Below are positions 1-64,000 of a stretch of 64,000 nt of DNA, in pieces. Numbering within the stretch: the first letter of the stretch is position 1; the number at the start of each line of letters is the position of its first letter. Location: contig NZ_JAAORM010000004.1 of assembly GCF_017695965.1 (NCBI RefSeq), positions 62,001 to 126,000 on the forward strand. Reading direction: 5' to 3'. The notes under the pieces were generated by a model, which saw only the letters and a program-made list of their open reading frames with translations, was not told the DNA's origin and did not search any database. The translations under genes and the position numbers were made by a program. The stretch is from Prochlorococcus marinus CUG1416 (GTDB lineage: Bacteria > Cyanobacteriota > Cyanobacteriia > PCC-6307 > Cyanobiaceae).

Positions 1-1
1 G

Positions 2-478
2 AATAGTAATTTAAAAAGATGGTTTTCAAGAAATATTGGATTATGGAAATCTAATAGAACATATTTTTTTGATGAAGTACAAAAAACATATAATTTATGC
101 ATGAATATAAATATACAAGCTCTTGAGAATAAATCTGAATGGGAGTCGCACTATAAATTCACCTGGTATCCAGAAAAAAAATATAATTTCTTTGAGGAAA
201 ATCCCCAATATAAAGAGCGTGGAGAAATGTGTGCATTCATAAAGGGACACCAACTTATGAGGGAAAATTTTTATTTAAGTAATGATGCAGGTATTTCAAA
301 TATTAAGCAAGTTGATGAACACGAAATGATTTTTGAATCCTCTTATAAAGATTGGTATATTATTGAACATACAAGACTTGTAGATTTAGATAATTATAGA
401 TTCAGGGTTATATATTCATGGAATAAAAACAAGTTAAAAATTGTAGAGAATCATCACGAAATAAAAATTATTAAGTAA
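2..478 (+). CDS. Hypothetical protein, lipocalin-like, 5' end cut by window
   Basis: The reading frame is open from base 2, so the gene starts before the window and the ATG at 101 is probably internal. The visible part is about 158 residues. Near the start it has a W-K-S-N-R-T-Y stretch, followed by alternating polar and aromatic strands, which looks like a small beta-barrel. That opening loosely resembles the CpcS/CpeS bilin-lyase fold, but I see no diagnostic residues and do not assign it. It reads toward the next forward gene, 61 bases downstream. Confidence 0.5.
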   Translation, partial: NSNLKRWFSRNIGLWKSNRTYFFDEVQKTYNLCMNINIQALENKSEWESHYKFTWYPEKKYNFFEENPQYKERGEMCAFIKGHQLMRENFYLSNDAGISNIKQVDEHEMIFESSYKDWYIIEHTRLVDLDNYRFRVIYSWNKNKLKIVENHHEIKIIK

Positions 479-539
479 GTCTTTTTATAGACTAATTTTA
501 AAAAGAAAAATGTTATCTTGTATAAAAAATTATTAGTTA

Positions 540-980
540 ATGGATATTAATTTTTATTCAAAAAGAATTCTTAAATTGTTAGGTATTAGCCTTTTTATAT
601 CCTTCATATTTATAGAGATTAATACAATAAATAGACAAATCAAGGCCGAAAAAAATTTAATTGCTGCTTCTGAAAAAGATCTTTTCTTATATCGACAAAT
701 GGGGGCATCTTATTTATGTATAGCTTCAAAAGCTGAAGTAGATTTTAAAAAAGGTCTTGGTATTGCTAGTGCTACCTTTGCAAATGTAATAATTGGCAAG
801 CATGGAGGTGCTATTAAAGAATTAGGAAGCAAAAAACTTGACGAAAAAAAGTTATATAACGCAGGTACATTTCAGATTGTTGGAAGTGCTCTTAATATTT
901 GCCCTGAAAGCATTCCAAAGAATATAAAAAATGATTATGAAAAAAGTTTAAAGAAACTTGTAAAGGAAAGCAAAAAATAA
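540..980 (+). CDS. Conserved hypothetical protein with N-terminal membrane anchor
   Basis: This 146-residue protein has a hydrophobic helix at about residues 12-28, which is either an uncleaved signal or an anchor, so the rest probably faces the periplasm or lumen. The mature part has two cysteines (about residues 60 and 118) in otherwise helical sequence and a lysine-rich tail. I do not recognise the family. It converges on prs, with only 18 bases between the two stops. Confidence 0.6.
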   Translation: MDINFYSKRILKLLGISLFISFIFIEINTINRQIKAEKNLIAASEKDLFLYRQMGASYLCIASKAEVDFKKGLGIASATFANVIIGKHGGAIKELGSKKLDEKKLYNAGTFQIVGSALNICPESIPKNIKNDYEKSLKKLVKESKK

Positions 981-998
981 TTTTATTGAATTTATTCA

Positions 999-1994
999 TC
1001 ATCTGAACATTGAGCTAACGGAACTTTCTTCGTGTATTCTCCAAATAGCTTCACCAAGCATATTTGCTACAGAAAGGACTTTTAACTGTGGGAAATTATC
1101 ATTAACAATAACTGGTATGCTGTTAGTGACTATAACTTGTTCAAAAAGATCCTTAGTACTTAATCTTTCATAAGAAGGAGGAGAGAATACAGCATGTGAA
1201 GCACATGCAAATATTCTTTTAGCCCCTTCTTTTTTTAATAAATTAGCTCCAGAACAAATCGTGCCGCCCGTGTCTATCATGTCGTCTATAAGAATAGCCG
1301 TTTTACCTTTAACTTCTCCAATAACTGTAAGACTTTCAGCGATATTATGAGCTGATCTCCTTTTATCAATTATAGCCAAAGGAGCATCTTTCATTAATTT
1401 TGCGAATGCTCTTGCTCTCGCCACTCCGCCTACATCAGGAGAGACAACTACAACTTCCTCTAAATTTAAACTTTCTAAATAATCAATTAATACTGGTGAA
1501 CCGTAAATATGATCGCATGGTATATCAAAATAACCTTGTATTTGAGCTGAATGTAAATCCATAGCAAGAACTCTGTCAACTCCAGACTTCTCTAGTAAAT
1601 TAGCAGTTAGTTTTGCAGTTATAGATTCTCTGCCAGAAGTCTTTCTATCTGCCCTTGCATATCCAAAATAAGGTATTACTGCCGTTATTTGCCTGGCAGA
1701 GGCCCTTTTACAAGCATCAACCATAATCATAAGTTCCATTAAACTATCGTTTACAGGGGCGCATGTAGGTTGTATTAGAAACACATCGCAACCTCTAATA
1801 GATTGCTGAATCTGGACATAAAGTTCTCCATCAGCAAATCTTTTAGATACTAAAGGTACATTTTTAATCCCTAAGTATGATGCAATTTCTTCAGCTAGTT
1901 TAGGATTTGTTGTTCCACTTACTAGCCTTAATCTACTATTACTTAGATTAAAATTAGATTCTTTATTCTGCACTGCCGTGATAAAACTTGTCAC
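999..1994 (-). CDS. prs: Ribose-phosphate pyrophosphokinase
   Basis: Makes PRPP from ribose 5-phosphate and ATP, feeding purine, pyrimidine, NAD, histidine and tryptophan synthesis. The 331-residue length is normal for class I enzymes. Visible motifs are the flexible-loop/ATP segment YFGYARADRK and the PRPP-binding loop LIDDMIDTGGT. The start is a GTG at 1994; the first ~20 residues are an N-terminal extension before the conserved core. A second PRPP-using enzyme, apt, lies at 51 kb. Its upstream region is shared with divergent malQ. Confidence 0.95.
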   Translation of the reverse strand: MTSFITAVQNKESNFNLSNSRLRLVSGTTNPKLAEEIASYLGIKNVPLVSKRFADGELYVQIQQSIRGCDVFLIQPTCAPVNDSLMELMIMVDACKRASARQITAVIPYFGYARADRKTSGRESITAKLTANLLEKSGVDRVLAMDLHSAQIQGYFDIPCDHIYGSPVLIDYLESLNLEEVVVVSPDVGGVARARAFAKLMKDAPLAIIDKRRSAHNIAESLTVIGEVKGKTAILIDDMIDTGGTICSGANLLKKEGAKRIFACASHAVFSPPSYERLSTKDLFEQVIVTNSIPVIVNDNFPQLKVLSVANMLGEAIWRIHEESSVSSMFR

Positions 1995-2124
1995 GAAATT
2001 AGCACTATAAAACTATATTCTTATCGTAGTCGTTTATGAGAATTTCGCAAAAGATAATGACTAGATCTTTTCAAAAGACATATCTCTTGATCAAAATATA
2101 AAATGCCGATCAAAAATTAGAACT

Positions 2125-2159
2125 TATTTTTAATTCAGTCATAAAATAATTGGTATAAT
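2125..2159 (+). promoter_or_regulatory. Putative sigma-70 promoter of malQ
   Basis: A perfect -10 hexamer TATAAT lies at 2154-2159 in the prs-malQ gap, about 90 bases before the malQ ATG. The -35 is weak (TTAT/TTCAGT-like), which is usual for this AT-rich genome. Called from the hexamer and its position only. Confidence 0.4.
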
Positions 2160-2247
2160 ATTTGTCAATTAAAAAAAATTTGTATATCGTTGAATTTAGG
2201 GAATTAATAACAATTTAATTGTAAAGAATCAAAATATAATTAAAAAC

Positions 2248-3768
2248 ATGCCTATACAAAAAGTTCTTACAAAAAAATCATTAGGCGTAATTATGCATCC
2301 TACAAGTATACCAGGAGGAAGAATATGTGGAACTTTTGGTAGAGGCGCTAAAGAGTGGATAAAAACACTTCATAAGTATGGGATCGAATACTGGCAATTT
2401 TTACCTCTTACACCTACTGATTCTACAGGGTCTCCATATAGTTCACCATCTAGTTTTGCACTGAATCCATGGTTTCTAGATATAGATGATTTAATCGAGA
2501 AAGGTTTTATTTTCATTTCTAATAAAGAAGATTTAGGACCCACATATCAGAATAAGAATCATTTTGAGTTTGATGTTGCGGATGATTTAACAAAAAAATT
2601 AGGTCACCTCCTTTTGCAAGGTTGGAGTTCTCAATCTGAAGAGAGAAAACTTGATTTTTACAACTGGGTTAGTAAGAATTCTTGGGTTGAAGATTACGCA
2701 ACATTTATTGTTATCAAGGAAGAATTTAATATGTTGCCTTGGTGGCAATGGCCTCAAGAATTTAAAATAAAAAACAAGAAATTTTTAAAATCATGGATTC
2801 AGAAAAAAGCTGAAGAGATACTTATTAAAAAATTAATACAGTGGCATTTAGATGAGCAATGGAGCGTAATTAAAAACTTTGCAAAATCAAGGAATATTAA
2901 GTTAATAGGTGATTTACCCTTTTATGTTTCTAGGGATAGCGCCGACGTATGGAGTAATAAATCACTATTTTCAATTTTTAAAAATGGAGATTTAATCTTT
3001 CAAAGTGGTGTACCACCTGATTATTTCTCATCAACGGGACAATTATGGGGGACCCCAACTTACTTTTGGTCAAAACATAAAAAGACTAATTTCGATTGGT
3101 GGAGAAAAAGATTTAAAAGGCAATTTGAACTTGTGGACCTATTGAGATTGGATCATTTCAGAGGTTTAGCGGGTTACTGGAGAGTTAATGGCAATTCTAA
3201 ATCGGCAATTTTTGGCAAATGGATAAATTCTCCAGGTAGAACACTATTAAATAAACTAAAAAAAGATTTAAGGGATGACTATCTACCAATTATCGCGGAG
3301 GACCTTGGAGTAATAACACCAGATGTGGAAAAATTAAGGAGAAATTTTGAACTACCTGGCATGAAAATATTGCAATTCGCTTTTGATGGCAACGAAGATA
3401 ACCCGTATTTACCTAAGAATATTGAAGGAGAAAATTGGGTTGTTTATACAGGTACTCATGACAACTCAACTTCACTATCATGGTGGGAATGTTTAGATAA
3501 TGAATCCAAAACAAGAATAAAAGATGAGTATAAATTTTCAGAAAATCCTTCTTGGAGTTTAATAGAAATTGGCATGGGTACAAATGCTAATCTCTTTATC
3601 GCTCCAATACAAGATATATTATCTCTAGATGATACAAGTAGATTAAATAGACCAGGAACTACAAAAAATAACTGGAAATGGAAGCTAAATAAACCTATAG
3701 AGGAAATTGAAGACAATATTAGACTTTTTAGTGATCTAGGAAATAATTTTGGGAGGACTAGAAAATAG
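2248..3768 (+). CDS. malQ: 4-alpha-glucanotransferase (amylomaltase)
   Basis: A GH77 disproportionating enzyme that transfers alpha-1,4-glucan segments during glycogen and maltodextrin turnover. Its 506 residues are full length. Family signatures are visible: the N-terminal HPTSIPGG, a GDLPFYV block, the catalytic-nucleophile region with LLRLDHFRG, an IIAEDLG block (acid/base Glu) and GTHDN near the C-terminus. It stands alone on the forward strand, divergent from prs and convergent with the HTH gene behind it. Confidence 0.95.
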   Translation: MPIQKVLTKKSLGVIMHPTSIPGGRICGTFGRGAKEWIKTLHKYGIEYWQFLPLTPTDSTGSPYSSPSSFALNPWFLDIDDLIEKGFIFISNKEDLGPTYQNKNHFEFDVADDLTKKLGHLLLQGWSSQSEERKLDFYNWVSKNSWVEDYATFIVIKEEFNMLPWWQWPQEFKIKNKKFLKSWIQKKAEEILIKKLIQWHLDEQWSVIKNFAKSRNIKLIGDLPFYVSRDSADVWSNKSLFSIFKNGDLIFQSGVPPDYFSSTGQLWGTPTYFWSKHKKTNFDWWRKRFKRQFELVDLLRLDHFRGLAGYWRVNGNSKSAIFGKWINSPGRTLLNKLKKDLRDDYLPIIAEDLGVITPDVEKLRRNFELPGMKILQFAFDGNEDNPYLPKNIEGENWVVYTGTHDNSTSLSWWECLDNESKTRIKDEYKFSENPSWSLIEIGMGTNANLFIAPIQDILSLDDTSRLNRPGTTKNNWKWKLNKPIEEIEDNIRLFSDLGNNFGRTRK

Positions 3769-3772
3769 AGAT

Positions 3773-3796
3773 TCATTGATAGTTATTTATCAATGA
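3773..3796. terminator. Hairpin between convergent malQ and HTH gene
   Basis: TCATTGATA (3773-3781) pairs perfectly with TATCAATGA (3788-3796) across a 6-base loop. It lies just after the malQ stop and overlaps the stop of the opposing gene. A run rich in T follows on the + strand, so it could end transcription of malQ and possibly of both genes. Confidence 0.45.
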
Positions 3797-4301
3797 TTTT
3801 ATTTTCCATATTTTGAATCTCTATAAAATTTACATTTAAGACAAAGTATCTCTTTAATATAAATATAGTTAGAACTAATATAAAAAAATACAAAACACTT
3901 CCCTGCCAAGTATTTATAAGATCAATTTTGCTGACAAGAAAAGCTTTTTTTTCTTTTTTAAAAATTTCTTTTTCTCTAATTGCTAATTCTACTAATGTAT
4001 TTTTTTTTAATACTAAGCATTCTTCTAATTTAATTAATATAGATCTTATAAAGGGATACTTAGGCCTAATATTTTTATTATTATTTTCAATAGAATTTAT
4101 TGTTTGTTCAGGGATCTTTGAAATATGAGACAATTCTTGTATTGTTAGGTTTTGTTGGATTCTTGCTTCTTTTACTAACTTCGCAATTTCTTTATACTGA
4201 TCAACTACTCCATGATTAAAGTCTTTATTTTTATTAGTTTTTTTATAGAATAAAAAAAGATTTTTCAAAATATTAATAGTAGTTCCATTGATTTTAATCA
4301 A
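3783..4301 (-). CDS. Membrane-anchored helix-turn-helix protein (RodZ-like)
   Basis: This 172-residue protein has a Xre/RodZ-type HTH at about residues 45-95 (LTIQELSHISKIPEQTINSIE) and one transmembrane helix at about 140-160, with a short outer tail. This layout matches a minimal RodZ, a cytoskeletal cell-shape protein that uses its HTH for protein contact; DNA binding is an alternative. The start is TTG at 4301 because no ATG lies upstream in frame near the fold. The long periplasmic domain of enterobacterial RodZ is missing. Confidence 0.55.
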   Translation of the reverse strand: MIKINGTTINILKNLFLFYKKTNKNKDFNHGVVDQYKEIAKLVKEARIQQNLTIQELSHISKIPEQTINSIENNNKNIRPKYPFIRSILIKLEECLVLKKNTLVELAIREKEIFKKEKKAFLVSKIDLINTWQGSVLYFFILVLTIFILKRYFVLNVNFIEIQNMENKIIDK

Positions 4302-4341
4302 TTAAAAATCATTAGTTAATTACTATTTATAAATATAAAAA

Positions 4342-6000
4342 CTAAACTGGGGAGATCATATTTTGAACTGCACTTTTTGCAATATTCAAAGGGCTAAATG
4401 TATCTCTAATTAAACCTAAAAGTTTTTTTGCATCAGTCAATTCTAATTTATCATCTTTTATAAGGCTTAAAAGAAGATTTTTCCTAACTTCGGATCCTTT
4501 TTTACTAACAAATAATTTCAATCCAGCATTAGCAACTGGTATTAGGTCTGAATTAATATTTTCAGAATCTTTAAATAAAATATTAAGTAAACTTTGAACT
4601 TTTTCTATTTGGATTCGACCTTTTTTATCAAAAATAACTTCTAAAAGAATTTCTAAAATCTCTTCAGAATTATCAGTAAGTAGTTTTTTCGCTATATAGG
4701 GATATGCAATTTTTAAAATTTTAAATTCGGGATCTAGTCTTAAAGCCAAACCTTCTTGACTAACAACAGCTCTTATTATCAACGCAAACCTACTGGGCAC
4801 CCTAAATGGATAAGAATACATTAGTTTTGAGAATTTATCCGTTACATTTTTAAGATTAAAATTGCCAACCTCAGCACTTAGAGATCCTCCTAAAACTTCT
4901 TTTAATGGTTTAACAAGTTTTTGAAGATCTTGTTCTTTAGTTAAAAAACCTAATTTCTGAAAATCTTTTGCAAGAAGATAATATTCATCATTTATTATGT
5001 GAACAATAGCTTTAATGAGAGTAAGTCTATCTGAATTTGTAATTGTATCCATCATTCCGAAATCTACATAAGCTAAATTTCCACAATCTGCATTTCCTCC
5101 TTTGAGCGCAAACATATTCCCAGGGTGTGGGTCAGCATGAAAATATCCATATTCAAATAATTGCTGAAGACCACTGATTACACAAGTTTTTATAAAAGAG
5201 GAAGGTACTAAGTTATTTTCCTCCAATAAAGCCCGATCTCTTAACTTAACTCCATCAATCCAAGAGGTTGTAATAATTCTCTTAGATGAAAACTGTTTTT
5301 CCAATTTAGGTATAAAAACATTAGGGTTATCTTTGAATAAATCTGCAAACTTTAAAGCGTTTTCTCCCTCTTTTTCATAGTCAATTTCATCAAAAAGTGC
5401 CTTACCGAATTCATCTATTATTTCTCCAATTCCAACACCAATATTTAATGGTAAAAATGGTGACAAAAAAGTTGCTAAAAACCTTAATATTACAACATCT
5501 CTTCTTATAAGAAAGTACAAATTTGGCCTCTGTACTTTCACAGCTACATAAGTATTATTTTTTGTTTTTGTTTTATAAACCATACCTAAGCTTGCTGAAG
5601 CGATAGGACTTTCAGGGAACTCATCAAATAATTCATTAGGTGAGGCCCCAAGTTCCTCTTCAATAATTTTTAAAGCAATTTTGTGATCAAATGCTGGGAG
5701 ATTATCCTGCAAGTTTGTAAGTTCTGTCAGCCAATCTTGTCTTACAAGATCTGGTCTAGTTGAGAGTGCCTGGCCTAATTTTATAAAACATGGACCTAAA
5801 TCTGTTATTACATCAAAAAGATATTTTGAAAGATTTTTTTGTACATTTTTATTTTTACTGTTACCTTGAAAAAGTATTCTTAAAAAAAGAAAAATAAAAG
5901 TTAAAAGGATATATAAAACTCTTGGGATGAAAATCCATGGTCTCAAAATCAACCAAATCAAGTCATCTTTTACTGAATATTTCGAATAAGATCTTGTCAT
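4342..6000 (-). CDS. ABC1/AarF/UbiB-family atypical kinase
   Basis: A 552-residue member of the ABC1K (UbiB/COQ8) family; cyanobacterial and plastid members support quinone and prenyl-lipid metabolism. Visible marks are the KxGQ motif (IKLGQALSTRPDL), the ATP-site lysine in VAVKVQRP, the catalytic loop HADPHPGNM and the metal-binding YVDFGMMD. A hydrophobic N-terminal segment near residues 15-45 suggests membrane association. The substrate is not known. It is divergent from the decarboxylase at 6065. Confidence 0.85.
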   Translation of the reverse strand: MTRSYSKYSVKDDLIWLILRPWIFIPRVLYILLTFIFLFLRILFQGNSKNKNVQKNLSKYLFDVITDLGPCFIKLGQALSTRPDLVRQDWLTELTNLQDNLPAFDHKIALKIIEEELGASPNELFDEFPESPIASASLGMVYKTKTKNNTYVAVKVQRPNLYFLIRRDVVILRFLATFLSPFLPLNIGVGIGEIIDEFGKALFDEIDYEKEGENALKFADLFKDNPNVFIPKLEKQFSSKRIITTSWIDGVKLRDRALLEENNLVPSSFIKTCVISGLQQLFEYGYFHADPHPGNMFALKGGNADCGNLAYVDFGMMDTITNSDRLTLIKAIVHIINDEYYLLAKDFQKLGFLTKEQDLQKLVKPLKEVLGGSLSAEVGNFNLKNVTDKFSKLMYSYPFRVPSRFALIIRAVVSQEGLALRLDPEFKILKIAYPYIAKKLLTDNSEEILEILLEVIFDKKGRIQIEKVQSLLNILFKDSENINSDLIPVANAGLKLFVSKKGSEVRKNLLLSLIKDDKLELTDAKKLLGLIRDTFSPLNIAKSAVQNMISPV

Positions 6001-6064
6001 TAAAGTTAAAAAATATCAAAGAAGAATTCCATTTGGTTCATTCTATATATGTAAATAATACTTT

Positions 6065-7456
6065 ATGAGTATTTCATCTTTTCTGACTAAAAAGTTTTTA
6101 AAGTCACTTTTCTTTCCCGCTCATAACAGAGGGGCAGCTTTACCCAAGAAATTAGTGCAATTATTAAAAAATCAACCTGGGTATTGGGACTTACCGGAAC
6201 TACCAGAGATAGGTTCACCACTATCCCAAAACGGATTAATTGCCAAAACCCAAAAAGAATTCTCTGACAAATTTGGGGCGAAAGGATGTTTTTTTGGAGT
6301 CAATGGAGCCTCTGGATTGATACAATCAGCGGTAATTTCAATGGCAAAACCTGGAGAAACTATTCTGATGCCAAGAAATGTTCATATAAGTGTTATAAAA
6401 ATCTGTGCGATGCAGAACATACATCCAATATTCTTTGACCTAGATTTTTCATCAGAAACCGGTCATTACAAACCAATAACAAAAAAATGGTTGAAAAATG
6501 TATTTAAGAAAATAAATTTTAATGAAAAAAAAATTGTAGGGGTAATTCTAGTAAATCCTTCTTATCATGGTTATTCGGGAGATTTAGGCCCTTTAATAGA
6601 TCTTTGTCATCAAAAAAGTCTACCTGTTTTGGTTGATGAAGCCCATGGTTCATATTTCCTTTTTTGTGAAAACCTTAACCTCCCAAAGTCCGCTTTAATA
6701 TCAAATGCTGATTTAGTCGTTCACTCATTGCATAAGTCGCTAAATGGTTTAACTCAAACTGCTGCACTTTGGTACAAAGGGAATCTAGTAAATGAGCAAA
6801 ATTTAATCAAGAGTATTAATTTGTTGCAAACTACTAGTCCAAGTTCCTTATTACTTTCATCTTGTGAAGAGTCTATTAAAGACTGGCTTAATAAAAAAAG
6901 TTTATCAAAATATCAAAAAAGAATTATAGAGGCAAAAAGCATCTACAAAAAATTAATCCAAAAGAATATTCCCCTCATAGAAACCCAAGATCCATTAAAA
7001 ATAGTATTGAATACCTCTAAGGCTGGAATTGATGGTTTTACTGCTGATAATTTTTTCTATAAAAATGGTCTTATTGCTGAATTACCCGAAATGATGACTC
7101 TAACTTTTTGCTTAGGATTTGCGAATCAAAAAGATTTTATTAATATATTTGAAAAGTTATGGAATAAATTACTATTAAATTCTAAAAAGTCTAAAAGTTT
7201 AGAAGTGCTCCAATCGCCCTTTAAATTAGTTCAAGCACCAGATATTGAAATTGGAATTGCTTGGAGGAGTGAAACTCGTAGTATACCTTTCTTGCAATCA
7301 TTAAATAAAATTTCTGGAGAAATTATTTGCCCTTATCCTCCTGGGATTCCTATACTAGTTCCTGGGGAAAAAATTGACATCGATAGGTTTAATTGGATAA
7401 ATAATCAAAGTTTATACAACAAAGATCTGGTAAATTTTAATATAAGAGTTATATAA
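6065..7456 (+). CDS. Orn/Lys/Arg decarboxylase family, PLP-dependent
   Basis: This 463-residue fold-type I PLP enzyme belongs to the Orn/Lys/Arg decarboxylase major-domain family. The HGSYF segment of the PLP-binding Asp region (VDEAHGSYF) and the Schiff-base lysine in VVHSLHKSLNG are present. A C-terminal PYPPGIP block matches the family's end domain. It may decarboxylate arginine, lysine or ornithine for polyamine synthesis; the substrate cannot be read from sequence. The gap of 15 bases to cdsA suggests co-transcription. Confidence 0.8.
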   Translation: MSISSFLTKKFLKSLFFPAHNRGAALPKKLVQLLKNQPGYWDLPELPEIGSPLSQNGLIAKTQKEFSDKFGAKGCFFGVNGASGLIQSAVISMAKPGETILMPRNVHISVIKICAMQNIHPIFFDLDFSSETGHYKPITKKWLKNVFKKINFNEKKIVGVILVNPSYHGYSGDLGPLIDLCHQKSLPVLVDEAHGSYFLFCENLNLPKSALISNADLVVHSLHKSLNGLTQTAALWYKGNLVNEQNLIKSINLLQTTSPSSLLLSSCEESIKDWLNKKSLSKYQKRIIEAKSIYKKLIQKNIPLIETQDPLKIVLNTSKAGIDGFTADNFFYKNGLIAELPEMMTLTFCLGFANQKDFINIFEKLWNKLLLNSKKSKSLEVLQSPFKLVQAPDIEIGIAWRSETRSIPFLQSLNKISGEIICPYPPGIPILVPGEKIDIDRFNWINNQSLYNKDLVNFNIRVI

Positions 7457-7471
7457 ACATAGAAATTTGAT

Positions 7472-8329
7472 ATGAGATTAAGAAGCGGATTACTTATAGG
7501 AATATTTGGTTTAATTGTTGTTTTATTGGGAGGATGGTTTTTTACATTAGCAACAGCGTTGCTTACTTATTTAGCATTATTAGAATTTTTTAGAATGGCA
7601 GAATTTAAAGGAATAAAACCTGCCACAAAAACTACATTATTTTCATCTTTCGTTATTATAGTTTCTGCTTATCTTGAGACCATAGGTTTGCTTGAAGGAG
7701 AAATATCAAATTCAATTTTGCCTATCTGTTCAGTTGGAATATGCACTTGGTTACTTTTGCAACCAAAACCTGGAACAATTTCAGATATTGCAGCTTCTAT
7801 TTTTGGTTTATTCTATTTAGGTTTTTTACCTAGTTACTGGATTAAGTTAAGGGGATTGGATTCAGTGATAATAAATTATAATCAAGGTTTTATTTCGTTT
7901 GAAAACTTATCAAATACTACAGGTTTAAATTTAACTTTAACTTCTTGTTTTTTAATTGTAGCTAGTGATATTGGTTCTTATTTTATTGGGAAGTCATTTG
8001 GTAAAAAATCTCTTTCGCCAATATCTCCTAGCAAAACAATAGAAGGTTTAATTGGAGGAATATCCTGTTCAATATTATTATCAATATTTTTCGCATTTTT
8101 ACTGAAATGGGAAAATCCATTTTTAGTTGGAATTTTGTATGGAATTTTAATTTCTCTTATGGCATTAGTTGGAGATTTAATTGAATCAATGATGAAGAGA
8201 GATGCAAAAATAAAAGATTCCGGTACTTTTTTACCGGGACATGGAGGTATTCTTGACAGAATTGACAGCTACATTTTTACTCCATCTGTTTTGTATTACA
8301 TTTTTATAATTCTCAAGTATCTAAATTAA
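7472..8329 (+). CDS. cdsA: Phosphatidate cytidylyltransferase
   Basis: Makes CDP-diacylglycerol, the branch point to phosphatidylglycerol, which is the main phospholipid of cyanobacterial thylakoids. The protein has 285 residues with about seven membrane helices. The family signature is at the end: SPSKTIEG in the middle and GDLIESMMKRDAKIKDSG...PGHGGILDRID. It probably shares an operon with the upstream decarboxylase and converges on the hydrolase. Confidence 0.93.
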   Translation: MRLRSGLLIGIFGLIVVLLGGWFFTLATALLTYLALLEFFRMAEFKGIKPATKTTLFSSFVIIVSAYLETIGLLEGEISNSILPICSVGICTWLLLQPKPGTISDIAASIFGLFYLGFLPSYWIKLRGLDSVIINYNQGFISFENLSNTTGLNLTLTSCFLIVASDIGSYFIGKSFGKKSLSPISPSKTIEGLIGGISCSILLSIFFAFLLKWENPFLVGILYGILISLMALVGDLIESMMKRDAKIKDSGTFLPGHGGILDRIDSYIFTPSVLYYIFIILKYLN

Positions 8330-8341
8330 TTATGATATTTT

Positions 8342-9241
8342 TTATTCCAGAAAATAATCATGGATAATTTTACTAGATAATGATGGTAAATCTACATGAG
8401 GAAGATGACCGCAATTTTGCAACCCTACAAAATTTAATTTATCAATTTTCCTTAAATTTTTAATCTCTTTTTTTCCAAGAATGCGATCATTTTCTCCACA
8501 AACTGCTTTAATTGGGATGTTTTGAATATATTTATGTGTTCCAGCAAACCCTCCACTTTTCGCAAATGATGCAAGTGAATTCCTCCATCCTTTACAACCT
8601 AAATGAATTGAAGCAATTTGCTCTTCCATTTCACCAACACATTCATCTGGGAAAGCAAATGCTTGCCTACAAAGACTTTTTCTGACCTGCGGCAATCCAA
8701 GAAATGAGGCCCCAATTTGGTTAAGAGGAAAAGGAATGTTCTTAGGTTCTCCGAACAATCCTGCAGGAGATAAAAGGATAATTTTATCAATAGAATCAGG
8801 GAATTCAAAAGAAAGTTTTAAAGCTGTTGAGCCTCCCATAGAGGCACCAATAATTTTTAGATTCTTTGTTATTTGTAAGGTCTTAAGGAGATCAATTAAA
8901 TATGAAATTATTTTTGAGGGATTGTATTCATTTGTTGCGCACCTAGGACTAAAACCAAACCCTAACAGATCAGGAATTATAACTTGGAAATTTCTTTTTA
9001 ATGATTGATATATTCTCCTAAACTCTAAAAAACTACTGTCAAAGCCATGTAGGAGAAGTATAGGTTGACCTTTTCCTCCCATGACCACAGGGAATTTCAT
9101 AGAATTCCAGTTCTCATTGAGTTTAATCCACTTAACATCATTTGCCAAATAAAGACCTAATGGATCTAATAGAGATATTCTGGCACTCTCAAAATAATCA
9201 AGATTCAAATCGCTAAGTTGTTCGAAATGGGTTTTAGTCAA
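8342..9241 (-). CDS. Alpha/beta hydrolase
   Basis: A 299-residue single-domain alpha/beta hydrolase. The oxyanion-hole segment LLHGFDSS, the nucleophile elbow GASMGGS and the terminal histidine region NCGHLPHVD are all visible, so the catalytic triad is probably intact. The substrate is unknown; relatives include haloalkane dehalogenase-like and lipase/esterase-like enzymes. The start is TTG at 9241, 8 bases after the end of the dehydrogenase upstream on the same strand, so the two are probably co-transcribed. Confidence 0.8.
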   Translation of the reverse strand: MTKTHFEQLSDLNLDYFESARISLLDPLGLYLANDVKWIKLNENWNSMKFPVVMGGKGQPILLLHGFDSSFLEFRRIYQSLKRNFQVIIPDLLGFGFSPRCATNEYNPSKIISYLIDLLKTLQITKNLKIIGASMGGSTALKLSFEFPDSIDKIILLSPAGLFGEPKNIPFPLNQIGASFLGLPQVRKSLCRQAFAFPDECVGEMEEQIASIHLGCKGWRNSLASFAKSGGFAGTHKYIQNIPIKAVCGENDRILGKKEIKNLRKIDKLNFVGLQNCGHLPHVDLPSLSSKIIHDYFLE

Positions 9242-9249
9242 AAAGATAA

Positions 9250-10341
9250 TTATATTTTGATTTTTTGTTGTTCAAAATTTGCAATGACCTGAACTATATC
9301 CTGTTTATGAATTTCAAAAGGCAAGAAGTGAATCTCAGATTTATCTCGACAAGTAAAGTTAGCAATTTTCTCTAAATTGTTATTTTCAAAAACATTTATT
9401 CCAAGTTCTGCAATAGTAGTTGGCAAATTCAATTCTTTCATAAGTACCAATAATTGTTTACTTGATTGATCAGCTAATTTATTATTATTTTTCATTTCTT
9501 CTAGTCTCAATTGCAATAATAATCCAACCCCAACAATCTCACCATGTAAGAATTTATTTGGGGTTATTATCTGCGTGATTGCATTATGGATAGCATGTGC
9601 GGCAGCAGTCCTACACTTTCCTCCCCCAATTCCACCTACTAATCCTGCTGTAAGTCCACACGCTTCTATAGTATTTCGCCAAGAAAGATTATTTTCAAAT
9701 TCACCCTTAAATGCTTTTTCACCATCTATTAGTAGTTGATCTCTTAAAACTCTTGATATCTGAATAGCTTGTTGAACAAGGCCATCATCAATTGTTGAAC
9801 TTGTTATTGAGGATTCATACCATTTTGCCAAAGCATCCGCTATGCCACTTGCAAGAGTTCTTGATGGAGCTGTTTGAATAAATTTATGATCATATACTAG
9901 GATTTTCGGACAAGATCCTAATGCAACATCCTTTATGAATTGACCATTTTTTGTATAAATATTAGATAAGGCTGTCCAACCTGCACAGGTAGAGGCGCTA
10001 AGAGGGACTGTAATACAAGGGATATTAAGACAATCTGCTATATATTTTCCAGAATCTAGAACTTTTCCACCTCCAGCCGCGATAACAGAATCATGATTAT
10101 TCTTTAAGATGATGTTCTTTACTCTTGAAATGTCTTCATAACAACAATCAAATTGTAAATTAGCAGAATTAACATTAAGTTTTTGATTTTTTAAATCAAT
10201 GAAAATTTTATTTCTCAGATTATTAGTATTAATGCCTCTCCCTACAATTAATGGCCTTTTAGTTAGTTTGGTAATTTGAGGTAAAGATTTTTCCCAGGCA
10301 TAATTTCCCCTATATATACTTTCTGGAGAGATTGACTGCAT
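9250..10341 (-). CDS. Iron-containing alcohol dehydrogenase, glycerol dehydrogenase-like
   Basis: A 363-residue member of the GldA-like branch of the Fe-ADH/dehydroquinate synthase superfamily. Visible are the NAD-binding AAGGGKVLDSGK, the metal-ligand region SGIADALAKW, and histidines in HAIHNAIT and FLHGEIVG. It probably oxidises glycerol or reduces dihydroxyacetone, though other small polyols are possible. It sits between clpC (16 bases) and the hydrolase (8 bases), all on the reverse strand. Confidence 0.82.
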   Translation of the reverse strand: MQSISPESIYRGNYAWEKSLPQITKLTKRPLIVGRGINTNNLRNKIFIDLKNQKLNVNSANLQFDCCYEDISRVKNIILKNNHDSVIAAGGGKVLDSGKYIADCLNIPCITVPLSASTCAGWTALSNIYTKNGQFIKDVALGSCPKILVYDHKFIQTAPSRTLASGIADALAKWYESSITSSTIDDGLVQQAIQISRVLRDQLLIDGEKAFKGEFENNLSWRNTIEACGLTAGLVGGIGGGKCRTAAAHAIHNAITQIITPNKFLHGEIVGVGLLLQLRLEEMKNNNKLADQSSKQLLVLMKELNLPTTIAELGINVFENNNLEKIANFTCRDKSEIHFLPFEIHKQDIVQVIANFEQQKIKI

Positions 10342-10356
10342 ATTTATTTTGAATAA

Positions 10357-12885
10357 CTAGAAATTAGCACTTGCCAACTCTTGAGGAGATTCTTCAGAAG
10401 AAATATTAATTGTAACTTTTTTATTATCATCTATATCAACTAAAGCCTTATCTCCATCTTTTATTCTCCCAGACAGAACTTCTTCCGCCAAACTATCCTC
10501 TAATAAGCGCATAACAGCTCTTCTTAAGGGTCTTGCACCATAAGCAGGATTATAGCCTTCTTCAACAAGTCTTTCTTTGAAAGCATCTGTTACATTTAAT
10601 TTAATGCCCTTATCTTGTAATCTTGCAAAAACCTCTTGCAACATTATTTCAGCAATTTCTTTAACCTCATTTTTAGTTAGTTGCCTGAATACAATTATTT
10701 CATCAAGTCTATTTAAAAATTCAGGTCTAAAATATTGCTTTAGTTCTTCGTTAACTAAAGATTTTATTCTATTGTATTGGCTATCTTCAACAGAATCACC
10801 TGAAAATTCAAATCCTAAACCGCCTCCTCCTTTCTCTATCACTTTAGAACCAATATTAGAAGTCATTATTAGCAAAGTATTTTTAAAATCTACAGTTCTA
10901 CCCTTTGAATCTGTTAATCTACCATCCTCGAGTAGTTGCAATAATAAATTAAATACATCTGGATGAGCCTTTTCAACTTCATCAAATAAAACAACAGTAT
11001 ATGGACGTCTTCTAACCGCCTCAGTAAGCTGGCCACCTTCATTAAAACCAACATAACCAGGAGGGGAACCTATAAGTTTACTAACTGTATGTCTTTCCAT
11101 AAATTCTGACATATCTAATCTAATCATTGCTTCTTCACTACCGAAGAAATATGAAGCCAAGGATTTAGTCAATTCAGTTTTACCAACCCCAGTAGGTCCT
11201 GAGAAAATAAAACTTGCGATAGGCCTATTAGGATTTTTCAATCCAACTCTTGCTCTTCTAATAGCTTTAGAAACAGCCTTTACAGCTTCATCTTGTCCAA
11301 TTAGTCTTTGGTGAAGTGTTTCCTCCATATTAAGGAGCTTGACTGATTCGGTTTCTGTTAGTTTTTGAACAGGTACACCTGTCCACGAAGCAACAATATG
11401 TGCTACATCTTCTTCACTTACTAGAGGGTTTTGTAAGAGTTTTGAATCATTTTTAACAGAATTAGTATCAATATCATTTTGATCTTTAGATGTAGATTCT
11501 TTTTTATTTTCCAATATCTCCTTAATTTTTGTAGATAATTCGATCTCTTTTTCTCTTAATTGGCCAGCTTGATCAAAATTTTGGTCTCTTACAGATTCTT
11601 CCTTTTGTTTTTGGATTTGTCTTAGTTCTTTATCTATTTGTTTGGCTTCAGGGGGAAGTTTAGAATTTATCAAACGAACTCTACTTCCTGCCTCATCTAT
11701 AAGGTCTATAGCCTTATCAGGTAAAAATCTATCAGATATATAACGATCACCTAGATGAGCTGCAGCCTCAAGTGCGTCATCAGTAATTTTTAGACGATGA
11801 TGTTGCTCATAACGTTCTCTAAGACCTTTTAAGATTTCGATTGTATCTTCAATAGATGGCTCCCCAACCATGACAGGTTGAAATCTTCTTTCGAGTGCAG
11901 CATCTCTTTCAATATGTTTTCTATATTCATCGAGAGTTGTTGCTCCAATACATTGAAGTTCTCCTCTGGCTAATGCTGGCTTCAGAATGTTCGCAGCGTC
12001 TATAGCCCCTTCAGCAGCTCCGGCACCAATTAAAGTATGCACTTCATCTATGACAAGTATTACATTACCCGCAGTTTTAATTTCTTCCATTATTTTTTTT
12101 AATCTTTCTTCAAATTCTCCTCTATATTTTGTTCCAGCAACTAAAAGTCCTATATCAAGAGTTAAAACTCTTTTTTCTTCAAGTATGTCTGGAATATCTC
12201 CTATTTGTATTCTTTGAGCTAAACCTTCTGCAATAGCTGTTTTACCTACGCCAGGTTCACCAATGAGAACAGGATTATTTTTTGTTCTCCTACCTAATAT
12301 TTGAACTACACGATCTATTTCTGAATGTCGTCCAACTACTGGATCTAGTTTTGATTCACTAGCTAATTTTGTTAAATTTGTTCCAAATTCATCAAGCGTA
12401 GCAGTTTTTAAGTTACCCTTACTTGAATTTGTCCCACTACCAACTTCAGCTGTTTCTCCTAACATTCTTATAACTTGAGTTCTTACTTTGGTAAGGTCAA
12501 TAGTAAGATTTTCAAGAACTCTTGCAGCTACGCCCTCACCTTCTCTTATTAAGCCCAGTAATAAATGTTCAGTTCCTATATAGTTGTGCCCTAGTTGACG
12601 AGCCTCTTCAAGAGATAATTCTAAGACTCTTTTTGCCCTAGGAGTAAAGGGTATTTCAACTGCTACAAAACCTGAACCTCTACCAATTATCTTTTCAACT
12701 TCAATCCTTGAGTCTTTTAAGTTAACTCCAAGTGATTTAAGTACCTTTGCTGCGACCCCCGTTCCTTCTCCAATTAAACCTAAAAGAATTTGTTCCGTTC
12801 CTACGAAATTATGGCCAAGTCGTCTAGCTTCCTCTTGGGCAAGCATAATGACTTTTATAGCTTTTTCAGTAAATCTTTCAAACAT
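10357..12885 (-). CDS. clpC: ATP-dependent Clp protease ATPase subunit ClpC
   Basis: This HSP100 unfoldase feeds substrates into ClpP/ClpR and is essential in cyanobacteria. Its 842 residues carry two N-domain repeats (about 1-150), AAA1 with Walker A GEPGVGKT, a middle domain (about 410-480) with a UVR-like segment, AAA2 with Walker A GPTGVGKT, and the D2-small domain ending in GARPLRRA. Length and order match chloroplast/cyanobacterial ClpC rather than ClpB, whose middle domain is much longer. A 179-base leader separates it from rimI. Confidence 0.97.
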
Positions 12886-13064
12886 TAGAAGATTAAATTC
12901 CTACTAATAACCTACCAGCAATATGACAATTTTGTGTTCAGAATGAGCTTTTGTGAATACCCAAATGTATATTTTATTCAAGTAAAATTAAATTTTTTAG
13001 TGATATAGCAGTAAATTATAGTAATTTCAAGCATTCTGGTTATCCGAACAAACAAATTTTTAAG

Positions 13065-13502
13065 TTATTTTGTTATTTTTTTTTCTTTTAGAAGAGCATC
13101 CGAACCATCTTTATAATAGTTTTTTCTAACCCCGACAGTAGGGAAATCGAAGCGGCTATAAAATTTTTGACCAATAACATTACTCCTAGATACTTCCAAA
13201 AGTAATTTTTTTACATTTAATTTTTCACATTGTTTTATTAAATAGTTCATAAGGTAAGAGCCAAAACCCTTTTTCCTAAACTTCTGGTCTACTACAAAAT
13301 AATTTATTTGAGCTTCGTCAAGAACAACTTGAAAAACGCACACTCCTATAAGTAAATTATCAATTAACAAACCGACGATTTTTGTACCCTGCTTTTTGAA
13401 TTCACTACCCCATTGTTTTTTGGTCCATAACGAAAGTGTATTTAAATCTAATTCATAACATAAATCAATATCATTCTCATTTATTCGTTTAATAGATATC
13501 AT
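13065..13502 (-). CDS. rimI: GNAT acetyltransferase, RimI-type
   Basis: A 145-residue N-acetyltransferase with the acetyl-CoA loop in the segment KFRKKGFGSYL and the C-terminal RSNVIGQKFYSRFDF, as in ribosomal-protein-S18-alanine acetyltransferases. The RimI assignment is by overall likeness; a general GNAT is possible. It is divergent from lysA with an 86-base shared promoter region. Confidence 0.75.
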   Translation of the reverse strand: MISIKRINENDIDLCYELDLNTLSLWTKKQWGSEFKKQGTKIVGLLIDNLLIGVCVFQVVLDEAQINYFVVDQKFRKKGFGSYLMNYLIKQCEKLNVKKLLLEVSRSNVIGQKFYSRFDFPTVGVRKNYYKDGSDALLKEKKITK

Positions 13503-13588
13503 TTAATAATGAATATGTATTCAAAAAACCGGAATTAAAGTCATTATAAGATATGACAACTAAGAATGACTTTATTTAGAGATCTCCC

Positions 13589-14962
13589 ATGGAAGAAAAA
13601 AAATCCTTTTTAAGACAGACAATTGACCTGGAAAGTCCAAATAAGAATATCGTACCTGTTACTACTTCCGTAGAAGTTGATGGAAAATTATCAGTTGGTG
13701 GATGTTCTGTTGAAGAATTAGTTAGAAAATATGATTCTCCTCTTTATGTTTTGGATGAAATCACTTTGAGAAACTCTTGTAGAGCATATAAAAAAGCATT
13801 AAAAAAATACTACCCAGGAAAGTCTCTACCGATATATGCATCAAAAGCAAATAGTTCAATTTTTATGAGTAACCTTGTTTCCTCAGAAGGTTTAGGACTT
13901 GATGCGGTTTCAGAAGGTGAATTATTAACTGCTCTAAAAGGCGGGGTACCAAATGAAAAGATTGTTTTTCATGGTAACAATAAATCTGATAAAGAGATCC
14001 AATTCGCAGTCAGAAACAATATAAAAATAATTGTAGATAATGACTTTGACTTAAAAAGATTAGAGGCAATTTCAAATTCATTAAATCATGACTTAGAGAT
14101 CATGATTCGCTTTACTCCTGGAATAGAATGCCACACACATGAATACATAAGGACAGGATCATTTGATAGCAAGTTTGGTTTTGGAATTGAATATTTGAAT
14201 ATTTTGTTTGCCAGTATAAGAGAGACTAAACATCTAAAATTAACAGGGATACATGCTCATATTGGTTCCCAGATTTTTGAACTAGAACCTCATAATGATC
14301 TTAGTGAAATTATGGTAAAGGTAATTTTAGACGCCAAAAAATTTGGCCATAATATCGAGGAACTAAATGTTGGTGGAGGTTTAGGTATTAAATATACAGA
14401 AAGTGATGATCCCCCTTCAATTGATGAATGGGTAAAAACAATTTCTAATTCTGTTATTAAGGCTTGTCAAAAAAACAATTTAGATTTCCCTACATTAATG
14501 TGTGAACCTGGAAGATCTATTGTATCTACAGCAGGTATAACAATTTACAAAATTGGAGCCTTTAAAGAAATTCCAGGTATCAGAACATACTTATCTGTTG
14601 ATGGTGGGATGAGTGATAATCCAAGACCAATAACATATCAATCAAATTATTCTGCATGTTTGGTAAGTAATCCCCATAATTTTAATTCCAAAAATAAATA
14701 TACTATTGCTGGTAAGCACTGCGAATCAGGAGATGTATTATTCAAGGAGATAGAATTAGCAGATTGCAAAACAGGTGATCTAATTTGCGTTTTTGGTACT
14801 GGTGCATACAATAATTCAATGAGTTCTAACTACAACAGAATTCCAAGACCTGCTGCAATCTTAGTTTGTGATGGTGAAGCAGAGATTATTCAAAAGAGAG
14901 AAAGTCCATCTGATCTTTTAAAATATGATGTCTTACCTGATCGCTTTATTAAACAAAATTAG
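13589..14962 (+). CDS. lysA: Diaminopimelate decarboxylase
   Basis: Last step of lysine synthesis: meso-diaminopimelate to lysine. The protein has 457 residues. The PLP lysine is in YASKANSS, the glycine loop in NVGGGLGI, and the CEPGRS and GKHCESGD blocks match the family; the latter carries the cross-subunit cysteine. An N-terminal extension of about 30 residues precedes the fold. It heads a forward run with cdaA, uppS, bioB and trhO, with gaps of 28, 3, 6 and -4 bases. Confidence 0.95.
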   Translation: MEEKKSFLRQTIDLESPNKNIVPVTTSVEVDGKLSVGGCSVEELVRKYDSPLYVLDEITLRNSCRAYKKALKKYYPGKSLPIYASKANSSIFMSNLVSSEGLGLDAVSEGELLTALKGGVPNEKIVFHGNNKSDKEIQFAVRNNIKIIVDNDFDLKRLEAISNSLNHDLEIMIRFTPGIECHTHEYIRTGSFDSKFGFGIEYLNILFASIRETKHLKLTGIHAHIGSQIFELEPHNDLSEIMVKVILDAKKFGHNIEELNVGGGLGIKYTESDDPPSIDEWVKTISNSVIKACQKNNLDFPTLMCEPGRSIVSTAGITIYKIGAFKEIPGIRTYLSVDGGMSDNPRPITYQSNYSACLVSNPHNFNSKNKYTIAGKHCESGDVLFKEIELADCKTGDLICVFGTGAYNNSMSSNYNRIPRPAAILVCDGEAEIIQKRESPSDLLKYDVLPDRFIKQN

Positions 14963-14990
14963 GTACATTTAAATTAATTTTATTATTAAT

Positions 14991-15899
14991 GTGAATTTCT
15001 GGGGGATTATAAATTTAAATCTTTTATTAGATGTTTTATTTGCTGTTGGTTTTGGACTTTTATTATTTTCTAGAGTAAAAGAAAAGAGGACACTTTGGCT
15101 TTTAAGAGGATATTTGTTTTTAGTCTCATCCGCATGGTTTATACAAAGATATGCCTACCTTCCATTAACATCAAAATTAATTGATGCAGTAGTACTCGCT
15201 TGCTCTCTTTCATTAGCGATTCTTTGGCAAGGTGAGCTTAGAAGATTAATGGAATTATTAGGCACTGGTAGGTTAGCTGTTTTACTAGGAAATCCACCCA
15301 AGGAATTTAGAGCAACTTCAACAACTATTACTCAATTAGTTGATACTGCAGGTAAACTCTCTCAAAATAGAAGAGGTGCTTTAATTGTTGTAGATTTGGG
15401 GAGTGACTTAAGGCCCGAAGATTTTTTATATTCTGGTACTAAAATTGAAGCACAATTGTCAACTGACCTTTTAATAAATCTTTTTGCAACAGATACACCT
15501 TTACATGATGGTGCAGTTCTTGTGAAAGGTAACAAAATAATATCTGCGGGTGTAATACTTCCTCTATCCAGGCAAGGAATTAGTAGATACGGCACAAGAC
15601 ATTTAGCCGCATTAGGAATCACAGAAAGATTTGATAGATGTATTTGTATTGTTGTTTCTGAAGAGACAGGTACATTATCCTTAGCGAACCAAGGCAAACT
15701 GGAAAGACCAATTACAAGCAGTAGGTTACAAGAACTTCTTGTAAATTTAATTGGTAATCAAAACTCTATAGGAACAAGCAAATCATCTTTAAGTAAAAAT
15801 GCCTTATCCCAAAACACAAACCAAAGTGATAACATTATCACTGATATAAATGTAAAAGAGTCCAATAAATCAGAAATCTTTACTCACAAAAAGGATTAA
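14991..15899 (+). CDS. cdaA: Diadenylate cyclase (CdaA-type)
   Basis: Makes the second messenger cyclic di-AMP from two ATP. The 302-residue protein has three N-terminal membrane helices (about 5-80) followed by a DAC domain with the catalytic DGAVL and the GTRHLAALG (RHR-like) motif. The start is GTG at 14991; the overlapping ATG is followed at once by a stop. The C-terminal ~50 residues are polar and probably disordered. Only 3 bases separate it from uppS. In cyanobacteria c-di-AMP controls potassium balance and night survival. Confidence 0.92.
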   Translation: MNFWGIINLNLLLDVLFAVGFGLLLFSRVKEKRTLWLLRGYLFLVSSAWFIQRYAYLPLTSKLIDAVVLACSLSLAILWQGELRRLMELLGTGRLAVLLGNPPKEFRATSTTITQLVDTAGKLSQNRRGALIVVDLGSDLRPEDFLYSGTKIEAQLSTDLLINLFATDTPLHDGAVLVKGNKIISAGVILPLSRQGISRYGTRHLAALGITERFDRCICIVVSEETGTLSLANQGKLERPITSSRLQELLVNLIGNQNSIGTSKSSLSKNALSQNTNQSDNIITDINVKESNKSEIFTHKKD

Positions 15900-15902
15900 C
15901 TA

Positions 15903-16706
15903 ATGAGCTTAGGGAAAATAATTGACAAGGCAAATAATGACTTATTCAAGAGAATAGATAAGCAAAAAGTACCAGAACACGTAGCAATAATTATGGACGG
16001 AAATGGGAGATGGGCCACTAAAAAAGGCCTACCTAGATCATTTGGTCATAACAAGGGCGTTAGTGTATTAAAAGAGATTATTAGAGCATCAAACAAATTA
16101 GGTTGTAAGATACTTACTGTTTATGCTTTTTCAACTGAAAATTGGACAAGGCCAACTAAAGAAGTTGATTTCCTTATAAATCTTTTTACCGAAGTTTTAA
16201 AAAATGAAATTAAAGAGATACATCAAGAATCAATTAAAATAAAATTTATTGGGGATTTAACCCCCTTACCAGAGACTTTAAAAAAAACAATTTACAGTTC
16301 AGAATCTCTAACTAAAAACAATAATGCTTTTTTATTAAATGTTTGTGTAAATTACGGAGGTAGACAAGAAATAGTAAAAGTTGCGAAAGAACTAGCATTA
16401 AAATCTTCTTCTGGGGAAATAAATCCAAGTGAAGTTAATGAAGAATTATTTAATTCAACGCTATTAACTCAAGGAATTAATGATCCAGAATTACTAATAA
16501 GAACAAGTGGAGAAAAAAGGATAAGTAATTTTCTTTTATGGCAATTAGCTTATTCAGAAATTTATATATCTGACGTATTGTGGCCTGACTTCAATGAGTT
16601 AGAATTTCTTAAAGCAATAATTGATTACCAATCAAGGAATAGACGTTTCGGCGGTATAGAATCATTACCAAATGGATCTTATGAAGATTCTCAATGTACT
16701 TCCTAA
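15903..16706 (+). CDS. uppS: Undecaprenyl diphosphate synthase (cis-prenyltransferase)
   Basis: Builds the C55 lipid carrier for peptidoglycan and outer-membrane glycans from FPP and isopentenyl diphosphate. The protein has 267 residues, with the substrate-binding IMDGNGRWA near residue 30, VYAFSTENW near 80 and RTSGEKRISNFLLWQ near 200, all family signatures. It follows cdaA by 3 bases, so the two are translated together. Confidence 0.96.
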   Translation: MSLGKIIDKANNDLFKRIDKQKVPEHVAIIMDGNGRWATKKGLPRSFGHNKGVSVLKEIIRASNKLGCKILTVYAFSTENWTRPTKEVDFLINLFTEVLKNEIKEIHQESIKIKFIGDLTPLPETLKKTIYSSESLTKNNNAFLLNVCVNYGGRQEIVKVAKELALKSSSGEINPSEVNEELFNSTLLTQGINDPELLIRTSGEKRISNFLLWQLAYSEIYISDVLWPDFNELEFLKAIIDYQSRNRRFGGIESLPNGSYEDSQCTS

Positions 16707-16712
16707 CAAAAA

Positions 16713-17720
16713 ATGACTAATTCGAATAATCATTTATTAAGAGAGATTAGGTTCGATTGGAATAAAGAGGAGATATTAGAAATACTTAATATGCCTCTGA
16801 TTGATTTAATGTGGGAATCACAAATCGTTCACAGGAAATTTAACAAATACAACATTCAATTAGCATCATTGTTCAGCGTAAAAACTGGTGGATGTGAGGA
16901 AAATTGCTCGTATTGTAGTCAATCAATTTATAGTACTAGCGAAATTAAAAGTCATCCACAATTTCAAGTTGAAGAGGTTTTAGCAAGAGCACAAATAGCA
17001 AAAAAAGAGGGTGCAGATAGGTTTTGTATGGGTTGGGCATGGAGAGAAATTAGAGATGGGAAGTCTTTTAATGCAATGCTAGAGATGGTAAGCGGCGTTA
17101 GAGATCTAGGGATGGAAGCATGCGTTACTGCTGGGATGCTTACAGAAGAACAAGCTTCTAGACTGGCTGATGCAGGTTTGACTGCTTATAACCACAATCT
17201 TGATACTAGTCCTGAGAATTATAAAAATATTATTACGACTAGAACTTATCAAGACAGACTAGATACTATCAAAAGAGTAAGAAATGCTGGGATCAATGTT
17301 TGTTGTGGAGGAATAATAGGTTTGGGTGAAACTAATGGCGATCGAGCATCTCTTTTGGAAGTGCTTTCAAACATGAATCCGCACCCTGAAAGTGTCCCTA
17401 TAAATTCATTAGTGGCTATTGAAGGTACTGGTTTAGAAGATAATCAAGAAATTGATTCTATTGAGATGATAAGGATGATAGCTACAGCCAGAATTCTTAT
17501 GCCTAAAAGTAAAATAAGATTAAGTGCAGGGCGAGAAAAGCTTTCAAAAGAAGCACAAATTTTATGTTTTCAATGTGGGGCAAATTCAATTTTTTACGGA
17601 GATGAGTTACTCACTACTACAAATCCATCTTTTCAATCAGACAGAAAACTCCTTAAAGAGGTTGGAGTAACATTTAATAAAGATTTTGAGACTTGTGAAA
17701 AAACATTATCTTCTTTATGA
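16713..17720 (+). CDS. bioB: Biotin synthase
   Basis: A radical-SAM enzyme that inserts sulfur into dethiobiotin. The SAM-cluster cysteines are in [13 protein letters not shown] (CxxxCxxC). NHNLDTSPE and a C-terminal RLSAGRE segment complete the BioB pattern; the 335-residue length is typical. Its last codons overlap the ATG of trhO by 4 bases, so translation is coupled. Confidence 0.96.
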
Positions 17721-18649
17721 AAGTCAAAAATTATAAAATAGTTTCTCTTTATTCTTTCTTCCCATTTCAAGAAAACTTAATTCTTGATCTCAAAAATAAA
17801 TTATTAAAAATCGAAAATGAATCCGATCTTTCGGGTTTATTAATTGTTGCAAGTGAGGGTATTAATGGAACTATTTGTGCTGAGAAAAATGTAATTGATA
17901 TTGTTATCAATTTACTTAACAAATATACAGATAATAGAAATTTGAATATAAAAGTAAACTTTTCAAAAAAGAAAGTCTTCAAAAAATTAAAAATAAAAAT
18001 CAAGAAAGAAATAGTCACCATGGGTGTCCCTGAAATAAACCCTTCTCAAGATAATGGGACCTATATTAAATCAGCTAATTGGAATAAGTTAATTAAAAAT
18101 CAAAATACAATAGTCATTGATACTAGAAATCATTATGAGGTTTCTTTAGGAACATTTCAGAATTCTATAAACCCAAATACAAGAAACTTTAGCGAATTCC
18201 CCAAATGGGTAGATGATAAGTTAGATAACCACTTAGAAAATAAAGAGTCTAAAAATATAGCCATGTTTTGTACCGGAGGTATTAGATGTGAAAAAGCTAC
18301 TAGTCTATTAAAAAAGAAAGGGTATAAAAATATCTATCATCTGCAAGGGGGGATTCTGCAATACCTTAATGATGTAAAAGATGAAAAAAACTTATTTGAA
18401 GGTGAATGTTTCGTTTTTGATAAAAGAGTTTCTTTAGATCATAAATTAGAAAAAGGTTCCTATTCCATTTGTCATGCATGTGGAATGCCTGTTTCAATTC
18501 AAGATCAAAAAAGAATAGAGTATAGAGAGGGTATTCAATGTCATTTCTGCATAAATCAATTCAGTGATGATGATAGAAAAAGATTTGAAGAAAGGCAAAA
18601 ACAGATCGATAAATTGAAACTGGATAATCATAAAATCTATCAGGATTAA
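17717..18649 (+). CDS. trhO: tRNA uridine 5-oxyacetic acid hydroxylase, rhodanese family
   Basis: A 310-residue YceA/TrhO-family protein. It has an N-terminal acylphosphatase-like domain, a rhodanese domain with active-site loop [11 protein letters not shown] at about residue 190, and a C-terminal CxxC...CxxC cluster (SICHACG, IQCHFC) that probably binds zinc. Known family members hydroxylate U34 of tRNA. It overlaps bioB by ATGA. Confidence 0.88.
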
Positions 18650-18661
18650 TTTTCCAAAATT

Positions 18662-19162
18662 ATGAAAGTTGAAGAATTAGAAAAATTAGCAGGTACCATT
18701 GGATTATTAATTAAAATTCAAGTTAGAGAAACTCTTGGATTATGTTTTTTTAGAATCGTTATAGCAGAACAGAAAGATAACATCATAAAGATTTGGGCCG
18801 AAATGAAAGGTTGGACTTATTTAAATAAACAAGGTATTCAGCTTGATACATTAAGAATCCTTAGTAAAGCTCCCGCTTTTGTTTCAGAATTAATTTGGGC
18901 AACAACTATGGCTTGGGCAATTGAAAAGAAATCAAGCAACAAAGCAAGACTTTTAGCTATTTTTGATAGTGAAGGATATAGTAAAAAACTTGTAAGATAT
19001 TTCAAGTTAATAGGCTTCAGAATTGTGAAAGAAGTTGGTTCTAGCCCAGCAGATCTTTTATTAAGATTGGTCTGGGGAGGTGCAGGTACACTTATGAACG
19101 GGGAATGTATTTCAATATTGAAAAAACTTGAAAAGAAACTCTATTTAATTAAAAAAAGTTAA
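18662..19162 (+). CDS. Conserved cyanobacterial hypothetical, GNAT-like
   Basis: A 166-residue soluble protein with alternating strands and helices. The middle and end (KARLLAIFDSEGYSKKLVRYFKLIGF) read like the acetyl-CoA-binding half of a GNAT fold, but the Q/RxxGxG loop is not obvious. It follows trhO by 12 bases and overlaps the opposing lipA end by 4 bases. Function unknown. Confidence 0.65.
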   Translation: MKVEELEKLAGTIGLLIKIQVRETLGLCFFRIVIAEQKDNIIKIWAEMKGWTYLNKQGIQLDTLRILSKAPAFVSELIWATTMAWAIEKKSSNKARLLAIFDSEGYSKKLVRYFKLIGFRIVKEVGSSPADLLLRLVWGGAGTLMNGECISILKKLEKKLYLIKKS

Positions 19163-20058
19163 CCCGCATGATAACTACTTCTAACTAAGGGGCCAGAAGA
19201 TACTTTCTTGAATCCCAATTCCTTAGAAAAATGATATAAATATTCAAACTCTGATGGATCCCAATATTTCTTAACCTCCAAATGATTTAATGAGGGCCTT
19301 AAATATTGACCAATTGTAATTTGATCACAATCTATTTTTTTAAGATCATAAATTGTATGTTTTATTTCATCCAATGTTTCCCCAAGACCTAACATAATGC
19401 CTGATTTAGTTTGAACACGTGGAGCAATATCTTTTGACTTTTTTAGTAAACTCAACGATTTTTTATAATTTGCACCTCTCCTAACTTCTTTTTGAAGTCT
19501 TTCAACAGTTTCAAGATTGTGATTAAAGCAAATTGGATCTTTTTCTAAGATCATTTTCAATCTATCGGTCTGAAGATTATTAGTTTCATTGAAATTTTTG
19601 CCCCCTCCCCATAAATCGGGAGTTAAAACCTCTATTTTTATAGTTGAATCAATTTTTCTAATCTCATCAATTGTAGATATAAATAAATTTGCACCATGAT
19701 CAGGGAGATCATCTCTAGCTACAGATGTCAAAACAACATATTTCAGATTTAGTACTTTTACTGCTTCAGCGACTTGTTTACATTCATCAATATTAATAGA
19801 ACTAGGTCTACCTTTATTTACCTGACAAAAAGCACAAGAACGAGAACAGATCGATCCACCTAGTAAAAAAGTGGCTGTTCCTGAGGCATAACATTCTGCT
19901 CTATTTGGACATCTTGCTTCTTCACAAATAGTATGAATATTTGATTTTTTGATGAGTGTTTGTATTTTTTCGAACTCTGAAGCTTTACTAATAGGAAATT
20001 TTATCCAGGAGGGAAGTCTTAATATTGTTTCTTTCTTGATTAGATTATTGTTTATCAT
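19159..20058 (-). CDS. lipA: Lipoyl synthase
   Basis: A radical-SAM enzyme that inserts two sulfurs into octanoyl groups on lipoyl domains (pyruvate dehydrogenase, glycine cleavage H protein). Both iron-sulfur cluster motifs are visible: CEEARCPNRAEC for the auxiliary cluster and CSRSCAFC for the SAM cluster. The 299 residues end with the family's GPLVRSSYHA. It starts 3 bases after recR stops, on the same strand. Confidence 0.95.
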   Translation of the reverse strand: MINNNLIKKETILRLPSWIKFPISKASEFEKIQTLIKKSNIHTICEEARCPNRAECYASGTATFLLGGSICSRSCAFCQVNKGRPSSINIDECKQVAEAVKVLNLKYVVLTSVARDDLPDHGANLFISTIDEIRKIDSTIKIEVLTPDLWGGGKNFNETNNLQTDRLKMILEKDPICFNHNLETVERLQKEVRRGANYKKSLSLLKKSKDIAPRVQTKSGIMLGLGETLDEIKHTIYDLKKIDCDQITIGQYLRPSLNHLEVKKYWDPSEFEYLYHFSKELGFKKVSSGPLVRSSYHAG

Positions 20059-20061
20059 TGT

Positions 20062-20667
20062 CTAATTTAGTATTGTTCTTCCTTCTAAGGCTCTCGCAAG
20101 TGTAACTTCATCCACATATTCAAGTTCACTGCCCATTGGGAGGCCATATGCAATCCTCGTAACTTTAGTAAAAGGGGCTAACAATTTTCCAATATAAAGA
20201 CTAGTTGTGTCTCCCTCAACACTAGGAGTTAATGCCAATATGATCTCATCTATTTCAGATTTACTAACTCTTTCTACTAAGCTCCTTATTTCTAAAAGTT
20301 CAGGGCCAACAGAATCCATTGGAGATATTAAACCACCAATAACATGGTAGACTCCTTTAAATTCTCTGGCACGTTCTAAAGCAAGCAAATCTTTGGTTTC
20401 TGCTACTACGCAGATTAGTTTTTGATTTCTTTCAGTATTTCTACAAATTTCACATTCATCTTCTGAAGTCAAATTGAAGCATTTTTTACAACGCCCAACA
20501 TTACTATGGGCTTCTAACAGAGCCTTTGAAAAATCCCTTATTGTGCTTTCAGGTTGTTTTAAAATAAACAAAGCTAACCTTTGAGCTGTTCTTGGACCAA
20601 TCCCTGGGAATTTCTCAAAATGACCAATTAATTTCGAAAGCGGTTTGGTATAGTTAATCAAAATCAA
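20062..20667 (-). CDS. recR: Recombination mediator protein RecR
   Basis: Works with RecF/RecO to load RecA at gaps. The 201 residues contain the N-terminal HhH region ([15 protein letters not shown]), a zinc finger of four cysteines (CKKCFN...CEIC) and a Toprim domain with [12 protein letters not shown]. The start is a TTG, either 20667 or two codons later. It pairs with lipA downstream. Confidence 0.95.
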
Positions 20668-20764
20668 ACTATTTCTAGAAATAATTTAGACGCAAAATTC
20701 TGAATTGCCATAATTGTTTGCTTTTAATGTCTTATTATGTTTTTAGTTAATAATTTCAAACAAA

Positions 20765-21322
20765 ATGAAAAATATTAAATTTAACCCTTTCAAATATTTA
20801 TTTTTGATTTTTTTATGTTTAACACTTAGCGCTTGTAGTGGAGGTCTAAATGCAGGATTAGAAGCTTATCAAAGCCCTGATGGAAGATATGCGTTTTTAT
20901 ATCCAACAGGATGGACCAGAGTAAAAGTCGATGGAGGACCTGAAATTATTTATCATGATTTAATCAATAGTAATGAGACGTTAAGTTTAGTAATTTCTGA
21001 TGTAAATAAAGAAGTTCAACTAGAGCAATTGGGGAGCCCAAGTGAAGTAGGTCAAACATTAATTGATAAAGTCATTGCTCCCGAAGGTTCAGGCAGAGAT
21101 GTAAACCTTATAAATTCTAATAAGAGGGAGGCATCCAATCATATTTTCTATGATTTAGAGTATGAACTAAATTTAAATGAAAAGTCCCGACACGAACTAG
21201 CTACCGTTGTAATTGATAGAGGAACACTTTATACTTTTGCTATAGGAACAAATGAAGAGAGATGGAATAAAGTTGATGGAATGTTTAATAATGTAATTGA
21301 ATCATTTAACTTTCTAATATAG
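20765..21322 (+). CDS. psbP: Photosystem II PsbP-family lipoprotein (CyanoP)
   Basis: A 185-residue lumenal lipoprotein of the PsbP family, linked to photosystem II assembly. The signal peptide ends in a clear lipobox, LSAC at about residue 24. The mature part starts with the family's Y-x-SPDGRYAFLYPTGW and ends with a strand-rich domain. It is monocistronic between recR (divergent) and the ABC exporter (convergent, 16-base gap). A -10-like TATTAT lies at 20733. Confidence 0.88.
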   Translation: MKNIKFNPFKYLFLIFLCLTLSACSGGLNAGLEAYQSPDGRYAFLYPTGWTRVKVDGGPEIIYHDLINSNETLSLVISDVNKEVQLEQLGSPSEVGQTLIDKVIAPEGSGRDVNLINSNKREASNHIFYDLEYELNLNEKSRHELATVVIDRGTLYTFAIGTNEERWNKVDGMFNNVIESFNFLI

Positions 21323-21338
21323 TTTTAGAAATTTTTTA

Positions 21339-23120
21339 CTAAATACCTACTTGAACATTCCACAAATCTGCATATATTTCGTTCTGACCTAAAAGGTTTT
21401 GATGTTTTCCACTTTCAACTATTTTACCGTTATCAATAACAATAATATTGTCAGCATTTTTTATAGTGCTTAATCTATGAGCTATTACTATAGTTGTTCT
21501 TTCTTTTGTGATTTTAGATAATGATTTTTGAATTAAAGCCTCTGTTTCATTATCAACTGAGGCTGTAGCCTCATCTAATATTAATATTGGAGCATCCTTT
21601 AGAACAGCTCTTGCCAAGGCAATTCTTTGACGTTGTCCGCCTGACAGCCTTTGGCCCCTTTCTCCCACTATAGTTTTATAACCATCTGGTAATTGTTCAA
21701 TAAATTTATGAGCTTCGGCGATCTTTGAAGCTTTAATGATGTCTTTAAAACTTGGGTTGATTGAGCCATAAGCAATATTTTCTTGTACACTGCCATAAAA
21801 TAAATAAGTTTCTTGACTTACTAAAGATATACACTTTCTTAAATCCCTCAAATTTATTTCTTTAATAGAAATCCCATCCAAGGTTATTGACCCATTATTA
21901 CTATCATAAATCCTAAGAAGTAGTTTTATTATTGTACTTTTCCCAGAACCTGTTAAACCAACAATTCCTAATGTTGAGTTATTTTCAATTTTAAAATTTA
22001 TATTTTTTAAAGTTAAATCTCGTCCTGGATAATTAAAATTTACATTATTAAAAATTATCTCTCCTTTGGTAAATTTAGGTTTAATTTTTATTTTTCCATC
22101 TTTTATTTTTATAGGCGTATCTATGAGATCAATTACTCTATCTATTGATGCCATAGACCTCTGAAAATCGTCTAAAACATGCCCCAAAGTAGTTAAAGGC
22201 CACAATAATCTTTGTGTAATAAACACTAAAAAACTATAAGTACCTACATCAAGTGTCTTATTCCAAGTTTGGAAACCTCCAATTAATAGAATAGCTATAA
22301 AAGCAAATAAGATTGCAAATCTTATAAGAGGGATAAAAGCAGAAGATAATTTTATTGCAGCCTTATTACTTCTTTGATAATCGAGACTTTCTTTATTTAA
22401 TCTATTTAGTTCCCATTTCTCTTTAGTAAAACTTTTTATGGTCAGAATTCCACTTAAATTATTATTAAGTCTTGATGCCAACAATCCAGCTTTATTTCTA
22501 ACATCTTTATATTTGGGAGCAAGCTTCCTTTGAAATTTAATTGATCCTAAAAATATTATTGGAATAGGCAAGAAAGAGAATAAAGCGATTTTAGGAGCCA
22601 CAAAAATCATAGTGCCCCCAATTATTAAGACAGTTATAAATAACTGAATAATCTGATTAGCCCCTTGGTCTAGAAATCTCTCGAGTTGATTTATATCATC
22701 ATTCAAAATAGATAATAGTCTTCCTGTATTATCATTTTCGAAAAAATCCATATCTAATTCCTGTATATGCTCATAAGCTTTTATTCTTAGTTTATGTTGC
22801 GATAGCTGGGCCAAATTTCTCCATAAAACCGAATATAGATATTCAAAGGAAGATTCCCCAGACCAAACAATTCCTGATGCAAATGCAAGGAAAATTAATT
22901 GAGATGGAACTTCTTTTATCCCAAAACCAGCAACCCATGAATTCTGTTCTTTAACAACAATATCCACCGCAAGACCAATTATTACAGGAGGTGCTAAATC
23001 TAATATTTTATTAATTATGGAACTAAAAAAAGCAAAAAATAGTACTTTTCTTTCTTCAATAAGATTCAAATAAAGTCTAATTATTGGATTTTTATTGTTC
23101 ATAAATCTCATAAATAGCAT
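21339..23120 (-). CDS. ABC exporter, fused membrane and ATPase domains
   Basis: A 593-residue half-transporter that dimerises. Six membrane helices occupy about residues 20-310, followed by a nucleotide-binding domain with Walker A GLTGSGKST, Q-loop, signature LSGGQRQR, Walker B ILILDEAT and the H-loop IAHRL. The family includes lipid A, lipid-like and multidrug exporters; substrate unknown. The stop of the secreted-protein gene is not upstream; the 95-residue gene starts 6 bases beyond this one's start on the same strand. Confidence 0.88.
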   Translation of the reverse strand: MLFMRFMNNKNPIIRLYLNLIEERKVLFFAFFSSIINKILDLAPPVIIGLAVDIVVKEQNSWVAGFGIKEVPSQLIFLAFASGIVWSGESSFEYLYSVLWRNLAQLSQHKLRIKAYEHIQELDMDFFENDNTGRLLSILNDDINQLERFLDQGANQIIQLFITVLIIGGTMIFVAPKIALFSFLPIPIIFLGSIKFQRKLAPKYKDVRNKAGLLASRLNNNLSGILTIKSFTKEKWELNRLNKESLDYQRSNKAAIKLSSAFIPLIRFAILFAFIAILLIGGFQTWNKTLDVGTYSFLVFITQRLLWPLTTLGHVLDDFQRSMASIDRVIDLIDTPIKIKDGKIKIKPKFTKGEIIFNNVNFNYPGRDLTLKNINFKIENNSTLGIVGLTGSGKSTIIKLLLRIYDSNNGSITLDGISIKEINLRDLRKCISLVSQETYLFYGSVQENIAYGSINPSFKDIIKASKIAEAHKFIEQLPDGYKTIVGERGQRLSGGQRQRIALARAVLKDAPILILDEATASVDNETEALIQKSLSKITKERTTIVIAHRLSTIKNADNIIVIDNGKIVESGKHQNLLGQNEIYADLWNVQVGI

Positions 23121-23126
23121 TTAAAT

Positions 23127-23414
23127 TTATTCGTTATTATTTAAACTTTCTTGAGTTTCTAATTTACATTTTGTTTTTGAAACTTGATGACTTGCTGTTT
23201 GCTTAAATTCTTCGTAATAACATTCACAAGTTTGATCTGCAATTTCTTCACTATATTCTATTTCTGCTTTCATCATCTCCTCTTTGACACTCTGAAGACA
23301 GAATAATTTTATGATTCCATTTTGTTTTGTTTGGGCTAAATAATGACTATTAAAAGAGTTAAGTAGAATCATAAGATTCACAAAAATAAAAAATTTATAT
23401 TTGCTGGCTTTCAT
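23127..23414 (-). CDS. Small secreted hypothetical protein
   Basis: A 95-residue protein with a signal-like helix at about residues 8-27 (ends SHYLAQ) and four cysteines in the mature part (one near 34, a C-E-C pair, one near the end). The cysteine pattern suggests disulfides in the periplasm. It lies between the DEAD-box helicase and the ABC exporter, 6 bases from the exporter's start, so it is probably co-transcribed with it. Confidence 0.6.
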   Translation of the reverse strand: MKASKYKFFIFVNLMILLNSFNSHYLAQTKQNGIIKLFCLQSVKEEMMKAEIEYSEEIADQTCECYYEEFKQTASHQVSKTKCKLETQESLNNNE

Positions 23415-23423
23415 TCTCTATAC

Positions 23424-25199
23424 TTAATTTCTTACTTTAATTTTTTTTAATTTATTTTTAACTTCATTATTTAGATCTCTGGGTAAATCAACCAAACTAT
23501 AATCATTAAAGATCTGGATTTTACCTATTGATCTACCGTTTATATTAGTTGAATTACAGATTGAGGATATAATATTTGCAACTCTAACCCCATCAAATCT
23601 ACCAAAGTTAAATTTATAGGTTTCAAAAGAATCATTTTGATAATTATTTCTTCTATTTGAATTTCTCATACGATTATTTCCATTTCTATTTGATCTATTT
23701 CGATCAGTATTATTTTGTTTATGAATCCAAGAATCATCTTCATTAACAAAAAATGCTTTATTACCTATTACTAAATTAATCGCCGCCATTGCAATATTTG
23801 AATCATCCATAGAGTGTATTTCTTTTAAATTATCTAGTACATCAATAATCAAAGCTTTATTCTCTTCATTTTCTTCTTTAGCTAAAGAACTCTCATTAAC
23901 ATTCTCTATAAGTTTCTCCATCCTTTTTTCATTTATTATTTTATTACTTGGTATATTAATTTCTTCAATCTTAGTTCTTGTTGAGTTTTCTAAGTTTCTT
24001 AGAAAATGTTTTTCTCTTTGATTAACAAATAGAATTGCCTCTCCTGATCTGCCTGCCCTTCCAGTTCTTCCAATTCTATGAGTATATGTTTCCTTATCAA
24101 AAGGAAAATCGTAATTAACAACAAGTTTTATCCTCTCAACGTCTAATCCTCTAGCTGCGACATCAGTTGCAACAAGGATATCAATAAATCCTTTTTTTAA
24201 TCTATCTACAGTATTTTCTCTTTGATTTTGAGGTATATCTCCATTAAGTACTGCCACAGTATGGCCTGAATTCTCTAAAGCTTCAGCTATTGAAGTAGTA
24301 AGTAGTTTTGTCCTCACAAAAATTATTACTCCCTCGTTATTAATTTCTAATATTCTTTTTAAAGCATCTAACTTATGATGCCTTTGCACATATATAAATT
24401 TTTGAGAAATTAATTGAGTTTCTTTTTTGACACTTTTGATTAATATTTCGGCGGGATCATTTAGATATTTTTTTGCGATGTTTCTAATCTCACTAGGCAT
24501 TGTTGCTGAAAACAATACCATCTGCTTATTTTCCGGAAGTTGATCTACTATCCATTCAATATCTTCAAGGAAACCCATATTTAACATTTCATCGGCCTCA
24601 TCTAAAACAAGACAATTTATGTCTTTAATTTTAAAAGTTCCCTGCCTTATATGATCCATTATTCGGCCAGGGGTCCCAACTACTACGTCAACTTTTCTTT
24701 TCAATGCTGAAATTTGATTTCGATAATCGGTACCTCCATATATTGCAACCGTCTTAAAATTACTAGATTCAGAACTATAACTTTTAAAAGATTCTGCCAC
24801 TTGAGTTGCCAATTCTCTAGTGGGAGTCATAACTAAAACCTTGGCATTTAATTCTTTATTATCTTTAAGTTTTTCTATTAATGGTAATGCGAAAGCTGCA
24901 GTCTTTCCTGTTCCTGTTTGTGCTTGGCCTAGTAAATCTCTGCCTAACATTAGTTCGGGGATTGCAGCTTTTTGAATAGGAGTTGGATTTTTATATCCTT
25001 TATTTCTTAACGAATTTAAGATCGACTGATTAAAACCAAAATCGACAAATCCATTATCATTTCCTTTCGATACTTCCAGTGGTTGAGATTCAATTGCTGT
25101 TTTGTTCTCTAAATTATTTAACTCAAGTAGGGGAACATCTTCATTCTGAGATTTCTCCTGCTCATTATCAAGAGAGTTACTATCTTTTTTTAAAGCCAT
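23424..25199 (-). CDS. deaD: DEAD-box ATP-dependent RNA helicase, DeaD/CsdA type
   Basis: A 591-residue cold-shock-type helicase for ribosome assembly and RNA decay. All core motifs are present: Q motif (GYKNPTPIQKAA), AQTGTGKT, PTRELA, VLDEADEML, FSATMP, the helicase C domain with ARGLDVE and HRIGRTGRAGR. After an Asn/Arg-rich linker (about 490-520) comes a C-terminal DbpA-like RNA-binding fold. A 138-base leader separates it from recD, which is enough room for the self-control common in this family. Confidence 0.93.
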   Translation of the reverse strand: MALKKDSNSLDNEQEKSQNEDVPLLELNNLENKTAIESQPLEVSKGNDNGFVDFGFNQSILNSLRNKGYKNPTPIQKAAIPELMLGRDLLGQAQTGTGKTAAFALPLIEKLKDNKELNAKVLVMTPTRELATQVAESFKSYSSESSNFKTVAIYGGTDYRNQISALKRKVDVVVGTPGRIMDHIRQGTFKIKDINCLVLDEADEMLNMGFLEDIEWIVDQLPENKQMVLFSATMPSEIRNIAKKYLNDPAEILIKSVKKETQLISQKFIYVQRHHKLDALKRILEINNEGVIIFVRTKLLTTSIAEALENSGHTVAVLNGDIPQNQRENTVDRLKKGFIDILVATDVAARGLDVERIKLVVNYDFPFDKETYTHRIGRTGRAGRSGEAILFVNQREKHFLRNLENSTRTKIEEINIPSNKIINEKRMEKLIENVNESSLAKEENEENKALIIDVLDNLKEIHSMDDSNIAMAAINLVIGNKAFFVNEDDSWIHKQNNTDRNRSNRNGNNRMRNSNRRNNYQNDSFETYKFNFGRFDGVRVANIISSICNSTNINGRSIGKIQIFNDYSLVDLPRDLNNEVKNKLKKIKVRN

Positions 25200-25337
25200 T
25201 TTAAATGCCCAATGATCTTCTGATTAGGCATTCAACAAATATCTAAATTTACTTAAATTGTTGACTAGCCTTGCAGAGCCGAATTATTAATCTAACATCT
25301 TGGGGTTAAAATCTTACTAATTTCTCGAAAATAAGAT

Positions 25338-27041
25338 TTAATTTAAATAATATATATCTAGTAATTTTTTCGCTCTTGTAACAGCAGTATAAAATAACCT
25401 TCTTTCAAAATTATCTTTGCAAAAGATATTTTCATCTTCATTTTTCAGTTCCATTTTATATTGTTTTCTTCTATATTTCTGTGACCACAAAATGCTTACT
25501 TTCTCAGATTCACTTCCTTGAGATTTATGAATAGTAATGGCTATTGCTGGCACAACATTTTCTAAATTAGATGGATCAATTAATGCGACAATTTCTTCGT
25601 TATTATCATTAAATTTTCTAAAAAGATATTTTCTTTCGTTTTTTAAACCTATAAGTACACCAATATCACCATTTGACAATCCAAGTTCATTATTATTTTT
25701 TGTACACATTATTGGAACACCCTCATTAAGAGTTTTAAGGTCATAAGGTTTTTTTTGACCAAAAACTATTTCATTCAAATATTCAACACTCCATATTCCA
25801 GAATTTTTTTCACATAAAATCAAGTGACTTTGTAAATCCAGAAATATCTTATCTAATAAATCTTTTTCATTAAGCAATAAATTATCAATATCATCATCAA
25901 ATATGTACTTTTTTTTACTTAAATTTGAAGTTAAAAGATTTAAATTATTTAGATGAATTTTAATTGAATTCAATAGTTTTTTTGGAATATCTTTTTCTCT
26001 ACTTTTTGAAATAGTAACTTCTTTTGATTTATTATCTTTTTCTAATTCTTTTATCTTTTGATTAAATAAAGAATAATCATTATTAAATAATAAACTACTA
26101 ATTAATGCTATATCTCCAATATTTCTATAAGTTTTTTCTAAATTTACTACACAAGATTTAATTGAACTATTTTCACAATATTCAAACAAATAATTCCAGA
26201 TAGAACAGTTATTTACTGGGGACAACTGATTTTTATCTCCAACTAAAATAATCTTACAGTCCTTTGCTAGTAAACTTAAAACTGATTCAATCAAATCGAT
26301 ATTAACCATTGACATTTCATCAATTATGAAAATGTCAAGTTCTCTTAGTTTAAATTTCAAATTAAGAGATTTATTTTGAGAATTCAAAATCCATCTATGT
26401 AAAGTTTGAAATTCTATTTGGTCTAGGAATTTACGAAAAGAAATATTTTTTTTATCATTAAGAGCTTCTTTTAAACGAGCTGTAGCTTTACCCGTTGGAG
26501 CTGACAAACCAATATTTAAAAAGTTATCAATTCTAAGGATTTCTAGTATTAAGTTTATTATTAAGGTTGTTTTACCTGTGCCTGGTCCTCCTTGAAGGAA
26601 AACTAAGTTTGAATATTTAAATATTTTTTTTATTTGATCAATTTTATTATCATCTTCATAAATTATCGAATTAATTAAATTATCCTTATCAATTTTTTCT
26701 AAAAATAAATTAATAACTCTTTCTATCTTTCTTGACCATTTTGCAAGGGATAATTTTCTATCAACTAATACGAATGGAGAATTAAGGGAGCCTATCAAAT
26801 CAATATTTTTTAGAATATCTATATGTTTATTGGGCCAGCCATCTTCTAATATTTCAAAGATTATTAAACTATTATCAACATCAATAATAGTTTCACCGTT
26901 TTTTTCAAACTCTAATAAAATCCTTATTGTATCTTTTACGAAATTTCCATATTTTTTTTCATTAAATTTAAAAATAACTAAAATTAAATTAAATATGTGA
27001 TTATATTGGAACTTTTCAATATCCGTATTTTTTTTAATCAT
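25338..27041 (-). CDS. recD: Exodeoxyribonuclease V alpha subunit
   Basis: The 5'-3' helicase of RecBCD. The 567 residues hold Walker A GGPGTGKTT at about 155, the DEMSM Walker B, a QLSPV motif III, and the UvrD/RecD C-terminal ITIHKSQGSE and FYTAVTRAKK. It starts 1 base after the recB stop, showing tight translational coupling. Confidence 0.92.
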   Translation of the reverse strand: MIKKNTDIEKFQYNHIFNLILVIFKFNEKKYGNFVKDTIRILLEFEKNGETIIDVDNSLIIFEILEDGWPNKHIDILKNIDLIGSLNSPFVLVDRKLSLAKWSRKIERVINLFLEKIDKDNLINSIIYEDDNKIDQIKKIFKYSNLVFLQGGPGTGKTTLIINLILEILRIDNFLNIGLSAPTGKATARLKEALNDKKNISFRKFLDQIEFQTLHRWILNSQNKSLNLKFKLRELDIFIIDEMSMVNIDLIESVLSLLAKDCKIILVGDKNQLSPVNNCSIWNYLFEYCENSSIKSCVVNLEKTYRNIGDIALISSLLFNNDYSLFNQKIKELEKDNKSKEVTISKSREKDIPKKLLNSIKIHLNNLNLLTSNLSKKKYIFDDDIDNLLLNEKDLLDKIFLDLQSHLILCEKNSGIWSVEYLNEIVFGQKKPYDLKTLNEGVPIMCTKNNNELGLSNGDIGVLIGLKNERKYLFRKFNDNNEEIVALIDPSNLENVVPAIAITIHKSQGSESEKVSILWSQKYRRKQYKMELKNEDENIFCKDNFERRLFYTAVTRAKKLLDIYYLN

Positions 27042-27042
27042 T

Positions 27043-30000
27043 CTAAAAAAGGTTATCTAAATAATTAATTCTCATTAAAGGTGCATTGCTAATAAAAACA
27101 CCTGGAGATATATCTTTCCAATTCGATTTTTCAAATAATTCAAGATCTGGCAATCCCTTTAAAAACAAATAAATATATCCTCCTAGATGTTTATGTGGTT
27201 GATAATTTTTAAGTCGCCACTTTAATAATCTATGTAATGCTAATAAATAAAGATGAGATTGCAAGGGATAATGATGTTTAATCATTTCATCTCTCATATT
27301 TTCATAGTTATAGTTTCTTGGTAAACAATCACTATTATCACTTCCAGAAATCAAATTACTTTTCCAATCAATTACCCACCATTTACTATCTTCTAGTGTA
27401 TTACCTACAGGAAAAATACAATCAATACATCCTGAATGAAAGCCTTTATTCATAAATTGAAGATCATTTATTTTATCGGCATATTCTTCACCAAATTCAT
27501 ATTCCTGATCTAAAAGAAAGCATTTTGATATGTCATGAGAATTTATATTTCTACCTTCATAAGATAGTGTTAAATCATATTTAACTTCCTTAATTAAGTA
27601 TTCATTAGGTATATCAACTAGTTTCTTGTTTTGTAATTTACTGCCTAAAGATATATTTATAATTCTTAAAATTGCATCTTTTACTTTAAAAGCCAAAGAA
27701 GTATCGATTTGATGTAAGTTCAATTCCTCAATAATTAAATCAATTAATTCTTGATTATTATCATTTCTAAATTCAAATCTTTCTATTATTTTATGTAAGC
27801 AAGTCCCAGCAATATTTCCTTTTGGAAATTCACTTAAGGGATTTGGATAAGAAAAATAATTAGGATAATTCTTTGAGTTCTTAAAATTAGATTCTTTGAT
27901 AATTGATATATTATCTTCATAATCCTTATATTGATTAATGACTGCTTCAATATTTTTATCTTTACGTATCCAAGATGAATAACTAGAATAAGAAATTAAT
28001 TGATCAGAATTAAATTCCTTAGATATTTTTTTATTAACGTTATCAGTTTTCCAAATATTATTATTAAAGCGGGTATTTTGGAACTTAGCAAAAATTTCTT
28101 TAATTTTCTCTTTTTCTATCCTATCTTCAAAATTAGACTTATAAATATTAATGTTTTCCAAATTATTAAGTAAATCATTATTTAAAATATTATTTGTATC
28201 TTCTAAATCATTAAAAACTATAAGTTTATATTTGCTCCTTGTAAGTGCTACATAAATTAACCTCTCACTCTCTTTAAATAAATCTTCTTCTTCTATTAAT
28301 TTAAATTTTTTAACCTTCGCGTAATTATTAGAAATATTAATATATATGTTTCTATCAATATTTGATTTCCAAATAGGTCCTTTGATTTTATTTGATTTAT
28401 TAGAAATAATTGAGAGATATGGACATAAGACCATGTCAAATTCTAGGCCCTTACTACTATGTATGGTATAAAGATTTATTCCATTTTGAAGATTATAATC
28501 TTTCGTCAAAAAATCTTCTCCAGTACATATTCTTAAAGAAAGATCTAACTGATTCTTATACCATTTAAAAACTTTATTGAGATTAAAATCATTATTGATT
28601 AATTCTATTTCAACAATTTCTGAAAGTTGAAATAAATTTGAATTTAAATCTGAATCTTGAATAATTGAGGATGACTTATAATTTATAAGAAGTTCATTAA
28701 CAATATTTAGAAATCCTTTTTCTTTTAGTTCCTGAGACCAATTAATACATTTATTAATCAAAGTTTCTAAATTATTACTTATCCCATCATCAAGTAGTTC
28801 TTCTAATTTAATTTCTATAAACTTTGAAGCAGCAAGCAAGGTTATATTTTTAAAAAACCTCGGATTTAATAAACATTCCATGAATAAAAATAATAGAGAA
28901 CTTGCTTCTGTATCAAAAATATTTTGTTTATTTTGAATTTTGCATGGGAGGTTAAACTGATTTAATTTGTTTTTCAAATCTAAACATTGCGAATTGTTTA
29001 ATGTAAGAATCGCAATTTTGTCAATATCAATTTCTTTATTATTTAAAATAAAGTTAACTATGTAATGAGTTACAAGATCCTCTATATCAGTCTTTTTTTT
29101 TGAAAATTCTACAATTTCAAATACATCCTTAAATTTAAATTCAGAATTAATGTTTTCATTAATTCGAGAGGTTAATTTCCTATATTGTAGTTTTGATTGT
29201 TTAAGTCCATTCTTATAAAGTTTATTAATAATATCCATTAACTTTTTTGAGGATCTATAGTTATCTGTAAGACTAAAAACTTCAATTGCATTAGATCTTG
29301 CATCTAAGTAAGTTTCAATATCTCCACCTCTAAATTTGTAGATAGCTTGTTTTGGATCACCTACACAAAGTAAAAAATGATTTTTAGTATTAAAGAATTT
29401 TTTTAGTAAATTCCACTGAGTATTATCTGTATCTTGAAACTCATCTACTAAGACACATTTAAAACTTTTTTGAATTTTAGATAGAGTACCACTATTACTA
29501 ATTTCTGAATCTAGAAATGTATTTTCCACAGTCTTTATAAGATCATTGAAGTTAAAAATAGAAAAACTTTCCTTTAATTCAATTAATTTTATATAAGCTA
29601 ATTGGGTAAATATTCTTACAAATTCAGTATAGAAACCTTCTTTTATTTTATAAATTTTATCTTGTAATAAATTAAATTTAGTAAAATCTAATTTAAGATT
29701 ATGTTTATTAATTTCTTTAGATATATTTTCTATATAAAAATATTTAAATAAAAGATCATCTTTAGAAATCTCATATATAAAATCAATCACATTTTTCGAA
29801 TTAAGATTTTTGTTAATCTCTTCAATCCAACAAATTATTTGATTAAACTTATCATTTCTGGGTTTTGCTGCATATATTTGACTTTTACCACCAGAGTCCT
29901 TAATTAATTTCCCCAACTCTATAAGTTGTAAAAATAATTCCTTACCTTTCTTATTCCATTCAAAACAAAACTCATTCCAATTTAAATAAAAATATTCATT

Positions 30001-30669
30001 AAAATAACTATTTAGATCAATAATCTTATATTTATTATTTATTTGAAAGTTACAAATATTTTCTTGATCTATGTTTTTTAAAATTTCAACAAAAAATGAC
30101 TTGTTGATTCTACTTCCAAATCTAGAACTTATTTTTTTTTTGTTGACTGCTGAAATAAGCTCAGGATTAAGATTTAGAAAATCATCAATCCACAAATTAT
30201 CTATCACATCTTTATAAAAATTATCTATATTATTCTCAATGTATGGATCTTGAGTTACTCCTATTTCAATACTATATTCATCAATAATATTATTGCAAAA
30301 AGAATGAAATGTAGTTACTTGTAACTTATAAATTTCATTAACAAAATTATCAATTTCAGATATAATCTTTTCCTTAGATTTTTCCTTTTCCTTAAAATTT
30401 AGATACCAATCCTTAAGAGTATTATCTATCTCAATTTCATTATGATTTTGCAAATATAATTTTAAATCCTGAAATCTAAAAAGTATTTTTTCTCTTAGTT
30501 CAGAACACGTATTTTTTGTAAAACTTAATAAGAGTATCTCATCTGGTTTAATTTTTTTCTCCAAAACATTTCTTAAAACTAGGTGAGCCAAAGAGAAACT
30601 TTTGCCAGTGCCTGCACTTGCTTCTAGTAATTTAAATTTATTATCTAATTTAATTTTATTAATATCCAT
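27043..30669 (-). CDS. recB: Exodeoxyribonuclease V beta subunit
   Basis: The 3'-5' helicase and nuclease of RecBCD, for repair of double-strand ends and destruction of linear foreign DNA. The 1208 residues start with Walker A EASAGTGKSFSL, then VDEFQDTD, NYRSS, TIHSSKGLEFD and VALTRSK. The C-terminal nuclease domain carries GCIDCIF...WWVIDWKS and the LQSHLYLLAL segment, so the nuclease looks active. Strongly AT-rich (N, K, I, L). Twelve bases separate its start from the methyltransferase-like gene. Confidence 0.93.
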   Translation of the reverse strand: MDINKIKLDNKFKLLEASAGTGKSFSLAHLVLRNVLEKKIKPDEILLLSFTKNTCSELREKILFRFQDLKLYLQNHNEIEIDNTLKDWYLNFKEKEKSKEKIISEIDNFVNEIYKLQVTTFHSFCNNIIDEYSIEIGVTQDPYIENNIDNFYKDVIDNLWIDDFLNLNPELISAVNKKKISSRFGSRINKSFFVEILKNIDQENICNFQINNKYKIIDLNSYFNEYFYLNWNEFCFEWNKKGKELFLQLIELGKLIKDSGGKSQIYAAKPRNDKFNQIICWIEEINKNLNSKNVIDFIYEISKDDLLFKYFYIENISKEINKHNLKLDFTKFNLLQDKIYKIKEGFYTEFVRIFTQLAYIKLIELKESFSIFNFNDLIKTVENTFLDSEISNSGTLSKIQKSFKCVLVDEFQDTDNTQWNLLKKFFNTKNHFLLCVGDPKQAIYKFRGGDIETYLDARSNAIEVFSLTDNYRSSKKLMDIINKLYKNGLKQSKLQYRKLTSRINENINSEFKFKDVFEIVEFSKKKTDIEDLVTHYIVNFILNNKEIDIDKIAILTLNNSQCLDLKNKLNQFNLPCKIQNKQNIFDTEASSLLFLFMECLLNPRFFKNITLLAASKFIEIKLEELLDDGISNNLETLINKCINWSQELKEKGFLNIVNELLINYKSSSIIQDSDLNSNLFQLSEIVEIELINNDFNLNKVFKWYKNQLDLSLRICTGEDFLTKDYNLQNGINLYTIHSSKGLEFDMVLCPYLSIISNKSNKIKGPIWKSNIDRNIYINISNNYAKVKKFKLIEEEDLFKESERLIYVALTRSKYKLIVFNDLEDTNNILNNDLLNNLENINIYKSNFEDRIEKEKIKEIFAKFQNTRFNNNIWKTDNVNKKISKEFNSDQLISYSSYSSWIRKDKNIEAVINQYKDYEDNISIIKESNFKNSKNYPNYFSYPNPLSEFPKGNIAGTCLHKIIERFEFRNDNNQELIDLIIEELNLHQIDTSLAFKVKDAILRIINISLGSKLQNKKLVDIPNEYLIKEVKYDLTLSYEGRNINSHDISKCFLLDQEYEFGEEYADKINDLQFMNKGFHSGCIDCIFPVGNTLEDSKWWVIDWKSNLISGSDNSDCLPRNYNYENMRDEMIKHHYPLQSHLYLLALHRLLKWRLKNYQPHKHLGGYIYLFLKGLPDLELFEKSNWKDISPGVFISNAPLMRINYLDNLF

Positions 30670-30681
30670 ATCTTTATTTAA

Positions 30682-31155
30682 TTAATATTTGACCTCATTT
30701 TTATAAAGTAGGTAATTCTTAAATTTTTTGTTTAAATATTGTTCTTCTAAAGCAATCTTAAATTTAATTATTAAACCCAGACTTATTGATAAAATTAAAT
30801 AATAAAAAGATAGCTTTGTTATAAAAAAGCCAAAGGAAATTAATATCAAAGAATAGTACATAGGATGACGCATAAATCGATAAATACCTGTATTAACAAG
30901 ATTGCTATTGTTTACAGGTCTTGGGAAAGGGGATAAATTTCTACCTAAGTCTTTAATTGCAACTATCAACATTATGAAAGCGATTATGATAGTTAAAAAC
31001 CCCACTAAATAAGAAAAAGGAGTGACTTGAATTATTTGTTTTTGTGGAATAAATTCCCATTGAAAAAAATGGAGACTAATAAGAAAGAACTGTAAAAAAA
31101 CAAGAATTAGTTCATAAGCACATTTTAAAAAAATTTTTAACCGAAATTTAGTCAT
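30682..31155 (-). CDS. Isoprenylcysteine/phospholipid methyltransferase-like membrane protein
   Basis: A 157-residue protein with about four membrane helices and the ICMT/PEMT-family core NLVNTGIYRFMRHPMYYSLIL, which binds SAM in this family. The E-E-Q-Y-L segment near the end fits. The substrate is unknown. It lies inside the recBCD operon: 3 bases after recC and 12 before recB, on the same strand. Confidence 0.75.
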   Translation of the reverse strand: MTKFRLKIFLKCAYELILVFLQFFLISLHFFQWEFIPQKQIIQVTPFSYLVGFLTIIIAFIMLIVAIKDLGRNLSPFPRPVNNSNLVNTGIYRFMRHPMYYSLILISFGFFITKLSFYYLILSISLGLIIKFKIALEEQYLNKKFKNYLLYKNEVKY

Positions 31156-31158
31156 TAT

Positions 31159-34100
31159 TTATTTCTTTAATGCTTCAATAAGAGGACCATATAATCTGAA
31201 TGATAATTTATCAAAATTATTATTTCCAAAAAAGAAATATGGTTCTTTTTCATTTCCAAAACACAATTTCATTTCGATAGTATCTCTTTCTCCTTTAGAA
31301 AAATTTTTATTACCAATCCATCTATCGGAAAAAGCTTTTTTCTCATTTTTTGATTTTATTTTTGCTTCTACGTATTTATAAGTACTTTCTGGAGGAAGAG
31401 GTAAACATTTTTCAGAAAAATTTTTAAAAATATTTATGTATTCCTCCAAAATTAAATTTGATTCAATTGCTCCGGGTAATTGAATAATTTGTGATTTATA
31501 ATGATTTTCTGTTCTAAAAATTACTTTAGTCTTTTGTATATTCTTCTTTAAAGAAGAAATAAAGAGTGATTTTATCCAAGCTTCTGTCAAACGACTTAAA
31601 CTTAGTTTTGTATGAATTAATTCAATTACGGTGTCATCGGCGATGAAATATTCTTCTTTATTTGCATTTGATTTAACATAAATTCTATTAATCTTATTAT
31701 CTTGACTCAAAAGGGCAGATAGACTACCTAATAAATCTTTGATTTCTTTTTCTTTTATAAAAATACTATTTTTGGAAATAATAATACCATTTTCAACCAA
31801 TTGATCTTTAATATTCAAATTTTTTAAATCATCAATAAAATTATGGTTATCAATCTCTAATTCCTTGATTATTTTGTTAATTAGTTGAGATTTCTGAAGA
31901 TTACTTACATACTCCTCATCTGGATGATGAATAAATATTTCCTTAGGAGAAATATTTTTTTTATTTAGCCAATATTTTTGTGGATTCTTGAACCAATAAA
32001 TCAGTTCTGATAATTTGTAATTTTTAATATCAGATTTTATTTCATTCCAATCTATATCTTTTACTAGGGAATAATTACTTTTAATTATCTTAGAACTATC
32101 AATATTAATTATTTCTTTTTTAATTAAATCAGAATCTTTAATTATTAGTTCTCTTTGGCCTTGGTTTAAGAAACTATCAAAAAAAGAAATTAACTCTTTT
32201 ATAGGAAAAGAAACATCTAATTTTTTATTGTTTTTGTCATTCTTTACCCAAGTAACTATAAATTTATCTCTACAGGCAATTAACAACTCTAGAAATGAAT
32301 ATTTCTCTCTTTCAAAAACTGATGGATCGCCCAGGTGATATTTATTATTTAATAAATTAATATTTTCATTCTTTGGTGATTTTGGATAATAAACGCTATT
32401 CATATCTATTAGGAAGATAACCTTATTTGGAATATGCCTTGCATTCTCAATATCACTTACTAGGATCTTGTTTATACGTGATTTACTTTGATATTTAGCT
32501 TTATTTATGCAAGAAATTAATATCTCTCTAAAAACATTTAACAAAATAAGATCCTCAGGAATTAAAGGTATTGCGTAATTATCAAGAATTCTATTTATTT
32601 CACTTATTTCTAAATTAAAATTTGCATTATAATCAGCGATACTTTTTAATATAAACTTTATCTTTTCAACCCAAATTGAGTAAGAAAAAGATCCCCTTAG
32701 TAAATTAATATATTTTTTTAAATGTAGTAATATTTTAACCCATTTATTCAAATCCAAACTTATATTTTTTGGGCTAAATGGTTTTAAATTAAAAGTACTT
32801 AAATTGACTTCTTTGTCATAAATCAAGCCTAAAATAATTCTATTTATAGACCACTCTAGTGTATTTTTTTCTTCCCCTAATCTTTCATTGGCATCTAATC
32901 CCCAATGAAAACCAACTTTATTAAGTAAAAAAATAATTTCTTCCTTCTCATTAATATGAAAATCAAAAATGTTCTGAGTTACTTTTTTAGAAAGAATATA
33001 ATCTATTTTTTCAAGTGTAATTTTCTCATTTGCTATTTCAGTGATGTCAATTAAAAATTTATATATGTCTGGAGAATCATGATTATCTTCATCAATAAAA
33101 AAATAAGGTATCTTCTCACCATTAATTAATTCATTATTAAAGACATACCTTAGATAAGGTTTAATTAGATTAGTTTGTGGAGATAAAATAGCAATATCAC
33201 TATATTTAATATTCTCGCAAGAATTTATTATTTCTATAATTTTGTTTCTTAAATATTCTAATTGACTATTCTGATTAGAATGCTCACAAAGTAATATCGA
33301 ATCATCACTTTTATTTACTATAAAATCATTTCTATTATTATCAATTAGTCTTTTTTGTATTTGATTAAGAAGAGGAATATCTTTCTTCTTATTAAAATTA
33401 TTTGTTGGATCAATGTATATTAGATTATTTTTTAAATTTATACCTTCCTTATAAATATTTTCCTCAATTAATTTCTGAAAGTTTGCTCCAAATTTACCAA
33501 ATATTTTCTCTATATTTTTATTATTTAAATTCAATTTACTTTCATAATTATCAAATTCCAACTCACCTTCAAGACAATTTATTCTTTTCCATAAATCATT
33601 TCCTGCAGATATTAAATATAAATTTACCTTAGTAAACTTAGAAAGTTCTGAATAAAAATTAATATATAGTTTTGATAAATTATTATCTGAAATAATATAA
33701 ATTTGATTTGGGACTTTAATTTGAAAGTTTTTCATTTTACTTAAATTCTTAATTACTTCAATCATGTATAAACATGAAGGTTTTTCAGATATCTTTTTCT
33801 CTAATAATTTATATAAAATAGGTTGCCAAAATTGATCTGAATTTAAATTCTTAAATAGATTAAGTGAATTAATTTCATATCTATTCCAGTCAGCAATCAT
33901 TTCTGGTCTAAAAATTAGATAATCAATAAAATTATTCGTGATCTTTTTTGTCAGATTATATAGGTCTCCATCAATTGTCTTTTTATTATCCAAATATTTA
34001 TTAATCCAATTTCTAAGTGGAAATGATTCTTTAAAGCTATTTAATTCTTCTAAAGAATCAACAATTCCCCATTTAATTGATTCAAAATTCCATAACCCCA

Positions 34101-34341
34101 TATCAATGTCAGGAAAAAAATTTGTCAATAATGATTCGGTGTAACTTGATATTGTCTTTAATTCATAAAGAGCACTTATTTTATTTTTTATAGTTATTTG
34201 TTCACTTAACCACTTACCCAAAACATAATTAGGAACAGCTATTTCTAATTTCTCAGTTATAAAAGGAGGAGATATTTTTAATTCTTCTGCTAGCAGATCA
34301 CTAATTACTTCAATTTTGTTTGACTTATAAAGATTGAGCAA
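31159..34341 (-). CDS. recC: Exodeoxyribonuclease V gamma subunit
   Basis: The Chi-recognition and scaffold subunit. Its 1060 residues open with the family's LYKSNKIEVISDLLAEEL and have P-N-Y-VLGKWLSEQI near 40. A helicase-like but inactive fold is followed by a C-terminal nuclease-like domain (LSLSRLTEAWIKSLFISSL). Weakly conserved, so the call relies on these blocks plus position with recB and recD. It is first of the operon; ycf54 stops 20 bases upstream of its start. Confidence 0.9.
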   Translation of the reverse strand: MLNLYKSNKIEVISDLLAEELKISPPFITEKLEIAVPNYVLGKWLSEQITIKNKISALYELKTISSYTESLLTNFFPDIDMGLWNFESIKWGIVDSLEELNSFKESFPLRNWINKYLDNKKTIDGDLYNLTKKITNNFIDYLIFRPEMIADWNRYEINSLNLFKNLNSDQFWQPILYKLLEKKISEKPSCLYMIEVIKNLSKMKNFQIKVPNQIYIISDNNLSKLYINFYSELSKFTKVNLYLISAGNDLWKRINCLEGELEFDNYESKLNLNNKNIEKIFGKFGANFQKLIEENIYKEGINLKNNLIYIDPTNNFNKKKDIPLLNQIQKRLIDNNRNDFIVNKSDDSILLCEHSNQNSQLEYLRNKIIEIINSCENIKYSDIAILSPQTNLIKPYLRYVFNNELINGEKIPYFFIDEDNHDSPDIYKFLIDITEIANEKITLEKIDYILSKKVTQNIFDFHINEKEEIIFLLNKVGFHWGLDANERLGEEKNTLEWSINRIILGLIYDKEVNLSTFNLKPFSPKNISLDLNKWVKILLHLKKYINLLRGSFSYSIWVEKIKFILKSIADYNANFNLEISEINRILDNYAIPLIPEDLILLNVFREILISCINKAKYQSKSRINKILVSDIENARHIPNKVIFLIDMNSVYYPKSPKNENINLLNNKYHLGDPSVFEREKYSFLELLIACRDKFIVTWVKNDKNNKKLDVSFPIKELISFFDSFLNQGQRELIIKDSDLIKKEIINIDSSKIIKSNYSLVKDIDWNEIKSDIKNYKLSELIYWFKNPQKYWLNKKNISPKEIFIHHPDEEYVSNLQKSQLINKIIKELEIDNHNFIDDLKNLNIKDQLVENGIIISKNSIFIKEKEIKDLLGSLSALLSQDNKINRIYVKSNANKEEYFIADDTVIELIHTKLSLSRLTEAWIKSLFISSLKKNIQKTKVIFRTENHYKSQIIQLPGAIESNLILEEYINIFKNFSEKCLPLPPESTYKYVEAKIKSKNEKKAFSDRWIGNKNFSKGERDTIEMKLCFGNEKEPYFFFGNNNFDKLSFRLYGPLIEALKK

Positions 34342-34361
34342 TTTATTAATTCTTTGTATTA

Positions 34362-34676
34362 CTAAACTTTAAATGGATCAGTTATTTCTGCATTAGGACA
34401 TTCGAATTCCCCCACGGCAACGAACTCTAAACGAAGCTTTAAGAAAGTTATAAATTTTTTATCGGTAGATAAAACAGCTGCTGGGGGGGAGGGGATCTTT
34501 GCTGTTAGATTCTTAAATTGAGAAGTTTGTAAAAAGGATGGATTTTTTAAAAGCCAAAAATCTATTTCTTTATTGTTTTCTTTATAATTCCTCTCCCTCT
34601 CTTTCAAAATCTCTTCAATTGGTTCTTCAACTGTTAAAAATTTTTGACTTGCCGCGACGAAAAAATATTTTGTCAT
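34362..34676 (-). CDS. ycf54: Ycf54-family Mg-protoporphyrin cyclase assembly protein
   Basis: A 104-residue match to the Ycf54/DUF2488 family: FFVAASQKFL, EILKERERNY, IDFWLLK, AAVLSTDKKFITFLKLRLE. Known members are needed for the oxidative Mg-protoporphyrin IX monomethyl ester cyclase that forms ring E of chlorophyll. It lies 7 bases after pdxJ and directly before recC on the same strand. Confidence 0.9.
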   Translation of the reverse strand: MTKYFFVAASQKFLTVEEPIEEILKERERNYKENNKEIDFWLLKNPSFLQTSQFKNLTAKIPSPPAAVLSTDKKFITFLKLRLEFVAVGEFECPNAEITDPFKV

Positions 34677-34683
34677 TTGAAAT

Positions 34684-35400
34684 TTAATTTGAGTTAATAA
34701 GTGACTTCATTTCACGAACAGACTTTTCTAATCCTACCGCTAAAGCCCTTGCAACAATACTATGACCTATGTTTAACTCGTTAATATTGTTAATTGATGC
34801 AATTTTTTTTACATTATTGTAATTTAGTCCATGACCAGCATTAACAACTAATCCTAGGTCATTTGCTTCTTGTGTAGACTCAACAATCCTTTGAAGCTCT
34901 TTATGTTGATTATAACCGGTTAGTTCAGCATATTTACCAGTATGTAATTCTATAAAATTAAACCCTATTTCTTTTGAATAATTGATCTGCTCACAAATAG
35001 GATCAATAAAAGCACTTACTTCAATATTGGAATCATTTAAATTTTCAACAAAATTCTTAAGGTATTTCATATTCCCTTTTACATCCAATCCCCCTTCAGT
35101 GGTAACTTCCTCTCTTTTCTCTGGTACTAGTGTTACATAATCTGGAAGAAGCTTTTTGGCAATTTCTAACATTTCTTCTGTAGCAGCCATTTCTAAATTA
35201 AGTTTTGTTTTGATAGTTTCTTTCAAAAGAAATACATCTCTATCTTGTATGTGTCTTCTATCCTCTCTTAAATGAACGGTAATTGAATCTGCTCCACCTA
35301 ATTCAGCTAAAAAAGCAAATTGTACAGGGTCGGGCTCTATAGTTTTCCTGGCCTGTCTAACATTAGCGATATGGTCAATGTTTACTCCTAAAGTGGTCAT
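34684..35400 (-). CDS. pdxJ: Pyridoxine 5'-phosphate synthase
   Basis: Joins deoxyxylulose 5-phosphate to amino-acetone phosphate in DXP-dependent vitamin B6 synthesis. The 238 residues carry the signature GVNIDHIANVRQAR, the HLREDRRHI loop, LHTGKYAE and NAGHGLNY. It probably forms a small operon with ycf54. Confidence 0.96.
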   Translation of the reverse strand: MTTLGVNIDHIANVRQARKTIEPDPVQFAFLAELGGADSITVHLREDRRHIQDRDVFLLKETIKTKLNLEMAATEEMLEIAKKLLPDYVTLVPEKREEVTTEGGLDVKGNMKYLKNFVENLNDSNIEVSAFIDPICEQINYSKEIGFNFIELHTGKYAELTGYNQHKELQRIVESTQEANDLGLVVNAGHGLNYNNVKKIASINNINELNIGHSIVARALAVGLEKSVREMKSLINSN

Positions 35401-35493
35401 AATTTCAAAATCTTAGTTTCTAGACAATCTAGTAACCGCCCAATAATAGCTAATAAAAAATTACAAACCTATAAATTATTAATATATAGTTAA

Positions 35494-36174
35494 TTGAACT
35501 TGAAGAAAAAATCTATTGATACTCATTATGGTATTAATCCTGTTTTAGGTTTTTTAGCGATGTTTGTTACCCAGGACATTGTAATAAAGGTTTTTTTTAG
35601 TGAAATAACAATAATAAATAAAAGTTTTTCAATACCAAAAAATTCTTCAATTATTTTGGCCCCAACCCATAGATCAAGATGGGATGGTTTGATTCTTACT
35701 AAGGCAATAGGTAGGAGGGTAACCAGTAATGATTGTAGATTTATGGTTACAAATTCTGAAATGAAAGGAATCCAAGGTTGGTTTTTAAAAAGACTCGGTT
35801 GTTTTTCAATTGATCAATTATCTCCTTCTCTATCAGTATTAAGATATGCTGTAAATCTAATAGTAAAAAAGAATCAACTCGTAGTTTTCCCTGAGGGCAA
35901 AATTAATAAATATGGCAAAAAATTAACTCTCAAAGAGGGTTTGTATAGATTAGCTCTGATGGCAGCAAAAAAAACAAACTCAATTTTTATAATTCCAATA
36001 GGGATTGCTTATAGCCAGGTATCTCCAAAAATCAGAGGAACAGCTTCCTTATACATTGGAGATCCTATGTTAGTAAATAAAAATTCCAATTTATCAATTA
36101 ATGAATTTAATGAAATTTTGAATAAAAGAATGCACAACGCAGAAAAAATTGCTTTAAAAAATGTAGGTCGATAA
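35494..36174 (+). CDS. plsC: 1-acyl-sn-glycerol-3-phosphate acyltransferase family
   Basis: A 226-residue acyltransferase with the HxxxxD box (THRSRWDG, about residue 63), the FPEGK motif near 130 and a hydrophobic region at 20-30. It probably makes phosphatidic acid for cdsA, though paralogs in cyanobacteria differ in substrate. The start is TTG at 35494, with no ATG in frame before the conserved part. Confidence 0.8.
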   Translation: MNLKKKSIDTHYGINPVLGFLAMFVTQDIVIKVFFSEITIINKSFSIPKNSSIILAPTHRSRWDGLILTKAIGRRVTSNDCRFMVTNSEMKGIQGWFLKRLGCFSIDQLSPSLSVLRYAVNLIVKKNQLVVFPEGKINKYGKKLTLKEGLYRLALMAAKKTNSIFIIPIGIAYSQVSPKIRGTASLYIGDPMLVNKNSNLSINEFNEILNKRMHNAEKIALKNVGR

Positions 36175-36218
36175 ATCCATTATCAGTTAATATTAAATTT
36201 AATAATTTATAAGAGAAT

Positions 36219-36737
36219 ATGAAATTCTTAAGAATGATCCCAATAATTTTTATGTTTATAGGGATACCATCGTATATGAACCTATCTTATGCAGAAAGTA
36301 AGAACCCAAATGAATATAAGGTTCTTTCAAGTACAAACAAAAAGCTATCAATCTCTGATGTCCAAGATTACTTAAACAATGGCGACAAACTTGTAAAAGA
36401 TGGTGATTTTGAAAAAGCAAAGCAAACTTATGATAAAGCAAGGAATTTAGCAAGACAACTTGCTGGATTCTATAGAGATCTCAATGGATCATTCAAAGGT
36501 TTAGACGCAAGAATTCCTCTTGAATTGGATAAAAAAGGGAGAAAATCTATAAAAATATGGGCACAATCAAATGCCAGATTGGCTTCTCTCTACAAAAGGA
36601 AAAAACAACCTGAGGTAGCTGTACCTTTACTTGTTGAAATAATTAGATTAATGACTCCAAATAGTACTGAAGGTAAAGAAGCATATCAGAATTTATTACA
36701 ACTTGGTTTCGTTGAAACAACTTATAAAGGTTTCTAA
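36219..36737 (+). CDS. Secreted TPR-like hypothetical protein
   Basis: A 172-residue protein with a signal peptide (about 1-26, ends SYAES) and a helical repeat region; the NNGDKLVKDGDFEKAKQTYDKA stretch is a TPR. It is followed by bolA after 9 bases and grxD after 3, all forward. The function is unknown; periplasmic or lumenal. Confidence 0.65.
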   Translation: MKFLRMIPIIFMFIGIPSYMNLSYAESKNPNEYKVLSSTNKKLSISDVQDYLNNGDKLVKDGDFEKAKQTYDKARNLARQLAGFYRDLNGSFKGLDARIPLELDKKGRKSIKIWAQSNARLASLYKRKKQPEVAVPLLVEIIRLMTPNSTEGKEAYQNLLQLGFVETTYKGF

Positions 36738-36746
36738 ATAATTATC

Positions 36747-36977
36747 ATGATTACTAAATCAAAAGTTATAGGCTTAATTACAAAAAAATTACCGGATTCT
36801 GAAGTAAAAGTTGAAAATCTTAAGGGAAATGATCATTTACAAGTTACGGTAATCTCATCAATGTTCAATGGATTATCATTAGTTAAACAACATCAACTAG
36901 TCTATTCTGCCCTTAAAGAAGAATTAGCTTCAGAGGCTATCCATGCACTAGCCCTAAAAACAGAAACCCCAAGTTAA
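36747..36977 (+). CDS. bolA: BolA-family protein
   Basis: A 76-residue BolA/YrbA fold with the [13 protein letters not shown] strand pair, [15 protein letters not shown] helix and a C-terminal IHALALKT. BolA proteins bind monothiol glutaredoxins through a shared [2Fe-2S] cluster; a CGFS glutaredoxin gene starts 3 bases downstream, which supports that partnership here. Confidence 0.93.
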
Positions 36978-36980
36978 ATT

Positions 36981-37304
36981 ATGGAAAATCTTACTAAAGA
37001 TAAAATTCAAAACCTAATAGAATCAAATCCAGTTATGGTTTTCATGAAAGGTACTAAATTAATGCCTCAATGCGGATTCTCCAACAACGTCGTTCAAATT
37101 CTCAACTCTCTAGGTGTTGAATTTAGCACTTTTGATGTTCTTAGTGATTTTGATGTAAGAGAAGGTATTAAAGAATATTCAGATTGGCCTACTATCCCTC
37201 AAGTTTATTTAAAAGGTGAATTTCTAGGAGGATCAGACATTCTTATTGAAATGTACAACGCTGGGACCTTAAAAGAAAAGATTGAAATCGAATTAGCATC
37301 CTAA
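36981..37304 (+). CDS. grxD: Monothiol glutaredoxin, Grx4 type
   Basis: A 107-residue CGFS glutaredoxin: MPQCGFSNN at about residue 30, WPTIPQVYL and GGSDI for glutathione binding. It carries or transfers iron-sulfur clusters rather than reducing disulfides. It is co-transcribed with bolA. Confidence 0.95.
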   Translation: MENLTKDKIQNLIESNPVMVFMKGTKLMPQCGFSNNVVQILNSLGVEFSTFDVLSDFDVREGIKEYSDWPTIPQVYLKGEFLGGSDILIEMYNAGTLKEKIEIELAS

Positions 37305-37353
37305 AACAATTAATAAGTATAAATACTGATATTAGTTAATAAAAATTAATATT

Positions 37354-37623
37354 TTAAACTCTTTTTTTATCAAAAAAACCATTATTTACATCCCCACCTG
37401 GTTCAATAAAACTCGATGGATCTAAAATCCATCTTTCTATTAATCTTTCTAATTTCTCTTGATCTCTCTGCTCTAAACTACTGCAATTCCTTAAGGCTTG
37501 GAGATAACCATCACAATATAGCTTCAGGTCTGAAGGGGTATGAAAACGACTAACCAAGGCTTGGCAACTATCGCAAATTGATTGAAAATGACGAATTGCT
37601 TTAGGATTTTCAAATGATGTCAT
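37354..37623 (-). CDS. DUF6761-like small cyanobacterial protein
   Basis: An 89-residue soluble protein, helical, with two cysteines in SICDSCQAL and more in YCDGYLQALRNC. It matches my memory of a widespread cyanobacterial small-protein family of unknown role. It is divergent from the response-regulator gene, with 86 bases between them. Confidence 0.65.
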   Translation of the reverse strand: MTSFENPKAIRHFQSICDSCQALVSRFHTPSDLKLYCDGYLQALRNCSSLEQRDQEKLERLIERWILDPSSFIEPGGDVNNGFFDKKRV

Positions 37624-37709
37624 AATTCGATAGATTCTGATTTTTATTTAGCATTTGTTATACCTTATTAAGGATGATACAAAATTGCCTGGCCCAACAG
37701 TAATTAAGA

Positions 37710-38447
37710 ATGCAATCAACTGAGCAAATCTTAGCTCCAACCCCTGGCAGTTCACAATTGCCTACGAGCCCTCAAACACCCTCAAGAGTTCTTGTTGTTG
37801 AACCTCACCCCACACTAAGAACTGTCCTTGTACAAAGACTTCGTCAAGATGGTCACTTAGCTGCTGCAGTTGGTTCAGCCGCAGAAGCAGTTGACCTATG
37901 TCGAGAACAATCACCTGACCTATTGGTCAGCGCAGAAATTCTTGAGCACAACACTGCAATGAGGTTAGCCCAACAGTTGGGATGCTCAGTAATCGTTTTA
38001 ACTGCCAGATCAGGTGTTGAAGCACTAGTCAATTTATTAGATGAAGGAGCTGATGATGTTCTCAGAAAACCATTTGGTCTTGAAGAGTTGGCCGCTAGAT
38101 GTAGAACACTTTTGAAAAGAGGAAGAATAGGACTACAAGAAAAAGTTGAAGTTGGACCTTTAGAAGTCCATCTTCTCCTAAGACAGGTAACACTTAGTGA
38201 GAAACCCGTAGAATTAAGCCCGAGGGAGTTTGCGTTACTTTGTGCTTTGCTTATGCCCCCAGGGATGGTAAGAAGTAGACAGGAGCTTTTAAGGATGGCT
38301 TGGCCTCCTTTTAGCGGAGGCCCAAGGTCGGTAGATACTCAAGTATTAACTTTAAGAAGAAAACTAGAACAGGCAGGTCTAGGAGAAGGGGGCGGTATAA
38401 CAACAGTAAGACAGCAAGGATATAGATTTAGTCTTGATAATATCTAA
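37710..38447 (+). CDS. Atypical OmpR-family response regulator (pseudo-receiver)
   Basis: A 245-residue protein with a receiver-like domain (about 27-135) and a winged-helix DNA-binding domain (about 145-240; LSPREFALL and VRQQGYRF). In the receiver, the acidic pair after the first strand is E-P and the phospho-acceptor position after PDLLV is S/A rather than Asp. The LTAR threonine and RKPF lysine remain. It therefore probably works without phosphorylation. Its base composition is clearly more GC-rich than its neighbours. A relation to NblR-type regulators is possible but not shown. Confidence 0.82.
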   Translation: MQSTEQILAPTPGSSQLPTSPQTPSRVLVVEPHPTLRTVLVQRLRQDGHLAAAVGSAAEAVDLCREQSPDLLVSAEILEHNTAMRLAQQLGCSVIVLTARSGVEALVNLLDEGADDVLRKPFGLEELAARCRTLLKRGRIGLQEKVEVGPLEVHLLLRQVTLSEKPVELSPREFALLCALLMPPGMVRSRQELLRMAWPPFSGGPRSVDTQVLTLRRKLEQAGLGEGGGITTVRQQGYRFSLDNI

Positions 38448-38950
38448 ACCAAAAATAAGATAATTTCTCCAACGATCATCAGAAATGATAACATTGTCAG
38501 TAATTTATAAGTCCATAAAGGTGAGATATAAGATATAACCTCTGTACTGATATTTGTTTTACTCTCAATTTTATCTAAAAATATACCAAAATTTTCAATA
38601 CGTTGTGGTACTAGAAAAGTTCTACCTTTTGCATCAACAAAATAAAAAACTTTACTACCCTGGCTTGTTTGTAGTGGTTTTATAGACTTAATTTCTTTCC
38701 AAAGGATTTCCCAATTATTTTTGCCAAAGGCTCTAGAAATAAAACTTGTTTTATAAGAAATTTTCTGTTCACATGTTTCTACATAATCACTATTAATATT
38801 GATAATCAAAAATAGACCTAAAATGAAGAAAAATAATGAAGGTATTTTTAATTGTTCACTTGAAATAAATGGAATAGGAACTGTAAGAGCTATATATAAA
38901 GAGATTAGAGAGCTTTTTACAGCAAAAAGTATTTTATATTTTTCTTTCAT
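38444..38950 (-). CDS. Membrane protein with PH-like domain
   Basis: A 168-residue protein with two N-terminal helices (about 10-55), a strand-rich middle (65-130) that looks like a bacterial PH domain, and one C-terminal helix. Function unknown. It overlaps the end of the response-regulator gene by 4 bases in the opposite direction and follows crtH by 16 bases on its own strand. Confidence 0.6.
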   Translation of the reverse strand: MKEKYKILFAVKSSLISLYIALTVPIPFISSEQLKIPSLFFFILGLFLIININSDYVETCEQKISYKTSFISRAFGKNNWEILWKEIKSIKPLQTSQGSKVFYFVDAKGRTFLVPQRIENFGIFLDKIESKTNISTEVISYISPLWTYKLLTMLSFLMIVGEIILFLV

Positions 38951-38966
38951 AAGGTTTATGTTTTAT

Positions 38967-40526
38967 TCAATCTGGTAACTTAAAATCATTAATTTTTAAC
39001 TTTGATCCAATTTTATGTGCACATGCATAACCACTAAAAGCCACAGCATTCAAACCTTGCCCTGGGAAACATGAGTCCCCTACACAATAAAGATTTTCAA
39101 TATTTGTTGTATTGAAAGGCATTGGAAGAAGTCCAAGTAATTTTTTATTGGGAATTGGCCCGTAACTACCCTCAAATCTTCCAAGAAACTTTCTATGAGT
39201 TCTAGGAGTGCCAATTTCTTTATGGTCAATATTTTGATCTAATTTTGGGATTATCTTTGAAATCTTTCCTATTAAAAAAGAATAATAATTTTCTTTTTTA
39301 GTAAGATATTCCTCTCTTGAAAGATTTTCCCATTCACTTATAGAAGAAGGGGTAAAGGCGTGAATGATGTGTTTGCCCTCAGGAGCTAAAGATGAATCTA
39401 AAATGGTGGGAATAGAAATAAAAATTACTCCTTTTTCATTTTCTAATTCTTCCCAATCCTCAACGATAATATGATGACAATTAAATTTTTTATCTATTAA
39501 TTCTCCTGCTACGCCTAAGTGTATTGAAACAAAAGATGGAGAAGGCTTGTAAGTTTCAGACCACTTATATTCACTTTTTGGTACGTAATCTCTTGCAATT
39601 AACCCTTTATCATTATTTTTAAGACCAAAAGTATCCCATCTTGTGGAATTAGAAACAATTATATCTGAGTAAATTTCTTCTCCATTTGATAGTTTTACGC
39701 CTACAGCTTTTTCATTTTTTAAAAGTATTTCAGTAACATTAGCTCTATAACGTATTTTGCTACCTAATTTTTCAATCCCAGTAACTAATTTCTCTGCAAT
39801 CTTACCTACTCCTCCTTTTGGATAGTTAATACCTCCAACATGTCTATCTGTAAAAACCATTCCTGCATTTATCATTGGGGTTTTAAGAGCAGGCATAACT
39901 GACCAACAAAAACATTCAATATCAATAAACTTCAATAGTTCAGTATCTTTAATATATTTTCTTGCAACATCTCCAGCATTTATTGGTAGCCATCTTGCGA
40001 GACCTAGGCAAGATAATGGCGCTTTAAAAAAGACCTTAAAAAGATAGACAGGATCCTCAATTGACAAAAGAGGCATAGAATCAAGACAGTCAAATACCTT
40101 TTTGCAGGTTCCATAAAATTTCCTTATACCTTCTTTTTCTTTTGGGAAGCGATCCGATAATTTACTAATAAATTCTTCATATTCTCTATCAACTGAAATA
40201 CTCAAATTATTTGGAAGATGATACTCCAATTGAACAGGATCAGGAATTGTTTCACATTTTTCTTTTACATCTTTTAAAGCGCGAGTTAATAAATTGGTAT
40301 AACCTTTCTCTCCAAATCCGAAAATCATTGAAGCTCCAACATCAAATGTATAACCTTTTCTCTTAAAAGATCCTCCACTTCCCCCTGGAATAATATATTT
40401 TTCAAGAACTAATACTTTCGAACCCTTTGCCGCTAACTGTGAAGCTGTAACCAACCCTCCTATTCCGGAACCGATAATAATTACGTCAAATTTTTCTTTA
40501 TTGGCTTTCATTTTTAAATTATTCAA
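38967..40526 (-). CDS. crtH: Carotenoid isomerase (CRTISO)
   Basis: Converts poly-cis-lycopene to all-trans lycopene. The 519 residues start with an FAD-binding GSGIGGLVTASQLA motif at about 18 and end with the family's CVGDSCFPGQGLNAVAFSG. The KRKGYTFDVGAS and HKEIGTPRTHRKFLGR blocks fit CrtH. It is on the same strand as trmFO, 9 bases away. Confidence 0.9.
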   Translation of the reverse strand: MNNLKMKANKEKFDVIIIGSGIGGLVTASQLAAKGSKVLVLEKYIIPGGSGGSFKRKGYTFDVGASMIFGFGEKGYTNLLTRALKDVKEKCETIPDPVQLEYHLPNNLSISVDREYEEFISKLSDRFPKEKEGIRKFYGTCKKVFDCLDSMPLLSIEDPVYLFKVFFKAPLSCLGLARWLPINAGDVARKYIKDTELLKFIDIECFCWSVMPALKTPMINAGMVFTDRHVGGINYPKGGVGKIAEKLVTGIEKLGSKIRYRANVTEILLKNEKAVGVKLSNGEEIYSDIIVSNSTRWDTFGLKNNDKGLIARDYVPKSEYKWSETYKPSPSFVSIHLGVAGELIDKKFNCHHIIVEDWEELENEKGVIFISIPTILDSSLAPEGKHIIHAFTPSSISEWENLSREEYLTKKENYYSFLIGKISKIIPKLDQNIDHKEIGTPRTHRKFLGRFEGSYGPIPNKKLLGLLPMPFNTTNIENLYCVGDSCFPGQGLNAVAFSGYACAHKIGSKLKINDFKLPD

Positions 40527-40535
40527 TAATTCATT

Positions 40536-41948
40536 TTAATTAATTCGAACACCTAATTGATCTTTTTCGAAACATGAATCTAATATTTCTTTAAAATCTT
40601 GCAAGACTTCAAGAGACCTTTTTTGGTATGCTTTATAACGTATTTTTTTGTCCTTTATTTTATTGTTTAGTTCTGGCACTAATCCAAATGAGGGAGGAAT
40701 TGGTTGGAATTTATTTTTTTTCTGATTAGACATTATTATATTTTTATTGCTAATAAAGTTCATCAGAGAGCCTATCATTGATTGCTTAGGGAAAGTAACT
40801 GGACTTTTATTCATTGCTAGTAAAGAGGCATTAATGCCAGCTAGTAAACCTCCCGCAGCAGCAGCGGCATAACCTTCAGTACCTGTTATTTGGCCAGCGG
40901 CAAGAAGTGAATCTCTTTTTAAAAATTGAAGTGTTGGCAAAAGTAGTTTAGGAGATTCTAAAAATGTATTCCTATGCATTACACCAAAACGAACAAACTC
41001 AGCTTTTTCTAAACCAGGAATCATTCTAAATATTCTTTTTTGTTCTGACCATTTGAGGTTAGTCTGGAAACCAACCATATTTAGTAATTTGCCTTCTAAA
41101 TCTTCTTTTCTTAATTGAACAATTGCATGGGGTCTCTTTTTTAATCTATTTTCTCTATCGAATAAATCTCCCCATTCTGGATTCCATAAACCAATAGATT
41201 TCAAAGGTCCAAATCGCATTGTTTCAACACCTCTTCTAGCTATTTCTTCAATGGGTAAACAAGCTTCAAAGAAATTTGCAGATTCTTTTTCGAAATCTTT
41301 CAAAGAGGCCTGATTACCTTCAATTAATTCATTCCTAAAATTTATATATTCATTTTCGTTCATTGGACAATTTAAATATGCTGGATCACCTTTATCGTAT
41401 CTGCTTGCCTTAAAGACTATTTTATGGTCAATAGTATCACCATAGATAATTGGGCTCGCTGCATCAAAAAAATGACAAGAATCTATACCTGTGAAATTTT
41501 TAATCTTGCTACCTAATTCATCTGATGTTAATGGCCCAGTAGCAAGTACGGTTATATTTTCTTTACCAGGTAGATCTAATTGTTCAATTTTTTTTATTTC
41601 AATTAAAGGATGACTTGATAAAACTTCTGTCAAGCATTTACTAAATTTTGATCTATCAACAGCTAAAGCACCTCCCGCAGGGACAGAGAACTTGTCTGCT
41701 GTATTTATTATCAAAGAGTTAAATGTTCTTAATTCTGCTTGCAAAAGGCCCGCGGCCCTATCGGGACTTAAGGCCCCAAAACTATTACTACAAACCAATT
41801 CACCAAAGTCTCCAGTGTGATGAGCTGGAGTTAGATGAAAAGGCCTCATTTCAATTAATTCAACGGGGATACCTGCATTAGCTATTTGCCAAGCAGCTTC
41901 ACTACCAGCAAGACCAGCTCCTATTACAATTACCTTTTTATTAATCAA
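40536..41948 (-). CDS. trmFO: Methylenetetrahydrofolate-tRNA-(uracil-5-)-methyltransferase
   Basis: A folate- and FAD-dependent enzyme that makes m5U54 in tRNA. The 470 residues have the FAD motif [37 protein letters not shown] and [15 protein letters not shown], all typical. psbY lies 23 bases upstream on the same strand. Confidence 0.95.
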
Positions 41949-41971
41949 TTAATTAAATTAATTAATTATTA

Positions 41972-42085
41972 TTATTTATCTCCGAATTGTCTATCCCATT
42001 GTTCTCTCGCAGGTTTTTGAATATTGAAAACAACCCATGCAACTGCAGCGATTATTGGGGCAAAGACGACAATAGCTCTTAACAT
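41972..42085 (-). CDS. psbY: Photosystem II protein PsbY
   Basis: A 37-residue protein, too short for normal gene calling. It is one membrane helix ([17 protein letters not shown]) with the P-I-I-A-A-x-A-W core of cyanobacterial PsbY and a charged tail. PsbY is a peripheral photosystem II subunit next to cytochrome b559. It starts with ATG at 42085 and lies between tRNA-Lys and trmFO. Confidence 0.85.
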
Positions 42086-42262
42086 TTAAAAAAATTTTGT
42101 TATTTACTTAATATCTTAACTATTATCTGTAAACAAAGAGTGAATTTTTGATTTTTTATTTAATAAGTTAAGAATTGTATTTCAATTGTTCAAGTTAAAA
42201 TAATAAGTTGTTTTTTTTACCTTAAAAAGGGATAATTTCATATGTACTCAATTTTACAAAAT

Positions 42263-42334
42263 GGGTCGCTAGCTCAGCGGTAGAGCATCCGGCTTTTAAC
42301 CGGCTGGTCCTGAGTTCGAATCTCAGGCGACCCA
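42263..42334 (+). tRNA. trnK: tRNA-Lys(TTT)
   Basis: 72 bases. The acceptor stem is GGGTCGC/GCGACCC with discriminator A, anticodon loop CTTTTAA (anticodon TTT), and T-loop TTCGAAT. CCA is not encoded. Confidence 0.97.
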
Positions 42335-42353
42335 CATCTTAATAATTGAGTCC

Positions 42354-42554
42354 TTAAATCGAATATATTTCAAGAAATAACTCCATCGATCTAATACCAT
42401 TTTGGGCTTGTTCAATACTTCAGCTGTATTTTATTTTTTTATCGTTACCAAACGCTGAATATAAGTTATTAGTTCACTAATCAAGTATAAAAAATCTTCT
42501 AAAAGCAAGAATTAATAAATTCTCTAGGCCTTCGAATTTAATTTTTTTTGCCAT
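42354..42554 (-). pseudogene. Decayed small ORF
   Basis: On the reverse strand an ATG at 42554 opens a frame with ordinary-looking codons. Its 25-residue first block (MAKKIKFEGLE...) is followed by TAG-TGA, then 17 residues, TGA, and a last block ending QNGIRSMELFLEIYSI before TAA. The frame keeps coding-like composition through three nonsense codons, which suggests recent decay. Family unknown. It could be a chance frame. The rest of 42555-42806 shows no convincing gene; a forward frame near 42600-42685 (ends TTGQELID) also reads like debris. Confidence 0.35.
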
Positions 42555-42806
42555 ACTTAACAAATTTGATCCAGAACAAATAATTGTTAGGATCTAGTTC
42601 AAGAAACAATTTTAAAAAATTATCAATAAATGGCCAGATAGTTATAGAAATGCACGATACAACAGGTCAAGAGTTAATTGATTAATATTCCACGGACAAT
42701 TATTGAACTAAAAACCATTATTTGATACAGATTTAGAACACTATTGCCACTTTCAAAGAGGACTAAATAAAAAAACCACTATTTTCAAAAAATACAGGGG
42801 AAATAC

Positions 42807-42836
42807 TTTACAAAGCTTCATAAATGCTGTTACAAT
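42807..42836 (+). promoter_or_regulatory. Putative hli promoter
   Basis: TTTACA (42807-42812), an 18-base spacer and TACAAT (42831-42836) form a good sigma-70 pattern, which would put the start about 20 bases before the hli ATG. Stress induction is expected for hli genes, but the operator is not visible. Confidence 0.5.
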
Positions 42837-42862
42837 CATTTACATAACTTTAATTTATTATT

Positions 42863-42970
42863 ATGACTCCTGAAGCAGAACGTTTTAATGGTTGGGCAGC
42901 TATGTTAGGTTTCGTAGCAGCTGTTGGTGCTTATGTAACTACAGGTCAAATTATTCCTGGCTGGTTCTAA
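42863..42970 (+). CDS. hli: High-light-inducible protein, very short form
   Basis: A 35-residue single-helix chlorophyll-binding protein. It has the Hli/LHC motif E-R-F-N-G-W-A-A-M-L-G-F (ExxNGxxAMxG type), with the glutamate and asparagine ligands kept, and a hydrophobic helix to residue 30. Hli proteins protect photosystems and chlorophyll-synthesis enzymes under light and nutrient stress. This one lacks the usual N-terminal extension. Confidence 0.9.
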   Translation: MTPEAERFNGWAAMLGFVAAVGAYVTTGQIIPGWF

Positions 42971-43067
42971 ATCCTTCACAGTAATTACTTCTTTAATTTT
43001 TTATATATTTTTTATATGTATAAAAAATTACTAGTTAACTGCATAATGAGCAAACAGATGTTTGGCC

Positions 43068-43166
43068 ATGATTGGTAAATTCAAAGCTGTTATAAACTAC
43101 GGTCTATTTAGCTTATTTTTACTACAATTTTTTGTTTTTTATTTACAAATAACTATAAAACTCTGA
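43068..43166 (+). CDS. Possible 32-residue membrane peptide
   Basis: An ATG at 43068 opens 32 residues with one strong hydrophobic helix (GLFSLFLLQFFVFYL), and the stop lies in the stem of a terminator. There is no Shine-Dalgarno sequence, and it overlaps a shorter frame, so it may be chance. It could instead be part of an hli transcript or small RNA. Confidence 0.25.
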   Translation: MIGKFKAVINYGLFSLFLLQFFVFYLQITIKL

Positions 43167-43190
43167 TTAATATCAGGGTTTTTTTTTTCT
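43159..43190 (+). terminator. Rho-independent terminator
   Basis: AACTCTGAT (43159-43167) pairs with ATCAGGGTT (43172-43180; one G-T pair) over a 4-base loop, then ten T. It is well placed to end the hli transcript. Confidence 0.8.
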
Positions 43191-43208
43191 AAAGCTTGAA
43201 AATCTACA

Positions 43209-43364
43209 TTAAAAATTCTTTAAATTAATTTTTCTATTTGATTGGTTTTCATCTATATTATCCAGACATTTTGAACATAGCAAATGCCCCTTTTTTTTCC
43301 AAAATGTTTTAGTTGATCTTTCTATATCTTTTCTGCAAATCAAACATTTAAATATTGGAGACAT
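43209..43364 (-). CDS. Small zinc-ribbon-like protein
   Basis: A 51-residue protein with CLIC at residues 7-10 and CSKC at 30-33, the spacing of a zinc ribbon, in a lysine-rich sequence. It starts at ATG 43364. Possible RNA, DNA or protein binder; no family assigned. Confidence 0.6.
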   Translation of the reverse strand: MSPIFKCLICRKDIERSTKTFWKKKGHLLCSKCLDNIDENQSNRKINLKNF

Positions 43365-43516
43365 TAATTAGTTATGTAGTTTCAAAAAAAGATCATTCAA
43401 AATTTTTTTATTTTTAATTTTTCAAACATTTGTTCTAAAATATAAAACATAACTCACATTGAGATGATCTAAAATGCTGAGAATACTTATTCATCAAATA
43501 GATCTATTTGACACAA

Positions 43517-44278
43517 ATGAGAATTAAAATAAAAACCTTCATATATCTTCCCTTAATTATAGCAACATATACGATAATGAATCCTGTACAAGGAGGTTAT
43601 GGAGGAGAAGGGACTAAAAATAAAGCCGAGAAAATATCTAAATATAAGACACAAATATTTATTAACTATGTCAACTTAACGGTCAACTTCTTAAATGCCA
43701 CTGAAGAAAAAAATGAAAGACATATGATATTGTTCACAAACTGTCAGAAGCTTCTCAATGGTAATAAAAAGACAGTGAAAGGAAAAGATAAAAAAAATCT
43801 TATGTCTTGTACAAACCTCATGAAAAAAGGCACTTACTATAAGGAGACTAATTCACCTCCTATGGATTCTCTTCAAAAATTTAAAACTACAAAAAAAGAT
43901 CTCAACAACATTATTTATCCAGAAAGCAATAATTTTAAAAACAAAAATAATATTAAAACAAACGAGGATCTAGAAAATATAAGGCTAAAGGAACTTAAAG
44001 AAGAGCAGTTTAAAAGATTGCAAGAAAAACAACTGAAAAAACTTGAGGAAAAACAGCTTAAAGAAAAACTTCTTAAAGAAAAAATGCTTAAGCAGCTGAA
44101 AGAAAAGCAACTTAGAGAATTAAGAGAACTTCAAGAAAGACAGATTAGGGAACTTGATGAAAAAAAAGTCAAACAACTTGAACAAAAAATGCTACAGGAG
44201 CTTAAAGAAAGAAGAATAGAAGATTACAAAAATAGACAAAAAAGAATTAAGAAAGATTCAAATTTACTATTTAATTAA
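43517..44278 (+). CDS. Secreted coiled-coil protein, Lys/Glu-rich
   Basis: 253 residues from ATG 43517; a TTG 9 bases earlier is in frame but less likely. A signal peptide of about 28 residues is followed by a two-cysteine domain (to about 130), then a long charged helix of repeating L-K-E-L/K-Q-L units (about 160-235). The last 5 residues are NLLFN. The same coiled-coil plus NL[LM]FN end is found in the gene at 45748, so these two are related. No known function; periplasmic or surface. Confidence 0.7.
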   Translation: MRIKIKTFIYLPLIIATYTIMNPVQGGYGGEGTKNKAEKISKYKTQIFINYVNLTVNFLNATEEKNERHMILFTNCQKLLNGNKKTVKGKDKKNLMSCTNLMKKGTYYKETNSPPMDSLQKFKTTKKDLNNIIYPESNNFKNKNNIKTNEDLENIRLKELKEEQFKRLQEKQLKKLEEKQLKEKLLKEKMLKQLKEKQLRELRELQERQIRELDEKKVKQLEQKMLQELKERRIEDYKNRQKRIKKDSNLLFN

Positions 44279-44324
44279 ATAATTAACAATCTAGATAATT
44301 ATTAAAACTATTTTTAATTCTTCC

Positions 44325-45179
44325 TTATTCAGAATCAACAGATTCAGATCCTGATTCAATTTCAGGTCTTGTTATTTTTACTCCTGAGAATAATAGTTTT
44401 CCATCTTCGACCCAAGTGTAATCTGGAGGATTGAAATTATCTAGACGTCCATGGAATACAAATTGATTTGTATTTCCACAATCATCTTTATAAAATGCAT
44501 CGATAGCTGTTGTTTTGAAATTTTGAGCTTTTTTCTGACTAAGAGGAATCAAGAAATCTCTTAACCAAAAATCATCAGAATCTTTAAATCTTAATCTAAC
44601 CTCATTATCTTTTCCAGTAACCAAACTTATAAGTTCTGATTCTCTATCTGAAGAAATGCAATTTGGTTTATTAGAATTATTAGTGATAAGAGTTGATGGT
44701 GCAGTTATTGAAAGTCTATATAACATCTTTCTCTCTCTAGTTCTCCATTTAACTCTTGAATTCACTATAAAGCCTTCAAATTCTCCATCCTTTGAAAAAA
44801 TTTCACCTGATCTAACATCTAATTTACTTTTACTTACAGCAACTGGTAATAAAGGTGCTACATATTCGCCAGCAGCTTCTGCTAATTCTCTTGCTAATTT
44901 AGCTGCTTTCTTTGCTGCTTTTTCTTCGGCTTCTATTCTCTCTTTTCTTACTTTATTTTCGGAATTTTTGTCCATTTGGACAAATCTCGTTTCCCCTCCA
45001 GCGCCTTCTATATACCCATAAATTTTACCCGTGTCTTTATCTGTATAAACTTCAAATCCCTCTTGCATCCTGTCATTTTTCAAAGGTCTTAGGTTTTCAG
45101 CTACTTTAGGTCCTGAAACTACAATCGCAAGAAAAGCTACTGCAAAAGAACCGCCTATAAGGTACCACCACTTATTCAT
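44325..45179 (-). CDS. Membrane-anchored hypothetical protein
   Basis: A 284-residue protein with one N-terminal helix (about 5-23), a short domain to 75, an Ala/Lys/Glu-rich helix (75-105), and a strand-rich C-terminal domain (125-270) with two cysteines, probably outside the membrane. Acidic tail. The layout (anchor, helical stalk, beta domain) is periplasmic-adaptor-like. It is divergent from the glycine-zipper gene. Confidence 0.6.
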   Translation of the reverse strand: MNKWWYLIGGSFAVAFLAIVVSGPKVAENLRPLKNDRMQEGFEVYTDKDTGKIYGYIEGAGGETRFVQMDKNSENKVRKERIEAEEKAAKKAAKLARELAEAAGEYVAPLLPVAVSKSKLDVRSGEIFSKDGEFEGFIVNSRVKWRTRERKMLYRLSITAPSTLITNNSNKPNCISSDRESELISLVTGKDNEVRLRFKDSDDFWLRDFLIPLSQKKAQNFKTTAIDAFYKDDCGNTNQFVFHGRLDNFNPPDYTWVEDGKLLFSGVKITRPEIESGSESVDSE

Positions 45180-45333
45180 AACTAAAGAGAACCTAAAATT
45201 TCAGTAATTAAAATTATCCACTTTATTTCTAGCAATTTTATTAAAGATTACAAATCTTTAATAAATAATATAAACAAGGGTAGTTTGCTTATGAAATAGT
45301 CGAAAATTAAAAAAAATTAAAAAAATAAAAAAA

Positions 45334-45669
45334 ATGTTTAAGAAAATCATCTCAGCTTTATCTATTTTTACTTTACTAAGTTTTGGAGGAATGAATAGTA
45401 TCGAAGCAAAAGAAAAACCTGCACAATGGCTTGCTGTGACTGCAGATGGAGTACCTGGTTCTGCTCCAAGCCCAAATACCATTAAAGATACAGGAAAAGG
45501 CAAGAAAATATCGAGAAAAAAGTGTAAGAAAAATGGTCGTGCAATTGGCGCTATCGCGGGAGGACTTTTTGGTGCTTCCAGAGGTAAAAACGCTAAAAGT
45601 GCAGCAGCTGGAGCAATTGTTGGCGCAGGTGTGGGGGCCGCAGCTGGTTCAGCATTAGATGATTGTTGA
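45334..45669 (+). CDS. Secreted glycine-zipper protein
   Basis: A 111-residue protein with a signal peptide (about 1-26, ends SIEAK) and a C-terminal glycine zipper (AIGAIAGGLFGASRG... AIVGAGVGAAAGSA) that packs in membranes, as in outer-membrane Rick_17kDa/OmpA-like proteins. One cysteine sits near position 68 and one is the last residue. Its stop is 78 bases before the next forward start. Confidence 0.75.
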   Translation: MFKKIISALSIFTLLSFGGMNSIEAKEKPAQWLAVTADGVPGSAPSPNTIKDTGKGKKISRKKCKKNGRAIGAIAGGLFGASRGKNAKSAAAGAIVGAGVGAAAGSALDDC

Positions 45670-45747
45670 TAAGTTTTGAATCTACTAAATTTAAAAAATA
45701 AAAAAATTTATATTTATAAAAAATCTAAATCCAAACACAGGAGTTTG

Positions 45748-46494
45748 ATGAAGATTTTTTTATTTTCGTTCTTTTTTTTATCTTCTCAAAGCCTACTAGC
45801 AGAATATGATTTTGATGGTATTTACCGATCTCAATTTTTATTGCCTTTCAAGGATTTCTATAGAGAAAAGTGCCCTAAAGATTTGCCAATAACAATTGAA
45901 CTAGAAATTAAAAAAAATAAAATCAAAGGAGAAATTTACAATACTTCATTATGCGATGGGTATCAAGACGCTTCAATTACTGGTGAAATAGATATCTATG
46001 GAAATTTTATCAAAACAAAATTCAAGCATTCAAGTATTAATGGCAGAAGGGAAGATGCTTATAAAATCGAAGGAAATCTTTCTGGTGAGTTAATTCTTAA
46101 AAGCAAAGCTAAGTTTTTATATAGAAATCAGAAATTCTCTTTAACAAAATATAAATCCGAGAAAAATAATGAAACAACTTTATTTAAGGGAAAGGAAGAT
46201 CAGAAAGATTTAGAGCTAAAAGAGTTAAAACAAAAACAGCTTAAAGATCAGAAAGATTTAGAGCTAAAAGAGTTAAAACAAAAACAGCTTAAAGATCAGA
46301 AAGATTTAGAGCTAAAAGAGTTAAAACAAAAACAGCTTAAAGATCAGAAAGATTTAGAGCTAAAAGAGTTAAAACAAAAACAGCTTAAAGATCAGAAAGA
46401 TTTAGAGCTAAAAGAGTTAAAACAAAAACAGCTTAAGAATTTGAGGAATAAACAAGAAACATTGAAAAAAAGTACAAATTTAATGTTTAACTAA
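45748..46494 (+). CDS. Secreted protein with beta domain and 16-residue coiled-coil repeats
   Basis: 248 residues from ATG 45748, chosen because AGGAG lies 7 bases upstream and a signal peptide (to about LLAE, residue 18) starts there; a longer in-frame ATG at 45676 would bury it. The mature N-terminal domain (about 20-140) is beta-rich with two cysteines. The C-terminal half is five copies of a 16-residue helix repeat, KDQKDLELKELKQKQL, and it ends in NLMFN. It shares this layout and ending with the gene at 43517. Confidence 0.75.
   Translation: MKIFLFSFFFLSSQSLLAEYDFDGIYRSQFLLPFKDFYREKCPKDLPITIELEIKKNKIKGEIYNTSLCDGYQDASITGEIDIYGNFIKTKFKHSSINGRREDAYKIEGNLSGELILKSKAKFLYRNQKFSLTKYKSEKNNETTLFKGKEDQKDLELKELKQKQLKDQKDLELKELKQKQLKDQKDLELKELKQKQLKDQKDLELKELKQKQLKDQKDLELKELKQKQLKNLRNKQETLKKSTNLMFN
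46198..46437 (+). repeat. Five tandem 48-bp repeats in coding sequence
   Basis: Copies start at 46198, 46246, 46294, 46342 and 46390. They are identical except for the last base of copy five (AAG for AAA). Each codes for 16 residues of coiled coil, so copy-number change keeps the frame. Near-zero divergence means recent expansion. Confidence 0.97.
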
Positions 46495-46524
46495 AAAAGA
46501 CCTGACAAATTGTCAGATCTTTTT
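46494..46524. terminator. Bidirectional terminator
   Basis: AAAAAGACCTGACA and TGTCAGATCTTTTT pair (one mismatch) over a 3-base loop. The A and T runs make it work for the coiled-coil gene (+) and for the first porin (-). Confidence 0.85.
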
Positions 46525-46555
46525 AAGAACTTAATTAATTAAGAAAGATATTAGT

Positions 46556-47746
46556 TTAGAAACTGAATGATGTTTTAACCATTAAACCGGTCTCATCATC
46601 AGTACCTGAAGCGAACTCTTTTGTATAAATTAATGGAGTGATAGTCATTCCATCATTTAATTCGTATGAATAGAAAGCTTCATACATTAATAATTCATCA
46701 TCAAGAGTACTGTTATCAACAGTATGTTGCTTAGTTCCAACTGCAATCCCAGCAGTACCAGGTCCTATTTCATCCCACTGTAATCCAACAAACCATGCTG
46801 ATGAATCAGTATCTTTAGGAGTAAGAGATGGGATTTCACTGTCAGCAGCTTCATAACCAACGCTTATAGATGGTAGACCTTCTCCAGAAGGAGTGTAGTA
46901 ACCATTGAGGGCCCAAACATTAGTATCAGTTACAGCTGTATTAAATGTAGGGTTCTCTTTATAAGCATAAGTGAATGAAGCACCGTAGTTATCTGCTGAA
47001 TAAGCAATTTGTCCTGCAAGAGCATCATCACCTTCTTCGGTCATGAGTCCATCTGCATTACTTCCTTCACCTGTATAGCCGAAAGCAGCAGTAAAGCCAT
47101 TACCTACATCATAACTAGCACCAAATGCGGTTCCTCCTCCACCATTAAGAGCTGAATAGTTGTTACCACAATCATCTAATGTGTTAGATGGGCCTCCGTA
47201 AACACAAGCGGTATTAAAGAGTAAACTTCCGTCTGTATTATCACCAACGAAAGCTGTTGTTTTTGTTCCAATTGGGAATGTATAAGAAACCCCGTCAAGA
47301 GTTAATACATCAGTGGTATCGTTTCCATCAAATTCAACAGTACCAGCCTTAGCGGAATTACCTGCATCAATTGAAATATCTAGTGAATCTTCACCTGTAA
47401 AAGTTGTATTCAAGTCAATCTGGAAACTGTATGTACCCATAAAAGCATCATCAGTTTTTGATGTACCACCATCTACAGCGCCTAAGTACATGTCAGCACT
47501 AAATGATGCAGTTGTTGTTTCAGAGAAACCACCATCATGACTATTACTGCCAACGATACCCTCACCACCTGCAAGTAGTTGAGTTTCATTTGCATCAACT
47601 TTGTTAAAAGAATTAGCAAACTCTATGGAATCTACATCAGAGTAGTTTGAAATATCATTCAAATTTACTTCAGAAGCACTTACAGCTAATGGAGTCATAA
47701 GACCCAAAGCTGCAGGCGCTACAAGCAAACTCTTAAAAAGTTTCAT
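46556..47746 (-). CDS. Outer-membrane porin, first of tandem pair
   Basis: A 396-residue protein with a signal peptide (about 1-24, ends VSASE), a short linker and a beta-barrel (about 75-396) ending in the outer-membrane sorting Phe (KTSFSF). It has four cysteines in the loop TACVYGGPSNTLDDCGN. It matches porins seen in tandem in Prochlorococcus, which replace SomA porins. Richer codon use than its neighbours fits high expression. A GAGGAA Shine-Dalgarno sequence precedes the ATG. Confidence 0.88.
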   Translation of the reverse strand: MKLFKSLLVAPAALGLMTPLAVSASEVNLNDISNYSDVDSIEFANSFNKVDANETQLLAGGEGIVGSNSHDGGFSETTTASFSADMYLGAVDGGTSKTDDAFMGTYSFQIDLNTTFTGEDSLDISIDAGNSAKAGTVEFDGNDTTDVLTLDGVSYTFPIGTKTTAFVGDNTDGSLLFNTACVYGGPSNTLDDCGNNYSALNGGGGTAFGASYDVGNGFTAAFGYTGEGSNADGLMTEEGDDALAGQIAYSADNYGASFTYAYKENPTFNTAVTDTNVWALNGYYTPSGEGLPSISVGYEAADSEIPSLTPKDTDSSAWFVGLQWDEIGPGTAGIAVGTKQHTVDNSTLDDELLMYEAFYSYELNDGMTITPLIYTKEFASGTDDETGLMVKTSFSF

Positions 47747-47843
47747 AAAAATTCCTCACACAGAAATTACATATACTTAAAAATAAGTTAAAAATAAATA
47801 ATTTTCAAGTTGTTGTAGACAAATAACTAGCTGTCCTTACGAA

Positions 47844-47875
47844 AAAAGAGACCTGCTGATGAGCAGGTCTCTTTT
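47844..47875. terminator. Strong terminator between the two porin genes
   Basis: AAAAGAGACCTGCT (47844-47857) and AGCAGGTCTCTTTT (47862-47875) form a perfect 14-bp stem with a 4-base loop. It ends the second porin's transcript (reverse strand), so the two porins are transcribed separately. Confidence 0.93.
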
Positions 47876-47909
47876 GTGTGTTGGAGATTTCTAGATTTAG
47901 TTGTTAAAT

Positions 47910-49070
47910 TTAGAAGCTGAAAGATGTCTTAACCATTACGCCAGTTGCATCATCTTGACCTGATACATTGCTTTCCTTAGTGTAAACCACTGGTGTAATT
48001 GTCATACCATCATTAACTGGGTATGAGTAATAAGCTTCGTACATGTACTCTTCATCCTTACCTTCAACAGTGTTGCTGTGACCCATTGCCACACCAAGAG
48101 AACCTGGTCCAACTTCATCCCACTGTAAACCGACGAAGAAACTTGTAATTTCATCTTCAGATGTAGCATTACCGTCTTCACCGAATTCATAACCAACACT
48201 GATAGATGGTAGACCTTCTCCATCAGGAGTGTAGTAACCGTTTAAAGCAGTGAAAGTATCATCCTTAGTACCATCTTCGATGTTTGCATAAGTTACTGAT
48301 AAACCGTAGTTGTCACCAGTGTAAGCACCGTTAAGAGCATACTTATCTGTTGACTCTTCAGTCATAAGACCTTTAGCTTCTTCACCTTCTGTAGCCTGAT
48401 AACCAATAGCAGTAGAGAATCCGTTACCGAAATCATAACTAGCTCCTGTAGCTACACCACCAAGAGTGATTCCAGCATTTACGTTACCGCAATCATCAAG
48501 TGTGTTTGTTGGTCCACCGTATGTACATGCTGTTGTAAATAGAGCACTACCGTCTCCATTGTCAGCAACGAATACAGTTGCACCACCAACTGGGAAAGTG
48601 TAAGAAACACCATCGACAGTTAATTTATCTTCAGTAGCGTTACCATCAAATTCTGTAACAGAAGTAGTTGAAGTGGATGTGTTACCAGCATCTAAAGAGA
48701 TATCAAGTGAATCTTCACCAGTAAAACTTGTGTTTAGATCAATCTGGAAACCATAAGTTGCCATGAGTGGATCGTTTGAAGCTGATGTTCCACCATCAAC
48801 GGCACCTAGATAAAAGTCAGCGCTAAATGATGCTGTTGTTGTTTCAGAGAAGCTACCAGCTTCAATTTCATTCATTCTTACTTCTAATCCATCAACACGA
48901 CTGTTTGTAACAGCTAGTTCTTTTGGATAGAATTCACTAATGTTCTGTACTTCTTCAGAAGAAGAGTAAGCAGAAACCTCAGCAATATTAAGCTCATTAG
49001 CTGTTGCAGACATTGGTGCTAGAAGACCTAATGTTGCAGGAGCTATAAGCAAGCTTTTGAAAAGCTTCAT
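47910..49070 (-). CDS. Outer-membrane porin, second of tandem pair
   Basis: A 386-residue paralog of the neighbouring porin: the same signal-peptide start, the same TACTYGGPTNTLDDCGN loop, the same Phe end. I start at ATG 49070 because GAGGAA lies 6 bases upstream and the signal peptide starts there; an ATG at 49100 gives ten extra residues with no Shine-Dalgarno sequence. The linker after the signal differs from the first porin and includes a short helical stretch (VTNSRVDGLEVRM), as in trimeric SLH-type porins. Confidence 0.88.
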   Translation of the reverse strand: MKLFKSLLIAPATLGLLAPMSATANELNIAEVSAYSSSEEVQNISEFYPKELAVTNSRVDGLEVRMNEIEAGSFSETTTASFSADFYLGAVDGGTSASNDPLMATYGFQIDLNTSFTGEDSLDISLDAGNTSTSTTSVTEFDGNATEDKLTVDGVSYTFPVGGATVFVADNGDGSALFTTACTYGGPTNTLDDCGNVNAGITLGGVATGASYDFGNGFSTAIGYQATEGEEAKGLMTEESTDKYALNGAYTGDNYGLSVTYANIEDGTKDDTFTALNGYYTPDGEGLPSISVGYEFGEDGNATSEDEITSFFVGLQWDEVGPGSLGVAMGHSNTVEGKDEEYMYEAYYSYPVNDGMTITPVVYTKESNVSGQDDATGVMVKTSFSF

Positions 49071-49276
49071 AAATTTCCTCACACGAAATTTAAAGGACAC
49101 TTTAAGTTACTGTATTTTCCAGTACAAAATCAAGTATAAATGGCTACATTTATGGAATATTTGTGACAGTTTATCGATTGCTACATTAAAAAATAACTTC
49201 AAAAATATTAATTTTCAATTAATTAATCAACTTAATAAACGTGGCTTTTGAGTATTTTTAAAAAGTATTTTAAGTT

Positions 49277-49441
49277 TTAAACTTTCTTTGAAATTTTGAA
49301 TGAAACCTTTTTGGTTTTGTATTTTTTCTTTTTTGTGCTTCCTACCCCATCCACGTACCATCCAGAGGCTAGTCTTGTATCAATTTCTTCATAACTTTCA
49401 TTGCGATTTAATTTACTTAAAGATTTTTTTTTATAGTCCAT
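49277..49441 (-). CDS. Small basic hypothetical protein
   Basis: A 54-residue soluble protein from ATG 49441, lysine-rich at both ends with RLASGWYVDG in the middle. No family known to me. A good open frame in otherwise empty DNA between the porins and the next small gene. Confidence 0.5.
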   Translation of the reverse strand: MDYKKKSLSKLNRNESYEEIDTRLASGWYVDGVGSTKKKKYKTKKVSFKISKKV

Positions 49442-49667
49442 TATTAAATCTTTCAAAAGAAAACTATATAAAAATATAGCATTAAAAAAATTATTAAACT
49501 TTAAGTTAGGTTAATATCTATTTTGCATGAAAACTGATTTTCATAATTGTCTAATTTGATTTTTTGAATTCTGTAGAAAAACGAAAAATTTCATATTTTT
49601 ATCCTCAACAAAAAAATTTATTAGTTATATTTTTAAAAAATTTATTACCTGAGGAGCACAAGGTTAA

Positions 49668-49772
49668 ATGACTCAACTCAATTTAATTGTCAATTCTCTC
49701 CCGCGAGATCTTCTAGAATTTACATTTTTTTTAGCAGTCGGATTTACAGCTGGATCTATAGGTCTAATTTAA
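49668..49772 (+). CDS. Small single-helix membrane protein
   Basis: A 34-residue protein with a strong Shine-Dalgarno sequence (GAGGAG at 49651-49656). A short polar start is followed by the helix EFTFFLAVGFTAGSIGLI with a G-x-x-x-G-like pattern. Size and site fit a thylakoid small subunit, but it does not match PsbM, PsbT, PsbX, PetL, PetN or PsaI as I know them. Confidence 0.5.
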   Translation: MTQLNLIVNSLPRDLLEFTFFLAVGFTAGSIGLI

Positions 49773-49821
49773 TTTTATTAAAAAATTTAAGGATAAATTT
49801 TAATACTTAAACTTTGATCTA

Positions 49822-50493
49822 TTATTTTATACTTTTTCTGAAATTTTTTAGGCAGTGTAGAAAAATTCCAGAGGATAACAAAAATTCAAATATTTCTTGG
49901 TCATTTCTTATTTGTTCAGTTGTTGAAGCCCATGAGATATCAAAATAAAAGTAAAAAAGAGCGACAAATAAAAAATAAAGAGACATTTCTTTACTAGGTA
50001 AAGCATTAATATTTTTGAATTTTCTCCATCCAAACCAACCAAGAAAGATACAACTTATTTCAAAAACTGGGTCTAGTAAATAATTATGAAAAAAAGGCAA
50101 ATTATGCAAATTGGTTTCTCCTTGAACATTCAAGTCAGATATGGTTGTAATACCAATTCCAGTTAGCCTTTCTCCCCAGCTTATTTCCTCTCCTGCGATT
50201 ACTAAAGATAAAAAGGCTATCAAAAGCCAAATAAGGGAGTTAATCTCCTTCTTTTTCTTTCGCCTTAAATAAATAAAAAACGCCAGAAATGACGATAGCA
50301 AATATTCAAAAAACTGAAGCCATTCAAGAGGGCCATCCTCACTTCTAAGGAAGTCAAACCAACTTACTCCTATCAAATTTTTACCATAAGGGAAAATATA
50401 AACAAACCCATATATAAATACTAAATAATAAATGGGGAATAAACTCACATCCGGAGTTATTCTTCCGAAAGGCGTTTTGATATCTTTAGACAT
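49822..50493 (-). CDS. Polytopic membrane protein of unknown function
   Basis: A 223-residue protein with about six membrane helices. Conserved-looking loops are EDGPLEWLQFFEY and EEISWGERLTGI followed by N-x-QGETNLHNL, a pattern I recall from a widespread uncharacterised membrane family. The charged residues between helices hint at enzyme activity. Confidence 0.6.
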   Translation of the reverse strand: MSKDIKTPFGRITPDVSLFPIYYLVFIYGFVYIFPYGKNLIGVSWFDFLRSEDGPLEWLQFFEYLLSSFLAFFIYLRRKKKKEINSLIWLLIAFLSLVIAGEEISWGERLTGIGITTISDLNVQGETNLHNLPFFHNYLLDPVFEISCIFLGWFGWRKFKNINALPSKEMSLYFLFVALFYFYFDISWASTTEQIRNDQEIFEFLLSSGIFLHCLKNFRKSIK

Positions 50494-50894
50494 TAGTAAA
50501 TGAGTAGGTATCGATAGTATTCATTTTTATTTTAGATTAAGCCTATTATCTCACCAAGTCTATTTTAATATTGGATTTGATTTAAATCATTATGATATGG
50601 ATTATTCCACTGGAGAATAAAATTTACTTCTTAATTTAACTAATTCCAAAACAGGCAATAGTCCCGAAATTTTCTTGTTATTTATCTTAAGTAAATTTGC
50701 TACACAATCAAAGTTTCCTCACTTAGCAAGGAAACATCGACAATGGCTAATTGTAGAAATCTTTTCGTAATATTTTAGTAAATACTTTAAATAAAGAGTT
50801 TGATAAAAAAAGCCCCTAGATTCAAAAAAATAATTTAGCTACATTTTATTGAGGAATGTATTATTTAATTAAATTTTTTTATCAAAATTTTTAA

Positions 50895-50973
50895 AAATTA
50901 CTCTTTTACAGATGTATTTTATGAAATAAGATCTTTATGATCGGGGCGAGGCGTAGATTGCTAGCGTGGGAGC
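50895..50973 (+). other. Decayed copy of tRNA-Pro 5' half and its upstream flank
   Basis: Bases 50942-50973 match the first 32 bases of tRNA-Pro(TGG) at 51877 in 26 positions. The ~45 bases before it (CTTTTA-CAGATG...TTATGAA-TAAGATCT-TATGA) also match the flank of the true tRNA. Similarity stops just before the anticodon loop, so no tRNA can form. The preceding 50494-50894 contains no gene I can support. Confidence 0.75.
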
Positions 50974-51031
50974 CATGAAGAATTACATTTTATTTGATCA
51001 ATTATTAGATTTTTAAAAGGAATTTTATTTT

Positions 51032-51544
51032 TTAAAAGGTTATGGCTGATTCAATAGGTAAATTCAGTTTTAATTTTCCTTCCAATCTCAATAATTCAAT
51101 AACAACTAAAATTCCCACAACTTCTTTATTGTTACTCTCAAGAATCTTCGAAACACAATTGACAGTTCCACCAGTAGCTAATAAATCATCAACAATGGCA
51201 TAAGAGCTGTATTTCTTTAGGGCCTTTTTTTGAATTGATAGTGTATTTTCCCCATATTCTAAGCTGTAGTTCTTTTCTACAAGCTCTCCCGGAAGCTTAC
51301 CAGGTTTTCTTGCTACAATCATTGGCTTTGAAGCTTGCAAAGAGATCGCAGAACCAAAGATAAAGCCTCTGGCATCTATGGAAATTATTGCTTCAGCATT
51401 TTTTATGATTTGACTAGATGACATCTTCAAAATAAGTTCCTTGAATATCCTTGGTTCCTGAATAATTCCAAGAACATCTTTAAACTCAATTCCTTTTTTT
51501 GGATAATCTTTGTATGTATCTATAATTTCTTCAAGACTCTTCAT
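51032..51544 (-). CDS. apt: Adenine phosphoribosyltransferase
   Basis: Purine salvage: adenine + PRPP to AMP. The 170 residues have the PRPP-binding loop AIVDDLLATGGT, ISIDARGFIFG and KPGKLPGE. It lies between the decayed tRNA-Pro copy and the intact tRNA-Pro. The 332 bases after its start (51545-51876) hold only the hairpin noted below. Confidence 0.95.
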   Translation of the reverse strand: MKSLEEIIDTYKDYPKKGIEFKDVLGIIQEPRIFKELILKMSSSQIIKNAEAIISIDARGFIFGSAISLQASKPMIVARKPGKLPGELVEKNYSLEYGENTLSIQKKALKKYSSYAIVDDLLATGGTVNCVSKILESNNKEVVGILVVIELLRLEGKLKLNLPIESAITF

Positions 51545-51700
51545 TCTCTTTATTTCTATAGTTGATTTTAGGATCCATATATTATTTTCATCATTCTAGC
51601 TAAAAGAATTTTTTTTTCTAAATCCACCAAAAAAAATTAAACTTAAACCTTCAACGGATAACAACTTAAGGAATAGATCTTTGTAGAAGCCATATAGAAT

Positions 51701-51744
51701 AACTTTTAATAGCAAGAGTGATTAAAAGTTACCCTCTTTTTTAA
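51701..51744 (+). other. Hairpin before tRNA-Pro, terminator-like
   Basis: AACTTTTAAT (51701-51710) pairs perfectly with ATTAAAAGTT (51721-51730) over a 10-base loop; CCC-TCTTTTTT follows. It could terminate a short forward RNA or be a protein site. No gene lies directly upstream on the + strand. Confidence 0.4.
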
Positions 51745-51876
51745 CGTAAAATGAAGTTTGAAAAATTAGTTATAAATTAGTGAGAAAGAGCATATTCATA
51801 ACTAAAAAATATTTTTATAAAATATTTAGTAATTTAGTCTTTTATAGATGACTGTTATGAACTAAGATCTTATGAG

Positions 51877-51950
51877 CGGGGCGTGGCGCAGCTTGGTAGC
51901 GCGGGTGCTTTGGGAGCACTAGGTCGCAGGTTCGAATCCTGTCGCCCCGA
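51877..51950 (+). tRNA. trnP: tRNA-Pro(TGG), attachment-site host
   Basis: 74 bases with acceptor stem CGGGGCG/CGCCCCG, discriminator A, anticodon loop TTTGGGA (TGG) and T-loop TTCGAAT. Intact and presumably functional. Its 3' 45 bases are the left attachment core of the mobile element. Confidence 0.97.
51906..51950 (+). repeat. attL core (tRNA-Pro 3' end)
   Basis: 45 bases identical to 63521-63565. They run from the anticodon-stem 5' side (TGCTTTGGG) to the discriminator base, so insertion rebuilds a complete tRNA. Confidence 0.93.
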
Positions 51951-51980
51951 TTGGTTTTTCAGCAAATAGCAAAATAGCCT

Positions 51981-52034
51981 GTGTAAAAGGTGTGTAAAAG
52001 AATTAGACATATGAAGTACTTAGTAGAACAATTC
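51981..52034 (+). promoter_or_regulatory. Left arm-type sites
   Basis: GTGTAAAA at 51981 and again at 51992 (11 bp apart), then TTAGAC at 52003 and GAACAATTC at 52026. The same four words in the same order and orientation occur at the right end. Likely recombinase or accessory-factor binding sites. Confidence 0.65.
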
Positions 52035-52036
52035 TG

Positions 52037-52228
52037 ATGGGACTAAAAGCATCAGGGAAATTAAAAGCTGGTAAACATTTCGTTTACGTTACTGGCAAAC
52101 CAAGAAGCAATATTAATTGGGATTTAGCAGCAATTGAAAAATGGATGCTCGAAGAAACTCAAAAAAGTGCTAATGCTCACTATGAAGCCGCAAAGAAAAT
52201 TGAAACTTATTCAGAAATGGGGATTTAA
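52037..52228 (+). CDS. Small element protein next to attL
   Basis: A 63-residue basic protein with a predicted strand pair (KHFVYVTGKPRS) and a C-terminal helix (about 30-60). Its place just inside attL, right after the arm-type sites, is where a recombination directionality factor would lie, but I see no clear HTH. Unknown. Confidence 0.45.
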   Translation: MGLKASGKLKAGKHFVYVTGKPRSNINWDLAAIEKWMLEETQKSANAHYEAAKKIETYSEMGI

Positions 52229-52285
52229 ATTTCAATAATTTAATTTGAATATGATTATCTATCAAAAGTTTCAGAGTGGCTGAAA

Positions 52286-52930
52286 ATGGTTTCAAATCAC
52301 TCAACTCAAAATTTAAAATTTTTCACTGTCAACCATGAGCTTCTTGAGTTCGTTTGGCACAAATGCAGCTTATGCAGTGATATCACACAAAGGAATATAA
52401 AAGGTGTAGCAACCTTATATTCTTTGTTAGGGAGTATATGGTACAGAGGGAAGAAACCTTATATTTTAAAGGGGAAAAAAGGTCTATGGAAAGTAGTTGA
52501 TCAAGAATATTTAGCAAATTATAGTCTTTGTTCAAAAAGGACAGTTATCAGATATATGAAGATTCTTACTAATGCTGGATTAATTGAATATAAAAAATAC
52601 GGCTTTACTCATAAGAAGTATTACCAACTAATTTCAGATGAAAGAAATAATGAAAGTGATGTTAACGATCCAAAAAGCATACATAAAGTAACAAAACTGT
52701 CAGATCCGAAAGTGCCAAATAGTCATAATCATATCTACCAAAAAGACACAGTCGAAAATGACAATTCTTCAGAGTCAAATATTAGAATCAATAATAAGAC
52801 TTTATTAAAAGATATTTATGGGATCCATGGTGCTTACGCACCAGACATACATAAAAAAGAAAAAGATTTAGAAATTGAGAAACGTAAACAGATCAATCAA
52901 CTAAGGGAGTTGGAGAAGAAGCAAAAATGA
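52286..52930 (+). CDS. Winged-helix protein, phage/plasmid replication-initiator-like
   Basis: A 214-residue protein. Residues about 25-115 form a helix-turn-helix/winged-helix unit (ATLYSLLGSIWYRG, then YSLCSKRTVIRYMKILTNAGLIEYKKYG). The rest is polar with a charged helix end (about 190-214). The layout (HTH that reads colony-type spacing, long disordered tail) resembles O-protein-like replication starters or conditional regulators. Possible element replication or control; not proven. Confidence 0.55.
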   Translation: MVSNHSTQNLKFFTVNHELLEFVWHKCSLCSDITQRNIKGVATLYSLLGSIWYRGKKPYILKGKKGLWKVVDQEYLANYSLCSKRTVIRYMKILTNAGLIEYKKYGFTHKKYYQLISDERNNESDVNDPKSIHKVTKLSDPKVPNSHNHIYQKDTVENDNSSESNIRINNKTLLKDIYGIHGAYAPDIHKKEKDLEIEKRKQINQLRELEKKQK

Positions 52931-53065
52931 TCTATAGAAAGATAAGTACTTTTTTTGTTAACTTGTTAACCACATGCAAATTTAAACGCTAAAAAACTTC
53001 CGACCCTTCGGATGACCCACGTTGTAAACAGAATTAAGAACCTAGTAAGCTTTTCTGTTTATTTT

Positions 53066-53446
53066 TTAGTTAAAAAATTCTGCTAACTTGTTATAAAATT
53101 TCTGAAAATTGTGCTTATCAGGTTTATTACAATTATTATCGGCACTTAAAAGTGCATATTCATTAGCAAATTTATTACCTGCATTCGTTTTCATATAAGC
53201 AATATGGTAATCAAACTCATAGGAATTCATCCTATTACGTAGATTTCTTATTAAAATTTTTGTTGCTCTATCAGGACTAATTGTTCCTTGAGCTATTTTG
53301 CATCTTGCAATTCCAACTTCCATAATTGATAATGCCAAAGAAAAATCATCTCTATTATTAAAATCTTTAATAGGAAATTTATGATCAGCATTAATAGCAG
53401 TGGGTAATGTAATTGCAGCTAGTAGTGGGAGTAGTAAGTGTTTCAT
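53066..53446 (-). CDS. Small secreted protein A
   Basis: 126 residues, signal peptide to about residue 20 (LPTAINAD). The mature part is helical with two cysteines (CKIAQG and NNCNKP). It starts inside the stop of the next gene (ATGA overlap at 53443-53446). Signal-peptide DNA is nearly identical to that of its neighbour. No family known. Confidence 0.6.
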   Translation of the reverse strand: MKHLLLPLLAAITLPTAINADHKFPIKDFNNRDDFSLALSIMEVGIARCKIAQGTISPDRATKILIRNLRNRMNSYEFDYHIAYMKTNAGNKFANEYALLSADNNCNKPDKHNFQKFYNKLAEFFN

Positions 53447-53802
53447 CTATATCTACCGTCACGATAAAGAATTTTGGAGGTCTTTTTACAAATATCGACT
53501 TCAATCCATTCCATATTTACAACATGAGTTGGCATATCCTCCTTTGCACCGACTCTATATTTGCATTCTCTACTATCTTTATAAACAAAATACCAAGGAT
53601 ACTTATAGTGTTTATTTTCCTTAATTCTGTCGGAAAGCATCTTCCAATATTTGTCATTCACTAATTTAACTACTGCTCTCTCCTCCTCATTACAGTTACC
53701 GCCTGAGTCTGGGCAAGTGAATTTATGTCTAGGATATGGTTTAGCATCAATAATGCTAGGTAAAGCGAGTGCAGCTAGTAGTGGGAGTAGTAAGCGTTTC
53801 AT
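53443..53802 (-). CDS. Small secreted protein B
   Basis: 119 residues, signal peptide to about 20 (LPSIIDAK), then a mature domain with five cysteines, including CPDSGGNC. It shares its first 11 codons almost base for base with the gene at 53446, while the mature parts differ. It forms a two-gene unit with that gene. Confidence 0.6.
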   Translation of the reverse strand: MKRLLLPLLAALALPSIIDAKPYPRHKFTCPDSGGNCNEEERAVVKLVNDKYWKMLSDRIKENKHYKYPWYFVYKDSRECKYRVGAKEDMPTHVVNMEWIEVDICKKTSKILYRDGRYR

Positions 53803-53824
53803 TTACTTTTCTTAATTTTATAAA

Positions 53825-54217
53825 TTAAAGACCTGGATAAATCCCGCTCCTTACAGCCGAATCAGGAGTTGGAACAATACATAAGGAAAGACTAGATATT
53901 TCTCCCTCATCTACAGAAGCATAAGCAACTCCAAGTAGATTAGACTTATCTCCTTGAGCCATGATAAGGCAATCGGTATGTCCATAGGCTGGGCAGACTC
54001 CTAATTCCGCATAAACAGAACTCTTAGTTTTTTTTATTATTTCAAGTTTTGGTCTGATATATTCAATGAATTCATCTTTTGAGTTCATATCGGTTAAGAC
54101 TTTTTGTGAGGAGTAGGAGAAGTCTTCTGACAAAAACGATTCAAATTCAGACGAATCAAGAGTGTGTAGCATTTTCGCGTAAATACTCAAAGCTTGTTTT
54201 TCTGTTAAGGAGGTCAT
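53825..54217 (-). CDS. NTF2-like cytoplasmic protein
   Basis: 130 residues with no signal peptide. The start (LTEKQALSIYAKMLHTLDSSEFESFLSEDFSYSSQKVL) is the N-terminal helix pattern of SnoaL/NTF2-like domains, and a strand-rich end with three cysteines follows. Possibly a small-molecule binding protein or an immunity-like partner of the secreted proteins around it; the latter is a guess. Confidence 0.5.
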   Translation of the reverse strand: MTSLTEKQALSIYAKMLHTLDSSEFESFLSEDFSYSSQKVLTDMNSKDEFIEYIRPKLEIIKKTKSSVYAELGVCPAYGHTDCLIMAQGDKSNLLGVAYASVDEGEISSLSLCIVPTPDSAVRSGIYPGL

Positions 54218-54281
54218 TTTTTCTGAAATTCTTGATGTTAGTTAAGTTATTTATATTTGGAAAATTAATGAGATTTTCAAA

Positions 54282-54542
54282 TTAATACATCCAATTAATT
54301 CCTGTGCTTGGGTACTTAAGACCGCCACTTCTTCCTGAGTACCCATAAGATTTAACATTTCTTTTGTAAACTCCATCGTTATTATCATCGTAATAAGAAG
54401 AACTGGAACCATTACTACATCTTTGGCTATATCCATTTCCATAGGAGTGGTTAGTTCTATAACAATAATCAGCTTTTGTTGGAGATAAAAAAGATGATCC
54501 TAAAACAACTGAAAGGATAGGAAGTAAGAATAATTTTTTCAT
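54282..54542 (-). CDS. Small secreted Ser/Gly/Tyr-rich protein
   Basis: 86 residues, signal peptide to about residue 24 (SPTKAD). The mature part is rich in Tyr, Ser, Asn and Gly (SYGNGYSQRCSNGSSSSYYDD) with two cysteines, and looks disordered. Unknown; surface or matrix component possible. Confidence 0.55.
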   Translation of the reverse strand: MKKLFLLPILSVVLGSSFLSPTKADYCYRTNHSYGNGYSQRCSNGSSSSYYDDNNDGVYKRNVKSYGYSGRSGGLKYPSTGINWMY

Positions 54543-54635
54543 TTTAAAATTTTGATTGTGGAAATAAATCCGTACAGTATCTTCTAGTTCTGGATACTTA
54601 AAAGTGATTCCAAAAATAGTATTAATGAATATTTT

Positions 54636-55016
54636 TTAACCACATTGTTTATCTTCTCCAGTAATGCAATATCTTTTAGATTCACTATTTAGGCGTTGTT
54701 GACAAGCAATTGACATTAAAGGTTTAACTGTTCCTTGTCCAAAAAATTTATTTTGATAATAGTAACAAATCCCACTTCTAGCTTTTCTCCATTCTTCCCA
54801 TAGTTTGTCATCATTTAATTCTTTTCTAAGTTCCCAGTCTGATTTAAGTAACCTTTCAACTTCGCATCTAGTGTATTCAGGAGTAGCTCCATCTTCTACA
54901 CATTCAAATGGATAGTTTTTAAAATGACTTTCTTTCCAACTTTCAAAACTATGATCATCAGCTTTTACAAAAGGAGTTAAAACAAATAATAGAGATGTAA
55001 TTATTATGTATTTCAT
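54636..55016 (-). CDS. Small secreted protein C, cysteine-rich
   Basis: 126 residues, signal peptide to about 19 (VKADD), six cysteines in the mature part including the last two-residue CG end. Charged, helical. It begins 3 bases after the stop of the gene at 55514 on the same strand, so translation may be coupled. Confidence 0.6.
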   Translation of the reverse strand: MKYIIITSLLFVLTPFVKADDHSFESWKESHFKNYPFECVEDGATPEYTRCEVERLLKSDWELRKELNDDKLWEEWRKARSGICYYYQNKFFGQGTVKPLMSIACQQRLNSESKRYCITGEDKQCG

Positions 55017-55019
55017 TTT

Positions 55020-55514
55020 TTATTCTCCTCTCCTAATTGTTTCAAGTGTATGTAGATAAAATTTTGGAAATATTTCTGTAAGTTCTTCTAGCCTTTTTTC
55101 ATTCAGCTCTTCTTTAGGTAAATTTGTAAGTTTTGGTATGGATAATTTAATATTTTCTCGACACCAATTTATTGATTTAATAGCTTCTTCTTTAACATCA
55201 TCTTTTATCGATAGATTCTCATCAAATATAGAATTAACATCTAAGTTATTACCTCGTATAAGTGCTCTAAAGATAAGATCAGAATTTTTAATTGATTCTC
55301 CCAATTCTTTATTTGCTTCAATTCCAAAAACCAATGTGCAAGCTGCAATACCTATTGATCTAGCAATACATTTATCATTGCCTACCTCATTGCATGGCAA
55401 TCTAAAATTATACTCAATTTTTTTTATATTAAATCCATACTTTCCCTCTGGAAAACCAGCTTGAACATTTAAGGGTAAAGATAAAAATAATAATGCAATT
55501 AAAAAGTTTTTCAT
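55020..55514 (-). CDS. Secreted protein, tandem paralog 1
   Basis: 164 residues with a signal peptide to about 19 (NVQAGF). Shared core with the next gene: PCNEVGNDKCIARSI-x-AACTLVFGI...ALIRGNN...WCREN (paralog: PCSEYGEESCTARFI...ACTFVFGI...AIMRGNK...FCKDA). Four aligned cysteines probably make two disulfides. Unknown family. Confidence 0.62.
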   Translation of the reverse strand: MKNFLIALLFLSLPLNVQAGFPEGKYGFNIKKIEYNFRLPCNEVGNDKCIARSIGIAACTLVFGIEANKELGESIKNSDLIFRALIRGNNLDVNSIFDENLSIKDDVKEEAIKSINWCRENIKLSIPKLTNLPKEELNEKRLEELTEIFPKFYLHTLETIRRGE

Positions 55515-55536
55515 TAGAGATGAATAGACATATAAA

Positions 55537-56031
55537 CTACCCTTTCCTTCCTTTCTTTATCCCTTCAAGAGTTCTTAACCACCACTCTCCATAGGTTCTA
55601 GTAGCGACTTCAATAAATTCTGGAGTAGCTTCTTTACCTGTTTTTTCTAAAACTATTTCTGGAATTGCTTCCTCAGTAGCATCTTTACAAAATCTAACTC
55701 TATCCTTAACCTCATTACGTATTTCAGTTTTAATATCATCATTTTTATTAAACATACTTATTGGTTTGATTTTATTACCTCTCATAATTGCTACAAAGAG
55801 TTCATCTGCGATATCCAATGCCTCTCCAACAGGTTTCCCTTGATTAATTCCAAAAACAAAAGTACACGCTGACATAGCAATAAATCTTGCAGTACAACTT
55901 TCTTCTCCATATTCCGAACAAGGTAAACTTAATTCTTTTTCTAATTTCTTTAAATTCTCTGGACTTTCTGGTAGAGCATAAGCATTTAAGGGCATTAGAA
56001 ATAAAAGCCCTGCGAATAAAAACCTTTTCAT
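55537..56031 (-). CDS. Secreted protein, tandem paralog 2
   Basis: 164 residues with a signal peptide to about 19 (NAYALP). Same length and cysteine pattern as the paralog 22 bases downstream. The predicted secretion plus duplication fits a surface or toxin-like role, which is inferred only. Confidence 0.62.
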   Translation of the reverse strand: MKRFLFAGLLFLMPLNAYALPESPENLKKLEKELSLPCSEYGEESCTARFIAMSACTFVFGINQGKPVGEALDIADELFVAIMRGNKIKPISMFNKNDDIKTEIRNEVKDRVRFCKDATEEAIPEIVLEKTGKEATPEFIEVATRTYGEWWLRTLEGIKKGRKG

Positions 56032-56110
56032 TTAATTATTATTTATTGGTTACTTATCTTTAGTTCCAGATTTTAAACCTGATTCCAAATAAATAAAATT
56101 GAAAATTTAT

Positions 56111-57298
56111 TTAATCACACCTATCTTCTATTGATAAATCTGATTTTACTTTCTGCAATTCGCTAGAAGCTGGAGCTTTATCTGAAAATAATAATGTTAA
56201 TCCAGTATCCTTATCAATTTTTATATTTTCATTAATTGATTTAATCCAAGTATTTTTTGAATCTCCTAATTTAGAAACTATTTCATCAAGGTCATTTAAT
56301 TTTTCTTTTGAATATGTAATGAGATTTATATTTAGTTCTGATCCTAATGAAGCTCCATCTGCTCTTAGAGATAATTTAAATTCATCACCTCGCTTAATAG
56401 GATCTAATGGCCAATTTATTGGCCCCTCAATTTTTTTACTTGATGTAGCTATTTTTCTCCATAGGATTTTATTATCCTTAATAATCTTTACTTCATTTAG
56501 AGGTTTTAAAGAATATATCGTCGGTTTATCAACTTTAATTTCTGCTGATAATATATTATCTTCTCCTCTAACAACCGTTGGAGTTAATAAACAAATTGAT
56601 TTTTTCTCAGAAGAACTTCTTGTAAATGAATTCACTTCAAATGATTGAGGAGTAAGAGTAGCTATAGATCCCATTAACTTCGGTCTAAGTAATTCTGGAC
56701 CTATCAAAATTGTAGAAATGGCACCTATGGCAATAAAACTGCCAAATTTAATTTTCTTTTTTAATTGAATCCAAATTTCAGAATTAGATTTTGATAAAAG
56801 ATTAAGTCTTGGTAAAGCCTCAGTATCTAAAAGTCTTACTAATCTAAAAAGCCTATCAATTCCACCATTAAAAGAATCTAGCGAAATATTGAACTCATCT
56901 TTTCTCATATCTTTTTTATTAATAATTCCCTTAAACTCTTCACTTGTTAAAACTCCTTTGAAATAAACAATTTTTGAATCTTCTTCAACTTGTGCTGCCA
57001 ATATAATTTGTGGTCCTTTTCCTTCTATTTTTGAATTCTTTAAAGAAATCTTTGCTTCATCTGCAATAAGTTCTGAAGTTATAATTTGGATATCAAATTT
57101 ATTTAAAATAATTGATCTCGATGGATCCGTTAAAGCTAATGCGGGACCTAATTGTAAATTTAGATTTTTTTCTTTTATATATTTTTCCATTGCTAAAATT
57201 ATCAACTCTCTAACAGAAAGATTTAACTCTTCATCCAAAATAATTGCTTCCTCTGGAATAGGGAAAGCTTCTAGTTCCTGATCAATAAAATCACTCAT
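56111..57298 (-). CDS. DUF1822-like one-helix transmembrane protein, possible anti-sigma
   Basis: 395 residues. A cytoplasmic N-terminal domain (about 1-180) has the DUF1822-like segment ILAAQVEEDSKIVYFKGVLTSEEF at 98-122. One membrane helix covers about 185-202 (FIAIGAISTILIG). The C-terminal part (about 215-395) is a beta-domain with the P-I-N-W-P-L...G-D-E-F pattern seen in cyanobacterial envelope proteins. Its ATG shares one base with the TAA of the sigma-like gene, so translation is coupled. In other cyanobacteria DUF1822 genes commonly stand beside this sigma family. I infer a membrane anti-sigma or sensor. Confidence 0.65.
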   Translation of the reverse strand: MSDFIDQELEAFPIPEEAIILDEELNLSVRELIILAMEKYIKEKNLNLQLGPALALTDPSRSIILNKFDIQIITSELIADEAKISLKNSKIEGKGPQIILAAQVEEDSKIVYFKGVLTSEEFKGIINKKDMRKDEFNISLDSFNGGIDRLFRLVRLLDTEALPRLNLLSKSNSEIWIQLKKKIKFGSFIAIGAISTILIGPELLRPKLMGSIATLTPQSFEVNSFTRSSSEKKSICLLTPTVVRGEDNILSAEIKVDKPTIYSLKPLNEVKIIKDNKILWRKIATSSKKIEGPINWPLDPIKRGDEFKLSLRADGASLGSELNINLITYSKEKLNDLDEIVSKLGDSKNTWIKSINENIKIDKDTGLTLLFSDKAPASSELQKVKSDLSIEDRCD

Positions 57299-58605
57299 TA
57301 TTCAATAGCCTCCTTTATCAATTGTTTTAATAGAGGTCTCTTTTCATTTAGTTCTGAATTTATTAAGTGATTCTTTAAACTTTCAACTAATCTTTCAATT
57401 CCATCAATATCATTCTTCAAAGATGAAAACTCATTAATTCTTAAAAGTATAATTGCTGATTCTTGAGCAATAGATTCTGATATTTTCTTTTCAGGTAAAA
57501 GTTTACTTACCCATGCTTGTTTATGCTCACATTTTGCAGCAATTTCTCTTTGACTTAATCCTTGACTATAGAGTTGCCAAGCAAGTTTCCTACTTTTATC
57601 TTTATCCCACTTTTTTTTATCTTGACTAATTAATTCTTTAATAATAGGTTCACCACAATTTCTTAGTGTTAGTTCAATTTTTGAAATTAAATTAATTTTT
57701 GAATCATCATCTAGATCCTCCTCAAAACTTTGTATTTGAGATTCTTCATTATTTTCAAATTGACGCGGCGTATATATAGCAGATAAATATTTTCTCAACG
57801 CTTTATCTAAAAGTAAAAGAGTCTCTTTATTTTGTTGTGTAGGATTGAGACTTTTTAAGAAGTTTTCGTCGGGTTGCCATCCAGAAATTTTACCTGTTTT
57901 TTCTTTGTAAATAGTCTTAGCTTTTTTATATTCATCAATATAGGATTCATAAAGTTTTTTTATATAGGAAGTTTGAAAGACTCCTTCACCGCACCTATCC
58001 CAGGCCTCTGTGATTCTTTTACTTGAACTATCTGCAATAAGAGCCCAAGGACTAATCAAAAGTATTCCACACTTTTTTAAATACGATTTAAGCTCAGCAC
58101 TTCCTTGAACTTTATTTTTTGTCCAAGTAGTTAAGTTGGATAAAGAGGAGTTATATTCAACAATAATTTCTGCAGTAAATGGTTTTAAATTATTTTTCAT
58201 CTGCATATATTCAATTGTCTCCCAACAAAATATTTTTTTTATAAAACCCATTTTTTTATCAGGTGTATTTTTAGGAACCCTGAGATATTTATCCCCACTA
58301 TCGTCCAATAAGATTATCAACATCTCACTTAATTCTATTTCATATCTTTCTTTAAATTGGTTATAAATTAAATTTATCTTTTGTGATATTGGATGACTTA
58401 CTCTTCCTCTTAGAGCCATCAAAGAATCTTTCTCTTTAGGATTTTTCTTGGCTAATAATAAAAGATTTTTATCAATATTTTCAGTAGGTTGGCTATTTAA
58501 TAAATCAAATTTGTCTATCAGATTAGTATCAATATCAAGTACTTTCCTCTCTACCATTAAAGAAGAAGCTTCTATTTTTGATATCTCGCAGTAATCCTTC
58601 AACAA
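57298..58605 (-). CDS. Cyanobacterial sigma-70-like regulator paired with DUF1822
   Basis: 435 residues. The C-terminal helix-turn-helix at about 346-370 (SQGLSQREIAAKCEHKQAWVSK) is a region-4-type HTH. Before it, LLLLDKALRKYLSAIYTPRQF and a diffuse helical region match, in order, a cyanobacterial family of divergent sigma-70 factors that sits beside DUF1822 genes. No clear region 2 is seen. It probably binds promoters or RNA polymerase; a transposition or ParB-like role is the alternative. It starts 77 bases after the CHAT gene's stop. Confidence 0.65.
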   Translation of the reverse strand: MLKDYCEISKIEASSLMVERKVLDIDTNLIDKFDLLNSQPTENIDKNLLLLAKKNPKEKDSLMALRGRVSHPISQKINLIYNQFKERYEIELSEMLIILLDDSGDKYLRVPKNTPDKKMGFIKKIFCWETIEYMQMKNNLKPFTAEIIVEYNSSLSNLTTWTKNKVQGSAELKSYLKKCGILLISPWALIADSSSKRITEAWDRCGEGVFQTSYIKKLYESYIDEYKKAKTIYKEKTGKISGWQPDENFLKSLNPTQQNKETLLLLDKALRKYLSAIYTPRQFENNEESQIQSFEEDLDDDSKINLISKIELTLRNCGEPIIKELISQDKKKWDKDKSRKLAWQLYSQGLSQREIAAKCEHKQAWVSKLLPEKKISESIAQESAIILLRINEFSSLKNDIDGIERLVESLKNHLINSELNEKRPLLKQLIKEAIE

Positions 58606-58682
58606 TAGTCAATAAGCTTTGTATTAAATGTATTTTAAAAAAAAGTATAAATTTGTCGACAACCATATTTATTTATTTAAAT

Positions 58683-61679
58683 TTAGAAACTTATTGGCCT
58701 CCAATCTCCACTTAATTGAAAAGCAGCCCATACATTTGGATGCCTCCAATCTTCATTGGGATGTACTTTAAATTCATTTTGAGTAGCAGCTAGTGCATTT
58801 GATCTTCCTACCCCGTCCTTTAACTTGCTATAAAAAGTTTCCATAAATGCAGCTGTTGCTTTATCATTTACTTCCCATAGCGAGAGTAAACTGGATCGCG
58901 CCCCAGCAACTGCAATTGATCTTTTAAGTCCATAAATACTATCCCCTGATTTAATTTCTCCAAGACCAGATTCACACCCTGAGATCACAACAAGTTCAGT
59001 TCCAGAGAAGTCCAATTTACTTAGTTCAAGAGCTGTAAGATAGCCGTCATCAATTTTATTAATTTCAGGATAATTAGCTCCAGATAATACAATCCCACTC
59101 CTAAGTAACGGATCCTCAAATTTTGAATTTTGTTTATTAAAGCTATTTGCGAAAAGTATTGAAGATAATGCTAATTTTTCTTCTTTATTACTTAAGAAAA
59201 AAGAATGAGAGGCAATATGCATTATTTTTGGTGAATTCCTTTTTTGAATATTTAATACTGATGCTGCATCTTCAATTAAAAGTTCACCATCTATTTTATT
59301 TGAGATAAATCTTCCTTCTTCCTTAGTTCCAGGTAAAGAATTCCATATCTTTAAACTTTGTTCGAAAGATCTTTTTTGGGCTTCAAACTCCTTTTCATTT
59401 TTTATAACTTTTGTCTTTGAGGAATTATCTTTTAGATTGAAATTAGGATTAGCTACTACAAGAGACTTATTGTTATTGAAAATATTTGTTTTGTTTAAAG
59501 AAACCAATTCTCGCCCAGTAGTAATTAACCGTAATAAGAATTCTTCTCCAAGTAATTTATTTTCATTTGCACTACTAACTGCAGCAAATGGTACTTTATT
59601 TAACTCTGAATCTGGAGAAATAAATAAAACTTTTTTATCTTTAATATATTTTCCTAAAGGATTAATTATTGACTTTCCAACGCTTTTCAATAATTTCTGT
59701 GCATCTGGGAGGTATTGTTCTGATGCAATTAATGCGTTTTTAATTATATCTTCAATTTCTTGTGCAGGTCCTAAATCAACTGTTTCGACCTCTCCATTTG
59801 AGAAAAGAAGAAGGGCTTGATATCTTGGCTTTTCCCAATTGTCTTCTGACAAAGCATCTGTAGGATTATCAAAGATAAATGGCCTATATTTTTGGTATTC
59901 AATTAAGACCCCATTGTTTGGTATTTGTTGTGAAATTTCTTTAATGGAATATATCTTTGATTTGAAATCTGGTAATGATTTATATAATTCAAGTTCTAAG
60001 ATTTCTTTTTCAATATTAAGTTTTTTTATTGATTCAATATCATTTGTATTAATTGATGAGATTTGATTGTTTAAACTTATGATTTTTTTATTAAGATCCT
60101 TTTGAGCTCCGTCTAAAGATGAAAGTTTTGATTGTTTTTTCTCAATTTCTTCAAGTAATCCGTGACGATTTAATCTCGCAAATAAAGCAAGATATTTACC
60201 TTTGGGATGAATATTTGAAGCTGAGAAAATAGCTGGATAAGATATCCCTAATCTTTTAATAAATTCATCTCTTTTAGAAAGAGGTAAGTATGGAATTTGT
60301 TCTTGTATGAATTTAAATTGAAGATTAAGACTTTTTCTTAAATAAAATTCAGTATTTTCAAAATCATCTTCATTGAAGTAAACCATAGCCAAATTTATAT
60401 ATGGCTGAATTAAGAGTGGATTTTTTTCTCCAAATATCGACTTATATGTATCTAATGATTCTTTATGAAAGACTTTTGCTTCTTTATTTTTACCTTGAAA
60501 CCATAAGGAACTTCCAACCATTGATGATAGGTAAGGATCTGGTTTTTTAAAACCTTCAATTTTAAATTGTTTTTTATAAAGTCTTTTTAATATCCTCTCT
60601 GCTTTTTGTAATTTTTTCTCAACAAAAGCTATATAGGCAAGAGATAGCTGTCCTTCATAAGTTCTAAATTTTATAAATTTCTTAGCTTTCTCATAATCTT
60701 CATTAACTATGTAAATATTAGAAAGAAGACTTGAACAAGCATTCTCATAAATTGAATCATTTGTTTTAGCTAAACATTTTTTTGAAAGTTCTTCTGATTT
60801 TTTAAAATTTCCTATAAATAAATAGTATCTACTTTCTGCATATAGAAGAGCTGCTTCTTTCTCTTTATTATCTGATTGATTGAGTAAGAGTTTTGCTTTT
60901 TCTATTAATTCAGGGACTTTTGATAACTTACTTAAAATAAGGTTATTATCCATCAAATATATTATTGAATCTAATTTTTGAATAGGATCCCCAATATCTA
61001 AAATTTTTTCATAATCTATATTTGCTTGTTCATAATTCCCGAGATTGAAATTAGTCCAAGCCCTAGAAAAATAAATTTCTGAATATAGCGGGTCAATATT
61101 TATTGCTGCTGAATAATCTGCTAAGGAACCTTTTAAATCTCCTATATTCCTTTTATAATCTCCTCTTAAGCTAAAAGAATATTTATCATTAGGATCTTTT
61201 GTAATTGCTAAATTTAAATCCTTAATTGCTTCATTGTAATTTCCAGTTTGTCCTTTGCTAAATGCTCTAGCGTAATACGGATAATAGAATTCAGGCTCTA
61301 AATTAATTGCTATCGTAAAATCTGATATTGCTCCTTTATGGTCACTAATTAACTGCTTACTATATCCTCGACTCCAATAACTTACTGACCATTGCTTTTG
61401 ATTTAGTTTTATAGCATTACTAAAATCTGATATAGCTCCTATATGGTCTTTTAGATTTTGTTTGGTTAACCCCCTATTATGATAAGCCCTCCAACTCTCC
61501 GGATTTTTTTTGATTACTTTATCAAACTTTTTTAGTGCTTCATCATAATTTTTATCTGTAAGGTATTCACGGCCTTCATTCAATAATCTGTCTAGGTCAT
61601 CTGCTTTTAACTGATTTGAATTAAAAGGAAGTAATACATTAATGGCTATAAATAAAAAAATAGATAAATTTTTAATCAT
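58683..61679 (-). CDS. Secreted TPR-CHAT caspase-like protease
   Basis: 998 residues: signal peptide (about 1-27), six TPRs (about 30-235), a helical region with more TPR-like units (to about 450), a coiled coil (about 520-560), and a CHAT domain (about 650-998). The catalytic dyad is intact: His825 in HIASHS and Cys902 in VISGCESG. The end (WAAFQLSGDWRP) is typical for CHAT. The predicted location is periplasmic, unlike cytosolic CRISPR-linked TPR-CHAT. It is the first gene of the sigma/DUF1822 unit. Confidence 0.88.
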   Translation of the reverse strand: MIKNLSIFLFIAINVLLPFNSNQLKADDLDRLLNEGREYLTDKNYDEALKKFDKVIKKNPESWRAYHNRGLTKQNLKDHIGAISDFSNAIKLNQKQWSVSYWSRGYSKQLISDHKGAISDFTIAINLEPEFYYPYYARAFSKGQTGNYNEAIKDLNLAITKDPNDKYSFSLRGDYKRNIGDLKGSLADYSAAINIDPLYSEIYFSRAWTNFNLGNYEQANIDYEKILDIGDPIQKLDSIIYLMDNNLILSKLSKVPELIEKAKLLLNQSDNKEKEAALLYAESRYYLFIGNFKKSEELSKKCLAKTNDSIYENACSSLLSNIYIVNEDYEKAKKFIKFRTYEGQLSLAYIAFVEKKLQKAERILKRLYKKQFKIEGFKKPDPYLSSMVGSSLWFQGKNKEAKVFHKESLDTYKSIFGEKNPLLIQPYINLAMVYFNEDDFENTEFYLRKSLNLQFKFIQEQIPYLPLSKRDEFIKRLGISYPAIFSASNIHPKGKYLALFARLNRHGLLEEIEKKQSKLSSLDGAQKDLNKKIISLNNQISSINTNDIESIKKLNIEKEILELELYKSLPDFKSKIYSIKEISQQIPNNGVLIEYQKYRPFIFDNPTDALSEDNWEKPRYQALLLFSNGEVETVDLGPAQEIEDIIKNALIASEQYLPDAQKLLKSVGKSIINPLGKYIKDKKVLFISPDSELNKVPFAAVSSANENKLLGEEFLLRLITTGRELVSLNKTNIFNNNKSLVVANPNFNLKDNSSKTKVIKNEKEFEAQKRSFEQSLKIWNSLPGTKEEGRFISNKIDGELLIEDAASVLNIQKRNSPKIMHIASHSFFLSNKEEKLALSSILFANSFNKQNSKFEDPLLRSGIVLSGANYPEINKIDDGYLTALELSKLDFSGTELVVISGCESGLGEIKSGDSIYGLKRSIAVAGARSSLLSLWEVNDKATAAFMETFYSKLKDGVGRSNALAATQNEFKVHPNEDWRHPNVWAAFQLSGDWRPISF

Positions 61680-61832
61680 TTAAATTTATTTTTAAAAATA
61701 GAGAAAAACGTATCCCTTTGAAGCTTAAGTATATTCTAATTTTTAAGCTGTAAATCAATAATAATCTTTTCTGGAATCAATCAAAGCCTCTCAGAACTAA
61801 GTGAGGAGTGAACACAAATTAAACTTGTCAAA

Positions 61833-62087
61833 ATGTCTTTCAAAAACATTAACCCATCCTCAAAAATCAAGAAGCTCTTAAGTCTTGCAGTCTTCGGAGC
61901 TTTAATCATTGTTCCGAATATGAAGGCTTATGCTGATGTATACGTCAAAGGGCATTACAGATCAAATGGAACATATGTAAATCCTCACTACAGAACAAGT
62001 CCTAACAATTCTACTTATGATAATTGGTCTTCATACGGGAATTCAAACCCATACACTGGTCAAAAAGGTTACAACAGAAGTTATTAA
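61833..62087 (+). CDS. Small secreted GHYR-repeat protein
   Basis: 84 residues with a signal peptide (about 1-33, ends AYADV). The mature part is GHYRSNGTYVNPHYRTSPN... NPYTGQKG, a short Tyr/Asn-rich pattern found in many secreted bacterial proteins of unknown role. It is divergent from the CHAT gene and is followed by a good terminator. Confidence 0.7.
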   Translation: MSFKNINPSSKIKKLLSLAVFGALIIVPNMKAYADVYVKGHYRSNGTYVNPHYRTSPNNSTYDNWSSYGNSNPYTGQKGYNRSY

Positions 62088-62109
62088 TTTTTTTTATAAA
62101 GCTTTTCTA

Positions 62110-62136
62110 AACCCTGCCTAATTGCGGGGTTTTTTG
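62110..62136 (+). terminator. Rho-independent terminator
   Basis: AACCCTGC (62110-62117) pairs with GCGGGGTT (62124-62131; one G-T pair) over 6 bases, then T-rich. It ends the GHYR gene. Confidence 0.85.
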
Positions 62137-62172
62137 TTTTTTACAATGCTAATCGACAGTCAATCAATACAA

Positions 62173-63384
62173 TTAAGCCGCTAACTGTTTTTCAAACTTT
62201 GCATGGGTATCTTCAGGCATAAATCTTGCATAATTTTGCTGATGAACTTCCACTGTATGACCCATTACAAATGCAATATCTTTAATTGATAAATTCATTT
62301 CAACGCTTCTTGAATGAGCTATCTTTGCATATCTATGACGGAAGGCATAAGGAACTAATACTTCTTTTTGTTTTTCTGCTTGTTTTTTAAATTTATTCCA
62401 AACAGGATTCCTAGATAATCTTGTCTTTAATGCGTCACTTGCTTTACCTTCCTTACCTATAGGAGCTAATGCTTCATCTTTTTCTAGTCTTTCTTGTAAG
62501 TTCCAATTAATAAAACCTTTTCCATCTTTAATCAATAAAGGAGCTAATTTTCTAGGTTCAGTTTTTTGTCCTTTAGTTCCTCCCATAGATTTTTCGTAAG
62601 TAGTCCACAACTCTTTCCCTCTAATTCCATCTTTAATGACAAGAAAACGAAGTTCCTCTGGACGCAATCCATAAACTGCCAATAATTGAAAATTAAATTG
62701 CCATCTAGGATCTTTTTCAGAAGCTATTAATTGCAGTATCTGATCTTCTCTAAGTGCATAACCTATGCGTTTCTTTTTCAAAGTTTCCTTCATTTGAACA
62801 GGTGCATATTGTCTCGGTAATTTTCCTCTCAAAATTGCCCAATCTAGAAATTTTTGTAATGCTCTTCTAGCAATTTGTCTCGATCTACTACCCATTTCCC
62901 ATTTCTTTAGGGAATATGTCATTAATTCTTCTCCGTTTTGTGGCTTCTTTTGCGATCTTTCTAATAATTCTTGGGCTATATGGAGCACGGGGACATAGGA
63001 TTTATTCCATGTTTCTTCAGAAGCGGATGGGCAAAAGGCTCTAAATTCAATAAATAATTCTTTAAAATCTATCTCACTATTAGAAGAGGATTTATGAACA
63101 ACGGTTGCTGATTTCTCTAATGATCTATTTCCTAAATCTGAATAAAAATTTTTATATATAAGAGATATTCTTTTTATTGATTCAGTTGCTCCTTTAAGCG
63201 ACCAATCATTCTCCAGAGTTAAAGTTTGAGTCTTTCCATCCTCTTTTACTAATAATCTAATTTTTCCTCTACTCTCCTGAACATACCAAGCAGCTTTAGG
63301 AGCCATAAAAGACTTTAACTGTTCTCTAAAGGTTTGAACCCATGATTCAGTTTTTGATTTAACTGGCATAGAGCACCAGGTCAT
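62173..63384 (-). CDS. int: Tyrosine recombinase (integrase) of the element
   Basis: 403 residues. An N-terminal DNA-binding arm domain is followed by a SAM-like core-binding domain (about 120-200) and a catalytic domain with Arg241 (YGLRPEE), Arg349-His350 (YAFRHRY), His376 (MGHT) and Tyr385 (QQNYARF). The usual first His of box II is a Tyr. It lies just inside attR and reads into the element; its ATG is 15 bases from the right GTGTAAAA pair, so binding there could repress it. Confidence 0.93.
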   Translation of the reverse strand: MTWCSMPVKSKTESWVQTFREQLKSFMAPKAAWYVQESRGKIRLLVKEDGKTQTLTLENDWSLKGATESIKRISLIYKNFYSDLGNRSLEKSATVVHKSSSNSEIDFKELFIEFRAFCPSASEETWNKSYVPVLHIAQELLERSQKKPQNGEELMTYSLKKWEMGSRSRQIARRALQKFLDWAILRGKLPRQYAPVQMKETLKKKRIGYALREDQILQLIASEKDPRWQFNFQLLAVYGLRPEELRFLVIKDGIRGKELWTTYEKSMGGTKGQKTEPRKLAPLLIKDGKGFINWNLQERLEKDEALAPIGKEGKASDALKTRLSRNPVWNKFKKQAEKQKEVLVPYAFRHRYAKIAHSRSVEMNLSIKDIAFVMGHTVEVHQQNYARFMPEDTHAKFEKQLAA

Positions 63385-63398
63385 TGATTACATGTATT

Positions 63399-63441
63399 GT
63401 GTAAAAAACGTGTAAAAAAGTCAACTTTAGACGAACAATTC
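63399..63441 (+). promoter_or_regulatory. Right arm-type sites, overlapping int promoter
   Basis: GTGTAAAA at 63399 and 63410 (11 bp apart), then TTAGAC at 63427 and GAACAATTC at 63433. Same word order and orientation as at 51981-52034. Confidence 0.65.
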
Positions 63442-63520
63442 GACACTTAGCGGATTATTTAATTTAGGCTATATCTATTGTTACAACTGAAACCTCTTTA
63501 TATCACTAAATCTGTACGGT

Positions 63521-63565
63521 TGCTTTGGGAGCACTAGGTCGCAGGTTCGAATCCTGTCGCCCCGA
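63521..63565 (+). repeat. attR core (copy of tRNA-Pro 3' end)
   Basis: 45 bases identical to 51906-51950; the 5' half of the tRNA is absent, so this is no functional tRNA. Confidence 0.95.
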
Positions 63566-63727
63566 CTCTTAAAAACCAAGTCATAGATAGCATTCCCAAG
63601 CTTTCTTTTTTATTTTGTAAGCAGTCTCATATTTAGATTCACCCCTCCAGTAGCCCGTCCTGAGCTATAGCTTGCTATTACTTGCACCTATTGGGCTCCT
63701 TTTGCCCCTCAAATATTTTGAAAGATT

Positions 63728-64000
63728 TTAAAAGGTTTGAAATCTTGGAGTGAATGGGCCACTTCCAAACTCAACGACATATGGATTATTTCCACCAAAT
63801 ACAGATACTCCTCTATCTGTAATTGTAAAAGACACCTCTAAACCTTGAGTTTGTTCAGAAATTACAACATCATTTGTTGGTGAAAACACTCCAAATATTC
63901 TTGTTGAATCTCCGCAGTTGGCTTGGGTAGTCCCTGTATAAGTACCCCCACTTTCAGAAGCTAACAATGCTTTCATTGTGCCAGTAACTCCAGTACTAAA
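63728..64000 (-). CDS. C-terminal end of an unidentified protein, 5' end beyond window
   Basis: The frame is open through base 64000 upstream of the internal ATG at 63976. The visible 90 residues are Gly/Ser/Thr-rich strands with one cysteine and end FTPRFQTF, which resembles the tail of a pilin-like or surface beta-protein. Too short to assign. It lies outside the element, 162 bases beyond attR. Confidence 0.45.
   Translation of the reverse strand, partial: FSTGVTGTMKALLASESGGTYTGTTQANCGDSTRIFGVFSPTNDVVISEQTQGLEVSFTITDRGVSVFGGNNPYVVEFGSGPFTPRFQTF

Follow-up and report, generated by a model that had tools for sequence, protein, structure and literature searches.

The module and its mobile element

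Within the window, the 64-kb stretch of Prochlorococcus marinus CUG1416 DNA analysed here, three genes lie on one strand in the places given by the first-pass annotation. They encode a 998-aa TPR-CHAT protease-like protein (58683..61679, minus strand), the 435-aa sigma-70-like factor SIG (57298..58605, minus strand), and the 395-aa predicted membrane protein DUF1822L (56111..57298, minus strand), with the SIG and DUF1822L genes sharing base 57298. Together with an integrase they are carried on an 11.6-kb element that is bounded on each side by a 49-nt copy of the tRNA-Pro 3' end. The left boundary is the 49-nt 3' end of tRNA-Pro(tgg) (51902..51950, plus strand; tRNA by ARAGORN), and the 98% identical repeat at the opposite end forms the right boundary (63517..63565, plus strand). 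More copies of the tRNA-Pro 3' end occur farther along the contig, past the right boundary. The 403-aa integrase (62173..63384, minus strand) is of the tyrosine-recombinase type (phrog_1 integrase, E 1.1e-14); it matches a XerA-type model at E 5.9e-9, below the model cut-off, and a Pfam scan of it returned no match. A 214-aa helix-turn-helix/replication-initiation-like protein (52286..52930, plus strand) matches phrog_270 replication initiation at E 3.9e-7. The element has the tRNA-derived flanks and tyrosine recombinase typical of tycheposons, and the earlier description of the module as mobile is borne out. The annotation contained neither these ends nor the promoter-like motif described below.

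Eight small cargo proteins are also encoded on the element, seven of them with signal-like N-termini as judged by eye. On the minus strand these seven include two 164-aa paralogues (55537..56031 and 55020..55514), two 126-aa proteins (54636..55016 and 53066..53446), and proteins of 86 aa (54282..54542) and 119 aa (53443..53802). The seventh, of 84 aa (61833..62087), lies on the plus strand, and relatives of its gene are found in 8 of 23 SIG loci, window included. The 130-aa protein (53825..54217, minus strand) is without a signal-like start and has a weak ketosteroid-isomerase-like match below cut-off (TIGR02096, E 0.015).

The Pfam CHAT domain spans residues 662-992 of the TPR-CHAT protein (about 58704-59696; E 8.2e-60, 203 bits against a cut-off of 24), and TPRs are also present. 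The annotation had described an intact catalytic pair, and a residue check agrees, placing the His at residue 825 and the Cys at residue 902. Both are kept in 40/40 aligned CHAT rows covering the two positions, window included, while two other rows, both fragments, lack them. A hydropathy script, not SignalP, gives the N-terminus as hydrophobic and signal-like. The protein is protease-like and probably secreted, and its predicted export agrees with the earlier placement of CHAT outside the cytoplasm.

A CHAT protease invites comparison with conflict and cell-death systems. On that view it would be an infection-activated effector and the sigma arm would induce toxins or cargo used in defence, a scheme put forward for caspase/EACC2 systems that include an ECF sigma and DUF1822. 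Genes for ECF sigma and DUF1822 adjoin EACC2-caspase genes in the systems described by Kaur et al. (PMC8195603). One related locus, L047, also holds a PDC-S37-like defence candidate, and four Prochlorococcus loci hold AAA plus DUF2201/VWA pairs (one member per cluster scanned). This reading is nevertheless improbable, as CHAT carries an export signal, most of the cargo proteins have signal-like N-termini, and PADLOC models gave no match at E 0.001 to the CHAT, SIG, DUF1822L, integrase, or helix-turn-helix proteins of the element. As for type III-E CASP (cas7-11, csx30, and csx31), a Pfam scan of 10 element proteins, which did not include three small ORFs or a dedicated csx30/csx31 model, recognised no Cas family.

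The sigma-like factor and its putative membrane partner

The sigma-70-like identity proposed for SIG stands as a profile relationship but not as a Pfam assignment. SIG has nothing above cut-off in Pfam or NCBIfam, with no sigma family listed. It is, however, related (hhalign probability 96.2, E 2.5e-9) to sigma-70-region-4 proteins of larger cyanobacteria whose genes lie ahead of DUF1822 genes, and these proteins exceed the Sigma70_r4 cut-off in 3/3 scanned. The AlphaFold model of SIG has a pLDDT of 84.9. In VIA-align all 50 rows for this model are sigma or initiation-complex chains, but at Z 6.1-7.9, under 8; the chains named RPSB and RPSD are presumably sigma-B and sigma-D. The best Foldseek E is only 0.4.

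DUF1822L consists of an N-terminal DUF1822 domain (residues about 12-165; 56804..57265, minus strand), one predicted membrane helix (residues 183-201; 56696..56752, minus strand), and an outer beta/helical domain (residues about 231-391; 56126..56608, minus strand). Its resemblance to DUF1822, part of the earlier description, holds at the level of profile homology and not of a Pfam match. No Pfam family is assigned to the protein, the PF08852 cut-off is not reached, and PF08852 is unmatched anywhere in this genome. Comparison of the N-domain with a DUF1822 profile nonetheless gives an hhalign probability of 95.05 and E 3.5e-8 (40 and 37 sequences), with L131 as the bridge sequence; an earlier run with smaller sequence sets gave only 0.5%. 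The single membrane span previously proposed is supported by a segment of hydropathy 1.63 after a basic stretch, and a hydrophobic segment occurs near this position in 21/21 untruncated Prochlorococcus relatives listed, window included. This topology, with the N-domain in the cytoplasm, is a prediction only, as is the export of CHAT and the cargo.

In family relatives from larger genomes, the DUF1822 domain and the outer domain are encoded by separate neighbouring genes, and there the outer domain is a signal-bearing protein. DUF1822L therefore looks like a fusion, new here, of a DUF1822 N-domain, a membrane helix, and an outer domain that is separate elsewhere. A profile comparison of the outer domain with DUF928 fell short of significance (hhalign E 0.33 one way and 0.053 the other, 0.21 with smaller sets), and two of its separately encoded relatives contain no Pfam family. 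The DUF1822 proteins of the larger-genome relatives have weak hydrophobic segments at varying positions, and none in L116. If these proteins are cytoplasmic, a secreted CHAT would be unable to reach DUF1822 there.

SIG and DUF1822L form a constant pair. The SIG gene is present in 23/266 Prochlorococcus genomes and is directly followed by the DUF1822L gene in 23/23 loci. In 22 of these the two genes overlap by 1 or 4 nt, and in L026 they are 81 nt apart. A place beside the sigma gene is a feature that DUF1822L shares with anti-sigma factors. The association extends beyond Prochlorococcus, with DUF1822 in 92/146 genomes of the cyanobacterial class and sigma genes beside it in 13 of the 20 loci read. 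A literature search found no experimentally tested function for DUF1822.

A promoter-like motif ahead of the cargo genes

A new observation is the promoter-like motif GGAATCA-N13/14-GAACWA upstream of accessory genes in SIG loci. The 1.67-Mb genome contains three exact copies, all within the element and ahead of small signal-bearing genes. The first (GGAATCA-N14-GAACTA; 61773..61799, plus strand) lies 33 nt before the 84-aa gene, the second (N13; 56061..56086, minus strand) 29 nt before the 164-aa gene at 55537, and the third (N14; 54585..54611, minus strand) 42 nt before the 86-aa gene at 54282. A fourth site, with one mismatch, falls within the 3' end of the SIG gene and 50 nt ahead of DUF1822L (57349..57374, minus strand), and is weaker evidence because it is also coding sequence; a site upstream of DUF1822L occurs in 6/19 loci in a PWM scan and in 8/23 by a looser pattern. 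These four are the matches in the window, and none precedes the integrase or replication-like gene. The location of SIG on an integrase-bearing element could suggest that it controls excision or transfer, with the secreted genes as passengers, but this distribution of sites makes that very unlikely.

Across the 23 SIG loci there are 45 exact GGAATC-N14/15-GAACTA sites versus one at all other spacings from 12 to 19, and three dinucleotide shuffles gave 0 sites at N14/15. At least two sites are present in 17/23 SIG-bearing genomes versus 3/243 others, with at least one in 28 of those 243. As the motif was first spotted by eye in the same SIG loci, its presence there is partly circular, and the informative evidence is in the locality, gene-class, and SIG-subtype contrasts. 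In SIG-bearing genomes, 71/84 sites are <20 kb from the SIG gene. The gene-class contrast, which used 150 nt upstream and was drawn up after looking at the data, found a site ahead of 54/115 accessory genes with free upstream DNA (18 loci), 40 of these 54 sites being 24-33 nt from the start codon. The corresponding counts are 0/26 for SIG, CHAT, and Zn-peptidase genes in the 18 loci and 0/13 for conserved flanking genes; L030 and L031 have a site 396 nt before the Zn-peptidase gene, outside the limit. By subtype, at least one site is found in 18/18 genomes with a SIG of 427-452 aa versus 1/5 with a SIG of 505-559 aa, where it is on another contig. Four family loci not used in deriving the motif (L112-L115) have 5-9 sites each. 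Three SIG-lacking genomes (G075, G216, and G229) have 5, 2, and 4 sites; a SIG profile search of these gave no match, at 82, 70, and 50% completeness.

The motif could instead be the operator of another regulator carried or used by the islands, with SIG acting elsewhere, and a helix-turn-helix protein is indeed present on the element. However, the motif, which is asymmetric, points the same way relative to the gene, its spacer is 14 or 15, its distance to the start codon resembles that of a promoter, and it tracks SIG subtype. Furthermore, in L045-L047 the SIG helix-turn-helix differs and so does the first half of the motif (GAAACT), while the variant GAACAA half is kept, at two sites per locus. 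An operator is thus an unlikely explanation, and SIG probably reads the motif. The proposal that the sigma-like factor expresses the secreted cargo gains support from a promoter motif before cargo genes, as a prediction from sequence.

A proposed membrane-controlled sigma circuit and its closest known systems

The preferred reading, given a probability of about 0.6, is that the element carries a self-contained SIG-DUF1822L signalling circuit driving secreted cargo. SIG would be a dedicated factor for the motif-bearing promoters of the small secreted-protein genes. Control of SIG from the membrane is likely, and DUF1822L would be its membrane-spanning partner, whose cytoplasmic DUF1822 domain most likely keeps SIG inactive; a role as inhibitor is probable, though held with less assurance than motif recognition. 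The outer domain, joined through the one membrane helix, would take in an outside signal. An outside event would then free SIG, with a cut by the secreted TPR-CHAT as the leading candidate and a ligand or stress otherwise. Freed SIG would express the cargo and, via the promoter within its own 3' end, more DUF1822L, switching the circuit off again.

The part played by CHAT is the most tentative step. CHAT is <10 kb from SIG in 17/17 genomes with both SIG and Pfam CHAT, and their presence is associated across 266 genomes (Fisher p 2.9e-13, related loci not being independent samples). The co-occurrence elsewhere that the first-pass annotation had named as a check is therefore found, the SIG-DUF1822L-CHAT module is confirmed as real, and the SIG-DUF1822L adjacency is more than chance. 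Pfam CHAT is, however, not matched in 6/23 SIG-bearing genomes. The distance correlation of SIG and DUF1822L is 0.952 (partial 0.871 given CHAT), while that of CHAT with SIG or DUF1822L, the other controlled, is weak (partial r 0.248 and 0.160), so CHAT co-varies with the pair only weakly beyond shared inheritance.

These values would suit the same circuit with DUF1822L as a ligand or stress receptor acting via a shape change, and the secreted CHAT having another outside job such as cargo trimming. CHAT gene order and orientation differ between loci, 16/33 CHAT-bearing genomes have no SIG match, and L045-L047 encode a TPR protein that bears both a signal and trypsin motifs; of its copies, only that of L047 was scanned, and it matches Trypsin_2. 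Conversely, the constant proximity to SIG speaks against this receptor reading, and CHAT, like SIG, is without the motif that many cargo genes carry. Lying outside the motif regulon fits an upstream component. A receptor of this kind is a substantial minority possibility, and CHAT as the trigger is comparably tentative.

The full version of the preferred circuit is doubtful as a whole. In it, a secreted TPR-CHAT would cleave a DUF1822 protein that spans the membrane and inhibits sigma, releasing a factor whose promoters in the host genome lie only on the same element. This would be a portable outside-to-promoter circuit that arose, by fusion of inner and outer halves, from sigma-DUF1822-CHAT/CHASE2 clusters such as other cyanobacteria have, and the CRISPR Csx29/Csx30/sigma system would have in it an extracytoplasmic counterpart. 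If true, a mobile element would be supplying a 1.67-Mb genome with a sigma regulon private to the element. DUF1822 is common among cyanobacteria and often beside sigma genes, and the predicted promoter and minimal three-gene version make its function directly testable.

RsgI/SigI has the same regulator layout, in which a part that controls sigma in the cytoplasm is joined through a membrane span to an outer part. RseA/DegS/RpoE resembles DUF1822L in the same way, in architecture (PMC10028731). A precedent is type III-E CRISPR Csx29/Csx30/CASP-sigma, where a TPR-CHAT protease cleaves an inhibitor of sigma. It likewise combines such a protease, a sigma-binding inhibitor (putative here), and a sigma with targets in its own locus (PMC10028731). 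Csx29 acts in the Cas7-11 complex and is RNA-activated, whereas here CHAT has a predicted export signal and the putative inhibitor spans the membrane. The EACC2-caspase systems also have genes for a sigma and for DUF1822 next to that of a caspase-type protease, and Kaur et al. 2021 suggest a transcriptional output for them (PMC8195603). In that account of EACC2/caspase loci, DUF1822 is described as a TPR protein, whereas here it is part of a membrane-anchored fusion beside TPR-CHAT, and the mobile element that carries both also holds predicted target promoters. Among tycheposons, the element shares the tRNA-flanked, tyrosine-recombinase-bearing form of Prochlorococcus cargo elements but carries a signalling circuit in place of the nutrient genes stressed in PMC10872708. 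Lastly, the DUF1822 clusters of larger cyanobacteria include sigma genes, CHAT-CHASE2, DUF928, TPR-CHAT, and two-partner secretion genes. They share a related sigma and DUF1822, with TPR-CHAT nearby in some loci, but the Prochlorococcus pair has no CHAT-CHASE2 in between and its outer domain is fused to DUF1822.

Insertion site of the element

The genome carrying the cluster measures 1.67 Mb in 5 contigs, the window being bases 62001-126000 of contig C4, and it is counted in the comparison set of 266 same-genus genomes. The first-pass annotation had placed the protease, sigma-like and DUF1822-like genes on a mobile element, and the flanks agree. The left edge is a tRNA-Pro gene (51877-51950), whose last 49 nt recur at 98% identity 11,615 nt away at the right edge (63517-63565), and an integrase gene is located near the far end, away from the tRNA. 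Copies of the tRNA-Pro 3' end are found serially on C4 (at ~125517, 126909, 128509, 131313 and 145060 of the contig) and on C3 (~3550 and 7014), and serial repeats are present in relatives too. As the repeats recur in this way, the site appears to be an island built up by stacked, serial insertions, and because it carries a repeat array in relatives an unoccupied integration site cannot be demonstrated. Elsewhere in the window, 25000-35000 is a 10 kb stretch of markedly low G+C (~22-25%), and two proteins (43508-44278 and 45676-46494) have long, highly charged KELKEKQLK-type repeats.

Three proteins and their association

The TPR-CHAT protein (58683-61679, minus strand, 998 aa) matches Pfam CHAT at E 8.2e-60, and its proposed intact catalytic pair holds, with His and Cys retained in all 40 aligned rows spanning both positions. 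Its proposed secretion stands as a prediction, since a 10-residue N-terminal stretch with a mean hydropathy of at least 2.1 is found in 23/23 full-length Prochlorococcus relatives, window included. A PDB search gave 55 matches to TPR, designed-repeat and other TPR-containing proteins, and Csx29 was absent among them.

The assignments of the sigma-like protein SIG (57298-58605, minus strand) and the DUF1822-like protein DUF1822L (56111-57298, minus strand) hold through profile-profile links and not through family scans, as Pfam and NCBIfam gave neither a direct family name. The SIG profile matches sigma proteins that precede DUF1822 in larger cyanobacteria (genomes of the wider class), and the three of these partners scanned all score for sigma-70 region 4. 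The AlphaFold model of SIG (pLDDT 84.9) aligns with sigma chains in VIA-align, with every Z below 8. For DUF1822L, a first profile comparison with smaller sets was negative, whereas with larger sets the N-domain is DUF1822 by profile. A second link is a bridge through L131, a protein matched by the DUF1822L profile and itself Pfam DUF1822 at 1.2e-48. A hydrophobic segment lies at roughly the same position in 21/21 untruncated Prochlorococcus relatives, a region that the AlphaFold model (pLDDT 74.0) does not resolve. Neither profile found a convincing match among PDB sequences, and Foldseek returned nothing below E 0.001 for either model. The VIA-align rows for the DUF1822 N-domain (56804-57265), at Z 6.1-7.1 and so below the trusted level, are what we take to be PD-(D/E)XK-type nucleases; on the model, the domain is possibly an inactive nuclease-like fold. 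For the outer domain, profile homology to DUF928 was not significant.

SIG occurs in 23 of the 266 genomes and CHAT in 33. The expected co-occurrence of the three families is clear in this set: DUF1822L comes after SIG in 23/23 loci, and SIG and CHAT are found together in 17 genomes, SIG only in 6, CHAT only in 16 and neither in 227 (Fisher 2.9e-13), with CHAT within 10 kb of SIG in all 17. Three of the six SIG genomes without Pfam CHAT (G133, G160 and G177; loci L047, L045 and L046) have a TPR protein that bears both a signal and trypsin motifs. The L047 copy was the one scanned and matches Trypsin_2; the motif stretch was read directly, and a TA[AG]H pattern search for it gave no match. The loci of the others (G174, G194 and G217), all cut by contig ends, contain neither Pfam CHAT nor this TPR protein. 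Weaker, more distant CHAT matches were seen in the SIG-lacking Prochlorococcus genomes G011, G032, G046, G076, G108, G116, G130, G156, G158, G210 and G254. At family level, the SIG profile matched in 28 of 250 genomes drawn, 4 of them same-genus. It found no relative in IMG/VR and nothing in 12 SIG-lacking genomes, an empty answer that by itself shows nothing.

Across 21 loci, using one CHAT per locus and its last 360 residues, SIG-DUF1822L distances correlate at r 0.952, and at 0.871 given CHAT. The corresponding values are 0.798 and 0.248 given DUF1822L for SIG-CHAT, and 0.789 and 0.160 given SIG for DUF1822L-CHAT; 0/2000 permutations attained any of the three plain correlations. SIG and DUF1822L thus appear to behave as partners at the sequence level, with CHAT travelling along with the pair.

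A promoter-like motif ahead of cargo genes

A repeated asymmetric pattern was noticed on reading upstream regions. In its exact form, GGAATC-N14/15-GAACTA, it has 45 sites in the 23 SIG loci, against 1 at all other spacings from 12 to 19 and a mean of 0 at N14/15 in three dinucleotide shuffles. As GGAATCA-N13/14-GAACWA it has 120 matches in 47 of the 266 genomes (reversed control pattern, 28). The 23 genomes with SIG account for 84 of the 120, of which 71 are within 20 kb of SIG; sites off SIG's contig include 4/4 in G194 and 4/5 in G200. At least two sites occur in 17/23 genomes with SIG vs 3/243 without (Fisher 3.9e-19), and at least one in 19/23 vs 28/243. The SIG profile finds nothing in the three SIG-lacking genomes with two or more sites. 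The SIG-bearing genomes with zero sites (G133, G160, G177 and G217) all have a longer SIG type; the fifth genome of this type, G264, has one site, on another contig. L045-L047, the loci with the trypsin-motif protein, each show two promoter-like sites of the form GAAACT-N13-GAACAA, in which the first half departs from the motif and the second does not. Four Synechococcus-type loci of the same family outside the motif derivation, L112-L115, have 6, 9, 5 and 6 sites respectively, and mononucleotide shuffles of L112, L114 and L121 have 0. In the window's genome the 3 exact sites are all inside the element. With two mismatches tolerated, the counts are 73 and 54 vs 58 and 63 for reversed controls, so mismatched sites elsewhere in this genome are roughly as frequent as expected by chance.

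A count by gene class in 18 loci took in genes whose free upstream DNA spans 45 nt or more, with a search range of up to 150 nt. A site lies upstream of 54/115 accessory genes, 24-33 nt from the start codon in 40 of the 54, and of 0/12 SIG, 0/7 CHAT, 0/7 Zn-peptidase and 0/13 conserved, presumably chromosomal flanking genes (accessory vs SIG, CHAT and Zn-peptidase genes, p 7.6e-7). L030 and L031 have a site 396 nt ahead of the Zn-peptidase gene, beyond the search range. By family, in 19 loci, sites precede 7/7 genes of an M48-type cluster, 7/9 of an 84-aa family, 12/26 small TPR proteins, 3/4 AAA, 3/7 DnaB-like, 2/7 of a 164-aa family, 0/4 DUF2201 and 27/122 others. Among the Synechococcus-type loci, L112 has one site 272 nt ahead of its CHAT gene and L113 one 11 nt ahead of a 633-aa TPR-type gene, so it is in Prochlorococcus that CHAT is most clearly excluded.

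The window sites precede an 84-aa, a 164-aa and an 86-aa gene. Two more small genes follow close behind the 164-aa gene and three follow the 86-aa gene, the first at 64 nt; both runs may be read as transcripts. A fourth site, with one mismatch, is 50 nt upstream of DUF1822L, within the 3' end of SIG, and is simultaneously coding sequence. Similar sites, also coding, are found there in 8/23 Prochlorococcus, 2/4 Synechococcus-type and 8/15 larger-genome family loci. Two adjacent cargo gene starts (53387-53449 and 53743-53805) share a 63-nt, signal-peptide-coding stretch at 81% identity while the remainder differs, as if one export cassette had been reused.

Origin of the cluster and comparison with known systems

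In larger-genome relatives in the same family (loci L116-L130), e.g. L118-L121, L123 and L124, SIG and DUF1822 are followed by a membrane protein of the CHAT-CHASE2 type and then by a protein with a signal, the last of which matches the outer part of DUF1822L (profile positions ~201-391, E down to 3e-34). As the outer part and DUF1822 are separate genes in these loci, the Prochlorococcus protein looks like a fusion of inner and outer components of an older cluster, from which it would follow that the halves cooperate across the membrane. Pfam confirms CHAT and CHASE2 in both proteins scanned (L123 and L131), and 14/14 aligned proteins of this slot retain the presumed His and Cys of CHAT.

Among 20 DUF1822 loci of larger cyanobacteria, a clear sigma homologue adjoins DUF1822 in 13, a CHAT-CHASE2-type match is present in 8 and a TPR-CHAT match in 8 (in pieces only in L171 and L181). 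Only L170 and L180 combine a clear sigma with CHAT-CHASE2; at the other CHAT-CHASE2 loci the gene ahead of DUF1822 is short, where seen, and of two scanned that of L176 gave a sub-threshold sigma match and that of L175 no match. Some of the DUF1822/CHAT-CHASE2 clusters L174-L180 also contain DUF928, TPR-CHAT or two-partner secretion genes: the proteins after CHAT-CHASE2 scanned in L175, L176 and L179 are all DUF928 (3/3), ShlB is found in L175 and L179, and TPS in L174 and L176. These clusters may be a general regulator of cell-surface secretion.

The best fit to these sequence data is a membrane-gated, self-limiting sigma circuit that would drive predicted secreted cargo, whose task is perhaps cell-surface or neighbour interaction. 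The open-licence PMC texts searched gave no account of the motif regulon, the DUF1822L fusion or the element. Kaur et al. (PMC8195603) describes ECF sigma and DUF1822 in caspase/EACC2 loci, and PMC7522525 mentions secreted CHAT proteins on an island in Synechococcus. By analogy with the Csx29/Csx30 precedent (PMC10028731), a role for CHAT as a possible proteolytic trigger of the circuit is attractive.
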